From a virus, in IMG/VR virus record IMGVR_UViG_3300024327_000015, positions 1 to 42,924 of that record: DNA of 42,924 nt. One strand, written 5' to 3'. A program made the position numbers and the translations under genes. Every line of letters begins with the position of its first letter. Positions within the stretch are counted from its first letter, which is position 1. This document shows, in pieces, positions 1 through 42,924 of the stretch. The notes beneath the pieces were generated by a model. It saw nothing but the letters and a program-made list of their open reading frames with translations, was not told the DNA's origin and did no database searches.

Positions 1-1968
1 AGATTTAAGCTATATGTAAACAACGAATTATTAACTAGCTCATCAACAATATCATTAAATAATGAATGGGCAGTTTTGCAGGCAAGCCAAGCTCTAAATT
101 TTGGAAGGCATACCTCGGTTGGTAGGTATTTTGACGGTTACCTCACAGAAATAAACCTTATAGACGGACAAGCACTTACACCATCAGACTTTGGTGAAAC
201 CAATGAAGATACTGGTGCATGGAAAGCTAAAAAATACACAGGCACATATGGTACTAACGGATTTTACTTAAAAGGTCGTGGCACAGATAACTCTGGTAAT
301 GGTAACAACTGGACAGAGAATAACTTTAACACAACCAATAGTGCATTAACTACCTACGACATCATGACAGATGTACCTACACTAACCGATGAAGATACGG
401 CTAACTATTGCACAATGAATCCCCTAGTTTATAGAGTAAGTGCAGGAAATATGGATATAATTCAAGATGGAAATTTAAAATTTGGACGAACCTCCTCTGC
501 AGCCTCTTCTATTTGGGGTAGTACTATGGGAGTAACCTCTGGCAAATGGTATTGGGAAGCTACTCTTACTAATAGTGGTGGAGGCGGTAGTTTTATAGGA
601 GTTTATACAGACTTTCTAGCTAATGGAACAATTGATTTAGGAGGTTTATCTGGTGAGTTTTCTTATGTCTCCAACGGAAATAAATATCTTGAAGGTAGTA
701 CATCTGCTTATGGTGCAAGTTATACATCAGGAGATGTTATTGGAGTAGCTCTTGATTTAGATGGAGGTACACTTACTTTTTATAAGAATAATACCAGTCA
801 AGGAACAGCAAAAAGTAGTCTTCCTGCAGGAACTTATTTTCCTGGATTTGACTCATATAATGGTAACACTTGGACTTTAAACTGTGGTCAACGACCATTT
901 GCCTACACACCACCTACAGGCTATAAAAAACTCAACACATTTAACTTACCTGACTCTACTATTGAAGATGGTAGTGAGAATTTTAATACTGTGCTTTATA
1001 CGGGTACTGGTGCGACCCAGAGTATTACAGGTGTTGGTTTTCAGCCTGATTGGACTTGGATTAAAGGTCGTAGTGCTGCTACAGCCCATGGATTATATGA
1101 TGCAGTTAGAGGGGTACAAAAAGATTTAGTATCAGACTCTACTACTGCTGAAACAACTCAAACAACAGGACTTACCGCTTTTAATTCAAATGGATTTACA
1201 ACAGGGGTTTTAGCTAAACTAAATACTAATAGTGCTACTTATGTAGCTTGGAATTGGAAAGCAGGAGGTACAGCAGTATCTAACGCAGTAGGATCAGTAA
1301 CATCACAAGTATCTGCTAACACAACAGCAGGGTTTAGTGTGGTGACTTATACAGAACCTGCGAGTGGTACATATACAGTAGGGCATGGTTTAGGTGTAGT
1401 GCCTGCAATGATTATATTAAAACCTCGTTCTGTTGCTGGAGAAAACTGGGTTGTATTTCATGAATCATTAGGGGCAGCTCCTACAAACACAGGGGTGTAT
1501 TTGAATACCACTAGTGCTGCATTTGCAACTGGATCTAATTGGCTAAGTGAAAATAATACTACTAAATTCGGAGTGACTGCGGGACAAGTAACTCCCGGAA
1601 GTGGTACAATGGTTGCTTATTGTTTTGCAGAAGTAGAAGGATATAGTAAGTTTGGTAGCTACACAGGTAATGGTAATGCTAATGGTGCATTTGTATACAC
1701 AGGGTTTAAACCTGCTTTTGTGATGATTAAAAGAAGTAATACTACAGGTAGTTGGTATACGTTTGATAATAAAAGAGAAGGTTATAATGTAGATAATGAT
1801 ACTCTCTTAGCTGATACTACTGCAGCAGAAACAACAACTGATTATTTAGATTTAGTTTCCAATGGTTTTAAATGTAGAACAACAGCAGCAGCAGTTAATA
1901 CTAGTGCTTCTACATACATATACATGGCATTTGCCGAAAACCCTTTTAAAAATTCTTTAGCGAGGTAA
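1..1968 (+). CDS. Tail fibre / host-recognition protein, 5'-truncated by the window edge
   Basis: The frame is open from base 1 to the stop at 1966-1968 (655 codons), so the true start lies upstream; the TTG at 76 is only an internal codon. The first ~57 residues look like the end of a LamG/concanavalin-type beta-sandwich (…YFDGYLTEINLIDGQ). A SPRY-like domain follows at about 170-300 (GKWYWEATL … GVALDLDGGTLTFYKN). The C-terminal half carries three related beta modules marked by QPDWTWIKGR, VPAMIILKPR and KPAFVMIKR, which I associate with DUF7483-type repeats of environmental phage fibres. These folds bind carbohydrate or protein surfaces, so receptor binding at the tail tip is inferred. A fibre-associated gene follows 5 bp downstream. 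Confidence 0.75.
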   Translation, partial: RFKLYVNNELLTSSSTISLNNEWAVLQASQALNFGRHTSVGRYFDGYLTEINLIDGQALTPSDFGETNEDTGAWKAKKYTGTYGTNGFYLKGRGTDNSGNGNNWTENNFNTTNSALTTYDIMTDVPTLTDEDTANYCTMNPLVYRVSAGNMDIIQDGNLKFGRTSSAASSIWGSTMGVTSGKWYWEATLTNSGGGGSFIGVYTDFLANGTIDLGGLSGEFSYVSNGNKYLEGSTSAYGASYTSGDVIGVALDLDGGTLTFYKNNTSQGTAKSSLPAGTYFPGFDSYNGNTWTLNCGQRPFAYTPPTGYKKLNTFNLPDSTIEDGSENFNTVLYTGTGATQSITGVGFQPDWTWIKGRSAATAHGLYDAVRGVQKDLVSDSTTAETTQTTGLTAFNSNGFTTGVLAKLNTNSATYVAWNWKAGGTAVSNAVGSVTSQVSANTTAGFSVVTYTEPASGTYTVGHGLGVVPAMIILKPRSVAGENWVVFHESLGAAPTNTGVYLNTTSAAFATGSNWLSENNTTKFGVTAGQVTPGSGTMVAYCFAEVEGYSKFGSYTGNGNANGAFVYTGFKPAFVMIKRSNTTGSWYTFDNKREGYNVDNDTLLADTTAAETTTDYLDLVSNGFKCRTTAAAVNTSASTYIYMAFAENPFKNSLAR

Positions 1969-1973
1969 CAGAA

Positions 1974-2528
1974 ATGGCTTTTAAAATAAACAGTAAGACA
2001 CTTCCTTTGGACAGGGGTTTTACACACAACAATATAAATTATCCAAAAAACTGGTTACGACTATCCACACAGGAAGATAAGACTGCTCTTGGTATTACAT
2101 GGGAAGCAGACCCTGTTAGGTATGATGACAGATACTACTGGAATGGTGAACTAACTAATCCTAAAGCATTAGAAGATATAGATGCAGTAGATGAAGCTGG
2201 TAACCCACTATGGGTAAAAGAACTAAATAACTCTGACCCAGAGAATCCAGTCATGGTAGATACAACAGAAAGACTAGTAACACAAGGTCTTAAAACACAA
2301 AAGATGGCGGAAGTTAAACACACAGCCGGTACCATACTAAATCAAACCGATTGGTATGTAACACGTAAGATGGAAAGAGAAGTAGCTATACCTGCAGACG
2401 TTGTTACAAAAAGAGCTCACGTAGTTGCTGAGTCAGATAGATTAGAAGTAGCTATAGCAGCTTGTGCTGATGTAGAAGCCCTTATAGAGGTCATGAACAA
2501 CCAAAATTGGGACAATACCGCGAGATAG
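1974..2528 (+). CDS. Putative tail-fibre-associated / assembly protein (184 aa)
   Basis: The gene starts 5 bp after the fibre gene. The N-terminal half is soluble, with many Trp, Tyr and Asp residues (YPKNWLRLST, RYYWNGEL). The C-terminal ~65 residues are predicted helical and resemble the end of phage fibre-assembly or chaperone proteins of the DUF4376 type, in which TDWYVTRK and a late ADVEAL-like helix are typical. No catalytic motif is visible. Role inferred from position and from this C-terminal resemblance; it could equally be a fibre subunit. Confidence 0.45.
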   Translation: MAFKINSKTLPLDRGFTHNNINYPKNWLRLSTQEDKTALGITWEADPVRYDDRYYWNGELTNPKALEDIDAVDEAGNPLWVKELNNSDPENPVMVDTTERLVTQGLKTQKMAEVKHTAGTILNQTDWYVTRKMEREVAIPADVVTKRAHVVAESDRLEVAIAACADVEALIEVMNNQNWDNTAR

Positions 2529-2531
2529 TGT

Positions 2532-2957
2532 ATGGGGGTTATAAGTCATTTTATCCCAATTGTTTTAGGGTTTATTGCTAAATTAATAGCTATTAAGTCA
2601 CAACAAGCGCACGATCAAAACGCTTTGATGTTAGAAGCATTAGCGGGTAAATCAAAAGAATTACAAAAAGCACGCGTGCAGTCTAATAAAGAATCTCCTA
2701 TGGCTGCATGGAACCGAAGAATTTTAATGTTTGCTATATTAGCTTTAGTAGCTATATATCCGCTAGCCGGACTTTTAGGAGTAGATACTGTAATTCCAGT
2801 AAAAACAGAAGGGTTTAGTTTTTTAGGTTTGTTTGAAATAGGTGGGGGGACTACTTTTGAAACTGTTAAAGGACTATATAAATTTGGTGAAATATTTGAA
2901 TGGGCTACTATGATTGTAGAGTTTTACTTCGGTGGTCAATTAGCTAAAGGTAGATAA
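2532..2957 (+). CDS. Small membrane protein, holin candidate (141 aa)
   Basis: There is a hydrophobic N-terminal segment (about residues 5-20), a charged amphipathic stretch with KSQQ and KSKELQKAR, then the motif SPMAAWNRR directly before a strong transmembrane helix (about 64-86). A weaker hydrophobic segment lies near the C-terminus. This plan, with an AWxRR motif before the main helix, resembles the GTA-type three-TM holin family. Holins permeabilise the inner membrane at lysis. It sits inside the late structural operon, and the lysozyme domain at 5778 would be the natural partner. The start is ATG at 2532, 3 bp after the previous stop. Confidence 0.5.
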   Translation: MGVISHFIPIVLGFIAKLIAIKSQQAHDQNALMLEALAGKSKELQKARVQSNKESPMAAWNRRILMFAILALVAIYPLAGLLGVDTVIPVKTEGFSFLGLFEIGGGTTFETVKGLYKFGEIFEWATMIVEFYFGGQLAKGR

Positions 2958-2958
2958 G

Positions 2959-5148
2959 ATGCCACTTAGCAAATTAAAATTTAGACCTGGCATAAACCGA
3001 GATAAAACTGATCTTGCTCAAATGGGTGGTTGGTATGATGGTAACTTAATACGATTTAGAGACGGATACCCTGAAAAAATAGGTGGTTGGCAAGCTGAAA
3101 CTTTTGACCAGTATGTAGGGGAAGCCGGCAAACTATTTGTCTATTCTGTAGATACAGGTGCAGAAATTGCAGGCTTAGCTACTACTAAAAAAATATATAT
3201 TCGTGCTGGTACAACTCTTTATGATATTACTCCTATCCGTGCAACTTACACTACTTCAACCACTCCTTCGACAGACAACTGTTTTACTACTAACACCACT
3301 GCAGGCACTGAAGGTCAAGTCTTAGTAACACTTACTGGACACGGTGCTACTACAGGTGATTATGTTACTTTTAGTGGTGCAGTCGCAGTCGGTGGTATTA
3401 CAGCCCCACAACTTAATATAGAGTTTGAAGTAACGGTAATAGATGCAAATACATTTACTATTGAAACTGCTGGAACAGCTACTTCAGCTGCTACAGGTGG
3501 TGGTACAGGAATTACTGCAGCGTTTCAAATTAATATTGGAGCTGACACTTCTATTGCAGGATATGGTTGGGGCGCAGGTACATGGAGTCGAGGAACATGG
3601 GGTAGTGCTTCAGTTCTTCCAGCTATTACTAATGTGCGTCTTGTCTTTATGGACAACTTTAACAACGACCTTATATTTAATTTAAACAATGAAGGTCAAA
3701 TATACTATTGGGTATACGATAATACTTTTTCTAATAGAGGGGTATTATTAAGTTCATTAGCAGGGTCAATTGCTGTACCTGCAAAAACTGAAAAGACATT
3801 GTTTGCTTCTAGCGGGCACTTACTGTGCTTAGGTGCTAGTGCATATAGCGAAACATTTGATGCAGGTGCTACTATTTCAAGTATTACAAGTTCTACAACG
3901 ACAGCTACTGTAACTACTGGAAGTGCTCATGGATTAGCTACTAATGATTGGGTAAGTCTATCTGGACAAACAACAACTGCTTATTCAGGTACCTATCAAA
4001 TTACAGTAACAAGCACGACAACTTTTACCTATACACTAGCAGCGGGTACTACATCTCCTGCCTCTGTTGCAGGAAGCTACCAAAGTATTAACTACTCAGT
4101 TGGCGCATTTGATCCAATGTTAATTAGATGGGCTGACGTTAATGCAGATATAGGTCCTAAACCGGAAGTTTGGAAACCAGAACTTGCCAATACAGCAGGG
4201 TTCTTATTTGTTAAAGAAGGTTCTAGAATTATTACCGGTGCTAATGTAAGACAAGAAACTCTTATATGGACAGACACATCACTTAGTACACTACAATTTT
4301 TAGGTACGGCTGAAGTGTTTGGATTACAACTTTTATCTAACGATACTAACATTATGGGCCCTAATGCATGGGCGAGTGTTAATAACAATATGTATTGGAT
4401 GGGAACGGATAACTTCTTTGTATATGATGGTAGAGTTAATGTTCTTAAGTGTCCTTTACTACGATATGTATTTGAAGATATTAATAGAGAACAAAGTCAA
4501 CTTGTTTATGGTGGTACTAATAAAGAATTTAATGAAGTCATATGGTTCTATTGTTCAGGTGGGACAACTCCTTCAGCTACAATTGATCGTTATGTAATCT
4601 ACAACTATCGTGATGATATTTGGTATTATGGACAATTAAATAGAACTACTTGGGTAGATGCGGGTGTTAATCAATATGCACTAGCTACTTCAGGGGGGTA
4701 TATATACTCACATGAGAATGGCCCTAACGATGGTCAACCTTTAGGTGCAGCGCCTTTAGCTATTAACTCATATATTGAGTCTGCCTTTATGGATATAGCT
4801 GATGGTGAGTTTTATATGTTAACAAAGCGTGTCATTCCTGATGTAGACTTTACTACATCACAAACTGTTAACCCTGTGACAGGAGCCACACTAACACCTG
4901 CAGTGGATATGGCAGTTGCAGTTAGTAAGTTTCCAGGAGCAGCAACACAAACTACAGATGCAGCAGGGGCAACACTAACTAGAGGTGTTACAACAAGTGC
5001 TACAACAATAGATCAGTATACTAATCAAGTATTTATAAGAGCACGAGGTAGACAAATGAACTTTAAAATATCATCAGATACTGTAGGTACACAGTGGCAA
5101 CTAGGGGATACAAGAGTTGATGCTAAACCAGATGGACTAAGGGGATAA
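2959..5148 (+). CDS. Large tail / packaged-DNA stabilisation-like structural protein (729 aa)
   Basis: The N-terminus (KFRPGINRDKTDLAQMGGW, then a G-N-L-I-R-F-R-DG block) matches a family in podovirus genomes annotated as tail stabilisation or P22 gp10-like. Two inserted beta modules, about residues 113-195 and 305-380, share the pattern V-T-(T/L)-x-x-x-HG(A/L)-x-T-x-D-x-V, typical of small Ig/FCCH-like modules rich in Thr and Gly. No TM segment or enzyme motif is seen. It is probably part of the head-tail connector or tail tube. Stop to the next ATG is 1 bp. Confidence 0.6.
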   Translation: MPLSKLKFRPGINRDKTDLAQMGGWYDGNLIRFRDGYPEKIGGWQAETFDQYVGEAGKLFVYSVDTGAEIAGLATTKKIYIRAGTTLYDITPIRATYTTSTTPSTDNCFTTNTTAGTEGQVLVTLTGHGATTGDYVTFSGAVAVGGITAPQLNIEFEVTVIDANTFTIETAGTATSAATGGGTGITAAFQINIGADTSIAGYGWGAGTWSRGTWGSASVLPAITNVRLVFMDNFNNDLIFNLNNEGQIYYWVYDNTFSNRGVLLSSLAGSIAVPAKTEKTLFASSGHLLCLGASAYSETFDAGATISSITSSTTTATVTTGSAHGLATNDWVSLSGQTTTAYSGTYQITVTSTTTFTYTLAAGTTSPASVAGSYQSINYSVGAFDPMLIRWADVNADIGPKPEVWKPELANTAGFLFVKEGSRIITGANVRQETLIWTDTSLSTLQFLGTAEVFGLQLLSNDTNIMGPNAWASVNNNMYWMGTDNFFVYDGRVNVLKCPLLRYVFEDINREQSQLVYGGTNKEFNEVIWFYCSGGTTPSATIDRYVIYNYRDDIWYYGQLNRTTWVDAGVNQYALATSGGYIYSHENGPNDGQPLGAAPLAINSYIESAFMDIADGEFYMLTKRVIPDVDFTTSQTVNPVTGATLTPAVDMAVAVSKFPGAATQTTDAAGATLTRGVTTSATTIDQYTNQVFIRARGRQMNFKISSDTVGTQWQLGDTRVDAKPDGLRG

Positions 5149-5149
5149 T

Positions 5150-5332
5150 ATGTCACACGTCGTACAACCTAAATCACCTAACTTAGTCTTACCTCCTATA
5201 GAGTATAGTGAAGACCAACAGAACCAACTACAGAATCAGCTAAGGTTATACTTTGCACAACTAGATAAAGCGCACTTAGATGAGATTAGAAACTTACACA
5301 CTAACAATGTAATGCATTGGATGGGGATATAA
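5150..5332 (+). CDS. Small conserved-type virion-operon protein (60 aa)
   Basis: Starts one base after the stabilisation-like gene and ends in a TAATG overlap with the next gene, so it is translationally embedded in the structural operon. The protein is polar, with a Gln/Asn-rich helix in the middle (EDQQNQLQNQLRLYFAQLDK). I do not recognise a family. The packed position supports a real gene with a minor virion or assembly role. Confidence 0.6.
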   Translation: MSHVVQPKSPNLVLPPIEYSEDQQNQLQNQLRLYFAQLDKAHLDEIRNLHTNNVMHWMGI

Positions 5333-5673
5333 TGTCAGGTGAATTTCAAAATTTAACAGGACTTAGATTAGCACAAGCGGCAGTTACTGCATCTGCAGCC
5401 ATTGTGTATGAAACACCTGCTAATACAAGAACTTATATTAAAGACATTATGGTAGCCAATACTACGGCCGGTTCACTTGATGTACAAGTATATATTGTTG
5501 CAAGTGGGGGTGCAGCAGCTACTTCTAATGCTCTTATATACAACAAAACAATAGCAACAAAAGAGTATTTACATTGGTCAGGATTGCAGATAACAGACCC
5601 CGGAGATACCATACAAGTTTTAGGCAGTTCAACAGGACTTACTATAACTATATCAGGAGCTGAAGCCGTATAA
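5332..5673 (+). CDS. Small beta-rich structural protein (113 aa)
   Basis: ATG at 5332 overlaps the previous stop (TAATG); I prefer it to the in-frame TTG at 5317. The composition is Ala/Thr/Val-rich with alternating hydrophobic residues (TYIKDIMVANT, DVQVYIVASGG, DTIQVLGSSTGLTITISG), indicating an all-beta sandwich like phage head decoration or tail-collar proteins. No cysteine, no TM helix, no enzyme motif. A virion surface or baseplate role is inferred. Confidence 0.55.
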   Translation: MSGEFQNLTGLRLAQAAVTASAAIVYETPANTRTYIKDIMVANTTAGSLDVQVYIVASGGAAATSNALIYNKTIATKEYLHWSGLQITDPGDTIQVLGSSTGLTITISGAEAV

Positions 5674-5685
5674 AACGGTTTATAT

Positions 5686-5778
5686 ATGGACATATACATG
5701 ATATTATTAGACAATATAGAATGGGGTAATTTAAAGATTCCTCCTGTTAATCTTTATAATGCACCTAGGGTAAAATAA
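5686..5778 (+). CDS. Micro-ORF, 30 aa, coupled to the next gene
   Basis: ATG at 5686 opens a 30-codon frame (MDIYMILLDNIEWGNLKIPP…) whose TAA overlaps the ATG of the 770-residue gene (TAATG), the same junction used elsewhere in this operon. It fills an otherwise unexplained 104-bp gap. No clear Shine-Dalgarno is visible. It may be a genuine small protein or a translational-coupling leader. Confidence 0.4.
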   Translation: MDIYMILLDNIEWGNLKIPPVNLYNAPRVK

Positions 5779-8090
5779 TGAGCTATATAGACGAACACGT
5801 AGAATATCTAGGAGTGCATGAAGGAACTAAGGGTGGTTTGAAACGAGTTGAAGATTCGTCTAAGTCCGCAGCCCCCTATGGATTGGATAAGCCGCCTATT
5901 GATAGAAAAGATAAAGAATCAGATAAAGCATACGCAAAAAGAGTTTTACAGTATTTTGAAAAAGAAGCAATAAATACTTTAGGAGATGCTTATAGCAATG
6001 CCCCAACCGGAGTAAAACGGGCTGTTTTAGATAGTTATTATAATTCAGGGAAATTATATGACGGGCAGATTGCTAGTTTAAAAGGTTCAGATTATCCGGG
6101 GTTTGCTCAAAATACATTGGACATCGTTTCTGCTAACGATCCTAAAACAAATAGCTCAGGAGTATTAAAAGGTTTAGCTAATCGTAAAGCTGCAACTTAT
6201 AATTTAATGGCCGCAGATGTAGGATTACCTTTGATAACAGGGGGTGAGTTAGCAGCCGTAGATGGGAAAGCAAGAATAATTTATAGTACGACTGAAGAGC
6301 CGTACACTTTTGATTTTCAAAGCCCTTTACATAGTGGGAGCAAACCGGGAGCTTTAAATGTAATAGCCCCTGCAACAAAAAAAGAAAAAGCACCTGGCGT
6401 TAGCCCTTTTGAATACCATAAGCAGGGGGCTGAGACAGAATCTCAATACGGCAAAGGTACAGAAAAACAATCTAACTTGAGCAATTATGAAAAGGCTCAA
6501 AACAAGGTGGCAAGTACAGATCTTAGCGGTATATATCCGAACCAGAACTTACCAAATGCACCACGAAATTTAGGGACGGTTGAGTTACCCCCTGATCAAA
6601 CAATTACCCCTTACCGGGAAACTATAAAGGAAGACGTTACTGTGAGACCAGATCAAATAAGAGTAAATGAAGATGTTCAACTTACATCTATACCAAATGA
6701 TGCTCGTCAATACTCTATAGGCGAACAACAAGAAAGAGCAAGGCGCAGTATGATGCAAGGTAACCGCCAAGATAGAATGGAAGACTATCAAGTGAATAGA
6801 GAATATCAAGAAGACTATCCTTATCTATATCCAAGAAACACAGGTAGCTATGCCTTACCTCAACAACAGGCAGCTCAAAGAATGATGGGTGGTTATGCTG
6901 AAGGTGGTACTGTTGATGAAGCACAAGGCTTAGCTTCTTTAGGTCGTGGTGGTGACTCAACTCTAGTACATATGCAACCACGAGAAGTAGCAGGGTTACA
7001 ACAACTTGCTCAAGCTAATGGCACTTCACTTACACGTAACCCAATGACAGGATACCCTGAAGCATTTCAGATGGGGGGTCTCCTTAAAGGAGCAGCAACT
7101 CTCGCAGCCGGATACTTTACTGGTGGTGCTGGGTTTGGACTTGGTGCTCAAATAGCAGCAGGGGCAGCAACAGGTGCAGGTTTAGCAGCAGCTACAGGAG
7201 ATGACCCAATTATGGGCGCAGTCTCTGGTGGTTTAGGTGGCATGTCAGGAGGTGGTTTAAATACAGCGATGATGGGTCCTTCTACGGCAACGGGTATGGC
7301 GGGAACTTCATCTATAGCTAATCCATTAGCGGGAGCTACTCCGATACAAGGAGCTGCGACTGGAACTGCAATGCCAGGATATTCATTCGGTCAGACACAA
7401 ACACCTACTGTAGGCACTTCAGGGTTAGAAACAGGTGGAGGAGCTTTAGCAGATGGAACCATACCACAAACAGATGTTGTTAAACAAATTCCAAGCGGCG
7501 GAAGTAATAATCTTAATATACCTAGACAAGGAGCAGTAGATTTTTCAGGTAGTTTTAATCAAGGGATAGACCAAGTATATAGGAATTTAGGTACTGTTGA
7601 CCCTACTACTGGGCTAATTAAAGACGCAAGTACAATGGAGGTTGCTAAAACATTAGGTTCCCCAATAGCAAGTATGGGACTAGGCGGATTAGAAGAAAGT
7701 GACTTTATGGTTAAACCTGATTTCAATGATCCTCGTGATGTATATAATCCAAGAAGTACATTAGATTTAAGTAGAGACACAGGAGTTAGTGAAGCAATGA
7801 GTCGTGATACAGGGCTACGATTATTAGCTCGTGGCGGTTATTTAGGTGGTGGTAATGTAGGAGATGGTATGAGTGATGATATCCCTGCTACTATAGAGGG
7901 AGATGAGCCTGCGGCTTTATCACAAGGCGAATTTGTAATACCAGCGGACGTAGTGAGTCATTTAGGTAATGGTTCTTCGGAAGCAGGCTCTAAGCAATTA
8001 CACGCTATGATGGCCCGCATAAGACAAGCTAGAACAGGCAGAAAATCTCAAGGAAAAGAAATTAAACCTGGAAAGTATATGCCTAGATGA
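5778..8090 (+). CDS. Virion protein with N-terminal lysozyme-like domain and Gly-rich tail (770 aa)
   Basis: Residues ~1-152 resemble a phage GH24-type lysozyme: an early Glu in HEG (E15) in the position of the catalytic Glu, a helical middle (GVKRAVLDSYYNSG), and a C-terminal GLANRKAATYNL segment like the GLxxRRxxE end of that fold. I cannot place the second catalytic residue with certainty. Residues ~200-380 are charged, with Tyr/Arg/Gln-rich spacers. From ~380 the chain is Gly/Ala-rich with GGYAEGG and LARGGYLGGG motifs, and it closes with a conserved-looking segment (ALSQGEFVIPADVVSHLGN … KQLHAMMARIRQ). Likely a tail-associated murein hydrolase that helps DNA entry. It overlaps the next gene by ATGA. 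Confidence 0.55.
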   Translation: MSYIDEHVEYLGVHEGTKGGLKRVEDSSKSAAPYGLDKPPIDRKDKESDKAYAKRVLQYFEKEAINTLGDAYSNAPTGVKRAVLDSYYNSGKLYDGQIASLKGSDYPGFAQNTLDIVSANDPKTNSSGVLKGLANRKAATYNLMAADVGLPLITGGELAAVDGKARIIYSTTEEPYTFDFQSPLHSGSKPGALNVIAPATKKEKAPGVSPFEYHKQGAETESQYGKGTEKQSNLSNYEKAQNKVASTDLSGIYPNQNLPNAPRNLGTVELPPDQTITPYRETIKEDVTVRPDQIRVNEDVQLTSIPNDARQYSIGEQQERARRSMMQGNRQDRMEDYQVNREYQEDYPYLYPRNTGSYALPQQQAAQRMMGGYAEGGTVDEAQGLASLGRGGDSTLVHMQPREVAGLQQLAQANGTSLTRNPMTGYPEAFQMGGLLKGAATLAAGYFTGGAGFGLGAQIAAGAATGAGLAAATGDDPIMGAVSGGLGGMSGGGLNTAMMGPSTATGMAGTSSIANPLAGATPIQGAATGTAMPGYSFGQTQTPTVGTSGLETGGGALADGTIPQTDVVKQIPSGGSNNLNIPRQGAVDFSGSFNQGIDQVYRNLGTVDPTTGLIKDASTMEVAKTLGSPIASMGLGGLEESDFMVKPDFNDPRDVYNPRSTLDLSRDTGVSEAMSRDTGLRLLARGGYLGGGNVGDGMSDDIPATIEGDEPAALSQGEFVIPADVVSHLGNGSSEAGSKQLHAMMARIRQARTGRKSQGKEIKPGKYMPR

Positions 8091-8500
8091 GCCAAGTCCA
8101 TACGGTAGCGGCGGATAAAGTTGAAGAAGTGTGGGATGAAGTTAGACCTTTATTGAATAAGGCATTTCTTAGTCACACTGATGTTGATTATGGGATAGAG
8201 TACTTAAAAGTAGAATTAGTTAAAGGTAAACAGCTCTTGTTTTTAGTTGTAGAAGATGAGAAAATAATCGGAGCTTACACTGTAGATATTATAGATTATG
8301 AGAATCACCGAGTAGCTTTTACTACATGCATGGGTGGCAGAAAAGTATTTAATAAAGATACTGTTAAACAATATGAAGACTGGGCGAGGTCACAAGGAGT
8401 CACTAAAATAAGGGCTTATGCAAAAGATGCACAAGCAAGGTTGTTTAAATTAAAAATGGGATTAGAGCCCGTAATGCACGTTTTGGAGAAAAGATTATGA
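8087..8500 (+). CDS. GNAT-fold-like protein (137 aa), internal-virion-protein-type
   Basis: The pattern of a helix, then beta strands LLFLVVEDEKIIGAYTVDII and HRVAFTTCMGGRK, then TVKQYEDWARSQGVTKIRAYAKDAQARLFKLKMGLEP matches the secondary structure of GCN5-type acetyltransferases, including a late helix with a LFKLKMGLEP ending like the usual 'YxKxGF'. A classical Q/RxxGxG/A acetyl-CoA loop is not evident, so activity is doubtful. Podoviruses often carry such a protein beside their internal virion genes (T7 gp13 position). It overlaps the gene before it (ATGA). Confidence 0.5.
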   Translation: MSQVHTVAADKVEEVWDEVRPLLNKAFLSHTDVDYGIEYLKVELVKGKQLLFLVVEDEKIIGAYTVDIIDYENHRVAFTTCMGGRKVFNKDTVKQYEDWARSQGVTKIRAYAKDAQARLFKLKMGLEPVMHVLEKRL

Positions 8501-8538
8501 TTAACAAAAGAATATACACAGACTGGAGGGACTTCTAA
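8497..8538 (+). CDS. 13-codon micro-ORF linking two virion genes
   Basis: ATG at 8497 overlaps the previous stop (ATGA). The frame encodes MINKRIYTDWRDF, and its TAA overlaps the next ATG (TAATG). The Shine-Dalgarno of the following gene (GGAGGG, 8525-8530) lies inside it. Both ends use the coupling overlaps typical of this operon, so it may carry terminating ribosomes to the next start. Protein function is unlikely. Confidence 0.3.
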   Translation: MINKRIYTDWRDF

Positions 8539-9650
8539 TGGGCGGCGGTGGCGGTGGCGGAAAGACAGAAACTACAGGAACTACTTATCAGTCTAACTTA
8601 CCAGAGTATGCAAAGCCATACTATGAAGAGTTATTAAAACAGACGGGTAAGGAGATATATGAAACAGATGCTAGTGGAAAAGCTATTGGCGTTCAAGGGT
8701 TTACTCCGTATACGGGTGACCGACTAGCGGGGTTTACTGACCAACAAAAAACATTACAAGGCCAAGTAGCTGGATTAACCCCTACAGCAGGAGGTTATAC
8801 TACGGGCGCTGCAAATGTAGGTACCGGCGTTGATTTAGGATTAGGTGCAGCGACCACAGGAATAGGCAGAGCTTTAGCGTATGACCCTTCTGCAGTTAAA
8901 GATTTAGGTATGTCTGATAGAGCAGTGTTTGATGCGGCTACAGCTGCAAAATACAAAGATCCTTACCAAGCTAATGTCACAGATATGCTCAAAGAAGACG
9001 CTAGGCGTGATGCAGCTATTTCTAAATCAGGTAGAGGTATGGGTTCTATAGGAAGGGGTACTTTTGGTGGGGGACGCCAAGCTTTAATGGAAGGACAAGC
9101 AGATAGAGACTTACAAACACAATTAGCTAAAATTGGGTATCAAGGTGAGCAAGACGCATACAAATTTGCAGCCGATCAATTTGAAAGAGACCAAGCACGA
9201 ACTTTAACAGCGGACCAAGCTAACCTTCAAGCCGATATGGACGCACGAAGAATGGCTCAAGCAGGGGAACAGTTTGAAGTAGGAATGGATAAAGACTTAG
9301 GCTTAGCTGGATTAGAAGCGGGGCTCACAGGGGGTAAAACACAAGCAGCTATTGCGGGCGATCAACGACTAACTGAACTTAAAACCTTATTAGCGCAGGC
9401 AACAGACGCTGACGAAATTCAAAAACTAAATCAAGAAATACTTAGTCTTGAGTATCAAGAGTTTAAAGAAGCTGAAAATTATGAGAAGAACCAGTTGCAA
9501 TATATGAGTGATATTCTTCGAGGTAATGCAGGTGCATTAGGTTCTACCAATGTTCAATACGCAGCAGCTCCTAGCTTAGCTTCACAGATTGGTGGTGGTG
9601 TCGCAGGTATTGCCGGTCTATATGGCGCTATGAGCGGAGGACAAGGCTAA
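8538..9650 (+). CDS. Virion protein with poly-Gly start and coiled coil (370 aa)
   Basis: Begins MGGGGGGGKTE. Residues ~10-45 carry a conserved-looking LPEYAKPYYEELLKQTGKEIY segment. The middle is Ala/Gly-rich, and ~150-310 is a long Gln/Asp/Ala/Lys helical region (QADRDLQTQLAKIGYQ, ADQFERDQARTLTADQANL) that should form a coiled coil. The C-terminus is a Gly/Ala-rich helix (ASQIGGGVAGIAGLYGAMSGG) able to insert in a membrane. Length, helicity and place before the giant protein fit an internal core or ejection protein. The start has a strong GGAGGG upstream, and the gene ends with a TAATG overlap. Confidence 0.5.
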   Translation: MGGGGGGGKTETTGTTYQSNLPEYAKPYYEELLKQTGKEIYETDASGKAIGVQGFTPYTGDRLAGFTDQQKTLQGQVAGLTPTAGGYTTGAANVGTGVDLGLGAATTGIGRALAYDPSAVKDLGMSDRAVFDAATAAKYKDPYQANVTDMLKEDARRDAAISKSGRGMGSIGRGTFGGGRQALMEGQADRDLQTQLAKIGYQGEQDAYKFAADQFERDQARTLTADQANLQADMDARRMAQAGEQFEVGMDKDLGLAGLEAGLTGGKTQAAIAGDQRLTELKTLLAQATDADEIQKLNQEILSLEYQEFKEAENYEKNQLQYMSDILRGNAGALGSTNVQYAAAPSLASQIGGGVAGIAGLYGAMSGGQG

Positions 9651-10930
9651 TGAGCATTAAAAATATAATTCAACAGGAAAATGATTTGCAGGAAATGTCT
9701 CCGCGATCATTAGCTAACTATCTTAATAATCCTACTGGTCAATATAATCCTTACCTTGTCGCAGGAGAGTTACAGCGCAAAGAAGCATTTGCTCAAAGAC
9801 AAATGACAGAAGTTCCTCAAGGAACAGTAGTAGACGAGTTAGTAGCTACTGCCGCACCTATGGGTGGAATGCCTATGGGTGGAATGCCTATGGGTGGAAT
9901 GCCTATGCCTAGACCTGAAGAAATGGTAAGTGAAAGTATTACTGAGACTGGGATTTCTAATTTACCTGCACCAAACATAGGACAGAACTACGCAGACGGT
10001 GGTATCGTTGGATATGCTGAAGGCACTTTAGTTGGAGAAGATGACATATTACAATCGGGAGAGTTTAGATATGAAGAAATGGGTCCAGAAAATGAAAATT
10101 ATGAAGCTTATTTAGAAGAAGTAAGAAAAATACCAGAGCCTTCATTTAGTGGTATAAATCAAATGAAAAGAAATGAAATGATACAAAAAGTAAAAGATAA
10201 ATATAAATCTCCTTACAAAGAAAAAATAGACGCAATTGAAGCAGAAAATACAGGCGGATTTTATTTTGACCCTAAAACATCTTCAGGATTTAATCCTTTG
10301 CGCGGGATAGATTTCCGTCAATATACTGACCAACAAAGAGAAGATTTAAAGTATCTTAGAGATCAAGAAGAAAAATATTATACGGGCAAGTCTGATATTC
10401 AAAACAAACTTAAAGAACAAAAAGCAATAAAGGCGGCAGAAGAAGCAGAAGCTAGAGGTTTAGCGGCACTTAAAGCTTCAGAAAATAAAGCAAATTCTAG
10501 GGCAGAGCGCGATGCATGGTTAGCGCTTGCAATGGGTGGTGCTAAAACTATGGCCGGACAATCACCGTTCGCATTAACTAATATTGGTGAAGGTCTAGGT
10601 GCAGGTATTGGGGCACTTTCACAAAGTGATGCAAATGAAAGAGCTAGAGTAGATGCACAACGAACTGCTTATGAAAAATACATGTATGACATGAATGCTA
10701 ACCAAAGACTTTCAGGCAAAGAGTATGCTGATTTAATAACAGATATACAAGCTACTGTCGAATACCGAAATCTATTAGAGCAAAAAGCAGAACATTATAA
10801 TATAGATATAGACGACCCAGATTATCAGTTACTTATTAAAGCAACTATCCGAGAACTGCTACCTCTTTATGGTAACTCTGGCGCTTCTAATTCAACAATA
10901 GTTAATGGTAAAACTTTTAGCGGTGTCTAG
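9650..10930 (+). CDS. Virion-associated protein with PMGGM repeats (426 aa)
   Basis: Overlaps the previous stop. The first ~60 residues (SPRSLANYLNNPTGQYNPYLVAGELQRKE) are a recurring N-terminal block in environmental podovirus structural proteins. Three PMGGM repeats follow (see 9857-9901), then ADGGIVGYAEG and a DDILQSGEF segment that echoes the GGYAEGG … SQGEFVIPA pairing of the 770-residue protein. Residues ~215-280 are a charged coiled coil (KEQKAIKAAEEAEARG), and ~285-330 are small-residue helices. A minor virion or ejection protein is inferred. Confidence 0.5.
   Translation: MSIKNIIQQENDLQEMSPRSLANYLNNPTGQYNPYLVAGELQRKEAFAQRQMTEVPQGTVVDELVATAAPMGGMPMGGMPMGGMPMPRPEEMVSESITETGISNLPAPNIGQNYADGGIVGYAEGTLVGEDDILQSGEFRYEEMGPENENYEAYLEEVRKIPEPSFSGINQMKRNEMIQKVKDKYKSPYKEKIDAIEAENTGGFYFDPKTSSGFNPLRGIDFRQYTDQQREDLKYLRDQEEKYYTGKSDIQNKLKEQKAIKAAEEAEARGLAALKASENKANSRAERDAWLALAMGGAKTMAGQSPFALTNIGEGLGAGIGALSQSDANERARVDAQRTAYEKYMYDMNANQRLSGKEYADLITDIQATVEYRNLLEQKAEHYNIDIDDPDYQLLIKATIRELLPLYGNSGASNSTIVNGKTFSGV
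9857..9901 (+). repeat. Three tandem 15-bp in-frame repeats (PMGGM)
   Basis: CCTATGGGTGGAATG occurs three times without mismatch at 9857, 9872 and 9887, encoding PMGGM x3 in a flexible linker. Perfect identity suggests recent slippage, so copy number probably varies between relatives. Confidence 0.95.
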
Positions 10931-10943
10931 GGTATAATAGGAC

Positions 10944-13900
10944 ATGCCTATTTACGAGACAACATTGCCTGATGGACAACCTTTACAAGTTATAGGACCA
11001 CCAGGCGCTACACCTCAAGAAATTTCTCAAGCAGCGATTCAGATTGCTAGTCAACAAACACCCCCTCCAAGTACCATTACTCCTAACTACACTTTAGGTA
11101 GAGCAATTACTGGCGGGTGGGATACCGGCGTAGAGCGAGTTAAGTCTACCTTTGGTGACGTTATTCCTGCAATGGCAGCGAATGCTTTAGGCTTTGAGGA
11201 CTACGCTAAACGGCAAATGGAAGAAGCAAGGCGTTCTGAAGAAAAAATAGCGAGGATGTATACCCCTGAATTTGAGTCTTTTAAAGACGTAGATAGTCTA
11301 GGTGGAGCTGCTCGTTTTGTTGCGGGCACAATAGCAGAACAAGGTCCTAATTTATTAACCATGATTGGGTCGGGTGGGGTACCTGCGATAGGCGCAAAAT
11401 TAACCGCTAAAAAGTTTGCACTTGAATTAGCTAAAAAATATCCTAAGATGCCTACTGAAGAAATTATTAAACGCGTAGCTAAAAGACAAGGGCTCGCTCA
11501 AAATGTAGGTGTGTTTTTAGGTTCTTACTCTCTTAATGCTCCTGAAGTATTTAATAATATATATCAAGAAACGGGCCAACTAGAAACAGGCACATCATTA
11601 CTATTTGGTGCAGCTGCCGCTTCATTAGATTCTGTTCTTCCAGCCACGATGCTTAAAAAATTAACTCCTATTCAAAAAACAGACATAGCGGGGGCACTCC
11701 TTTTAAAGTCTGGGGCTAATCCTTCTTTAGTTAATAAAGTATTTACTGGTATGGCAAAAGGTGCAGCGACTGAAGGTGTGACTGAAGGAATGCAAGAAGC
11801 TATTAGTATTAGTGCTGAAAACTTTGTTGCCGGTAATCCTCAAATCTTTGGTAGTGAAGACTGGGACCGAATTATGGAGTCAGCAGTAAGAGGCGCAATA
11901 GCCGGTGGATTCTTCAGAGGAGTAAGTTCTCCGATTGAAGGCAGTGAGTCTGAGTCTTTATTAAACACTTTAGATAAACCAACAGGTACACCTGGTTTAG
12001 ATACAGGCGACGTAGACTTAAACACAGGTGCTGAACTAGGTAAAAATATAGCGAAAGGAACTCAAGGAGAATTGTTAGGGGTAGAGTTAAATGCAATGTT
12101 CAAACGAAGAAAAGAGGCGGCGGACATACAAGGGCTTACAATAATTAAACCAGATATTCAAGAAGAATTTAAAGAAGCTATAAAAATATCAGAAAAAATG
12201 ATAGAAGGGCAAGCTGTTAGTGTTAGAGAAGTTTTTAATTACAACCCTAAAACTAATAAATGGACAAAAGTAAGAGAAGAACTTGTAGCAGAAGCCGTGA
12301 AAGAGGTAGACGACGATGATGAGGCAGATATAGAACTTCCATATGAAGGGTTTAGACCTCCAGAAGGTATGACAATTGAAGAAGGTATAGCGTATTACAA
12401 TGGGCTAGATGAAATAGAACAAATTAATTATGAACCACCACAGGAGACAATCCAAGATGAACCCACAACTATTGATGCCGTTGACAGAAATAAAATTATT
12501 AGAGGAAGCGATGCGTTACCTCTCGAATCCGCTACCGGCGAAACTGCCGCCGAACTTGGAAGTCCTGTCGGAGGAAAAGTGGAAGTCGATACTGGTCCTG
12601 TTTCACCAACTGGAGAGCGAGCGGATGTCGTCAATCCTGCATTAGAAGAAACAGTTGAAGAAGCTTGGGAAGAAATGTCTATATCGGAGATTCCTTTTGC
12701 TAAACTAAGTTCTGAAAATAAACAACGCTTAAGAGAGGCAAAAGAAGATGGAGAACTGACGGGACAACTTGTAGATCAAATTGATGGGGAGCTAGGGTTT
12801 CAAGAATCACGAACTGCTCCCCCTAAAACGTATACCTTTGAAGGCAAACCTACACAACAAACTACAAAGAAAGTAAGACCAATTATTAAAGACGCGGTAA
12901 AGGTTGATGCGCTACGAGTACAATTTATGGACGTTGATGCAGCAGATAATTATCAAGGACTTGGAGACTCTTATAATAATGCTAGGTCTTTAGAAGAAGC
13001 GATAAATCAAACTTCGGCGTATACAGATGAGTATATAATCAAAGAAGCTGAGCATCTATTAGATAAAGAGGTAGAGAATCTAAAAGACTTTGCGGGTCAA
13101 GAAAAAGATTTTGCTCTAGACGTAAAAAATCTTCAACGTGAAATAAAACAACTAGAAAGATTTATAAAAAAATATAAAGACGTTAAGCCCACACAAGAGC
13201 AAACTCAAACCGCTACACCTGCCCAAGACAACATACAAGAATCACGAACTGAAACAGAAGGCACAGGACAAACTGCAGCGACAGTATTAGCAGACCTTGT
13301 AAAAGAGTTTGGTAACAACATTAATAAGATGATAGAAAAAGGTAAGTTAGTTATTGTAGACAACGTAAGTCAACTGCCTGCTAACATTACTATGTCTTCA
13401 ACGGCTAATGGAGCCTTTGATAATAACTCAGGCATATCTTATTTAGTAGCTGACCGTATACAAAAAGGTCAAGGGCGTCGCATATTATTACATGAGATAG
13501 GTGAGCATTATGGATTAGAGAAAATGGTAGGCAAAGACTACATGCCTCTACTTAACCGTCTCAAAACATTAAGAAAACAAAACGCAGATATAGATGCGCT
13601 CTTTGGTGAAGTGCAAGAGCTGTACCCAGAATTTGAAGTAGACAGTAAGCCTTTCTTACAAGAGGTCATGGCTAAGCTAGGCGAAAAATCTCCTAACAAC
13701 ACATTGTTTAGACGCATGGTAGGTGCAGTCAAAAACTTTTTACGCAGGTTGGGGATATACGACGTCAATCGTTTTAGCGACGTTGACATACAAGACATGA
13801 TCTTAAACTCTTTAAGAGTTTCTCTAGCAGAGAATACTGGTAAGTCACTGGCATCAAGTACATCAGATACTCCAGCTGTACAGATGTCTAAAAATGTAGA

Positions 13901-16900
13901 AGCTACAGCAGAACGACGAGAGCAACAACGTGAATCAGTTTCGCCAAAAAGTAAAACAACTCAAGAATCAAGAGTAGATAATAAAAACATTCAGTTCTCT
14001 AAAGAGAATCCTCCAGGTGGAGTTAACCCTACACAAGACAATGCGTTGTTTAAATATGCAGGTGACTTGCAACAGAAACTACCTCTTCCTACAAAAGATT
14101 ACATAGATGGTGTTTGGCAAAAAGTTTTAGAATTACCTACATGGATTAAAAAAGCCTGGACCGGTATGTTAGGTCTACAAGCTATGGTTGATTTGTATGA
14201 TAAGTATTTACCAAGCATTAAAAAACTTATGAACACGTTAGAACGCCGTGCGGCAGAAGTAGAGACCACACGTGCAGAAGTAGATGTCTTAGGTAATTTA
14301 GGTATGGATGTTATTCAAGGAAAAGAACGACGACTTATTGACTACGACGAAAAAACTGGACAAGTTAAAATAGATGATAACGGGCAAGTTGTTCTGACAG
14401 ATAAAACAACAAGTAGAAAGTATACAGATGGGCAGTTAAAAACTTGGGAGCAAACGACTTACAAACTTTCAGAACGAGATATTGACCCAAGAGATCAAGC
14501 TAATTTTACTGATCCTGACGTAATAAAGTTTTTTAATTTACCACCAGAGCTTCAAGCATTATCTATAGCATACACTGAAAAGTTCGAGCAATACGGCAAC
14601 AACTTGTTAGACGCATACAAAACTGCGGCAGAAAAAGCTGTTCAAAAAGATGAGACTGCTCAAGAAGTAGTGGAAAGAGTAGTAAAAGAATTTACTGAAA
14701 ACAGATTAAAGTTTTATCATCCGTTTAGACGACGTGGGGATTATGTTTTATCTTACGTCTCAGAGAAAGATTTAGCTGAACACAATGAAATCATGGAGCA
14801 AATAGAAAACTCTGATGAGTCTAAGGATCAAAAAGCATTTAGAAAAGCACAAGAGTTTAAGAGGTATCAACCTTTAGTTCAAACTTCAAGGTATGAAACT
14901 AAAGCGGCGTATGTAGAAGCGGCTATTCGACAAGAAAGCGCTGACGGGATTACTGTACTAAAAGCAGAAATAGATCCTGAGAATAAATCATTTAGAGTAA
15001 GTGGTGAAGGGGCTGTTGGCATAATGCAGGAAGTAACAAGCATTTTACAAAAAACAGATGAAGAGGGAAAACCTGTAGTAGACGAGGCTGTGATTAAAGA
15101 AGTGGCTGGGTTATTTTTAGATGCTCTTCCGTCTCAATCAATTAAGCAACAGTCACGCCAAAGAATTGGTACAGGGGGTTACATAGAAGACGTAGTAGGT
15201 GGCTTTATCGATCTAGGTGCACGTATGGCAACTCAAGTTGCTAACCTAAAATATATTCCAGAGATTAATGAAAATATAAAAGACGTTGGTACTGAGAACG
15301 CTACGATGCAAGCAGATTTAGATCCCACCAATCCCAAAGACGCTTCCTTACAAACTTCGCTTAGTTCAGTTGTGGAAAGACTTGAAGACTCTAAAAGTTT
15401 TTTTCATAACCCTGTAGCCGGCCCAATATCTTCTAGGTTTGCTTACTTAAGTTATCTTACTTCTATTGCTGGTAATGTGTCTTCTGCATTGGTTAACGCC
15501 ACTCAGTTAGCTATTATTGTCTACCCAACACTTGTTGCAGAGTATGGGTTTGGTACAGCTAATAGAGTAATGGGGCAAGCTTTTAGTTATTACTTTGGTG
15601 GTGGCAAAGATAGTAACCGAGGTTTTTTACCAGATCAATCTTTTGGAATGAAAGACGGTAAACTACGAACAGATTTACCAGAAGACTTACAACAGCTTTA
15701 CAAAACCGGAATAGATAATAGTGTGTTTCGTAGGGGTGTAGGATATGAACTTACTGAAATGCGTAAGACAAATGCTAAAGACTTTGTGGGTACTAAAGCT
15801 AAGTTTGATGCATTAATGGGTTGGATGTTTCAAAATACAGAACGAATGAACCGAGAAGTAACTTACATCGCTGGGTATTTAGCGGCTAAAGAGAAAGGTG
15901 ATTCCTTTGAAGTGGCTGAAGAAAAATCACGAGAGTTTACTCGTAGGTCACATGGTACTGCGCTTCCTGAAATAGGCCCTAAATTCTTTCAACAAGATTT
16001 TGGTAAAGTAATGTTCACCTTTAAACGTTACGGTCATGCAATGCTGCATTTACTATTTAAAGCGTTTAACGATGCTTATCGAGGGGAATCTAAAGAAGTA
16101 AGAAACATAGCGAGAAAACAAATACTAGGTATCTACGGTGCTTCGTTTACTTTTGCAGGATTACAGGGGGTACCGTTATACGGATTTACTCAAGCGTTAG
16201 CAGAAATGATGTATGCGATGTTTGGTGATGAAGATGAGCCTTTTGATTTTGAAGAATCTACACGAGAAATATTTGGAGACATAGGATACCGGGGCCCACT
16301 TAATAAACTACTTAATGTGGATATTGCATCGCGTACTGGGTTTGCTAACTTAATTTGGCGAGAAGATCCACGTCGTATATCTGAAGTTGGACTTATGCCG
16401 TATGTATTAGAACAAGGTTTAGGACCTTCCTTCTCTTATGGTCTAAGCGTTAATCGAGGATTACAGGATATGGCACGGGGTAATATATATCGCGGCATAG
16501 AACAGACTCTACCGGCCTTTGCACGTAACCCTATGAAAGCCATAAGGTATGCTACCGAAGGAGCAGTGAACAGAAAAGGTGCTGAAATAACTCCGCTAAA
16601 TCCACTTGATGGATTCTTACAAATCTTCGGGTTTACTAATGAAGACCTCTCTTTACAGTATGCGCGTAATCAATCAATGAAACAAGCAGAGAAAAACTTT
16701 AATGCTAGACGTTCTGGTCTTTTAAAAGCAGCTTATTTAGCCCGCAAGAACGGCGACTTTGATATGATGAGAGAAGTGCAAAGTAAGATAAATGATTTCA
16801 ATAGAAGCACCATAGGGAGCGCGAACCCTATTACCGGATCTTCTCTAAAACGTTCTTATAAAACTACAGAAGACTCATTGAATAATAGCGTTGGTGGTAT

Positions 16901-16952
16901 CACTCTTGGCAAAAGAATTGAAAAAGTAATTCGGAAAGACATGGGTAGCTAG
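10944..16952 (+). CDS. Giant multidomain ejected ('polyvalent') virion protein (2002 aa)
   Basis: The N-terminal ~35 residues (YETTLPDGQPLQVIGPPGATPQE) are a short beta module common at the start of injected phage proteins. Helical, partly hydrophobic segments follow (about 115-240), then acidic linkers. A putative metallopeptidase region around 830-960 has HEIGEHYG at 850-857 (HExGxH, not HExxH) followed by a Glu-containing FLQEVMAKLGE helix. The C-terminal third (about 1050-1950) contains alpha-helical blocks, including FTFKRYGHAM near 1691-1700 and a hydrophobic SSALVNATQLAIIVYPTLV stretch near 1510, resembling the LPD/PLxRFG-type domains of phage polyvalent proteins. Such proteins enter the cell with the DNA. 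The start is ATG at 10944, 13 bp after the previous stop, with an AGGAC ribosome site. The end overlaps the opposite-strand gene by 4 bp. Confidence 0.6.
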   Translation: MPIYETTLPDGQPLQVIGPPGATPQEISQAAIQIASQQTPPPSTITPNYTLGRAITGGWDTGVERVKSTFGDVIPAMAANALGFEDYAKRQMEEARRSEEKIARMYTPEFESFKDVDSLGGAARFVAGTIAEQGPNLLTMIGSGGVPAIGAKLTAKKFALELAKKYPKMPTEEIIKRVAKRQGLAQNVGVFLGSYSLNAPEVFNNIYQETGQLETGTSLLFGAAAASLDSVLPATMLKKLTPIQKTDIAGALLLKSGANPSLVNKVFTGMAKGAATEGVTEGMQEAISISAENFVAGNPQIFGSEDWDRIMESAVRGAIAGGFFRGVSSPIEGSESESLLNTLDKPTGTPGLDTGDVDLNTGAELGKNIAKGTQGELLGVELNAMFKRRKEAADIQGLTIIKPDIQEEFKEAIKISEKMIEGQAVSVREVFNYNPKTNKWTKVREELVAEAVKEVDDDDEADIELPYEGFRPPEGMTIEEGIAYYNGLDEIEQINYEPPQETIQDEPTTIDAVDRNKIIRGSDALPLESATGETAAELGSPVGGKVEVDTGPVSPTGERADVVNPALEETVEEAWEEMSISEIPFAKLSSENKQRLREAKEDGELTGQLVDQIDGELGFQESRTAPPKTYTFEGKPTQQTTKKVRPIIKDAVKVDALRVQFMDVDAADNYQGLGDSYNNARSLEEAINQTSAYTDEYIIKEAEHLLDKEVENLKDFAGQEKDFALDVKNLQREIKQLERFIKKYKDVKPTQEQTQTATPAQDNIQESRTETEGTGQTAATVLADLVKEFGNNINKMIEKGKLVIVDNVSQLPANITMSSTANGAFDNNSGISYLVADRIQKGQGRRILLHEIGEHYGLEKMVGKDYMPLLNRLKTLRKQNADIDALFGEVQELYPEFEVDSKPFLQEVMAKLGEKSPNNTLFRRMVGAVKNFLRRLGIYDVNRFSDVDIQDMILNSLRVSLAENTGKSLASSTSDTPAVQMSKNVEATAERREQQRESVSPKSKTTQESRVDNKNIQFSKENPPGGVNPTQDNALFKYAGDLQQKLPLPTKDYIDGVWQKVLELPTWIKKAWTGMLGLQAMVDLYDKYLPSIKKLMNTLERRAAEVETTRAEVDVLGNLGMDVIQGKERRLIDYDEKTGQVKIDDNGQVVLTDKTTSRKYTDGQLKTWEQTTYKLSERDIDPRDQANFTDPDVIKFFNLPPELQALSIAYTEKFEQYGNNLLDAYKTAAEKAVQKDETAQEVVERVVKEFTENRLKFYHPFRRRGDYVLSYVSEKDLAEHNEIMEQIENSDESKDQKAFRKAQEFKRYQPLVQTSRYETKAAYVEAAIRQESADGITVLKAEIDPENKSFRVSGEGAVGIMQEVTSILQKTDEEGKPVVDEAVIKEVAGLFLDALPSQSIKQQSRQRIGTGGYIEDVVGGFIDLGARMATQVANLKYIPEINENIKDVGTENATMQADLDPTNPKDASLQTSLSSVVERLEDSKSFFHNPVAGPISSRFAYLSYLTSIAGNVSSALVNATQLAIIVYPTLVAEYGFGTANRVMGQAFSYYFGGGKDSNRGFLPDQSFGMKDGKLRTDLPEDLQQLYKTGIDNSVFRRGVGYELTEMRKTNAKDFVGTKAKFDALMGWMFQNTERMNREVTYIAGYLAAKEKGDSFEVAEEKSREFTRRSHGTALPEIGPKFFQQDFGKVMFTFKRYGHAMLHLLFKAFNDAYRGESKEVRNIARKQILGIYGASFTFAGLQGVPLYGFTQALAEMMYAMFGDEDEPFDFEESTREIFGDIGYRGPLNKLLNVDIASRTGFANLIWREDPRRISEVGLMPYVLEQGLGPSFSYGLSVNRGLQDMARGNIYRGIEQTLPAFARNPMKAIRYATEGAVNRKGAEITPLNPLDGFLQIFGFTNEDLSLQYARNQSMKQAEKNFNARRSGLLKAAYLARKNGDFDMMREVQSKINDFNRSTIGSANPITGSSLKRSYKTTEDSLNNSVGGITLGKRIEKVIRKDMGS

Positions 16953-17149
16953 CTAAGCATCCACGTTCTAACCCCCATCAAGTCTCCCTCTACTACTACT
17001 AACGATTTTACTCTTACCTTTGCTCTTTTAGCCCCACTTTCAATCGCATACAAAAGATCCGGCGCTTTTACTGTGGGAATAAAAAAACTATCCCCTGGTT
17101 CCATAGATGAAAACGGCAACACCCATTCAGGATCATTGTGTAGCCGCAT
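16949..17149 (-). CDS. Small conserved-type phage protein (66 aa)
   Basis: Starts inside the 3' end of the primase/helicase gene and converges on the giant gene with shared stop bases. It has a PFSSMEPGDSFFIPTV block, then an Arg/Lys-rich helix (GAKRAKVRVKS) and a short beta end. The 'PGDSFFIPT' type of small protein recurs beside phage replication genes and in my reading may bind nucleic acid. The function is unknown. It is the last gene of the leftward transcript. Confidence 0.6.
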   Translation of the reverse strand: MRLHNDPEWVLPFSSMEPGDSFFIPTVKAPDLLYAIESGAKRAKVRVKSLVVVEGDLMGVRTWMLS

Positions 17150-19961
17150 TTTTTATCTCAACTTTTGCACCTAATGTACTTATTGCAATTTTATACACTG
17201 ACGTAGCTGCTTTAGAAACGTCTTGCCATCCGGCCGTCATGCGTTGTTTTACACCCGAGCCCGCCTCAATATCTACTCCTAACTGTTTCATTTGGTAGAC
17301 AAACTCTTTAGTACTTATAGTAAGCTCAGCTAAATGCTGATCAAAGTCTCGTTTAGATAAGTAAATAAAGTTTTTATCGTGGTCTATACGAATAGTAAGT
17401 TGTCTATCAGGGGCCGACTCCATCTTACCATCTCTAAATACAAGTTGCTTATCTAGATTAGTATTCATATAAGTATCTAAAATATCCTCATAATCTTGAT
17501 CATTAATTTTAACTACTTCATCCCTGATAGTAATCATCTCACCAATAATAAATTTATAAATTCTTTCAACATCTATTGTTAAAATATTAGCCTCATTTAC
17601 AATCTCTCCTGCAGTCATAGTCACGGCTACTAAATTTTCATAAAAACGATATGCAGTATCATTACCAAAATCTTCTACAAAACGTTGTTCCCATTTAGCA
17701 AGATTAGCTTTAATCTTAGGTGTATCGCCAAAAGCATAAACTGCTTTTACAAAATCAGGACCGGCCCACCCATAGTCAGAGTTAAATACATCAAAGATTT
17801 CTTTTCCAATACGGGCATCATCCATAAATGCTTTAGGTTTTCGGACTGTAAATTCAATCAACCTAGCCGCCTCTCCATTAGGGTTAGCCCTAAGCTGTTT
17901 TAATTTATCAATCAATGAGTGATTAGAGGTTAGTATTGCTATCACAGATGCAGGTGCTTCTACGTTACGTTCTTGGTTAGTTGATGCTTGCATCCTAAGC
18001 TTTGCTTTTCCTGAAGATACGCCTAAAACAAAATCAGAAATATGATATGCGCTCCTATTGCCTACTTCATCCCACCCTACAGGTAAGCTGTGCAGTGTCA
18101 AAAATCTTTGTTGTAAAGCTAATGGGGTAGTAGTCGTGGCATATACATTTTCCGGTTCTCCCCATATACTAGTCGCCGCTTTCAATGCGCCTGTTTTAGC
18201 TGAACCTGATTCTCCTGTCAAAGAAATAGCAACCCCCGCAGTAGAAGAAAACTCCATTAAGATAGAACCAAAACCACACAGCATAGTAAACATATGCATC
18301 TCTAATCCATGTTGATTAAGCTTTTGTGCCGCAGCTCGCCAGTTTGCATAGGTGCCGCTCTGCGTTAAGAAGGGGGCAATAGTTTGAGCCAGGTTAGAAA
18401 TAGGGGTGTCTTTCTCCGTACCATCCCTTCTTAATTCCTTTCTCCCTAAAACAAACGAACTCTTGTCTTGATTCCAACCCATCTGATCATACATGGTGTC
18501 AAGCTTACCCTTGCGTTGCATATCTGTTGCGTAATCTATAAAATATTTCATAATGTAATCCTCTTGTTGTTTAGATTGATAATAAATTCCCTGACTTGTT
18601 AATATTTTTCTTAGCTCTGTAGGGTCGTATACTGTCTTCATGGGCAAAATAAATTCTAATAGCCCATCATGCGGGTGGTACACATTAACGAGTAAACAGT
18701 TTTTATCTATAGAGCTTTTTAAATGTTTGACTACAAGCATTTCATAGTCGTATATTAGTATCTGATCCTCAAAAGACGCCCCTCCTTTTTTATCGTGTAC
18801 TGTAACAGTCCTGTATACCCCTCCATGATTTTTCCCTATCCAATAGCCTTTATCGTCTAAAGTTTGAGGTAATCTGTTTTTCTCTTTTTTAGGTATTGTA
18901 ATAACCTCACCCTCTATTGCAGCTGCCTCAACCACCTCTGCTTTGATGGGCACCTTACATAACTGCAATGGAGTAGAAATCTTCTTCCAATGAGGACACT
19001 TCGTACAAATGCCAGGGTTGTTATTATCTATGTCTGCACATGTGTGAGGTTTACCTTGAGTGGATAAAGATTTTTCTTCTGTCTCTTCATAGGAGTATCC
19101 CGGATGATCTTTGGATAATATATGAACCCATTTGTCTCGGTCTACAGAGTTTTGAATAAGTGATATAACTCGCCACCACACAGGTTCGGGTGTGCTCTTA
19201 ACATTATCAATATAGTATTTTACTTGAGCACATCCTTGATCATTTTCTTTAACGCTGTTTTTTAATAACACCTCAAACTTGTTTTCAATATTCCCATACT
19301 TTAGTTTCTTTTCTTCTTCAGTAAAACTCTGATGTGTCACTAGCTCTTCAAGCGAAACTTCTTTACTCTCAATGCAACTCATAATACGTTTGAGTTCGTA
19401 TACAGGTGCATCCTTTAGTATCAAGGTAGGTCTGGGAGGTTCTGATTTATAATTGTTTGTGTCAGGGCATCTTAAGATGCGCGCTGAGTCTGCAGTTACA
19501 GAAGGATCAATCTTTAATCCCATACTCATACAAAACTTTTTAAGTCTTTCAGCTAAAGGTTTCCATTCTTCCCCTGTAATCTGATGTTTTAAAAACCAAT
19601 ACACGTGAATGCCATTACCACTATTTACAATAGCAGGCATGGGTAACTGGGTCTTCTCAATAAAATCACCTAGCGCTAGTAGTGCTTCTTTTTGAGATGC
19701 GTATTCTTTATTCTCACCTACATCTAAATCAAGATAAAAAGATTTAATAAATTTAGTACGAGCCGCTTCACGCTTTTGAGTTTCAAAAGTGCCCATAGCA
19801 ATAAAAGTATTGTGGTGTTCTTTGTACTTGTCTATTAAATTGACGGCTTCATCTAGAGTTTGTGCGAATGCTTGATTAAAAAGTTTTGTGTTTGGTTTAT
19901 TATAAGCTATGCAATAAATACCTTCATCGGGTAATGCTTTGCTATAAAATTCGTTTAACAT
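17133..19961 (-). CDS. AEP-type primase / superfamily-3-like helicase fusion (942 aa)
   Basis: I start at ATG 19961 (AAAGG six bases upstream); an in-frame TTG at 19988 would add nine residues. Numbering below is from the TTG. The N-terminal archaeo-eukaryotic primase domain has FYLDLDVG (D87, D89), SGNGIHVYW (123-131) and ADSARILR (D167). Zinc-type residues follow (H315, C317, C328, C331 in GICTKCPHW). The C-terminal half is a DUF927-like ATPase: Walker A GESGSAKT (592-599) and Walker B-like VGWDEVG (D640, E641). It primes and unwinds DNA at the fork for the polymerase at 27213. It is the first large gene downstream of a promoter at 20039-20066. Confidence 0.85.
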   Translation of the reverse strand: MLNEFYSKALPDEGIYCIAYNKPNTKLFNQAFAQTLDEAVNLIDKYKEHHNTFIAMGTFETQKREAARTKFIKSFYLDLDVGENKEYASQKEALLALGDFIEKTQLPMPAIVNSGNGIHVYWFLKHQITGEEWKPLAERLKKFCMSMGLKIDPSVTADSARILRCPDTNNYKSEPPRPTLILKDAPVYELKRIMSCIESKEVSLEELVTHQSFTEEEKKLKYGNIENKFEVLLKNSVKENDQGCAQVKYYIDNVKSTPEPVWWRVISLIQNSVDRDKWVHILSKDHPGYSYEETEEKSLSTQGKPHTCADIDNNNPGICTKCPHWKKISTPLQLCKVPIKAEVVEAAAIEGEVITIPKKEKNRLPQTLDDKGYWIGKNHGGVYRTVTVHDKKGGASFEDQILIYDYEMLVVKHLKSSIDKNCLLVNVYHPHDGLLEFILPMKTVYDPTELRKILTSQGIYYQSKQQEDYIMKYFIDYATDMQRKGKLDTMYDQMGWNQDKSSFVLGRKELRRDGTEKDTPISNLAQTIAPFLTQSGTYANWRAAAQKLNQHGLEMHMFTMLCGFGSILMEFSSTAGVAISLTGESGSAKTGALKAATSIWGEPENVYATTTTPLALQQRFLTLHSLPVGWDEVGNRSAYHISDFVLGVSSGKAKLRMQASTNQERNVEAPASVIAILTSNHSLIDKLKQLRANPNGEAARLIEFTVRKPKAFMDDARIGKEIFDVFNSDYGWAGPDFVKAVYAFGDTPKIKANLAKWEQRFVEDFGNDTAYRFYENLVAVTMTAGEIVNEANILTIDVERIYKFIIGEMITIRDEVVKINDQDYEDILDTYMNTNLDKQLVFRDGKMESAPDRQLTIRIDHDKNFIYLSKRDFDQHLAELTISTKEFVYQMKQLGVDIEAGSGVKQRMTAGWQDVSKAATSVYKIAISTLGAKVEIKNAATQ

Positions 19962-19995
19962 ATTTGCCTTTACTTTTTTAGTCGACAAGACGCCC

Positions 19996-20017
19996 CCACA
20001 CTAATGTGCGGTTTTTT
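19996..20017 (+). terminator. Possible rho-independent terminator for rightward (+) transcription
   Basis: CCCACACTAATGTGCGG can fold as a short stem (CACA/TGTG with loop CTAA, extended by CC/GG around one bulged C) followed on the + strand by six T (20012-20017). It lies in the 67-bp gap between two minus-strand genes, so it could stop late transcripts running past 16952, where there is no terminator. The stem is short. Confidence 0.35.
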
Positions 20018-20038
20018 AAAACCTTCGGAGCGTTATCT

Positions 20039-20066
20039 ATTCTACTCTTATCGGATTAATCTTCAA
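20039..20066 (-). promoter_or_regulatory. Sigma-70-type promoter for the primase/helicase gene
   Basis: On the minus strand TTGAAG (20066-20061) and TAGAAT (20044-20039) are separated by 16 bp, matching TTGACA/TATAAT at 4/6 and 5/6. The -35 lies in the last codons of the upstream HTH gene. A start site near 20030 would give a ~70-nt leader before ATG 19961. Confidence 0.5.
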
Positions 20067-20397
20067 CCCCTAATTTAGGGACTATTTTAGTATTCAAAAA
20101 TTCTTTAGCTAATTTTAAATGCGACAACGGTAGAGTATCTGTATGATTCTCAAACTGATCGTCCCACGCTTCATTAAGTGCTTTTAAAAATTTTTTAATT
20201 TTAATACAGTTCTTATCTCTAATAGGAGATCCTCGGAACCAACTATGAATAGTCATCCGAGACACCTCAAAAACTTTAGCGACTTCAGTGATAGGAAGGT
20301 CTGCATTTACACAGGCCTTCGCTAACTGAACTCCGGGTCTATCTTTGTCAAAAGTATTAAGCTCTATTAAAAACTCTGGGCTATATTTTTTTGGCAT
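20056..20397 (-). CDS. Helix-turn-helix DNA-binding protein (113 aa)
   Basis: Residues ~23-60 form an HTH: GVQLAKACVNADLPITEVAKVFEVSR then MTIHSWFRG as recognition helix, as in Cro/C1 or Fis-like activators. The flanks are charged, and the C-terminal helix KLAKEFLNTKIVPKLG may dimerise. It lies between the SSB and primase genes. Its Shine-Dalgarno GAGGAA is formed by the last codons of the SSB gene, so the two are coupled. A role as repressor or activator of the iteron region or of early promoters is inference. Confidence 0.65.
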   Translation of the reverse strand: MPKKYSPEFLIELNTFDKDRPGVQLAKACVNADLPITEVAKVFEVSRMTIHSWFRGSPIRDKNCIKIKKFLKALNEAWDDQFENHTDTLPLSHLKLAKEFLNTKIVPKLGVED

Positions 20398-20399
20398 AG

Positions 20400-21077
20400 T
20401 TATTCCTCTGCAAACTGTTTAAGAATGTCTGACAAATCGTCAGCGGGTTTCGGCGGTATCTTACCGTCAGATCTAACTACTGGCTCGTCTTCTTTAACGA
20501 CAGGCGCTTCTTCTGTAGCTGTCACCTCTTCAAAAGTTTCTACCGCTTTATGTTCATAGCCGGCAACAACCTCAAAGCCAAAACGATCAGCGCTACCTGA
20601 GCCACCCTCAACGTACTGAATAACTTGAACGGCTCTAAGTCTTAAAGCGACTCCGGCGCCAATCAAAGGGGTGTAGTATGCGGCAACTGAACCATTTACT
20701 TTTAACTCCGAGCCACCCCAAATATTACTGTCTATCATAGGGATACCCTTAGCATCAAAGATAGCTGGCTTGTACGCTGCTTTTGATTTAAACTTAAGTA
20801 TGATGTTACCAGTAGGTTGACCAGCATCATCAAGCTCTTCGGAAAATGGAGGGGGTGCTTTCTTAATTTCAGCCCCCTTCGCTTTCTTAACTTCTTTTTC
20901 ATAGTTCTCAGCATACACTTGATTAATTAATTTTAACGCAGGTAATGCCTCTTCTTTGGCTATAATAAGATTTACTTTATAGTCGCCCTCTTCCGAAAAT
21001 TTAGTATCCGGTTTAGATAACCAAGGGTATTGCGCAACACCTTGAGGTGTTGTAAATGTTACAGGCTGTTGAGCCAT
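20400..21077 (-). CDS. Single-stranded DNA-binding protein, DUF2815/T7 gp2.5-like (225 aa)
   Basis: MAQQPVTFTTPQGVAQYPWL, DTKFSEEGDYKVNL and the OB-fold-type beta pattern (PMIDSNIWGGSELKVNG, GAGVALRLRAVQVIQY) match the DUF2815 phage SSB family. The end is acidic and aromatic (DDLSDILKQFAEE), as in SSBs that recruit polymerase and helicase through their tail. Two ATGs sit six bases apart (21083 and 21077). Only the second is correctly spaced (7 nt) from AAGGAG, so I use it. It stabilises ssDNA at the fork in the replication operon. Confidence 0.8.
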   Translation of the reverse strand: MAQQPVTFTTPQGVAQYPWLSKPDTKFSEEGDYKVNLIIAKEEALPALKLINQVYAENYEKEVKKAKGAEIKKAPPPFSEELDDAGQPTGNIILKFKSKAAYKPAIFDAKGIPMIDSNIWGGSELKVNGSVAAYYTPLIGAGVALRLRAVQVIQYVEGGSGSADRFGFEVVAGYEHKAVETFEEVTATEEAPVVKEDEPVVRSDGKIPPKPADDLSDILKQFAEE

Positions 21078-21088
21078 AGTCATTCTCC

Positions 21089-21493
21089 TTATTTACTAGT
21101 TGGTTTACGTACAGTTATTTTAAACTCTCTCATCGTACTGATACCAGGAGGGAGTCCCTCCTCCTCTCGTGTACTTAGAAACTCCTTAAAGTTTGTCTGA
21201 CTAATGCGTTGCTGTAATAACTCTAAAGCTTGGTTTTCTAATACATAAGTTTTAAAGTTATCCCAATCCCCACATATGTAGTTTTCTTTAAGGGTTTTAA
21301 TAATTGTACCGCTTTCGGTGCGTAATGTTTCTGCACCAATGTCATCACAAGTTTCTAGCATGGCACTCTCCAATCTACTTATCTGATCTTTAAGTTCGCT
21401 ATCTTCTTGCTGATATTTCTTAGCTAACTTATCTCGCTCTAATCTAATAGCCAAATAAGCTTTCACTAAGGAATTTACTTTTACTCCACTCAT
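21089..21493 (-). CDS. Coiled-coil phage replication-cluster protein (134 aa)
   Basis: The N-terminal ~45 residues form a coiled coil (YLAIRLERDKLAKKYQQEDSEL … SRLESAMLE). The C-terminal half is alpha/beta, with NFKEFLSTREEEGLPPGISTM and an Arg-rich end. This architecture recurs next to DUF2815 SSB genes in phages. The gene position suggests a replication or recombination accessory factor. Its start sits in a 21-bp junction (AGAGAGGAGATAGGACTATG plus A) also found before the upstream gene. Confidence 0.55.
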   Translation of the reverse strand: MSGVKVNSLVKAYLAIRLERDKLAKKYQQEDSELKDQISRLESAMLETCDDIGAETLRTESGTIIKTLKENYICGDWDNFKTYVLENQALELLQQRISQTNFKEFLSTREEEGLPPGISTMREFKITVRKPTSK

Positions 21494-21510
21494 AGTCCTA
21501 TCTCCTCTCT
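21490..21510 (-). repeat. Repeated stop/ribosome-site/start junction, copy 1
   Basis: On the minus strand AGAGAGGAGATAGGACTATG followed by A encodes the C-terminal REEIGL-stop of one gene, the ribosome site GAGGAGA and the ATG of the next. An identical 21-bp copy lies at 22092-22112. Confidence 0.95.
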
Positions 21511-22095
21511 ATTAATTTTTGTATTTAATTTAAGTCCCCAATCATCCAATGTATACTTAATGTCATTTAAAGTCTTTCTACCTAGGTTAGGTGCCCTCAA
21601 TAACTCCCTTTCGCTCTTTTGAATTAAGCTACCAATAGTATAAATCTCTACCCCTTTAAGACAATTCGACGTTCTAACATTCATGTTTAAAAAATAAATG
21701 TCATAAGTTACAAGTTGATTCCCGAACGGAGTTGTATCATTATTACCATCTTGTAACTCTTTTTTTAACCCCCTTATCTCTTTGCGTTTTTGTTTCCAAA
21801 CTCTTTGAGCTCGCTGTCGTCGCTCAACTGCTTGTATGATGCAACGAACTCTTGAGCCAGACAAATTATATTTAGCTCCTAGTTTTTTAAGTGTAATTTC
21901 TCCCCTATCATATTCTTCTTTAATCTGCTCATCTCTTTTTACCCCCAATAATTTTTTCTTTTCGCGCGCATCAAGAGATGCTTTTCTTTTTACCCACTGC
22001 GCATGTTTTATTTTCTCAGTTATTGCTTTTGTTTCTTCATAATATTTGTTCTTTAAGTCTGTTCTTTCCCTTTCTAATTTCTCTATTTTATTCAT
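21490..22095 (-). CDS. Sigma-region-4-like HTH fused to an RNA polymerase alpha-CTD (201 aa)
   Basis: Residues 1-50 are a Lys/Glu coiled coil. Residues ~57-95 contain RGEITLKKLGAKYNLSGSRV followed by RCIIQAVERRQR, the pattern of sigma-70 region 4 and related HTHs. Residues ~131-192 match the E. coli alpha-CTD: VRTSNCLKG … TIGSLIQKSERELLRAPNLG then RKTLNDIK. Using the offset of 124, the alpha DNA-contact residues R265, N268, C269, G296 and K298 correspond to R141, N144, C145, G172 and K174, with S299 to T175 and E302 to D178. The sigma-contact residues D259 and E261 are F135 and N137, so not kept. It probably binds UP-like DNA and redirects host RNA polymerase. It is coupled to both neighbours by ATGA overlaps. 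Confidence 0.8.
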   Translation of the reverse strand: MNKIEKLERERTDLKNKYYEETKAITEKIKHAQWVKRKASLDAREKKKLLGVKRDEQIKEEYDRGEITLKKLGAKYNLSGSRVRCIIQAVERRQRAQRVWKQKRKEIRGLKKELQDGNNDTTPFGNQLVTYDIYFLNMNVRTSNCLKGVEIYTIGSLIQKSERELLRAPNLGRKTLNDIKYTLDDWGLKLNTKINREEIGL

Positions 22096-22112
22096 AGTCC
22101 TATCTCCTCTCT
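22092..22112 (-). repeat. Repeated stop/ribosome-site/start junction, copy 2
   Basis: Identical to 21490-21510. It gives the SNF2 helicase the same REEIGL C-terminus as the alpha-CTD fusion protein and starts that protein at 22095. Confidence 0.95.
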
Positions 22113-23660
22113 GTATAAATCAACTAAATTCATATGCCTATCTACTTTACCTTGTAGCATTGCATACATCCTTTTTTCAATGGCCGAACCCTGTAAGTGT
22201 ACTACTGTCATCTTGTTTTTTTGTCCCACTCGATCAATCCGCGCTATACATTGTATGTAGACTTCAACACTCATCACGGGAGACCAAAATACTACGGTGT
22301 CTGCGCGAGTAAGTGTAATGCCATGTGCTACGGTTTGTGGTTGCAAGACCAAGACTCTTGGGTCATCAGCGTTTTGAAACTCTTTAATAATCTGTGTACG
22401 ATTGTGAGCCGATACACTCCCATGAATAATTTTAGTGGTGATGTTATTCGCTTCTAAATGTTGGGCAACTATATCTATGGTGTGTCGGTACGGCACAAAC
22501 ACTATGAGTTTATGCGCTGTCTGTTCTATAGTATCCACAAGCTCTTTAAGTCTAGGTTTAATATCAAACTGCACAACTTGGTGGCCGTCAGTGTATACTG
22601 CTCCACCAGAAATCTGTAACAATTTTGTCATAGCCGCAGCTGCATTTACTGAAGTTATCTCTTGCCCGGCTGCTTCAATGATCATATCTTTCTTCAATTT
22701 CTTGTAGTATCTTTCTACTTGTGGCGTAAGTGGTATCTCTCTTGTTTGATAAGTTACGTCGGGTAAATCAAGACAATCATTTTTAGCGAAACGTATAGCG
22801 GGCTGCAAGGCATTAAACACTAATTCTTGGCTATTCTTTTTGGGCATCCATTTAAACCTAGTAATCTGATTCATAACTTTGTCACGCCACGCTGTTTTAA
22901 ATTTAGGTACACGGTGGGGGCATACGAGTCTGGCTAAACCGAACGCATCTTCTGGAGATTGAGATGCCGGAGTCCCGGTCATCATCCATAAACGAGTCTC
23001 AGGCTTAAGTATTTTAGCTAATGTTTTCCACCGTTTAGTTGTCACAGACTTGTAAGCATTGGCTTCGTCTACCACAACCAAGTCAAAGTTGGCATCCGCT
23101 ATATCCTCTCTAACAATGTTTACCCCATCATAATTAATGATTACAAATTCGTACTGAGTATTACTTATAATAGCGCGACGATCTTCGGCAGAACCGTAAG
23201 CTACCCCGGGAGTTCTGTGTATACAAGTGTTGTATATATCATTCCTCCACGCAGATGTCATGATTGATAGTGGACAAATTACCAAGACTCTTTTAATCTT
23301 GCCTTCATTCATTAAGTAATCAGAAGCCCATAACACACTAGAAGTTTTACCGGTGCCGGCTTCATTAAAACAAAACGCTCTACGGTTTATACTAAAAAAT
23401 TCCGAAGTAACTTTTTGATGATCGAAAGGTTGAAATCTTCCTGACCATTTATAGTCACGAGTAATAGGTGAAGGTGGGAATTTTTTAAAGTTTAATAAAT
23501 CAGATAATAACGTCATCTCATCTAGACCCCATCGAATAACAACGTCAGACATTGTCTCGCCGGTCTCTAAAACTTTAAATTTTTTAATGCGCCCTTGTAT
23601 CGCGGGCACCACTGCGTTTGGCACCATTAACTTAACAGCTACGTTTTCTAGTATTTCCAT
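22092..23660 (-). CDS. SNF2-family DEAD/DEAH-like helicase (522 aa)
   Basis: Motif Q region RFQPFDHQK (75-83), Walker A NEAGTGKTSS (99-108), motif Ia-like VLVICPLSIM, Walker B VVDEAN (196-201), motif III MMTGTP (226-231), then the second RecA fold with KLIVFVPYRHT, motif V VAHGITLTRADTVVFW and motif VI QCIARIDRVGQ. All catalytic motifs are intact. This family remodels DNA or DNA-protein complexes and appears in many phage replication modules in place of a UvsW-like helicase. The first gene of its local cluster, it starts at ATG 23660 with GAGAGGAC upstream, 59 bp after the neighbouring gene. Confidence 0.85.
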   Translation of the reverse strand: MEILENVAVKLMVPNAVVPAIQGRIKKFKVLETGETMSDVVIRWGLDEMTLLSDLLNFKKFPPSPITRDYKWSGRFQPFDHQKVTSEFFSINRRAFCFNEAGTGKTSSVLWASDYLMNEGKIKRVLVICPLSIMTSAWRNDIYNTCIHRTPGVAYGSAEDRRAIISNTQYEFVIINYDGVNIVREDIADANFDLVVVDEANAYKSVTTKRWKTLAKILKPETRLWMMTGTPASQSPEDAFGLARLVCPHRVPKFKTAWRDKVMNQITRFKWMPKKNSQELVFNALQPAIRFAKNDCLDLPDVTYQTREIPLTPQVERYYKKLKKDMIIEAAGQEITSVNAAAAMTKLLQISGGAVYTDGHQVVQFDIKPRLKELVDTIEQTAHKLIVFVPYRHTIDIVAQHLEANNITTKIIHGSVSAHNRTQIIKEFQNADDPRVLVLQPQTVAHGITLTRADTVVFWSPVMSVEVYIQCIARIDRVGQKNKMTVVHLQGSAIEKRMYAMLQGKVDRHMNLVDLYREEIGL

Positions 23661-23719
23661 AATGTCCTCTCATTGAAATAACAGTATGGACGCTATTTAA
23701 ATACAAGTCAAGCTATATT

Positions 23720-24025
23720 TTATTTATTTGCTAGGTATTGTCTGTTTTTTATTGAGCTATCTGAATTTCTTTTGAACGATCGGTTTTTAGATTTTGATTG
23801 AACTGTGTAACCGTCTTTGTTGCTACCACCTTTTGATAGAGGTTTTTTGTGAGCTAAATCTTTACCCTCTCTCTTATCTGCCACACCATTGCCGTTAGCG
23901 TCTTTACCATTCTTATCTACTTTGCGTCTAAGCTTTTGGCGCTCCATACGATTGGGGTGTTCTTCGCGATTCTTTTGCTGCTGATACTCTTTCTTATAAG
24001 GCCTTTTTTTATTTACATACGCCAT
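23720..24025 (-). CDS. Small basic HNH-like nuclease-related protein (101 aa)
   Basis: The very basic N-terminus (NKKRPYKKEYQQQKNREEHPNR) is followed by DANGNGVADKREGKDLAHKK and PLSKGGSNKDGYTVQSKSKN-RSFKR. The D-L-A-H-K … G-G-S-N … N-R-S-F spacing is the His/Asn framework of compact HNH-type proteins. No zinc-binding cysteine is present. It overlaps the neighbouring HNH gene by 17 bp, so the two are co-translated and may act on the same substrate. A nicking or packaging role is possible. Confidence 0.5.
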   Translation of the reverse strand: MAYVNKKRPYKKEYQQQKNREEHPNRMERQKLRRKVDKNGKDANGNGVADKREGKDLAHKKPLSKGGSNKDGYTVQSKSKNRSFKRNSDSSIKNRQYLANK

Positions 24026-24455
24026 GATTAGCTACCTCTTTACACCAAAAAATAAATTCTTCTACTTCCATGTTACCCCGAAAGGAGTTCACGGCTCTAC
24101 AGACTATCTGTATATTATCGTAATTATACTCTTTTCCCGCATGAATTCTATCTATACTTGCATTGGTCTGCATAACTTTTCCTCGCACTCGGATGCACGT
24201 AAGTTCTATTCCAGACAACACACATTTATAATCTTGCCCAGCCACTTTGTATATTAACTGATCAACAGTTAAGGGAGAGTCTTTCTTTTTGGACAGTAAG
24301 TGTTTAAAGTAAGCGGCCCAATCGTTGTTCATCCTTTGGTATCGACGATTAACTTTGTTTACGTCCCGACATTTTTTAGAGCATGTCAAATACTTTGGGT
24401 GAGTAGTAGTAAATTTATCCCCACAAACAACACAGGCAGCCCGTTTTTTATGCAT
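24009..24455 (-). CDS. HNH endonuclease with N-terminal zinc finger (148 aa)
   Basis: C8-x2-C11 and C25-x3-C29 form a zinc finger at the N-terminus. The HNH core follows: YKCVLSGIELT (C78), NASIDRIHAGKEYNYDNIQI (D102, H105, N114) and CRAVNSFRGN (N123), with a short C-terminal helix. It could be a free-standing homing-type nuclease or take part in DNA repair or packaging. It lies tightly between nuclease genes (TAATG with the next gene) rather than inserted in a split gene, so I favour a resident phage function. Confidence 0.7.
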   Translation of the reverse strand: MHKKRAACVVCGDKFTTTHPKYLTCSKKCRDVNKVNRRYQRMNNDWAAYFKHLLSKKKDSPLTVDQLIYKVAGQDYKCVLSGIELTCIRVRGKVMQTNASIDRIHAGKEYNYDNIQIVCRAVNSFRGNMEVEEFIFWCKEVANHGVCK

Positions 24456-25117
24456 TAACGTCTAGGCTTATGGTGTTCGCATGTCTCGACAGGACACCAT
24501 CCGCACAGTGGCGTAGGGTTAGGTACCCATTCATCTTTATCATAAGACATTGTTAGCCGATCTAACGGTTGTTCAAAGGATCTCCAAGCTTTATGTATGC
24601 CGTCTCTAGTATACGACTCTTGAACAAAACTATTTTTCATACAAAATAATAGTCCGGCTTTTATCTTATTAACTTCAGGGAAACAAACAAACGCCATGAG
24701 TGCCATGAGTTTTAATTGTTTAGTGTCTGGGTATCTATTCGACCCCGTCTTGTAATCAATGATAAAAGCTTTGTCACCATCTACAATAACCAAATCGGCT
24801 ATACCTCTTACCCATCTGTTGTCGTCGTCAAAATCACACTGCTCCATCTTTCTAGTTAAGGCCATTTTATATTCGGGGTATTTAACTCCGGGTATAGCCA
24901 CCAACGTGTCTACCATTTTCTTAAAGCGCATATAGTTTTTAGCTAGAGGTTTACCATCTCTGACATAAAGTTCTAGTGCTTCATGCACTTCCTTACCATA
25001 AATAGTTTGAGGCGTATCTACGAATGAATAGTTCTTTAATATTCTTACCTCTTGGTATTTCTTAGGGCAATTAATATATTCTTTTAGGGAGGAAAAACTC
25101 CATGTAAAATCACTCAT
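24455..25117 (-). CDS. PD-(D/E)XK exonuclease, Cas4/RecB-like with Fe-S cysteines (220 aa)
   Basis: FSSLKEYINCPKKY opens with C17. Nuclease residues are H45, D108 (RGIADLVIV), D121-Y-K123 (FIIDYKTG) and Q134 in QLKLMALMAF. C205, C208 and C213 (CGWCPVETC) complete the one-plus-three cysteine set that holds a 4Fe-4S cluster in Cas4 and AddB-type nucleases. All key residues are present. It probably makes 3' or 5' ends for recombination or degrades host DNA during replication. It overlaps both neighbours by a few bases. Confidence 0.8.
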   Translation of the reverse strand: MSDFTWSFSSLKEYINCPKKYQEVRILKNYSFVDTPQTIYGKEVHEALELYVRDGKPLAKNYMRFKKMVDTLVAIPGVKYPEYKMALTRKMEQCDFDDDNRWVRGIADLVIVDGDKAFIIDYKTGSNRYPDTKQLKLMALMAFVCFPEVNKIKAGLLFCMKNSFVQESYTRDGIHKAWRSFEQPLDRLTMSYDKDEWVPNPTPLCGWCPVETCEHHKPRR

Positions 25118-25338
25118 TATCTAACTATCTCCACTTCAGATTGGGTTTCTATCCAAACATGTGCACCACATGATAGTGGTTTGTTTGGGCTATATACTAC
25201 TTTAGAGTCCCCTCTTATAATGACCTCTGAAGCGTAGGTATTGCTCTTGTATGTCTTAACAGTCAATACAGGTTCTTCTGTGCTGTGCTTTCTGTTTGAC
25301 TTTATAACATGTTGATTAACATGGACAATTGTTTTCAA
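25117..25338 (-). CDS. Small conserved-type beta protein (73 aa)
   Basis: The frame begins at TTG 25338, which overlaps the TGA of the preceding small gene (TTGA) with GGGGAC upstream. MKTIVHVNQHVIKSNRKH and SNTYASEVIIRGDSKVVYS then LSCGAHVWIETQSEVEIV is a pattern I recall from many environmental phages, always unannotated. It is beta-rich with one cysteine. The function is unknown. It ends in a TAATG overlap with the nuclease gene. Confidence 0.6.
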   Translation of the reverse strand: MKTIVHVNQHVIKSNRKHSTEEPVLTVKTYKSNTYASEVIIRGDSKVVYSPNKPLSCGAHVWIETQSEVEIVR

Positions 25339-25481
25339 TGGCCTTGTCCCCTGTATTTTTTATAACTCGCTTTAAAACTTTTGTTCATGGATGAAGTCTT
25401 TCTAATGTGTCCCCCTTGCTGTGTTCGTTTATGAGTTGGCGTGTAAGTTTGGGCAACGTTCCGTTTTACTTTTCTTGGCAT
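25335..25481 (-). CDS. Short basic protein (48 aa)
   Basis: ATG 25481 opens MPRKVKRNVAQTYTPTHKRT, then QQGGHIRKTSSMNKSFKASY and KKYRGQGH. It has about 15 Lys/Arg residues and almost no acidic ones, and the HIRKTSSMNK … KKYRGQG block recurs in phage genomes. It probably binds nucleic acid. Its stop is fused to the TTG start of the next gene, which supports translation. Confidence 0.6.
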   Translation of the reverse strand: MPRKVKRNVAQTYTPTHKRTQQGGHIRKTSSMNKSFKASYKKYRGQGH

Positions 25482-25484
25482 TAA

Positions 25485-26435
25485 TTATTTTCCTCGAATA
25501 TTTGGGTATGCTAAATTTATTATTTTGGGGTTTATTTCTTTAAATTTGTTGTGAAGCTGCTTTGTTTCTTTTTTACTACAGCCAAGAATGTAAATGTATT
25601 TATGTTTGGTGGGTGATGGACGCTTATCACAACAGTTTTTATGACTTTCCCTTTCGTTCTTTAATCTCGTTGCGATGTCTTCTGGTATGGTGTGCCAATT
25701 TACTTTTCTATAGTTTTTCTTTTTGCCAATCATCTTATACCATTCAGGTTGCCATTCAATTTCTAACTTTTTTGCATAACGTACAATTTGACTTCGGTCA
25801 GCAAAGCCGCTACTTCCAAACCAACCACGTTTTGGGTTGTTGGGGTCTAAATATTGACTTCCAGCACCAAATTTCTGTCCTAAATAAATAAAATTACAAG
25901 CTTGATAAATGGTTCCTAGCTCCTTTGCCTCTGGGTCTGAATAAGCTGAAAATGCTCTAAATTCTGTATTTTTTACCATATATTTAATTGAATGCATTAG
26001 CAACCATGAAGCAAGATTTTTAGGTGACCAAGAAATACAAGAGCCTCGACTTATTAATTTTTCCTTATTTTTATTTTCTTCCCCTAAAATATTTGAAAAG
26101 GCATTTGGTGTTGCCATAATGATAACGCCAGCGAGAGTTTTATTCTTTTTTAATCGCGCTGTGAATCTATGAGTAAGCCAAATGGGAAGTTTACCCAACC
26201 ACTCATGCTGTTTAATAAACTTTTTTATCTCCTCACATTGTTTTTTATCTTCTTTGTCAACATAAGAAAACTCAAAGTCATCAATGCGTAAAGATTTATA
26301 TTCATCTTTAGTAAGGTTTGCTTGCTTCAAATCGTTGATTAAGTTTTGTTGGCGAATTTCGTATTGCCAGCAATGGTCTTTTTTATAATCTTTAAAACGC
26401 TCATAGACTTCTTGCGTCTGAAACTTTTTTGCCAT
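25485..26435 (-). CDS. Mom-like GNAT-fold DNA modification protein candidate (316 aa)
   Basis: The central part matches the phage Mu Mom type as I recall it: LAGVIIMATPN (101-111), ISRGSCISWSPKNLASWLLM (128-147), then SAYSDPEAKELGTIYQACNF (163-182) and IYLG, where the SDP … G-T-I-Y-Q-A block holds the Tyr (Y177) expected in the active site. A late IYILGCSKKE strand also fits. Mom converts adenine to a carbamoylmethyl derivative to defeat restriction enzymes; whether this protein does so is inference. An extra ~80-residue Lys-rich N-terminus precedes the core. It stands next to a 2OG-Fe(II) oxygenase gene. Confidence 0.6.
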   Translation of the reverse strand: MAKKFQTQEVYERFKDYKKDHCWQYEIRQQNLINDLKQANLTKDEYKSLRIDDFEFSYVDKEDKKQCEEIKKFIKQHEWLGKLPIWLTHRFTARLKKNKTLAGVIIMATPNAFSNILGEENKNKEKLISRGSCISWSPKNLASWLLMHSIKYMVKNTEFRAFSAYSDPEAKELGTIYQACNFIYLGQKFGAGSQYLDPNNPKRGWFGSSGFADRSQIVRYAKKLEIEWQPEWYKMIGKKKNYRKVNWHTIPEDIATRLKNERESHKNCCDKRPSPTKHKYIYILGCSKKETKQLHNKFKEINPKIINLAYPNIRGK

Positions 26436-26680
26436 TAATGATCCCCTTCAACAAATAAAAAGCATGGGGTGTTTTTTCCCACATACGAGCCCATCATGTT
26501 GTAATAGAAATGTTCCATTGCATCTTCTTCAGTCATTTCATCTTCACGCATAAGTTTGGCTATTACTTTCCTAAAGCTGTAACAAACTTTATCTTCATTA
26601 TCAATGCCTTTCACTACTCCAATAATGCAATCATCGAAAAAATCCATAATTAAAAGGCCATCATACATTTCGTGCAACAT
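26435..26680 (-). CDS. Small acidic conserved-type protein (81 aa)
   Basis: YDGLLIMDFFDDCIIGVVKG, then KVCYSFRKVIAKLMRED, MTEEDAMEHFYYNMMGSYVG and PCFLF. This block order is familiar from short phage and prophage proteins with no assigned function. Two cysteines, net acidic. The Shine-Dalgarno AAAGGA is supplied by the last codons of the oxygenase gene, and the end overlaps the Mom-like gene, so all three are one translation unit. Confidence 0.6.
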   Translation of the reverse strand: MLHEMYDGLLIMDFFDDCIIGVVKGIDNEDKVCYSFRKVIAKLMREDEMTEEDAMEHFYYNMMGSYVGKNTPCFLFVEGDH

Positions 26681-26683
26681 TAT

Positions 26684-27226
26684 TTATCCTTTTTCCCACC
26701 AACGCTCGCGCTTCATCTCCGCAAGTAGCTGATTATAAGTTAATTTAGTTCTATCCTCTTCAAAATCTACGCTTAATAAATACCTAGTCTCTTCAAAATT
26801 ATACACCGTGTGTGTAACTTGTGCGTTAAATAAGTAATACCTTTGGGGCTTGTACTTTAACTCAATAAACTCGCCTTTTACATTACCAAGTGCTACATTT
26901 GCCCCGAGTTTTAAATTTGGGTTAAACATACAATGGCTTTTGTCCCAGTTATTTAACAACATGTTTACCCCGACTCCTCTATCAGTATCGATGTGCCAAT
27001 CATAATATGTGTTAGCCTCCAACTTAATAATCCCGGCTTTAAATGGGTGTGCTCTGTATAAGTATTTCCACCAAGGATCAACTACCCAATCATCTTGTAC
27101 TTCTATAGCTTTAAAATTATAATAGTCAAACCACGACTCCTTACGTGCAGTAATTGCTCGAAGGTACATCATCTCCGAAGCTATCGACTCGTCAGGTATC
27201 TTAAAATAGTATTTAGCATTCGCCAT
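26684..27226 (-). CDS. 2-oxoglutarate/Fe(II)-dependent oxygenase-like protein (180 aa)
   Basis: I use ATG 27226, which overlaps the polymerase end; a GTG at 27250 would add eight residues. The double-stranded beta-helix signature is complete: YYDWHIDTDRG (H78, D80), QRYYLFNAQVTHTVYN (H139) and ETRYLLSVDF (R148 for 2-oxoglutarate). Enzymes of this fold hydroxylate proteins, nucleic acids or small molecules using Fe(II), O2 and 2-oxoglutarate. Between DNA polymerase and the Mom-like gene, a nucleotide or DNA-base substrate is a reasonable but untested guess. Confidence 0.7.
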   Translation of the reverse strand: MANAKYYFKIPDESIASEMMYLRAITARKESWFDYYNFKAIEVQDDWVVDPWWKYLYRAHPFKAGIIKLEANTYYDWHIDTDRGVGVNMLLNNWDKSHCMFNPNLKLGANVALGNVKGEFIELKYKPQRYYLFNAQVTHTVYNFEETRYLLSVDFEEDRTKLTYNQLLAEMKRERWWEKG

Positions 27227-29054
27227 AGTTTTTACCAAAATCCCCTTCACACGTTACCGGCAAGCCTTTTGCCCATGACGGTGCTTTATTCATAGTCTGC
27301 ATAATAAAACGTAATGCTTCATATTTTTCTGCCTCCGGCGCAACGCACACCACTGCGTCATGCACAGTAAGCAGTGGTCTATATCTCTTATTAATAGTAA
27401 TCATTTGCACCCCAATAACTATCCTAGCTAAAGCTTGAACTACATTCTCCACCACTACTCCACCCCAAATACTAATCTCGCCTCGTCTTGATATATAAGT
27501 ATACCCATTATTCTTTAGCTCTAAGTTTGGATAGCGTAGATACAATCCGTTAGGTAGTTTTAATCCTTCCGGAGTAACCAATACACAATTCACTTTGCTT
27601 AAATAATAAACAGGTTTATCTTTAGGCCAAGACGCCATAAATTTCAAGGCTCGATCACACTCCTTCCAAAGCCCTTCCACTTCGTGGTTTATTTTTCGGT
27701 ATAAATCTACTAAACTTTTTGTTTCTTTTTCAGCCATATCTACACCCGCATTAATCTTTAATACATCTCGCAGTTTCTTTGCACCAGTACCATAACCTAA
27801 TCCCAAGATACAAGTCTTACCTACGGCCCGTTCAGTCTTATTTACTTCAGACTTCATATAAACCTTAGAGGCAAACACTGAATACACGTCTTCCCCCCTT
27901 TTAAACTGTTCAAGTACATCATGCTGTCCGGCAAACCAGACTAGTATACGAGCTTCGATTTGTGAAGAGTCACAATTTATAATCACGTGATTGTCTGGTG
28001 GGAGAATGGCGTTCTTCAATGCCTTTTGTTTCTTGTCGCGTGACGGTAAGTTCTGGAAGTTTACTTTGTCTGAACCAGCCCAACGTCCTGTATGTGTGCC
28101 ATAATATTTCAAGGGTATAGGGAGTTGATTGCGGTTGCGTTCAGCTATACCAATGAACCGCTCTATGCGAGTTTCTTCAATCGTAGATTTAGTGCCGAGT
28201 CTTACTGTACATAGCTCTTGTACAAAAGCATTCGGGTGTTCACATAAAGCTAAAAACCCTTGGTCTCCTTTTGCTAGGGCGTAAGTTTCTTTCCCTGTTG
28301 TTGGGCTTGTCTTCATTGGTACTAACACATTTAACTGTTCTAACACATCAGCAAACTGTTTATTACTTGCTAATCTTTTACGCACTTCTTCTACTTCACA
28401 TTCAAGTTTATCCGCAAGTGCCTGTAACAAATTAAGCTTTTCACTCTTGACCTCTTTCAATCTATCCACAAGTACGTCTTTATCTAACTGTAACCCGGGT
28501 AATATATACATTCTTAACGTGATGTCGATAAGTCTAAGTTCACTAGCCGGATAGTTAATAGCGAGCTCTTTGAATAAACCATAAGTGAGCTTCACGTCGT
28601 TCTTACAGTACACTCCGTATTGGCGTAGCTCATGGTCGCGAAAGTCTTCTATGCGTTTACCTTTAGCATCCAAGACTTCTGTGCCTTTTTCTCCTAGTTT
28701 GTAACGTTCAGCCAAAGCTTTAAGTGAACCCCCGGCATCCACTCCGTGTATAGATCTCGCCATACACAGGGTGTCCAGGTATTTCATCGGCTCTGCACCA
28801 AACTTCCATTTAAGAATAGCGCCATCAAACAAAGTGTTGTGACACAATAACATTGCATCGGCCCATGCGATGTCAGCTATAGCTTTTGCTACTGCCTCTT
28901 CTCCGGCATGCCATTCAGTTTTTCCGTCATCTATTTTTATTGCTACACCAATGACTTGGAACCGCTCATCATTGATGTACTCTTCAGTTGTCATTCGAGA
29001 TAGACTAAATCCCACATCGTAAAATGTTTCAAAGTCAATCGTTACTAGATTCAA
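27213..29054 (-). CDS. polA: Family A DNA polymerase with 3'-5' exonuclease (613 aa)
   Basis: The N-terminal exonuclease has TIDFET (D7, E9), LLCHNTLFD and QYGVYCKNDV (D153). Polymerase motif A is CDSSQIEARI (D362). Motif B/O-helix is RAVGKTCILGLGYG, with K413, Y421 and Leu417 at the E. coli F762 position. Motif C is LTVHDAVV (catalytic HD). At 613 residues it lacks a 5'-3' exonuclease, as usual for phages. It is the replicative enzyme. The gene starts 4 bp inside the gene before it and overlaps the oxygenase start. Confidence 0.92.
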   Translation of the reverse strand: MNLVTIDFETFYDVGFSLSRMTTEEYINDERFQVIGVAIKIDDGKTEWHAGEEAVAKAIADIAWADAMLLCHNTLFDGAILKWKFGAEPMKYLDTLCMARSIHGVDAGGSLKALAERYKLGEKGTEVLDAKGKRIEDFRDHELRQYGVYCKNDVKLTYGLFKELAINYPASELRLIDITLRMYILPGLQLDKDVLVDRLKEVKSEKLNLLQALADKLECEVEEVRKRLASNKQFADVLEQLNVLVPMKTSPTTGKETYALAKGDQGFLALCEHPNAFVQELCTVRLGTKSTIEETRIERFIGIAERNRNQLPIPLKYYGTHTGRWAGSDKVNFQNLPSRDKKQKALKNAILPPDNHVIINCDSSQIEARILVWFAGQHDVLEQFKRGEDVYSVFASKVYMKSEVNKTERAVGKTCILGLGYGTGAKKLRDVLKINAGVDMAEKETKSLVDLYRKINHEVEGLWKECDRALKFMASWPKDKPVYYLSKVNCVLVTPEGLKLPNGLYLRYPNLELKNNGYTYISRRGEISIWGGVVVENVVQALARIVIGVQMITINKRYRPLLTVHDAVVCVAPEAEKYEALRFIMQTMNKAPSWAKGLPVTCEGDFGKNYGEC

Positions 29055-29596
29055 GTTGTCCCTTTCGCTTTAAATTCTTCATCAATTTCTTTAATTCTGT
29101 TGTACTCACTCATATATTTTTTATCGGTAATACATGTATTACAAATAGGAAGGATGTCCTCAAGATACTCGTGATTTAAATTCTTCTCTTTACATATCTT
29201 TTCTAAATCCCATTTTATATTTTTCTTCGGCATTATGACATCACAACACCAACAAACACCATGAGTTACAAGGTGTTCTACTTCAGGGTTTTCCCAATTA
29301 AACAAATCATAGCCTGAAAAATCATCATATTTTTTACCATCCACATATGAATAATCTAAACTGTCATATATGACAATATCTGTGTTGTCATATGTATCTT
29401 TCTTTCTTTCTTGAAATTGATAATAATACAACCCCCTGTCGGTATCTATTTCTTTCTTTAGGTCTTCTTCAGTAATACTATCAATTATTTTATTTAATTC
29501 TTTTTTTGTTTCTTGTAAAGCTTCTGTTAAGTTTTCTGCTCTTACCGTCATTAATTCTTTATTTAAATCAATCCATATATCATAAACTTTTTCCAT
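29051..29596 (-). CDS. Unknown acidic protein with a Cys4 site (181 aa)
   Basis: The first ~75 residues are charged helices (DLNKELMTVRAENLTEALQE), followed by Tyr/Asp-rich segments (DYSYVDGKKYDDFSGYDLF). The C-terminal region has CWCC and CNTC pairs about 35 residues apart (VCWCCDVIMP … PICNTC), probably one zinc ion. No family is recognised. It precedes polymerase with a 4-bp overlap. The C-terminal zinc module may bind nucleic acid or polymerase. Confidence 0.6.
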   Translation of the reverse strand: MEKVYDIWIDLNKELMTVRAENLTEALQETKKELNKIIDSITEEDLKKEIDTDRGLYYYQFQERKKDTYDNTDIVIYDSLDYSYVDGKKYDDFSGYDLFNWENPEVEHLVTHGVCWCCDVIMPKKNIKWDLEKICKEKNLNHEYLEDILPICNTCITDKKYMSEYNRIKEIDEEFKAKGTT

Positions 29597-29756
29597 TATT
29601 TTTCCTCTCTTTTATACAAAACCCTTTAATATTATAGACGCCCATGTCTGATTCTATTGAGCAATACCACTTGCCCCCGTGGTTAATCTTAGCGTCAGAA
29701 CCACACTTACAACATACTGCCGGCCCAACTCTATTATCTTCTTTAATAATTGCCAT
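29580..29756 (-). CDS. Zinc-ribbon-like small protein (58 aa)
   Basis: ATG 29756 overlaps the stop of the previous gene (TAATG) and the frame runs 17 bp into the next one. CCKCG (C15, C16, C18), then WYC (C32) and GFC (C47), suggests a zinc ribbon; HGGKWYC is typical of such folds. The function is unknown. It accounts for an otherwise empty 159-bp gap. Confidence 0.6.
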   Translation of the reverse strand: MAIIKEDNRVGPAVCCKCGSDAKINHGGKWYCSIESDMGVYNIKGFCIKERKNNGKSL

Positions 29757-29908
29757 TACGTTAACAGTAAATAAAGCACGTAACTGGCCGTAGCAACGGC
29801 TACTGTATTAATGAAATACTCCAATACTTTATAGTCTTTTTCTGACAAAGAATGTAAGTCTTTCTCATCTTCATCAGGATCTTTATGTTCTTGAGGCCAC
29901 ACAGTCAT
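29756..29908 (-). CDS. Small C-tail-anchored membrane protein (50 aa)
   Basis: ATG 29908 has AAGGAG at optimal distance, so I prefer it to a longer frame from 29962. The first ~28 residues are acidic and soluble (PQEHKDPDEDEKDLHSLSEK), and the last ~20 (VLEYFINTVAVATASYVLYL) form one transmembrane helix. A host-membrane or superinfection-exclusion role is possible but not shown. Confidence 0.6.
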   Translation of the reverse strand: MTVWPQEHKDPDEDEKDLHSLSEKDYKVLEYFINTVAVATASYVLYLLLT

Positions 29909-29918
29909 GTCGTTCTCC

Positions 29919-30113
29919 TTATAGTTTATTAGCATAAAATGTATGCTCGTCCCGGCATTCAACTGAACACCATCGTCTCTTGTCTTTTACTTCTCTTTCA
30001 CACCACGTACATTTGCCGGTATCATTTTCTTCGACAGTCGTATCAACACTTTTTAGAGTTGCCTCTAATTGTCTCTGTACTTCGTTGTTGGCTACGTCTA
30101 TCTCGTCACTCAT
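29919..30113 (-). CDS. Small treble-clef zinc finger protein (64 aa)
   Basis: ATG 30113 overlaps the preceding stop (ATGA). The C-terminal half is CTWCEREVKDKRRWCSVECR with DEH, a C-x2-C … C-x3-C zinc finger found in small phage proteins. The N-terminal half is an acidic helix. Likely nucleic-acid or RNA-polymerase binding; no specific role is known. Confidence 0.6.
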   Translation of the reverse strand: MSDEIDVANNEVQRQLEATLKSVDTTVEENDTGKCTWCEREVKDKRRWCSVECRDEHTFYANKL

Positions 30114-30346
30114 ACCATGTGACCTTTTGCCCAAGGACTTGTAGCCCTAGCTTGTTTTAGAGTCAACTTCGGAGGTAATGTTAGTCTCCCCTCAATTTCA
30201 AATCGCTCCAATACACTAACCCCTACCCCCGCGTATAAAGCAACTTTACCTCTAGTTGTCTTTGGGTTTTTCTCCATATATGCTATCGCTCTTGTTAAAA
30301 ACTCTTGCTCTTTCTCATCTGAATAAAGTCTACGTTTTATTGTCAT
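30110..30346 (-). CDS. Small HTH-like basic protein (78 aa)
   Basis: FLTRAIAYMEKNPKTTRGKV then ALYAGVGVSVLERFEIEGRL looks like a helix-turn-helix with ERFEIEG as recognition helix; the C-terminal segment is basic. Probably a DNA-binding early regulator. It overlaps DUF3310 by 17 bp upstream and the zinc-finger gene by ATGA downstream. Confidence 0.5.
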   Translation of the reverse strand: MTIKRRLYSDEKEQEFLTRAIAYMEKNPKTTRGKVALYAGVGVSVLERFEIEGRLTLPPKLTLKQARATSPWAKGHMV

Positions 30347-30563
30347 TTATGTCCTCTCTCTCCATCCTACGTTTAGCGTACCATATCATCTTACTAAGGT
30401 CTTGCTCTAGGTTTCCCTTACCTTTACATCGTAAAAGATATTTACCACATTGCCACAATAGTGGGTCGTCTTTAAAAAATTCTTCTAGTATATCTATCAC
30501 CTCATACTTCGTACTTGTGTAATGGGGTGGATGATTTACCATGTCTACATCTTCTGCATTCAT
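30330..30563 (-). CDS. DUF3310 protein, T7 gp1.7-like nucleotide kinase family (77 aa)
   Basis: NHPPHYTSTKYEVIDILEEF, then DPLLWQCGKYLLRCKGKGN and LEQDLSKMIWYAKRRME are the diagnostic blocks of DUF3310. T7 gp1.7, a member, phosphorylates dTMP and dGMP. At 77 residues this is only the conserved core, which is the usual size in environmental phages, so kinase activity is not assured. Confidence 0.8.
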   Translation of the reverse strand: MNAEDVDMVNHPPHYTSTKYEVIDILEEFFKDDPLLWQCGKYLLRCKGKGNLEQDLSKMIWYAKRRMEREDINDNKT

Positions 30564-30790
30564 CTTTTAGGCACTCCTGTTTTAGTTACCGTATACCCAC
30601 TATGCTCTAACACAGGTATTATGCTTTGTTTTAATACCCTTACCATTCTCGCTTCCATGCGTATTCTTGAAGCCTCTTTCGGTATTGGGTATAAAACCGT
30701 GTACCCCTCCTCCCTTAACATATCTATTGCTTGTTCTTTAGTTTGCATGCGTGTAAGTTCTTTCTTTGCTTTATTATTTTCTGCATTCAT
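30560..30790 (-). CDS. Unknown small protein (76 aa)
   Basis: A basic N-terminus, then an alpha/beta core EQAIDMLREEGYTVLYPIPK and a helix with RIRMEARMVRVLKQSIIPVL, ending basic. It begins MNAE like the DUF3310 gene downstream; the ATGAATGCAGAA starts are identical. It is in overlap with both neighbours. No family recognised. Confidence 0.55.
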   Translation of the reverse strand: MNAENNKAKKELTRMQTKEQAIDMLREEGYTVLYPIPKEASRIRMEARMVRVLKQSIIPVLEHSGYTVTKTGVPKR

Positions 30791-31101
30791 GTTTTACTCT
30801 CCAAACTCATCACTCGTTTGCCTTTAACGTAATACTCTAACATCTCAATATTCGTCTCGTCAATAATTAGTGAGACTCCTTGTTGCATACTTATCTCCCG
30901 TAAGTGTTTCTGTTGTAAGGCCGTTGCTTTGTTTCCATTGGCTTTACACTCGATCCCGATAAACTTACCTTTGTAACATGCGACGATGTCAGGTACACCA
31001 CTTGCCCCATATCCTCCTGTTGAGGCATAAAAGTAGTACGCACCAAGTTCCTTAAGCTTGGCACATACTTTCTGTTTTACTTTCTTTTCAGGTGTTGCCA
31101 C
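30787..31101 (-). CDS. VRR-NUC nuclease (104 aa)
   Basis: The minimal VRR-NUC fold is complete: TPEKKVKQKVCAKLKELGAY, GASGVPDIVACYKGKFIGIE with D38 and E51-C-K53, and Q63 in ALQQKHL. Stand-alone VRR-NUC proteins of phages are thought to resolve branched DNA. Chain ends: basic N-terminal helix and a short C-terminal helix. It overlaps both neighbours by one codon. Confidence 0.8.
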   Translation of the reverse strand: MATPEKKVKQKVCAKLKELGAYYFYASTGGYGASGVPDIVACYKGKFIGIECKANGNKATALQQKHLREISMQQGVSLIIDETNIEMLEYYVKGKRVMSLESKT

Positions 31102-31448
31102 TATGATTCTAGTGGTGGAAGTTTGTCAGCTGATGGTGACTCATATCCCGCCATGTCGGGTAGGTGTGAGCCATCCAATGTAAGTGGGGGTAGGTCGTCA
31201 ACTGTTGGGTTGTCATATCCCGCAATTTCAGGAAGAACTGTTTCGTCTCCAAGATTTATAAGGTCAATGCCGGTGTCTTTTGATACCAGTGACCTAGCCT
31301 CTGATTCTGTGATAGTTTCAACTATGACTACCGCGGGTGTTGACGCGGGTGCGGGTGTGGGTACATCTTGTTTTGATACATACACAAGCCCTCCAATTGC
31401 TACGATAACTGCTAATGCTATTGCGTTTTTCTTTGTTACTTGGTTCAT
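31101..31448 (-). CDS. Membrane-anchored protein with 18-residue repeats (115 aa)
   Basis: Residues 8-24 (NAIALAVIVAIGGLVYV) are a transmembrane or signal-anchor helix, then a Pro/Ala linker (PTPAPASTPA). LPEIAGYDNPTVDDLPPL (72-89) and LPDMAGYESPSADKLPPL (96-113) are repeats with 11/18 identities. The tail should lie in the periplasm. The coding sequence contains a diverged copy of the 20-bp element (31275-31294). A spanin-like or envelope function is a guess. Confidence 0.6.
   Translation of the reverse strand: MNQVTKKNAIALAVIVAIGGLVYVSKQDVPTPAPASTPAVVIVETITESEARSLVSKDTGIDLINLGDETVLPEIAGYDNPTVDDLPPLTLDGSHLPDMAGYESPSADKLPPLES
31275..31294 (-). repeat. Diverged copy of the 20-bp R element, inside a coding region
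   Basis: GTCTTTTGATACCAGTGACC (+) matches GTCCTTTGATACCAGTCACT at 17/20, and with the flanking CGGT it matches the copy at 37891 at 21/23. It lies in codons 52-58 of the membrane-protein gene, in the same orientation as the other copies. Confidence 0.6.
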
Positions 31449-31490
31449 TCGCTCTCTCCATTTAATTAAAATAAAATACTGCTCTCTCTG

Positions 31491-31748
31491 TTACACATCA
31501 CAATTTCCGTTCGGACATCCATGAGATAGAATCTCGTCTGCAATGTCGTCTGTCATTTGTTGATGTTCGTGTTGCTTTATTTCGGTTTCAAGATGTTCTA
31601 CAAACTTCTCATCTTTCATTATTACTGATAGCTCTTCGATGATTCGATTAGCCTCTTCTCGGTCTTCACTGCCTATGCTATGTTTATCAAGTAAGGCAAC
31701 GAAGTCCATGAGTAGTCTACGAACTTTGATAAAAATATGGTGTGCCAT
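31491..31748 (-). CDS. Unknown acidic helical protein (85 aa)
   Basis: A basic start (HIFIKVRRLLM), then acidic amphipathic helices (EDREEANRIIEELSVIMKDE, EHLETEIKQHEHQQMTDDI) and a GCPNGNCDV end whose two cysteines could bind metal. Forty-two bases separate it from the next gene downstream. The function is unknown. Confidence 0.55.
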   Translation of the reverse strand: MAHHIFIKVRRLLMDFVALLDKHSIGSEDREEANRIIEELSVIMKDEKFVEHLETEIKQHEHQQMTDDIADEILSHGCPNGNCDV

Positions 31749-32011
31749 TAGCCCTCTCCGACTTTGATTGGAGTATCAGTATTATCTACAACTTCTATCA
31801 TGTCAAGTTCTTTCGTTTCTTTTAGCCAATCCTTAAAGTCTTTGAATGAACGCTCAGCCGACACTTGGTTGTGCCATATGAGTTCTAGTATGCCACTCAT
31901 ACCCCCAATGATTCCCAGTAGTTCATGTCGTTCGGCTTTCCAAATATCTTGGTCTGCCCCAAAGTAGTCATAAATGTCTTGCTCTACATAATCAATCTTT
32001 TCTTTAGGCAT
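31748..32011 (-). CDS. Unknown acidic small protein (87 aa)
   Basis: DYVEQDIYDYFGADQDIWKA, HELLGIIGGMSGILELIWHN and RSFKDFKDWLKETKELD suggest three helices with many acidic residues. Linked at both ends by TAATG overlaps. No family recognised. Confidence 0.55.
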   Translation of the reverse strand: MPKEKIDYVEQDIYDYFGADQDIWKAERHELLGIIGGMSGILELIWHNQVSAERSFKDFKDWLKETKELDMIEVVDNTDTPIKVGEG

Positions 32012-32232
32012 TACTCTTCTCCCTCGGGGCTAAAGTCTATGACTATGCCCTCTATATATTTAACTCGATAATGGTCTCGATTATATTCAAGCCCATCTTC
32101 CTTTGCCTCTTCTAGATATTCATCTAGCATATCGAACGCCTCTTCTTGAGTGTTGCATTCCGCACCCTCCCAAGCTGACATCCATTTGTCTCCTCCTCGA
32201 TCGAAAGATTTTTTCATTTGCACGTGGTACAT
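32011..32232 (-). CDS. Unknown acidic small protein (73 aa)
   Basis: KKSFDRGGDKWMSAWEGAEC, then EEAFDMLDEYLEEAKEDGLE and HYRVKYIEGIVIDFSPEGEE: a beta-helix-beta plan with a strongly acidic middle. The end codons GEE provide the ribosome site of the next gene. The function is unknown. Confidence 0.55.
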   Translation of the reverse strand: MYHVQMKKSFDRGGDKWMSAWEGAECNTQEEAFDMLDEYLEEAKEDGLEYNRDHYRVKYIEGIVIDFSPEGEE

Positions 32233-32450
32233 TATGTGTTCCCCCTGTATTGATAGTCTTCTTCATCTATAGCCTCTTGTTCCTCTCTCTCCTCCTGTCT
32301 TTCTGCTCGAATGTCAGCATCCATTACTTCCCATGTGCGGTCTTCGGTAGCAATTCTTTTTGCTTGGGTTGTACTTACTGCCATGATGTCCATCGGTATA
32401 CAATACTGCGTGACATACACTCGATAGTGTTTTAGTTTTAGTTTACTCAT
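32232..32450 (-). CDS. Unknown small protein with charged C-terminus (72 aa)
   Basis: KHYRVYVTQYCIPMDIMAVS, then TTQAKRIATEDRTWEVMDAD and an Arg/Glu-rich single helix (IRAERQEEREEQEAIDEED). The first half has the shape of a small beta-alpha 'DpnD/PcfM-like' fold, but I would not assign it. ATGA and TAATG overlaps on either side. Confidence 0.55.
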   Translation of the reverse strand: MSKLKLKHYRVYVTQYCIPMDIMAVSTTQAKRIATEDRTWEVMDADIRAERQEEREEQEAIDEEDYQYRGNT

Positions 32451-32602
32451 TGTTGTATCTCCTTTAATAAAATTTCCAAATCATCTTCGTCCATATTCCA
32501 TAATAGCTCGGCTCTATCAGAATAAATAAATGATGTTTTAATTCTCATCACCTTATCTATTAATTTTTCTTTTTTTGTTTCAGGTATGTATTTATATTTC
32601 AT
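32447..32602 (-). CDS. Small helical protein (51 aa)
   Basis: ATG 32602 has GAGGAG seven bases upstream and the stop overlaps the next start (ATGA). KYKYIPETKKEKLIDKVMRI, then YSDRAELLWNMDEDDLEILL is predicted all-helical, basic then acidic. It fills a gap that would otherwise hold nothing. Confidence 0.6.
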   Translation of the reverse strand: MKYKYIPETKKEKLIDKVMRIKTSFIYSDRAELLWNMDEDDLEILLKEIQQ

Positions 32603-32633
32603 CTTCACACTCCTCTATTTGTTCTACTGTCAT
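32592..32633 (-). CDS. 13-codon micro-ORF with strong ribosome site
   Basis: ATG 32633 overlaps the preceding stop (ATGA), with GGAGGTG just upstream formed by the last codons of that gene. It encodes MTVEQIEECEDEI and ends 11 bases inside the 51-residue gene. Same length as the micro-ORF at 8497. It may feed ribosomes to the next start. Confidence 0.3.
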   Translation of the reverse strand: MTVEQIEECEDEI

Positions 32634-32908
32634 AGCGCACCTCCGTATTCATCGTACATAGGTTCTTCTTGCATAGCCTCGTAGACCTCCTCGTAAAATT
32701 TTTGAATCTCATTCTCCGATAACTTATAGTCTTGCTCGTATCCATCGTCATCCGAGTATGTTGCTATTGGGTATATCGCGGGGAAACTCCCCCCGTCATC
32801 ATGTTCAACGTCATACAGAATATCTATCTGAACTTCTACTTCGTCTAGGGCTTTGTTGAATACCCACGCTGACCCATCCCAGTTGTTTGTGTACCATCTT
32901 TTAGTCAT
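32630..32908 (-). CDS. Highly acidic small protein (92 aa)
   Basis: Of two ATGs six bases apart, the second (32908) is correctly spaced from AAGGAG. WYTNNWDGSAWVFNKALDEV, then a D/E-dense middle (DVEHDDGGSF, YSDDDGYEQDYKLSENEIQK) and EEVYEAMQEEPMYDEYGG. The charge pattern is compatible with a DNA-mimic protein. Function unknown. Confidence 0.55.
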   Translation of the reverse strand: MTKRWYTNNWDGSAWVFNKALDEVEVQIDILYDVEHDDGGSFPAIYPIATYSDDDGYEQDYKLSENEIQKFYEEVYEAMQEEPMYDEYGGAL

Positions 32909-33101
32909 TGTCATTCTCCTTGTAAACTTGGGATATCCAAAATTCTAGGACTCCCCAATTGATTCCTACATTAGCGTCATGATTATCAAGAGCTAACTCT
33001 AAAACTTCCATAGCTTGTTCATCTGTTACTTTTGGTTCTAATGATTGAACGTCTTCTATGTTCCATGTTACTGAAATTGACCCGTCTTTATTTTGTTTCA
33101 T
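32901..33101 (-). CDS. Unknown acidic small protein (66 aa)
   Basis: QNKDGSISVTWNIEDVQSLE, then DEQAMEVLELALDNHDANVG and INWGVLEFWI. A helix-rich plan with a conserved-looking DEQAMEVLE motif. The terminal YKEN codons contain the ribosome site AAGGAG for the next gene. Confidence 0.55.
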   Translation of the reverse strand: MKQNKDGSISVTWNIEDVQSLEPKVTDEQAMEVLELALDNHDANVGINWGVLEFWISQVYKENDND

Positions 33102-33262
33102 TATCGTTCTCCTCTCTCAAATTCGCTCATGTCATCATCCTCTAAAGGTTCTTTGTTAAACTTCACAATTACATGGTCAGGCTTGGTTTCAATAAACTCC
33201 CAATTGCTATGGCCGAATGTATTTCGGCAGTACTCATCTAGTAAATCAGTATCAAACTCCAT
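33101..33262 (-). CDS. Small acidic protein (53 aa)
   Basis: ATG 33262 with GAGGA upstream; the stop overlaps the next ATG (TAATG). EFDTDLLDEYCRNTFGHSNW, then EFIETKPDHVIVKFNKEPLE and DDDMSEFERGER. The last codons (ERGER) encode the ribosome site GAGAGGAGA of the following gene. Function unknown. Confidence 0.6.
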   Translation of the reverse strand: MEFDTDLLDEYCRNTFGHSNWEFIETKPDHVIVKFNKEPLEDDDMSEFERGER

Positions 33263-33479
33263 CGTCGTCCTCCTCAATGTCTAGTCCATATTCATGTAGT
33301 AGGTCGTCGGCCTCCACATCGATTGACGGGTCGCCCTCTTTAATGAATGCCTTTGCGTGGTCTTCACTATCGAACAATTTGATCGAGCCATCATCCTCAC
33401 AAATAAACTCTTTACCATTTATTGATATGTCATTAATGAATCTGTATATCCTGTACTTCTTTGTTACTTCTGTTTCCAT
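33252..33479 (-). CDS. Unknown acidic small protein (75 aa)
   Basis: Start at ATG 33479 (GGAG upstream). YRIYRFINDISINGKEFICE, then LFDSEDHAKAFIKEGDPSID and LLHEYGLDIEEDDDG: a beta-alpha fold with an acidic tail. Overlaps the next gene by 11 bp. No family recognised. Confidence 0.55.
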   Translation of the reverse strand: METEVTKKYRIYRFINDISINGKEFICEDDGSIKLFDSEDHAKAFIKEGDPSIDVEADDLLHEYGLDIEEDDDGV

Positions 33480-33481
33480 GT

Positions 33482-33949
33482 TCACTCTCCTAGTTTGCGT
33501 TGGTTGAATTTAATTACTGTTCGGGTGTAGTCGTCAGAGATGTTCATCTTGTCCTCATACTCCTTGAACCCCATTTCAAATAGAATCTCTGATTCACATA
33601 GGTCGTGGTTGTTGTCTAGTTTCTGCAAGGTAGCGTACTCGGTCTTCAAGTGTTGCTCGGAAAACTCCATATCGATGTACCCTCCGTCTGCCTCATCTAC
33701 TCCACATACTCCGTCAATGACAAAGTACATATCAGTTGAGGCAGTTATCCCATCAAACAGTGGGGCGAGTAGTTTGTGTTGCTCGACAGGAACTAGGTTA
33801 TAGTCTCCGTCGATTGCCAATGTGACCCACTTGTGTTCGGTAGTAATAAATGCGTACTCGGTTTTACCCTCTCGATCCCGACTAAATAGTTCAAAGTCCC
33901 AAGCCGACCATTTGTATGGTCGAATTTCTGTTGTCTTTTCTTTGCTCAT
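33482..33949 (-). CDS. Unknown protein with WVTLAIDG motif (155 aa)
   Basis: KWSAWDFELFSRDREGKTEY, then HKWVTLAIDGDYNLVPVEQH, DMYFVIDGVCGVDEADGG and a C-terminal ISDDYTRTVIKFNQRKLGE. The WxxLAIDG core also occurs in the 218-residue protein upstream (WFSLAIDGEV), so the two may be distant relatives. Its start (MSKEKT) and its end (FNQRKLGE) are shared with other genes of the array. Confidence 0.55.
   Translation of the reverse strand: MSKEKTTEIRPYKWSAWDFELFSRDREGKTEYAFITTEHKWVTLAIDGDYNLVPVEQHKLLAPLFDGITASTDMYFVIDGVCGVDEADGGYIDMEFSEQHLKTEYATLQKLDNNHDLCESEILFEMGFKEYEDKMNISDDYTRTVIKFNQRKLGE
33486..33510 (-). repeat. Repeated gene-end segment FNQRKLGE, copy 1
   Basis: 25 bp with one mismatch to 33956-33980. 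It encodes the same C-terminal residues and includes the ribosome site (AGGAG) for the next gene. Confidence 0.9.
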
Positions 33950-33951
33950 AA

Positions 33952-34095
33952 TTATTCTCCTAATTTGCGTTGGTTGAATTCTTTACGGACTTCATTAACT
34001 TGTTTTTCAATCTCAGGAATATCTTTTTCATTAACAAAAGTCCACAAAATATCTTTTACAAGTTCGTGGTATTGGCTTTGAGCTTTTTTACTCAT
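33952..34095 (-). CDS. Small helical protein sharing the FNQRKLGE terminus (47 aa)
   Basis: ATG 34095 overlaps the preceding stop (ATGA) with GAGGAGG upstream, and it ends two bases before the next ATG. SKKAQSQYHELVKDILWTFV, then EIEKQVNEVRKEFNQRKLGE. All helical. Its last eight residues and the DNA beneath them are shared with the downstream 155-residue gene. Confidence 0.6.
   Translation of the reverse strand: MSKKAQSQYHELVKDILWTFVNEKDIPEIEKQVNEVRKEFNQRKLGE
33956..33980 (-). repeat. Repeated gene-end segment FNQRKLGE, copy 2
   Basis: Partner of 33486-33510: a gene end with embedded ribosome site, reused by the 47-residue gene. Confidence 0.9.
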
Positions 34096-34748
34096 GATGT
34101 TACCTCCTCTAAAGTTATTTTCATAAATGTATCGGCAACAATATCTCTGCCCAAGTATCGGTTACCCATGAGTTCGGTCTTGACTAGCTCATCAAAGTCG
34201 AACTCCCCTTTCTCGTCCTCTTCTTCAGGATTCCAATCACTATACTCGGACGTCTCCATGACCTCTCCGTCAATCGCTAGGCTGAACCATACATAGTCAT
34301 CTATGTTCTGCTCGGCAAATATCTCGACTATCTTGAGTTCGCCTTTTATCCATAGGTCGTACTTTGCATAGTGGAGGTAGGTATTGAGTTGGGGGTATCC
34401 CTCTATTTGTTTGGGGTTGATAGCCAACTCGTTCTTCGGTCTTTGTGATAGCTCATCATAGTCCTCGACAATCTCAACTGACTCTCCCATCTCACACTTT
34501 TCAGCAGAAAAATCATTGGGTACTGTTGCAATCATGTAGTCCATGCGATTGACAACGGCATACCCCGCAACAAAGTATTCATCACTGCCCTCGGAACAGA
34601 CTGTCCAAATATATCGCCAAGCATTGTCTCCGTGTTCTTCCTCAACATCTATCTTGCGACTGTCTTGAGCCGAGAATAATTGTGAGCCGTTCTCATCTGT
34701 TTCAAATTGATACTTATCTTCAAACTGTTTCCATGTCATTCTAATCAT
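34092..34748 (-). CDS. Unknown acidic protein (218 aa)
   Basis: TWKQFEDKYQFETDENGSQL, RYIWTVCSEGSDEYFVAGYA, then LHYAKYDLWIKGELKIVEIF and YVWFSLAIDGEVMETSEYSD. Beta-rich, strongly acidic near 170-195 (NPEEEDEKGEFDFDELV). It shares WxxLAIDG with the 155-residue protein. AAGGAG precedes ATG 34748. Function unknown; an anti-host or DNA-mimic role is possible. Confidence 0.55.
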   Translation of the reverse strand: MIRMTWKQFEDKYQFETDENGSQLFSAQDSRKIDVEEEHGDNAWRYIWTVCSEGSDEYFVAGYAVVNRMDYMIATVPNDFSAEKCEMGESVEIVEDYDELSQRPKNELAINPKQIEGYPQLNTYLHYAKYDLWIKGELKIVEIFAEQNIDDYVWFSLAIDGEVMETSEYSDWNPEEEDEKGEFDFDELVKTELMGNRYLGRDIVADTFMKITLEEVTS

Positions 34749-34765
34749 TATGATTCTCCTTGTAG

Positions 34766-34921
34766 TTAAAGTAGTCCGTCATCGTAGTCATCTTCGGCGT
34801 AATATGGGTGTGATTCTTGGTCATAATCAATAATCTCACAACTATAATTCGGTGGAATATTTATAACATCTATGACTGCACCCCCCTCTACATATATTTT
34901 TATAGTCTTTTCTTTACTCAT
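34766..34921 (-). CDS. Small protein with acidic YYxEDDYDDGL tail (51 aa)
   Basis: ATG 34921 overlaps the preceding stop (TAATG). SKEKTIKIYVEGGAVIDVIN, then IPPNYSCEIIDYDQESHPYY and AEDDYDDGLL. The tail is nearly the same as that of the protein encoded at 35111 (DQETQPYYPEDDYDDGLN), although the N-terminal parts are unrelated. The start MSKEKT is shared with the gene at 33949. Confidence 0.6.
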   Translation of the reverse strand: MSKEKTIKIYVEGGAVIDVINIPPNYSCEIIDYDQESHPYYAEDDYDDGLL

Positions 34922-35097
34922 TATTTTTCTCCTTGTAGTCGTTTTTGGATTTCAGTTTCTATCACCTCATCTTGCTCTTCAGTAAAAAGTTTATCGCCTA
35001 GCCATAAATCATAGAGTACTTCTTTTTTAATTCGCTCTTCTGTCATATTCGTTAGCTCTTTGACAACTTCTTTAATTTCCTCTTCTGTTATATTCAT
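34921..35097 (-). CDS. Small acidic helical protein (58 aa)
   Basis: Start at ATG 35097 (AAAGGAGA upstream). NITEEEIKEVVKELTNMTEE, RIKKEVLYDLWLGDKLFTEE and QDEVIETEIQKRLQGEK: repeated charged helices. The final RLQGEK codons hold the ACTACAAGGAGA ribosome-site cassette for the next gene. Confidence 0.6.
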   Translation of the reverse strand: MNITEEEIKEVVKELTNMTEERIKKEVLYDLWLGDKLFTEEQDEVIETEIQKRLQGEK

Positions 35098-35110
35098 TTG
35101 AATCTCCTTT

Positions 35111-35320
35111 TTAATTAAGTCCGTCGTCATAATCGTCTTCGGGGTAATAGGGTTGTGTTTCTTGGTCATGTTTTGTTTCACACTCATGACATGCGACAGG
35201 TTTTCCGTACCATCCTGTCGAGCCACATTTGGTTTTTGGTGTAGTTTCCGATGGTCTGCCCGACCAAGTGAGGTTGGGGCAATTCCCCCTTGATTTATTA
35301 ATATCTCTCATTGGGTTCAT
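35111..35320 (-). CDS. Small Cys-containing protein with acidic tail (69 aa)
   Basis: NPMRDINKSRGNCPNLTWSG, then PKTKCGSTGWYGKPVACHEC: C32, C44 and C47, with C13, could bind one zinc. The last 18 residues (DQETQPYYPEDDYDDGLN) are shared with the 51-residue protein at 34766. ACAAGGAGA precedes ATG 35320. Confidence 0.6.
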   Translation of the reverse strand: MNPMRDINKSRGNCPNLTWSGRPSETTPKTKCGSTGWYGKPVACHECETKHDQETQPYYPEDDYDDGLN

Positions 35321-35462
35321 TTGAATCTCCTTGTAGTCTTAATAATGCAAGTTTGTAATCAGTGCCTGACATGCGTCCGCCTACTATCTCCCATGCCTTT
35401 TCTCCCTCATATGAGGTGGAAGTCCACCCCATTATTTCGTCAAGTTCATCTGTCATATTCAT
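35298..35462 (-). CDS. Small protein (54 aa)
   Basis: ATG 35462 overlaps the stop of the first gene of the operon (ATGA). NMTDELDEIMGWTSTSYEGE, KAWEIVGGRMSGTDYKLALL and RLQGDSNEPNERY. It runs 23 bp into the next gene, over that gene's ribosome site. A Trp-rich N-terminal half; function unknown. Confidence 0.55.
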   Translation of the reverse strand: MNMTDELDEIMGWTSTSYEGEKAWEIVGGRMSGTDYKLALLRLQGDSNEPNERY

Positions 35463-35662
35463 ACTGTTTCTCCCGTGTGGTTGCTCACAATTAATTCTAA
35501 TTTCTGAAATTCTAGGTCTTTTATTAATTGAAACAAAACCTCACTAGCCTCTTTAGCTTTTTTAATTCTCTCATTTAATTCTTGTCTTACTGCGTCTTTC
35601 TCTTCAAAAGTTCCATCAAACTCTAAAGTTCCGTACTCGTTTCTAGTTATTTTAATATTCAT
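35459..35662 (-). CDS. First gene of the leftward early operon, coiled-coil protein (67 aa)
   Basis: NIKITRNEYGTLEFDGTFEE, then KDAVRQELNERIKKAKEASE and LFQLIKDLEFQKLELIVSNH: two short strands and a long coiled coil. ATG 35662 has GAGGAAC upstream and is the first gene after the promoter at 35706-35734, so it should be made earliest and most. Function unknown. Confidence 0.6.
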   Translation of the reverse strand: MNIKITRNEYGTLEFDGTFEEKDAVRQELNERIKKAKEASEVLFQLIKDLEFQKLELIVSNHTGETV

Positions 35663-35705
35663 TTTTAGTTCCTCGTGTGGTTAAAAATTAGTAAAGCTAC
35701 ATAAA

Positions 35706-35734
35706 ACATTACGCTACTATTTCAGACATGTCAA
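35706..35734 (-). promoter_or_regulatory. Leftward early promoter beside the iterons
   Basis: Minus strand: perfect -35 TTGACA (35734-35729), 17-bp spacer, weak -10 TAATGT (35711-35706). Transcription would start near 35699 and read into the 67-residue gene and the whole leftward array. The nearest GGAACA iteron ends about 20 bp upstream of the -35, a position suited to repression or activation. Confidence 0.6.
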
Positions 35735-35752
35735 CTAATACTTTAATTATTA

Positions 35753-35794
35753 TTGGAACAGATTGGAACAGATTGGAACACGATTATTGGAACA
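35753..35794 (+). repeat. TTGGAACA iterons, cluster 1 (four copies)
   Basis: GATTGGAACA repeats with 10-bp period at 35755, 35765 and 35775 (positions of GGAACA), plus a fourth copy at 35789. A 10-bp period puts copies on one face of the helix. Confidence 0.9.
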
Positions 35795-35949
35795 GGTCTT
35801 GATACTTGTAAAATTTAAGTTGTCATATTGGCTCTGTATGCGACGTTCTAGTAAGGGTTGATAGGTAAGGTTCAAGTTTACTAATTATCTCGCTACGAGC
35901 CTTGTAGGTGCTATCTCGTTGATTTCATTGATTTAATAGGATTCGGGTC

Positions 35950-35984
35950 TGTTCCAAAGTCTGTTCCATGTTCCAACGTGTTCC
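35950..35984 (-). repeat. GGAACA iterons, cluster 2 (four copies, inverted)
   Basis: TGTTCC at 35950, 35962, 35969 and 35979 on the + strand, opposite in orientation to cluster 1, immediately left of the DnaA boxes. Confidence 0.9.
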
Positions 35985-36006
35985 ATATGTAAAGCTACAC
36001 AAAATC

Positions 36007-36027
36007 TGTGGATTAACTTGTGGATAA
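36007..36027 (-). promoter_or_regulatory. Two DnaA boxes
   Basis: TTATCCACA (36027-36019, exact consensus) and TAATCCACA (36015-36007, one mismatch) lie 12 bp apart on the minus strand, about 40 bp from the A/T-only run. This suggests host DnaA assists origin opening. Confidence 0.7.
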
Positions 36028-36113
36028 CTATTGGTGCGAATTCCTTTAAACCCTTACTACTACTACTATAAATATTAATATTATATATATATAGTGCTGT
36101 ATATTTTGTGTGC

Positions 36114-36127
36114 TGTTCCAATGTTCC
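36114..36127 (-). repeat. GGAACA iterons, cluster 3 (two copies, inverted)
   Basis: TGTTCC at 36114-36119 and 36122-36127, 8 bp apart, just right of the AT-rich run. Confidence 0.85.
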
Positions 36128-36234
36128 ACACTGTTTTAAGTACGATATGCTCACAGGCTTTTTTATTGCACCGCGAAATCAGGTCTCTTGACTTTCGGAA
36201 TCCTGAAAAATCCTATGTATACTTGTTTTGGGTT

Positions 36235-36256
36235 GGAACATTGGAACATTGGAACA
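36235..36256 (+). repeat. TTGGAACA iterons, cluster 4 (three tandem 8-bp copies)
   Basis: GGAACA at 36235, 36243 and 36251 within TTGGAACA units of 8-bp period. Confidence 0.9.
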
Positions 36257-36300
36257 AATTGATAAGTAAAACTTATCGTAAACCCAATGTCGATGGCGAT

Positions 36301-36320
36301 GTCCTTTGATACCAGTCACT
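36301..36320 (-). repeat. 20-bp R element, copy 1
   Basis: GTCCTTTGATACCAGTCACT (+ strand). It forms a 24-bp-period tandem pair with the copy at 36325, between the gp88-gene terminator and the origin. Confidence 0.95.
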
Positions 36321-36324
36321 CATT

Positions 36325-36344
36325 GTCCTTTGATACCAGTCACT
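36325..36344 (-). repeat. 20-bp R element, copy 2
   Basis: Identical to copy 1, 24 bp apart. Only this locus has two copies. Confidence 0.95.
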
Positions 36345-36352
36345 AGGTAAAT

Positions 36353-36375
36353 AAAAAGGGCAGATTTCTCTGCCC
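36353..36375 (-). terminator. Rho-independent terminator after the gp88 gene
   Basis: Minus strand GGGCAGA-GAAA-TCTGCCC (7-bp stem, GAAA loop) then five T. It ends the gp88 transcript before the R elements and origin. Confidence 0.85.
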
Positions 36376-36397
36376 CCCACAAGGTACTCTGTTGGGT

Positions 36398-37126
36398 TTA
36401 CGTCTTAACAACAAACCCGGATCCATCTTTTTTTGCGTGTCCCTTCGCATATAATGAAACCACAACATCCTCGGGATCTAGATGCCTGATATCTGTATCA
36501 TCCCCGCTTACAACTTTGCGACCATGAAACGTTAACGGGATATTTTCAACCCTATCGAATACAACCGCAACCCGTTTACCGTCTTTGAATGCTCGGTCGG
36601 TAAACTTCTCAAAACCTTTGGCGCCTGAATAACTAAAAGTTAAATCGTAGTTGGTCGGGAAGCTTTGAACGCCGTTGATGCTTTTTTCTCTATTGGGTAT
36701 TTTAGTATAATCATAAAATTGAACAGCATCAAAGCGCTCCATAATGTTACGATAATAAACGCCTTCAGAATAAAACCCGACATTTTCCCAACGTATATCA
36801 CTCGTCCCATTCAAGCGCACTAAAGGGGTTAAATTGTTTTGTTCAGCCTTTTTAATAAATGCTTTAATCTCTTTTACTAATTGCCTAAAATATTCTGCCT
36901 GATTCGTTAGATAAAGTTTAGTTCGGGTTAGTCTTGCATCGAACGCCATAACCATACGGCCCGCGGATTTTAAACATGCAATATGACATTGTGCGTTGTC
37001 TGCATTGGCGCACAAGTTAACCCCGCTATCCTTATAAGGGCTTAAATATTGTATGGCCGTCATAAAGCCTTTTTTGTTTCCTTTTATTGTCTTTGCATCC
37101 GCGTTAATACTTAGTAATTTTGTCAT
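36398..37126 (-). CDS. gp88-family protein (242 aa)
   Basis: LSINADAKTIKGNKKGFMTA and IQYLSPYKDSGVNLCANADN, then AQCHIACLKSAGR with C39, C47 and C51, followed by ARLTRTKLYL, match the phage 'Gene product 88' family. PLVRLNGTSDIRWENVGF and FPTNYDLTFSYSGAKGF are further conserved-looking blocks, and DGKRVAVVFDRVENIPLTFH leads to a polar end. The cysteine cluster may bind metal or an Fe-S centre. The biochemical function of the family is unknown to me. It has its own promoter, terminator and AGAGGGG ribosome site. Confidence 0.75.
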   Translation of the reverse strand: MTKLLSINADAKTIKGNKKGFMTAIQYLSPYKDSGVNLCANADNAQCHIACLKSAGRMVMAFDARLTRTKLYLTNQAEYFRQLVKEIKAFIKKAEQNNLTPLVRLNGTSDIRWENVGFYSEGVYYRNIMERFDAVQFYDYTKIPNREKSINGVQSFPTNYDLTFSYSGAKGFEKFTDRAFKDGKRVAVVFDRVENIPLTFHGRKVVSGDDTDIRHLDPEDVVVSLYAKGHAKKDGSGFVVKT

Positions 37127-37154
37127 TTTTGTACCCCTCTAATTGTGTTTTATA

Positions 37155-37160
37155 ATTGTA
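37155..37160 (-). promoter_or_regulatory. -10 box of the gp88-gene promoter
   Basis: Minus strand TAAAGTTATGT then TACAAT: an extended -10 (TGn before the hexamer) in the box shared by four promoters of this arm. An R element (37200-37219) lies 39 bp upstream. Confidence 0.55.
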
Positions 37161-37199
37161 ACATAACTTTACTTATTTAAAAATAATCTCGATCTCGAT

Positions 37200-37219
37200 G
37201 CCCTTTGATACCAGTCACT
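37200..37219 (-). repeat. 20-bp R element, copy 3
   Basis: GCCCTTTGATACCAGTCACT, one mismatch. The similarity to copy 4 continues to the A-tract of the adjoining terminator (AGATAATAAAA). Confidence 0.95.
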
Positions 37220-37226
37220 AGATAAT

Positions 37227-37250
37227 AAAAAAAACCCGGGTTGCCCCGGG
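37227..37250 (-). terminator. Rho-independent terminator
   Basis: Minus strand CCCGGG-GCAA-CCCGGG followed by eight T, directly after the 74-residue gene. Confidence 0.85.
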
Positions 37251-37260
37251 CCCCTCCCGA

Positions 37261-37485
37261 TTAGTCTAATAAAGTCATGTATGCTTTTGGGTGATACTCG
37301 CGAAACCAAGTCAAGCCCTCTTGCATCATGTCATAAAGTTCCATGGCTTCGGCCCCCATGATCGCGTCATACATCGCGACGGCCTGAGGTTCAAGTTCTA
37401 CACTCTCTCCGGAAAATCTATTCTTAACTGTCTCAGGTTTAGATCCAACTTGTAAACCCGCAAAGCTTTTTGGTATTGTGTTCAT
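37261..37485 (-). CDS. Unknown small protein (74 aa)
   Basis: NTIPKSFAGLQVGSKPETVK, NRFSGESVELEPQAVAMYDA and MELYDMMQEGLTWFREYHPK. The NRFSGESVELEPQAVA block recurs in environmental phages beside gp88-type genes. Likely helical. The ATG overlaps the end of the gene before it, with GAGGAGG upstream. Confidence 0.6.
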   Translation of the reverse strand: MNTIPKSFAGLQVGSKPETVKNRFSGESVELEPQAVAMYDAIMGAEAMELYDMMQEGLTWFREYHPKAYMTLLD

Positions 37486-37613
37486 GACTCTACCTCCTCT
37501 TGTATTTCAGTTATAAATTCATCTATGTTTTCTGCGGCCCATGTGGGTACATCTAATTCAGATTTCTTTCCATTCTCATCTTCTACTACTACATGCCACG
37601 ATACAATTTTCAT
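37482..37613 (-). CDS. Small protein (43 aa)
   Basis: ATG 37613 overlaps the preceding stop (TAATG). KIVSWHVVVEDENGKKSELD, then VPTWAAENIDEFITEIQEEV. A beta hairpin plus acidic helix. Its last codons supply the GAGGAGG ribosome site of the next gene. Confidence 0.6.
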   Translation of the reverse strand: MKIVSWHVVVEDENGKKSELDVPTWAAENIDEFITEIQEEVES

Positions 37614-37813
37614 TACTCGTCCTCCTCTAATAGTTCGTTAACTTTCATACAGTCCTTAACATCGTCTTGTGACATATACTTGACCAGACATAAAACGGCC
37701 AGTCTCGCATCAAGCAATCCGCCATCTATTAGTTCTAAAAGCTTATCTCTATAATCGTCCATTTGTAGTTCTTCAGCGTCTTTAATGTTAATTTCCCATT
37801 CATCTATATCCAT
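37613..37813 (-). CDS. Small acidic helical protein (66 aa)
   Basis: Of two ATGs six bases apart, the second (37813) fits AAGGAG spacing. DIDEWEINIKDAEELQMDDY, RDKLLELIDGGLLDARLAVL and CLVKYMSQDDVKDCMKVNEL. First gene of a three-gene operon under the promoter at 37844. Function unknown. Confidence 0.6.
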   Translation of the reverse strand: MDIDEWEINIKDAEELQMDDYRDKLLELIDGGLLDARLAVLCLVKYMSQDDVKDCMKVNELLEEDE

Positions 37814-37843
37814 TTTCATTCTCCTTGTAGTTAGTGGATCATT

Positions 37844-37849
37844 ATTATA
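37844..37849 (-). promoter_or_regulatory. -10 box of a three-gene operon promoter
   Basis: Minus strand ATGTAAAGTAATGT then TATAAT, an extended -10 with perfect hexamer. The R element at 37891-37910 lies 41 bp upstream. The -35 is weak. Confidence 0.65.
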
Positions 37850-37890
37850 ACATTACTTTACATATTACTAAAACGTGGTTCGATCTCGGT

Positions 37891-37910
37891 GTCCTTTGAT
37901 ACCAGTCACT
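37891..37910 (-). repeat. 20-bp R element, copy 4
   Basis: Exact GTCCTTTGATACCAGTCACT, between a terminator (37918-37944) and the promoter at 37844. Confidence 0.95.
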
Positions 37911-37917
37911 AGATAAT

Positions 37918-37944
37918 AAAAAAAAGCCAGGGTTTCCCCTGGCT
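37918..37944 (-). terminator. Rho-independent terminator
   Basis: Minus strand AGCCAGGG-GAAA-CCCTGGCT (8-bp stem, GAAA loop) then a run of about eight T, after the 84-residue gene. Confidence 0.88.
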
Positions 37945-37952
37945 CCCCTCGG

Positions 37953-38207
37953 CTAGTCCTGATCCTGATCCTCACGATCCTGATCATAAATAATACTTCT
38001 GATCTGTTCCCAACGATGCCACCCTTGCATCATTTTATATGAAAGGTCTTTTGCAGACTCTTCATAATGTTTTGTGAGAACGTCGCTACTTGTACCTTCA
38101 AGATCCTTCAAAATACCGACCACGGTCTCCTTACGATGCCCGAAGACGTCATGTAGATCATCAGATACTTGATCAAGCAGTTTAATTTCTTTTTTAGTTA
38201 GTTTCAT
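37953..38207 (-). CDS. Unknown helical protein (84 aa)
   Basis: ATG 38207 (AAGGAAA upstream) is preferred to a longer frame from 38234. KLTKKEIKLLDQVSDDLHDV, FGHRKETVVGILKDLEGTSS and YKMMQGWHRWEQIRSIIYDQ: three helices and an acidic tail (DREDQDQD). Single-gene operon with its own promoter and terminator. Confidence 0.6.
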   Translation of the reverse strand: MKLTKKEIKLLDQVSDDLHDVFGHRKETVVGILKDLEGTSSDVLTKHYEESAKDLSYKMMQGWHRWEQIRSIIYDQDREDQDQD

Positions 38208-38235
38208 AGTTTTTTCCTTGTGTTGTTGAATCATT

Positions 38236-38241
38236 ATTATA
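38236..38241 (-). promoter_or_regulatory. -10 box of the 84-residue gene promoter
   Basis: Minus strand AAGTAAAGTTATGT then TATAAT. Extended -10, perfect hexamer. R element at 38285-38304, 43 bp upstream. Confidence 0.65.
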
Positions 38242-38256
38242 ACATAACTTTACTTA

Positions 38257-38322
38257 TTACTCTACTTTTATACCGGATCTCGATGTCCTTTGATACCAGT
38301 CACTACCCAAAAAAATCTTCAT
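38257..38322 (-). CDS. Micro-ORF (21 aa) spanning an R element
   Basis: ATG 38322 follows the same hairpin plus 10-nt spacer that precedes the starts at 38861 and 39148. It would encode MKIFLGSDWYQRTSRSGIKV then E. SDWYQRT is the translation of the R element. It may be a decayed gene start rather than a gene. Confidence 0.25.
   Translation of the reverse strand: MKIFLGSDWYQRTSRSGIKVE
38285..38304 (-). repeat. 20-bp R element, copy 5
   Basis: Exact GTCCTTTGATACCAGTCACT, preceded by GATCTCGAT as at copy 3. Confidence 0.95.
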
Positions 38323-38347
38323 AATTTTTGATGGGGGCTTTCACCCC
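38320..38347 (-). repeat. 28-bp hairpin leader repeat, copy A
   Basis: Identical over 28 bp to 38859-38886. It contains GGGGTGAAAGCCCC, which folds with a GAAA loop, then ATCAAAAATT and ATG. Here it overlaps the end of the 68-residue gene. It has no immediate T-run, so it is a poor terminator. Confidence 0.9.
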
Positions 38348-38547
38348 TCCTTGATATGTTTTAAGTCATCATAACCAGAACAATGATCATAAAATTCTTT
38401 CATCAATTTTTTCTGATCGTGAGATAATTCCCACCAATACTCATAGTCATCATCTTTCATCATATCTTCCCATTCATAAAAAGCCGATCCTTCACTAATT
38501 TTTTCTTTTGGTTCATCAGTCATTTCTTCGTATGTTTCATGTTTCAT
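38341..38547 (-). CDS. Acidic Trp/Tyr-rich small protein (68 aa)
   Basis: KHETYEEMTDEPKEKISEGS, AFYEWEDMMKDDDYEYWWEL and KLMKEFYDHCSGYDDLKHIK. Very acidic. The ATG overlaps the stop of the previous gene (TAATG) with AAGGAG-like sequence supplied by that gene's end. Function unknown. Confidence 0.6.
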   Translation of the reverse strand: MKHETYEEMTDEPKEKISEGSAFYEWEDMMKDDDYEYWWELSHDQKKLMKEFYDHCSGYDDLKHIKEG

Positions 38548-38861
38548 TATTCGCCCCTCCTTACAGAAGCAAGGTCTCGAACGAAACTATCGCCCTCCAT
38601 AAAACAATCGTCCATTCTATATACCTGCCCTCGATTCTTTAATGCGTCGACCAACAGTCTTGCGTCGCAGTCTTCTTCCAAATAATAGTTATCTTGATCG
38701 TGAAAAGAATAGGTACTAATCTCATCAGCGAACCCCAATGCACTGGCTAGGTCTTTAGATACTTCAACCCAACCATGCCCTGCGTCTGTATGGTATTTAA
38801 AATGTGGTACATTTGTGAATGTTAAATACCCGTTGTGAATGTATCTTGATTCATTGTTCAT
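38547..38861 (-). CDS. Unknown small protein (104 aa)
   Basis: NNESRYIHNGYLTFTNVPHF, KYHTDAGHGWVEVSKDLASA, LGFADEISTYSFHDQDNYYL and EEDCDARLLVDALKNRGQVY. The block HTDAGHGWVEV … YLEEDCDA resembles a short protein found in many plasmids and phages. Ten bases separate a GC hairpin from its ATG, and the only good ribosome site (AAGGG) lies beyond that hairpin. Function unknown. Confidence 0.6.
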   Translation of the reverse strand: MNNESRYIHNGYLTFTNVPHFKYHTDAGHGWVEVSKDLASALGFADEISTYSFHDQDNYYLEEDCDARLLVDALKNRGQVYRMDDCFMEGDSFVRDLASVRRGE

Positions 38862-38886
38862 AATTTTTGATGGGGGCTTTCACCCC
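38859..38886 (-). repeat. 28-bp hairpin leader repeat, copy B
   Basis: Partner of 38320-38347. Here the hairpin is GGGGGTGAAAGCCCCC, followed by ATCAAAAATT and the ATG of the 104-residue gene. Confidence 0.9.
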
Positions 38887-38896
38887 CAACCCTTGG

Positions 38897-39148
38897 TTAG
38901 TCGTAAATAATAGGAAGGTTATAACGATCGATCGAATCTTGAAGATCATCGAGCGCTGTAGTTAACCCTTTCTTTCCTGCAGGGTATCTTTTTCCAGTAA
39001 GGCCTGATACATAATTCCTGCATACGGTAGAAGTGTATCCACTGTTGATTTTCATACCGATCAATAAAGCTTTGATGCCCTGCTTAAAGACCGCCATTCT
39101 ATATGCTTCTATCTGGTCTGGTCTATCTAGTACTGTTGCTTTTTCCAT
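38897..39148 (-). CDS. Unknown small protein (83 aa)
   Basis: ATVLDRPDQIEAYRMAVFKQ, GIKALLIGMKINSGYTSTVC, RNYVSGLTGKRYPAGKKGL and a C-terminal helix. The MAVFKQGIKALLIGMKINSG … GKRYPAGKKGL order is seen in environmental phages. Its start, too, lies behind a hairpin (39159-39174). Confidence 0.6.
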   Translation of the reverse strand: MEKATVLDRPDQIEAYRMAVFKQGIKALLIGMKINSGYTSTVCRNYVSGLTGKRYPAGKKGLTTALDDLQDSIDRYNLPIIYD

Positions 39149-39158
39149 AATTATTGAA

Positions 39159-39174
39159 GGGGGGTTTCCCCCCC
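39159..39174 (-). promoter_or_regulatory. Hairpin between ribosome site and start of the 83-residue gene
   Basis: Minus strand AAGGGTT, then GGGGGGGAAACCCCCC, then TTCAATAATT and ATG. Folding the hairpin brings AAGGG to an effective 12 nt from ATG. Confidence 0.5.
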
Positions 39175-39183
39175 AACCCTTGG

Positions 39184-39462
39184 TTAGTTATATGCTGAAT
39201 GAAAGGATTCTACTCCGCCGTGCTCCAATGCTCCTTCATTGAAACCTTGGTCATCGAAGTACCGCCCACTTAATCCATACTCTTCGTCATTGGCTAAGTC
39301 TTTAACTGTAACAATTCCCCACCCGATACACCAATTAGCTTTCCTATCGTCGCGAAGGATAAGAAAGGTTTGGCCCTTCCATGTCACTTCTTGTCCCGCT
39401 AGGTCTGTGCCACCTTCCTCCTCTTTTCTCCAACTTACTTGCTTACTCATTTTGTTTCTCAT
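39184..39462 (-). CDS. Unknown small protein (92 aa)
   Basis: ATG 39462 has AAGGAG at 7 nt; ATG 39450 is an alternative. SKQVSWRKEEEGGTDLAGQE, VTWKGQTFLILRDDRKANWC and IGWGIVTVKDLANDEEYGLS. A beta-rich domain then an acidic Gly/His tail. First gene of the arm's rightmost operon, transcribed from the promoter at 39505. Confidence 0.6.
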   Translation of the reverse strand: MRNKMSKQVSWRKEEEGGTDLAGQEVTWKGQTFLILRDDRKANWCIGWGIVTVKDLANDEEYGLSGRYFDDQGFNEGALEHGGVESFHSAYN

Positions 39463-39504
39463 TTTGTTACTCCTTGTGTAGGCAGAAAGGACTGCCATGT
39501 CCCT

Positions 39505-39510
39505 ATTATA
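39505..39510 (-). promoter_or_regulatory. -10 box of the rightmost leftward promoter
   Basis: Minus strand TTGCTT, 18-bp spacer containing ATGTAAAGTAATGT, then TATAAT. Best of the four related promoters: -35 with three matches and an extended, perfect -10. No R element lies upstream of this one. Confidence 0.65.
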
Positions 39511-39893
39511 ACATTACTTTACATATACAAGCAACCCCACGCCCCCCCTATGCACCACTTTATAAAATTTTTTTTCTATTACTATATACATTCTAATATA
39601 CTCAAATAACCAGAAGTTTTTCTAAAAGTTACCAGATAGGCCCCCTTACTTTACAAATAGCCAATCAAAAAAATATTTCGCAAAAAATTCTCAAAAACCG
39701 GAATGATTCTCACTGCCGCTTGATCTAGCTGAAGGACGTATACTACGAGTATGAACATTTTATATACACTCTTTCGCCTGCTTAACGCCTGCTTATATTT
39801 AGTGCTACTTTATGGTTTCTGTTTGTTATTATTAATTTAATCAGATATACTCTTGTGCATAGCTGCAAATAATCAAGGTGTAACGGCGAACAC
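39511..39893. other. Divergent intergenic region before terS
   Basis: About 380 bp separate leftward early genes from rightward packaging genes. It contains a small inverted repeat ATACT-ACG-AGTAT (39740-39752), a direct repeat CGCCTGCTTA at 39775 and 39786, and the + promoter below. No gene or tRNA is visible. A pac or cos site is plausible next to terS but is not shown by sequence. Confidence 0.5.
39823..39851 (+). promoter_or_regulatory. Sigma-70-type promoter for terS and the late arm
   Basis: TTGTTA (39823-39828), 17-bp spacer, TATACT (39846-39851): 4/6 and 5/6 matches. Start site near 39858, giving a ~36-nt leader before ATG 39894. It may feed the late transcript through terS, terL and portal. 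Confidence 0.6.
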
Positions 39894-40505
39894 ATGAGTA
39901 AACACAAACCTCCAGTACTCACTCCTTCAACCGAGGAAGAGTTAAAAGAAGATCTATTAGTTATTCCTGAAATAGAGAAAGGGGTTGTTATACCTAAGAG
40001 TAAGAAAGAAGCTATTCCTGAGATGAGCGCTGAGCAAGAAGTTTCTATCCGCGCCAACACAATAAAGACGGTCTCTGATTTAGCTGGAGAAAACATAGAG
40101 CCCTCAAAAGAGCATCAAGATCAAGCCGTAGAACTTGCGCGTGATATGATGACAAACAAGAAACTTAAACCTGAGTTCGCAAACTACCCTAATGAAACAA
40201 TGGCGTTTTTAGCAGGACTTGTAGCACAAACTAATTGTATGATTGTCAAAGAGCTATCAGATTTAAAACTTTATACGGTTAATAAGTTTGTAGAATTATC
40301 AGCAACGGCAGAAAAAGATGCGGACAGAATAAAAGCATTAAGAAATTTAGGAGAAGTAGACGGCGTCGATGCATTTAAAAGAAAAACAGAGATTACGCAC
40401 ATTACTAAATCAGGAGATGAGTTAGAGAAAGAACTTTTAGAAACTATAGAACAGCTAAAAGGTAAAGTCATTGAAGGCGAACATGAGGTAGTTGACGATG
40501 ATTAG
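39894..40505 (+). CDS. terS: Terminase small subunit (203 aa)
   Basis: Position directly before TerL and the predicted fold support this call. The N-terminal ~45 residues are a charged linker (PSTEEELKEDLLVIPEIEKG). The middle is helical, with ANTIKTVSDLAGENIEPSKE and QAVELARDMMTNKKLK. A helix with LKLYTVNKFVELSATAEKDA and an acidic C-terminus (EGEHEVVDDD) close it. TerS binds the packaging site and loads TerL. The ribosome site is weak. It ends in an 8-bp overlap with terL. Confidence 0.65.
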   Translation: MSKHKPPVLTPSTEEELKEDLLVIPEIEKGVVIPKSKKEAIPEMSAEQEVSIRANTIKTVSDLAGENIEPSKEHQDQAVELARDMMTNKKLKPEFANYPNETMAFLAGLVAQTNCMIVKELSDLKLYTVNKFVELSATAEKDADRIKALRNLGEVDGVDAFKRKTEITHITKSGDELEKELLETIEQLKGKVIEGEHEVVDDD

Positions 40506-42024
40506 TGAAAACGATCTAAATCTACTTCAAGCAAAAATCCCTCATATGAGTGAGCGGGAGCAACAGAAGCACCTTACGCTTTTAAAAGAATACAAAAAGA
40601 ACTTAACTAAAACACAGGGGAAGGCAAACTTCTTAGACTTTATTAAACATGTCTACCCCGATTATAAAGTAGGAGAACATCATGCAAAATTGGCTAAATT
40701 ATTTGAAGAAATCACAGACGGAAAAAGAAAGCGAGTTATCGTTAATATCGCGCCTCGTCACGGAAAATCGGAACTTATTTCCTATCTGGCTCCGGCTTGG
40801 TTTTTGGGTAAGCATCCAGCAAAGAAGGTTATCATGGCATCTCATACAGCAGATCTTGCTGTTAACTTCGGCCGTCGGGTCAGGAATCTCGTGGGCTCAG
40901 ACCCTTATAAAGACATATTCCCCGATATCAGTCTACAAGCGGATAGTAAAAGCGCCAGTAGGTGGGGTACAAATCATAACGGTGAGTATTTTGCTATTGG
41001 TGTTGGTGGTGCTTTGGCTGGTCGTGGAGCAGACCTTTTTATAATTGATGATCCACACTCAGAGCAAGACGCAAAGTTAGGAAAGGGAGATGTTTTTCTC
41101 CCAGCTTGGGAATGGTTTCAGTCAGGACCACTACAAAGGCTTATGCCTGGCGGTGCAATTATTGTAGTAATGACTCGATGGTCTAAATTAGACCTAACAG
41201 GACAGATAATTAACCAGATGGTTAAGAATGACGACGTTGATGACTGGGAAATAGTAGAGTTTCCAGCTATTTTAGAGGATAAAAAAGGGAATGAAGTCCC
41301 ATTATGGCCTGAGTTCTGGCCGCTAGAAGAATTACAGAGTAGAAGAGCTGCACTAGACATACGATACTGGAATGCGCAGTACTTACAGAACCCAACATCG
41401 GAAGAAGGCGCACTAATTAAGCGAGAATGGTGGAATATGTGGGAAGAAGAAGATCCACCTAGTTGTGAGTTTATAATAATGACGCTTGATGCTGCTCAAG
41501 AAGCCAATAATAGAGCTGATTATAATGCAATAACAACATGGGGTGTCTTTTTTAACGAAGAAACTAATAATTACGCTATAATATTATTGAATGCAGTAAA
41601 AGAACGACTAGAGTTTCCAGAACTCAAGGCTCTGTGTCTAGATGAGTATCGGGAGTGGGAACCAGACGCTTTTATTGTGGAGAAAAAGTCAAATGGTGCA
41701 GCGCTTTACCAAGAATTTAGAAGAATGGGAATTCCAGTGGGTGAATTTACACCTGGAAAGGGACAGGATAAGATTAGCCGTGTTAATGCTGTGTCTGATT
41801 TGTTTAGTGGGGGTGTGGTTTGGGCACCAGACAGACGTTGGGCGCATGAGGTTATTGAAGAATGCAACGATTTCCCTAGTGGTGCCAACGATGACTTAGT
41901 TGATGCTACAACGCTGGCTCTAGCAAGGTTTCGGCAGGGTGGATTTATTCGCTTGCCAAATGACGAAGAAGATGATATACAGATGTTTAGAGGTCGAAAA
42001 AATAAAAGGTTATATGCACTATAA
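40498..42024 (+). CDS. terL: Terminase large subunit (508 aa)
   Basis: The ATG at 40498 is used; a TTG at 40492 would add two residues. Walker A NIAPRHGKSE (83-92), Walker B LFIIDDPH (180-187), motif III IIVVMTRW, a Gly-rich SGPLQRLMPGGA loop, and the C-terminal RNase H-like nuclease from IIMTLDAAQE with FIVEKKSNGAALYQEF and NDDLVDATTLALARF. All motor and nuclease motifs are present. It packages DNA into the prohead, driven by ATP, and cuts it. Confidence 0.92.
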   Translation: MISENDLNLLQAKIPHMSEREQQKHLTLLKEYKKNLTKTQGKANFLDFIKHVYPDYKVGEHHAKLAKLFEEITDGKRKRVIVNIAPRHGKSELISYLAPAWFLGKHPAKKVIMASHTADLAVNFGRRVRNLVGSDPYKDIFPDISLQADSKSASRWGTNHNGEYFAIGVGGALAGRGADLFIIDDPHSEQDAKLGKGDVFLPAWEWFQSGPLQRLMPGGAIIVVMTRWSKLDLTGQIINQMVKNDDVDDWEIVEFPAILEDKKGNEVPLWPEFWPLEELQSRRAALDIRYWNAQYLQNPTSEEGALIKREWWNMWEEEDPPSCEFIIMTLDAAQEANNRADYNAITTWGVFFNEETNNYAIILLNAVKERLEFPELKALCLDEYREWEPDAFIVEKKSNGAALYQEFRRMGIPVGEFTPGKGQDKISRVNAVSDLFSGGVVWAPDRRWAHEVIEECNDFPSGANDDLVDATTLALARFRQGGFIRLPNDEEDDIQMFRGRKNKRLYAL

Positions 42025-42026
42025 TA

Positions 42027-42044
42027 TAAGGATAAACAATGGCA
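42027..42044 (+). repeat. Repeated gene-start junction, copy 1
   Basis: TAAGGATAAACAATGGCA, ribosome site plus start of the 215-residue gene, identical to 42684-42701. Confidence 0.95.
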
Positions 42045-42686
42045 CAAGATGATATGTTAGGAGGCTTTGTTACCGATAGAGGTTCTGAATATGCACACTT
42101 TGATGATGCTACTACTATAAGAAATAGAAGTGGAGCTATGCATATAGATAAAACAACCGGAATACAACCTAAGTCAGGTAAAACTATATTTATGGATAAA
42201 AAGGCCACTAATAACTTAGGTGGTTATTTTCAAAATCCAGATATGGCCACTAAACTTGAACCTGAAATTATTAGGGGTAAACCTACTGGTAGAGCAAATT
42301 TAGTGTTAACTGAAGATTATGGACCTAAAAAAACTGGAACAATATTAAAGACTGTTAAATATTCTACTAAACCTTCAGTAGGACAATATCCAGTAGAAAT
42401 ATATAATAGTGCTAGTAACATAGGGGATACGGGTAAAGGAATTCATTTTGGTACTCAGATTAAAAAAATATTAAAGAAAGTACCTTGGGTAGGCGCGGCT
42501 TTAACTGCTGCTACTTCTGCTAATGCAAAAGATTTAGTTGAAGGGTTAGTTGAAGGGTTTTCTCCTATACCATTTGGTGAACTGGGAAACGCCGATTTAT
42601 ATACAACAGAAGAATTAGATAAATTAGAAGAATTAGATAAATTAACAAGAAAACCACTGCAGGGTGGCAAAAAAATTATAGACTAA
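42039..42686 (+). CDS. Unknown protein between terL and portal (215 aa)
   Basis: AQDDMLGGFVTDRGSEYAHF, TTIRNRSGAMHIDKTTGIQP and SGKTIFMDKKATNNLGGYFQ, then a beta-rich middle. KKILKKVPWVGAALTAATSA is a possible membrane-active helix at ~147-166, followed by tandem LVEG (12-bp DNA repeat) and EELDKL (18-bp DNA repeat) units. No family recognised. Placement suggests a packaging, head or ejected role. Ribosome site AAGGA seven bases before ATG. Confidence 0.5.
   Translation: MAQDDMLGGFVTDRGSEYAHFDDATTIRNRSGAMHIDKTTGIQPKSGKTIFMDKKATNNLGGYFQNPDMATKLEPEIIRGKPTGRANLVLTEDYGPKKTGTILKTVKYSTKPSVGQYPVEIYNSASNIGDTGKGIHFGTQIKKILKKVPWVGAALTAATSANAKDLVEGLVEGFSPIPFGELGNADLYTTEELDKLEELDKLTRKPLQGGKKIID
42534..42557 (+). 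repeat. Two tandem 12-bp repeats (LVEG)
   Basis: TTAGTTGAAGGG occurs at 42534-42545 and again at 42546-42557, in frame in the 215-residue gene. Confidence 0.9.
42609..42644 (+). repeat. Two tandem 18-bp repeats (EELDKL)
   Basis: GAAGAATTAGATAAATTA at 42609-42626 and 42627-42644, exact, in frame. Confidence 0.92.
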
Positions 42687-42701
42687 GGATAAACAATGGC
42701 A
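42684..42701 (+). repeat. Repeated gene-start junction, copy 2
   Basis: Identical 18 bp to 42027-42044; provides stop, ribosome site and start for the portal gene. Confidence 0.95.
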
Positions 42702-42924
42702 GACGTAGATAAAGGACTATATGAAGCTCCAGTTGGCATAGATGAAGCAGCAGTTGAAGAACAAGCTATTGAAATTGAAATAGAAGACCCAGAAAAAGTT
42801 ACTATTGGTATTGGTGATAGTGAGATTGTTATTGATCCAGATAGAATGGATGATGATGAGTTTGATAAAAACTTAGCTGAAGAATTAGATGAAGGAACTC
42901 TAGTTGAACTGTCTTCAGCTAAGT
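42696..42924 (+). CDS. Portal protein, N-terminal fragment (cut by the window end)
   Basis: ATG 42696 opens MADVDKGLYEAPVGIDEAAV with IEIEIEDPEKVTIGIGDSEI and FDKNLAEELDEGTLVELSSA; 76 codons are seen. The acidic MADxDKGLYxAPxGI start followed by FDxNLAEELDE is the N-terminus of portal proteins in related environmental podovirus contigs, and portal is expected after terL. The ring-forming core lies outside the window. Confidence 0.65.
   Translation, partial: MADVDKGLYEAPVGIDEAAVEEQAIEIEIEDPEKVTIGIGDSEIVIDPDRMDDDEFDKNLAEELDEGTLVELSSAK

Follow-up and report, generated by a model that had tools for sequence, protein, structure and literature searches.

Repeated elements between and inside genes

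Rickettsial palindromic elements (RPE) insert into genes in frame. Proteins carrying RPE have been described (PMC2635572), and the locus reported here, from an uncultured tailed phage, resembles them in that a segment related to a repeated element, called R, lies within a protein. It differs from them in that R is no obvious palindrome and has a single intragenic place here. Promoter early stem-loops (PeSLs) of T4-type phages are known, partly from PMC4503421 and partly as general background, as composite terminator-promoter units between small genes, and genes are shuffled at these units. Here, the intergenic units R2, R3, and R4 combine a T-run with a TATAAT-type repeat (a putative promoter), and R units appear to hold recombination junctions, one in a clear chimera (locus L028) and one in a second, supported chimera (L025/L052). 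R units differ from PeSLs by the asymmetric element R added after the terminator, by the lack of TATAAT at part of the sites (R1a/R1b), by a surrounding gene content that is not T4-like where seen, and by the R-related segment inside a gene. By analogy, they may be regarded as PeSL-type cassettes with a putative early promoter.

Cluster A mycobacteriophages have stoperators, described as short asymmetric sites that predominantly share a single orientation with respect to transcription and differ from phage to phage (PMC6550527). In layout, R is likewise short, asymmetric and in one orientation, but it follows T-runs, and the subset of ORFs scanned yielded no recognisable integrase or immunity repressor. 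In the archaeal virus HF2, a halovirus, intergenic repeats are reported to be linked to promoters (PMC8707807). R too is intergenic and associated with putative promoters of the TATAAT type; unlike R, the repeats of HF2 belong to an archaeal virus and themselves hold the promoter motifs. A search of the open-licence literature with limited terms gave no recognisable description of R.

The phage and its 115-residue gene

The window, i.e., the whole stretch of DNA analysed (42,924 bases), is a single virus record. It encodes a primase/helicase (17133–19988), a family-A DNA polymerase (27213–29054), a gp88-like protein (36398–37126) and a terminase large subunit (40492–42024). Other features include a match to a Mom-like DNA modification protein (25485–26435; phrog_1384, 3.2e-16) and a 15-bp tandem repeat (9857–9907) within a 426-aa ORF.

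The gene of interest is a 115-aa ORF on the minus strand (31101–31448). Read from the sequence, its product has a hydrophobic N-terminal stretch, followed by a variable Pro/Ala linker, the R-like segment (approximately codons 53–63) and a conserved C-terminal half, which contains an internal repeat and matches DUF5978 below the curated cut-off. A short homologue is found at 9311–9526 of L161, Methylophilales phage MEP402 (Zobellviridae according to its record), and possibly hints at the host group. The antisense ORF at 31123–31524 was rejected as a source of constraint on the gene: across the gene, its frame is free of stops only in the window and has 1–4 stops in the other long gene versions examined.

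The intergenic R elements

R is a short asymmetric element with the core ACWGGYATCAAAG. The window has five intergenic copies with the consensus AGTGACTGGTATCAAAGGAC, all on the minus strand, and a sixth, weaker copy in the 115-aa gene. R1a (36325–36344) and R1b (36301–36320) form a tandem pair, of which R1a follows a terminator-like hairpin (36355–36378), and R1b, located downstream of gp88, has the tail CATCGCCATCGACATTGGG and is the copy nearest in sequence to the intragenic segment. R2 (37200–37219) lies between a hairpin with a T-run (37235–37250, read by eye and not picked up by the scan) and a TATAAT-type repeat (37154–37172), R3 (37891–37910) between a terminator-like site (37919–37950) and another such repeat (37843–37861), and R4 (38285–38304) after a T-run and before a third (38235–38253). 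The TATAAT-type repeat has four matches on the minus strand against 0.06 expected; the one at 39504–39522 has no R upstream. Three of the five R copies in the window (R2, R3, and R4) have a TATAAT box, which is absent from R1a/R1b. These repeats are putative promoters. The TATAAT-type repeats were not among the minus-strand sites in a sigma-70 consensus scan of 36000–39900, which gave 8 sites, fewer than in shuffles (12.2); terminator-like sites number 5, with 2.5 expected. After the tandem R pair, TTCCAATGTTCCAATGTTCCAA-like repeated units (36230–36260) continue to about 35660; no gene was recognised in this long stretch, which is possibly an origin or regulatory region.

From 18 loci, window included, 19 distinct core variants were gathered together with their flanking sequence, using the pattern AC[TA]GG[TC]ATCAAAG, so that the constancy of the core among them is partly by construction. 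The last core base, left open as G or A, is G in 57/57 intergenic hits. A T-run occurs at most 45 nt upstream in 56 of these 57 hits (32/33 distinct contexts), the only exception sitting at a contig end, and a TA[TC]AAT box occurs downstream in 24/57 (15/33 distinct contexts) and is thus not a strict feature of R. These counts are from hits in 22 loci with near-identical contigs included, and correspond to 33 intergenic and 7 intragenic distinct contexts. A scan with a 17-mer gave 53 stretches, many in contigs without other R features, a number that by rough estimate fits chance; in a pattern search of genome contigs 69 stretches matched and none was confirmed.

The binding site of IHF is WATCARNNNNTTR. 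None of the 19 distinct R variants matches it, and R was rejected as an IHF site. It was also rejected as a promoter of a phage RNA polymerase, no gene for a single-subunit polymerase being recognised among the subset of ORFs scanned. Our guess would be that a regulator binds R ahead of early promoters. One candidate for an R-binding protein is the product of the ORF at 21490–22095, which has a weak match to a late transcriptional activator (E 0.0013).

R elements may also take part in recombination. The R near position 1541 of L028 has a left flank identical to that of R4 (40/40) and a right flank identical to that of R2 of L013 (40/40) and close to that of R2 of the window (38/40), while the remaining comparisons give 18–22/40. 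Judged from these flanks, a crossover inside R is clear in L028, and since its R is a chimera of two others, R can mark junctions of gene shuffling. A second chimeric R, common to L025 (3892) and L052 (819), is supported by flanks matching at 34/40 on the left and 36–37/40 on the right. The rearrangement of small-gene cassettes by crossovers inside R thus appears clear for one R and supported for a second.

The match inside the gene

The original prediction had placed a further R copy, with a 17/20 match, inside codons 52–58 of the 115-residue ORF, in the same orientation as the other copies and far from them. The match is present on the minus strand, where 31294–31275 reads GGTCACTGGTATCAAAAGAC and differs from the consensus of the intergenic copies at three of 20 positions. 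It corresponds to gene nt 155–174, i.e., codons 52–58; its orientation is that of the other R copies, and the nearest of these (36301–36320) is approximately 5 kb away. The match of 21/23 claimed for the site with its flank is confirmed when the 23-mer is taken in its R3 form, for which 21 is the best score outside R in the window and was reached by 0/2000 letter permutations.

A random-shuffle test had also been proposed, and the 20-mer stands well apart in it. The next-best site outside R in the window has 13/20, and 17/20 was reached in 0/300 dinucleotide shuffles of the window, in 0/150 synonymous-codon shuffles of 52 ORFs, and by 7/2000 letter permutations of the 20-mer scanned on the real window. 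For the 29-nt match (23/29), none of 300 dinucleotide shuffles, 2000 permutations or 150 synonymous shuffles came up to the observed value. When the gene was recoded at random with synonymous codons, 17/20 at the site arose in 2/5000 cases and 23/29 in 4/5000. The 13-nt core alone (12/13) is unremarkable (24/300 shuffles, 129/2000 permutations, 2/150 synonymous shuffles).

The resemblance of the intragenic copy to R is closer than chance easily explains. According to the simplest alternative, the likeness to R arose by coincidence in the codons that specify SLVSKDTGID and was passed on to homologues. This accords with the lack of significance of the 13-nt core, and also with the way the match was found, because it was picked among many possible ones before any test. 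Furthermore, the homologues share one common history and are not independent, and some gene versions score 30 against R1b, close to the null maximum of 32 given below. Coincidence is, however, unlikely in our view, since the 20-, 29- and 34-nt matches lie above all or nearly all nulls, and since a homologue found via protein similarity and not via R, L170, matches R better than the window does.

Extended similarity and its distribution

The similarity to R1b extends beyond the predicted 20 bp, which form the 5′ part of a 34-nt alignment on the minus strand (31260–31293) with 28/34 identical positions. Its score of 44 corresponds to a fitted p of 1.4e-6 when shuffled versions of the gene serve as the null, the best of 3000 such versions scoring 30. 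L170 is a distant homologue of the gene (48% identity) found through alignment-based protein search; its segment matches R at 18/20 on the 20-mer and 23/29 on the 29-mer, and R1b at 33/39, with a score of 54 and a fitted p of 5e-8 (best of 3000 shuffles: 41). These fitted p values may be too small, given the single L170 shuffle at 41 and a score of 35 against the R4 region for a part of the L170 contig that lies beyond the gene. As a further null, the 39-nt R1b query had a best score of 32 in 78 other phage loci (L075–L080, L090–L160, and L161; 730,835 b, both strands, 566 chunks), a set that leaves out R-bearing relatives, gene relatives and all R-pattern loci (L006–L058). In the window with the gene and R copies masked, its best score was 28. 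Rough E values, with an assumed K of 0.2, are 1.4e-4 for the window and 1.1e-7 for L170.

Other gene versions score 46 (L179), 40 (L181) and 36 (L182) against R1b, and L071, L052, and L066 score 30 each, within the null tail. Nine homologues without the segment, including that of phage MEP402, score 14. L179, L181, L182, and the short homologues were added through alignment-based searches, in which representatives were used and partial copies or contigs already seen were left out. R1b is the best partner among all R collected for six of seven gene versions (L170, L179, L181, window, L065, and L071). For the seventh, L061, R3 (44) beats R1b (36); this could reflect later conversion or chance, and the R3-like tail of L061 hints at gene conversion from an intergenic R.

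Of 11 records searched for the 13-mer core, five contained it. It belongs to intergenic R sites in G001 and G003, whereas G004, G005, and G009 each have a single occurrence, with GGCATC as in the gene itself. The core was absent from G007, G008, G010, and G011, whose gene is without the segment, and also from G002 and G006 despite a long gene with the segment; G002 starts within an R, and the record of G006 includes 1.6 kb upstream. A shorter core was absent from the 29,505 b of MEP402 searched. Among the contigs examined, none carried an L170-type gene together with its own R region.

Among close relatives, 25 loci with the gene were found and 23 of them were aligned with the window, L078 and L080 being left out; counts among close versions exclude the partial L073 and L074 and the segment-less L075, L076, L077, and L079. 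The nine distinct full-length close versions with the segment match R at 14–17 positions of the 20-mer and 19–24 of the 29-mer. A parsimony count (14 changes toward R, 6 away from it and 1 neutral) was set aside, since its root was ambiguous, it did not include L170, and the window had been picked because of its match. Inspection by eye gave no sign that the gene copy co-varies with the R of the respective phage.

The direction of transfer might also have been from gene to element, with R1b, and perhaps the whole R family, derived from a fragment of the gene. The end of the alignment takes in the IDLG codons, which overlap sequence also encoded by homologues without the segment, so this end may be due to chance or to the direction from gene to R. 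Moreover, R1b translated in the gene's frame gives E*LVSKDIAIDIG. We consider this direction very improbable, because the same core follows T-runs in L019, L085, L086, L087, and L089, where R is a poor match to the gene (scores 16–30 for the R of L085, L086, L087, and L089, and 22–42 for L019).

Constraint on the gene copy

The original prediction had offered two readings of the match, an intragenic regulatory site or a segment copied into the gene. The former implied low synonymous change in codons 52–58, which was not observed: the nine distinct close versions have 2 synonymous and 4 non-synonymous changes over these 7 codons, i.e., 0.29 and 0.57 per codon, and 36 and 42 over the 103 codons outside 51–62, i.e., 0.35 and 0.41. 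A T-run at most 45 nt upstream and a TATAAT downstream were each found in 0/11 intragenic hits (7 distinct contexts). No terminator-like site was found in 30700–31700, and promoter-like hits near the gene copy are at chance level (2 vs. 2.2 expected). The proposed regulatory site thus finds no backing in local synonymous constraint among close versions, in a T-run or in a downstream TATAAT. Relatives that keep the protein and lack the motif had been named as evidence against the prediction; here the picture is mixed, with 14–17/20 retained in close versions and 18/20 in L170.

Deeper comparisons give a different pattern. In codons 53–66, 6/8 conserved columns use a single codon, compared with 7/46 elsewhere (Fisher 0.0014); for any 8-column window as uniform in codons the value is 0.039, and for the originally predicted codons alone 0.24. 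Twelve pairs were formed between the window group (window, L065, L069, and L071) and L170/L179/L181. In these, codons 53–62 are codon-identical at 3/5 to 9/9 of the residues shared, compared with 35–54% in the rest, and Fisher values are <0.05 in 6/12 pairs. Plain protein evolution does not explain the uniform codons 53–66. Something keeps this stretch, but, to judge from the codons, not evidently its R identity: GGC, ATT, and CTT stay fixed in most gene versions yet differ from GCC, ATC, and ATT of R1b, and AAR and GAY vary in the gene, even though all intergenic R hits share the last core G.

Alternatively, the gene copy might still act as R, as a point of recombination or of regulator binding, and be held by selection at the DNA level; the stretch would serve as both protein and site, and intergenic R copies might have converted it. 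Such a role would account for the uniform codons and the six deep pairs, and the exact degenerate core AC[TA]GG[TC]ATCAAAG is present in 7 of 13 distinct gene versions. It is nevertheless improbable, more so than chance resemblance. The final core G of intergenic R is A in five of the 13, including the window, whose copy therefore fails the core pattern, this A lying at a synonymous site; L071 has neither form, its core being broken elsewhere than at the last base. The value of 0.24, the close versions without constraint, the conserved codons that are not those of R1b, and the missing T-run, TATAAT and terminator also speak against it. At present, the gene copy looks like ordinary coding sequence and not like a working control site.

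Origin and significance of the gene copy

The reading that a segment was copied into the gene is favoured by the matches to R1b (28/34 for the window, 33/39 for L170), which lie above the maximum of other phages, and by the nine homologues without the segment; this falls short of proof. We somewhat favour capture of an R-type element into the gene's linker long ago. In this scheme, R would normally sit just after a terminator T-run and sometimes ahead of a TATAAT-type promoter. Each crossover within R would bring the left flank of one copy next to the right flank of a different one, so that small-gene cassettes are shuffled. The variable linker of the small protein would most likely have taken up, in frame, all or part of an R1b-type element before lineages carrying the long gene diverged. 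Where R1b has an in-frame TGA, the gene has TCA. After capture, the segment would have evolved as protein-coding sequence. Based on sequence comparison, the segment and R1b probably share common descent; the direction was presumably from R to the gene, and any function of R was presumably lost in the gene copy.

If true, capture would illustrate on a small scale how a repeat of non-coding phage DNA became protein-coding sequence, in a case where homologues with and without the segment exist and the likely donor element is still in the genome. The chimeric R documents gene shuffling at repeated intergenic linkers in the DNA of uncultured phages.
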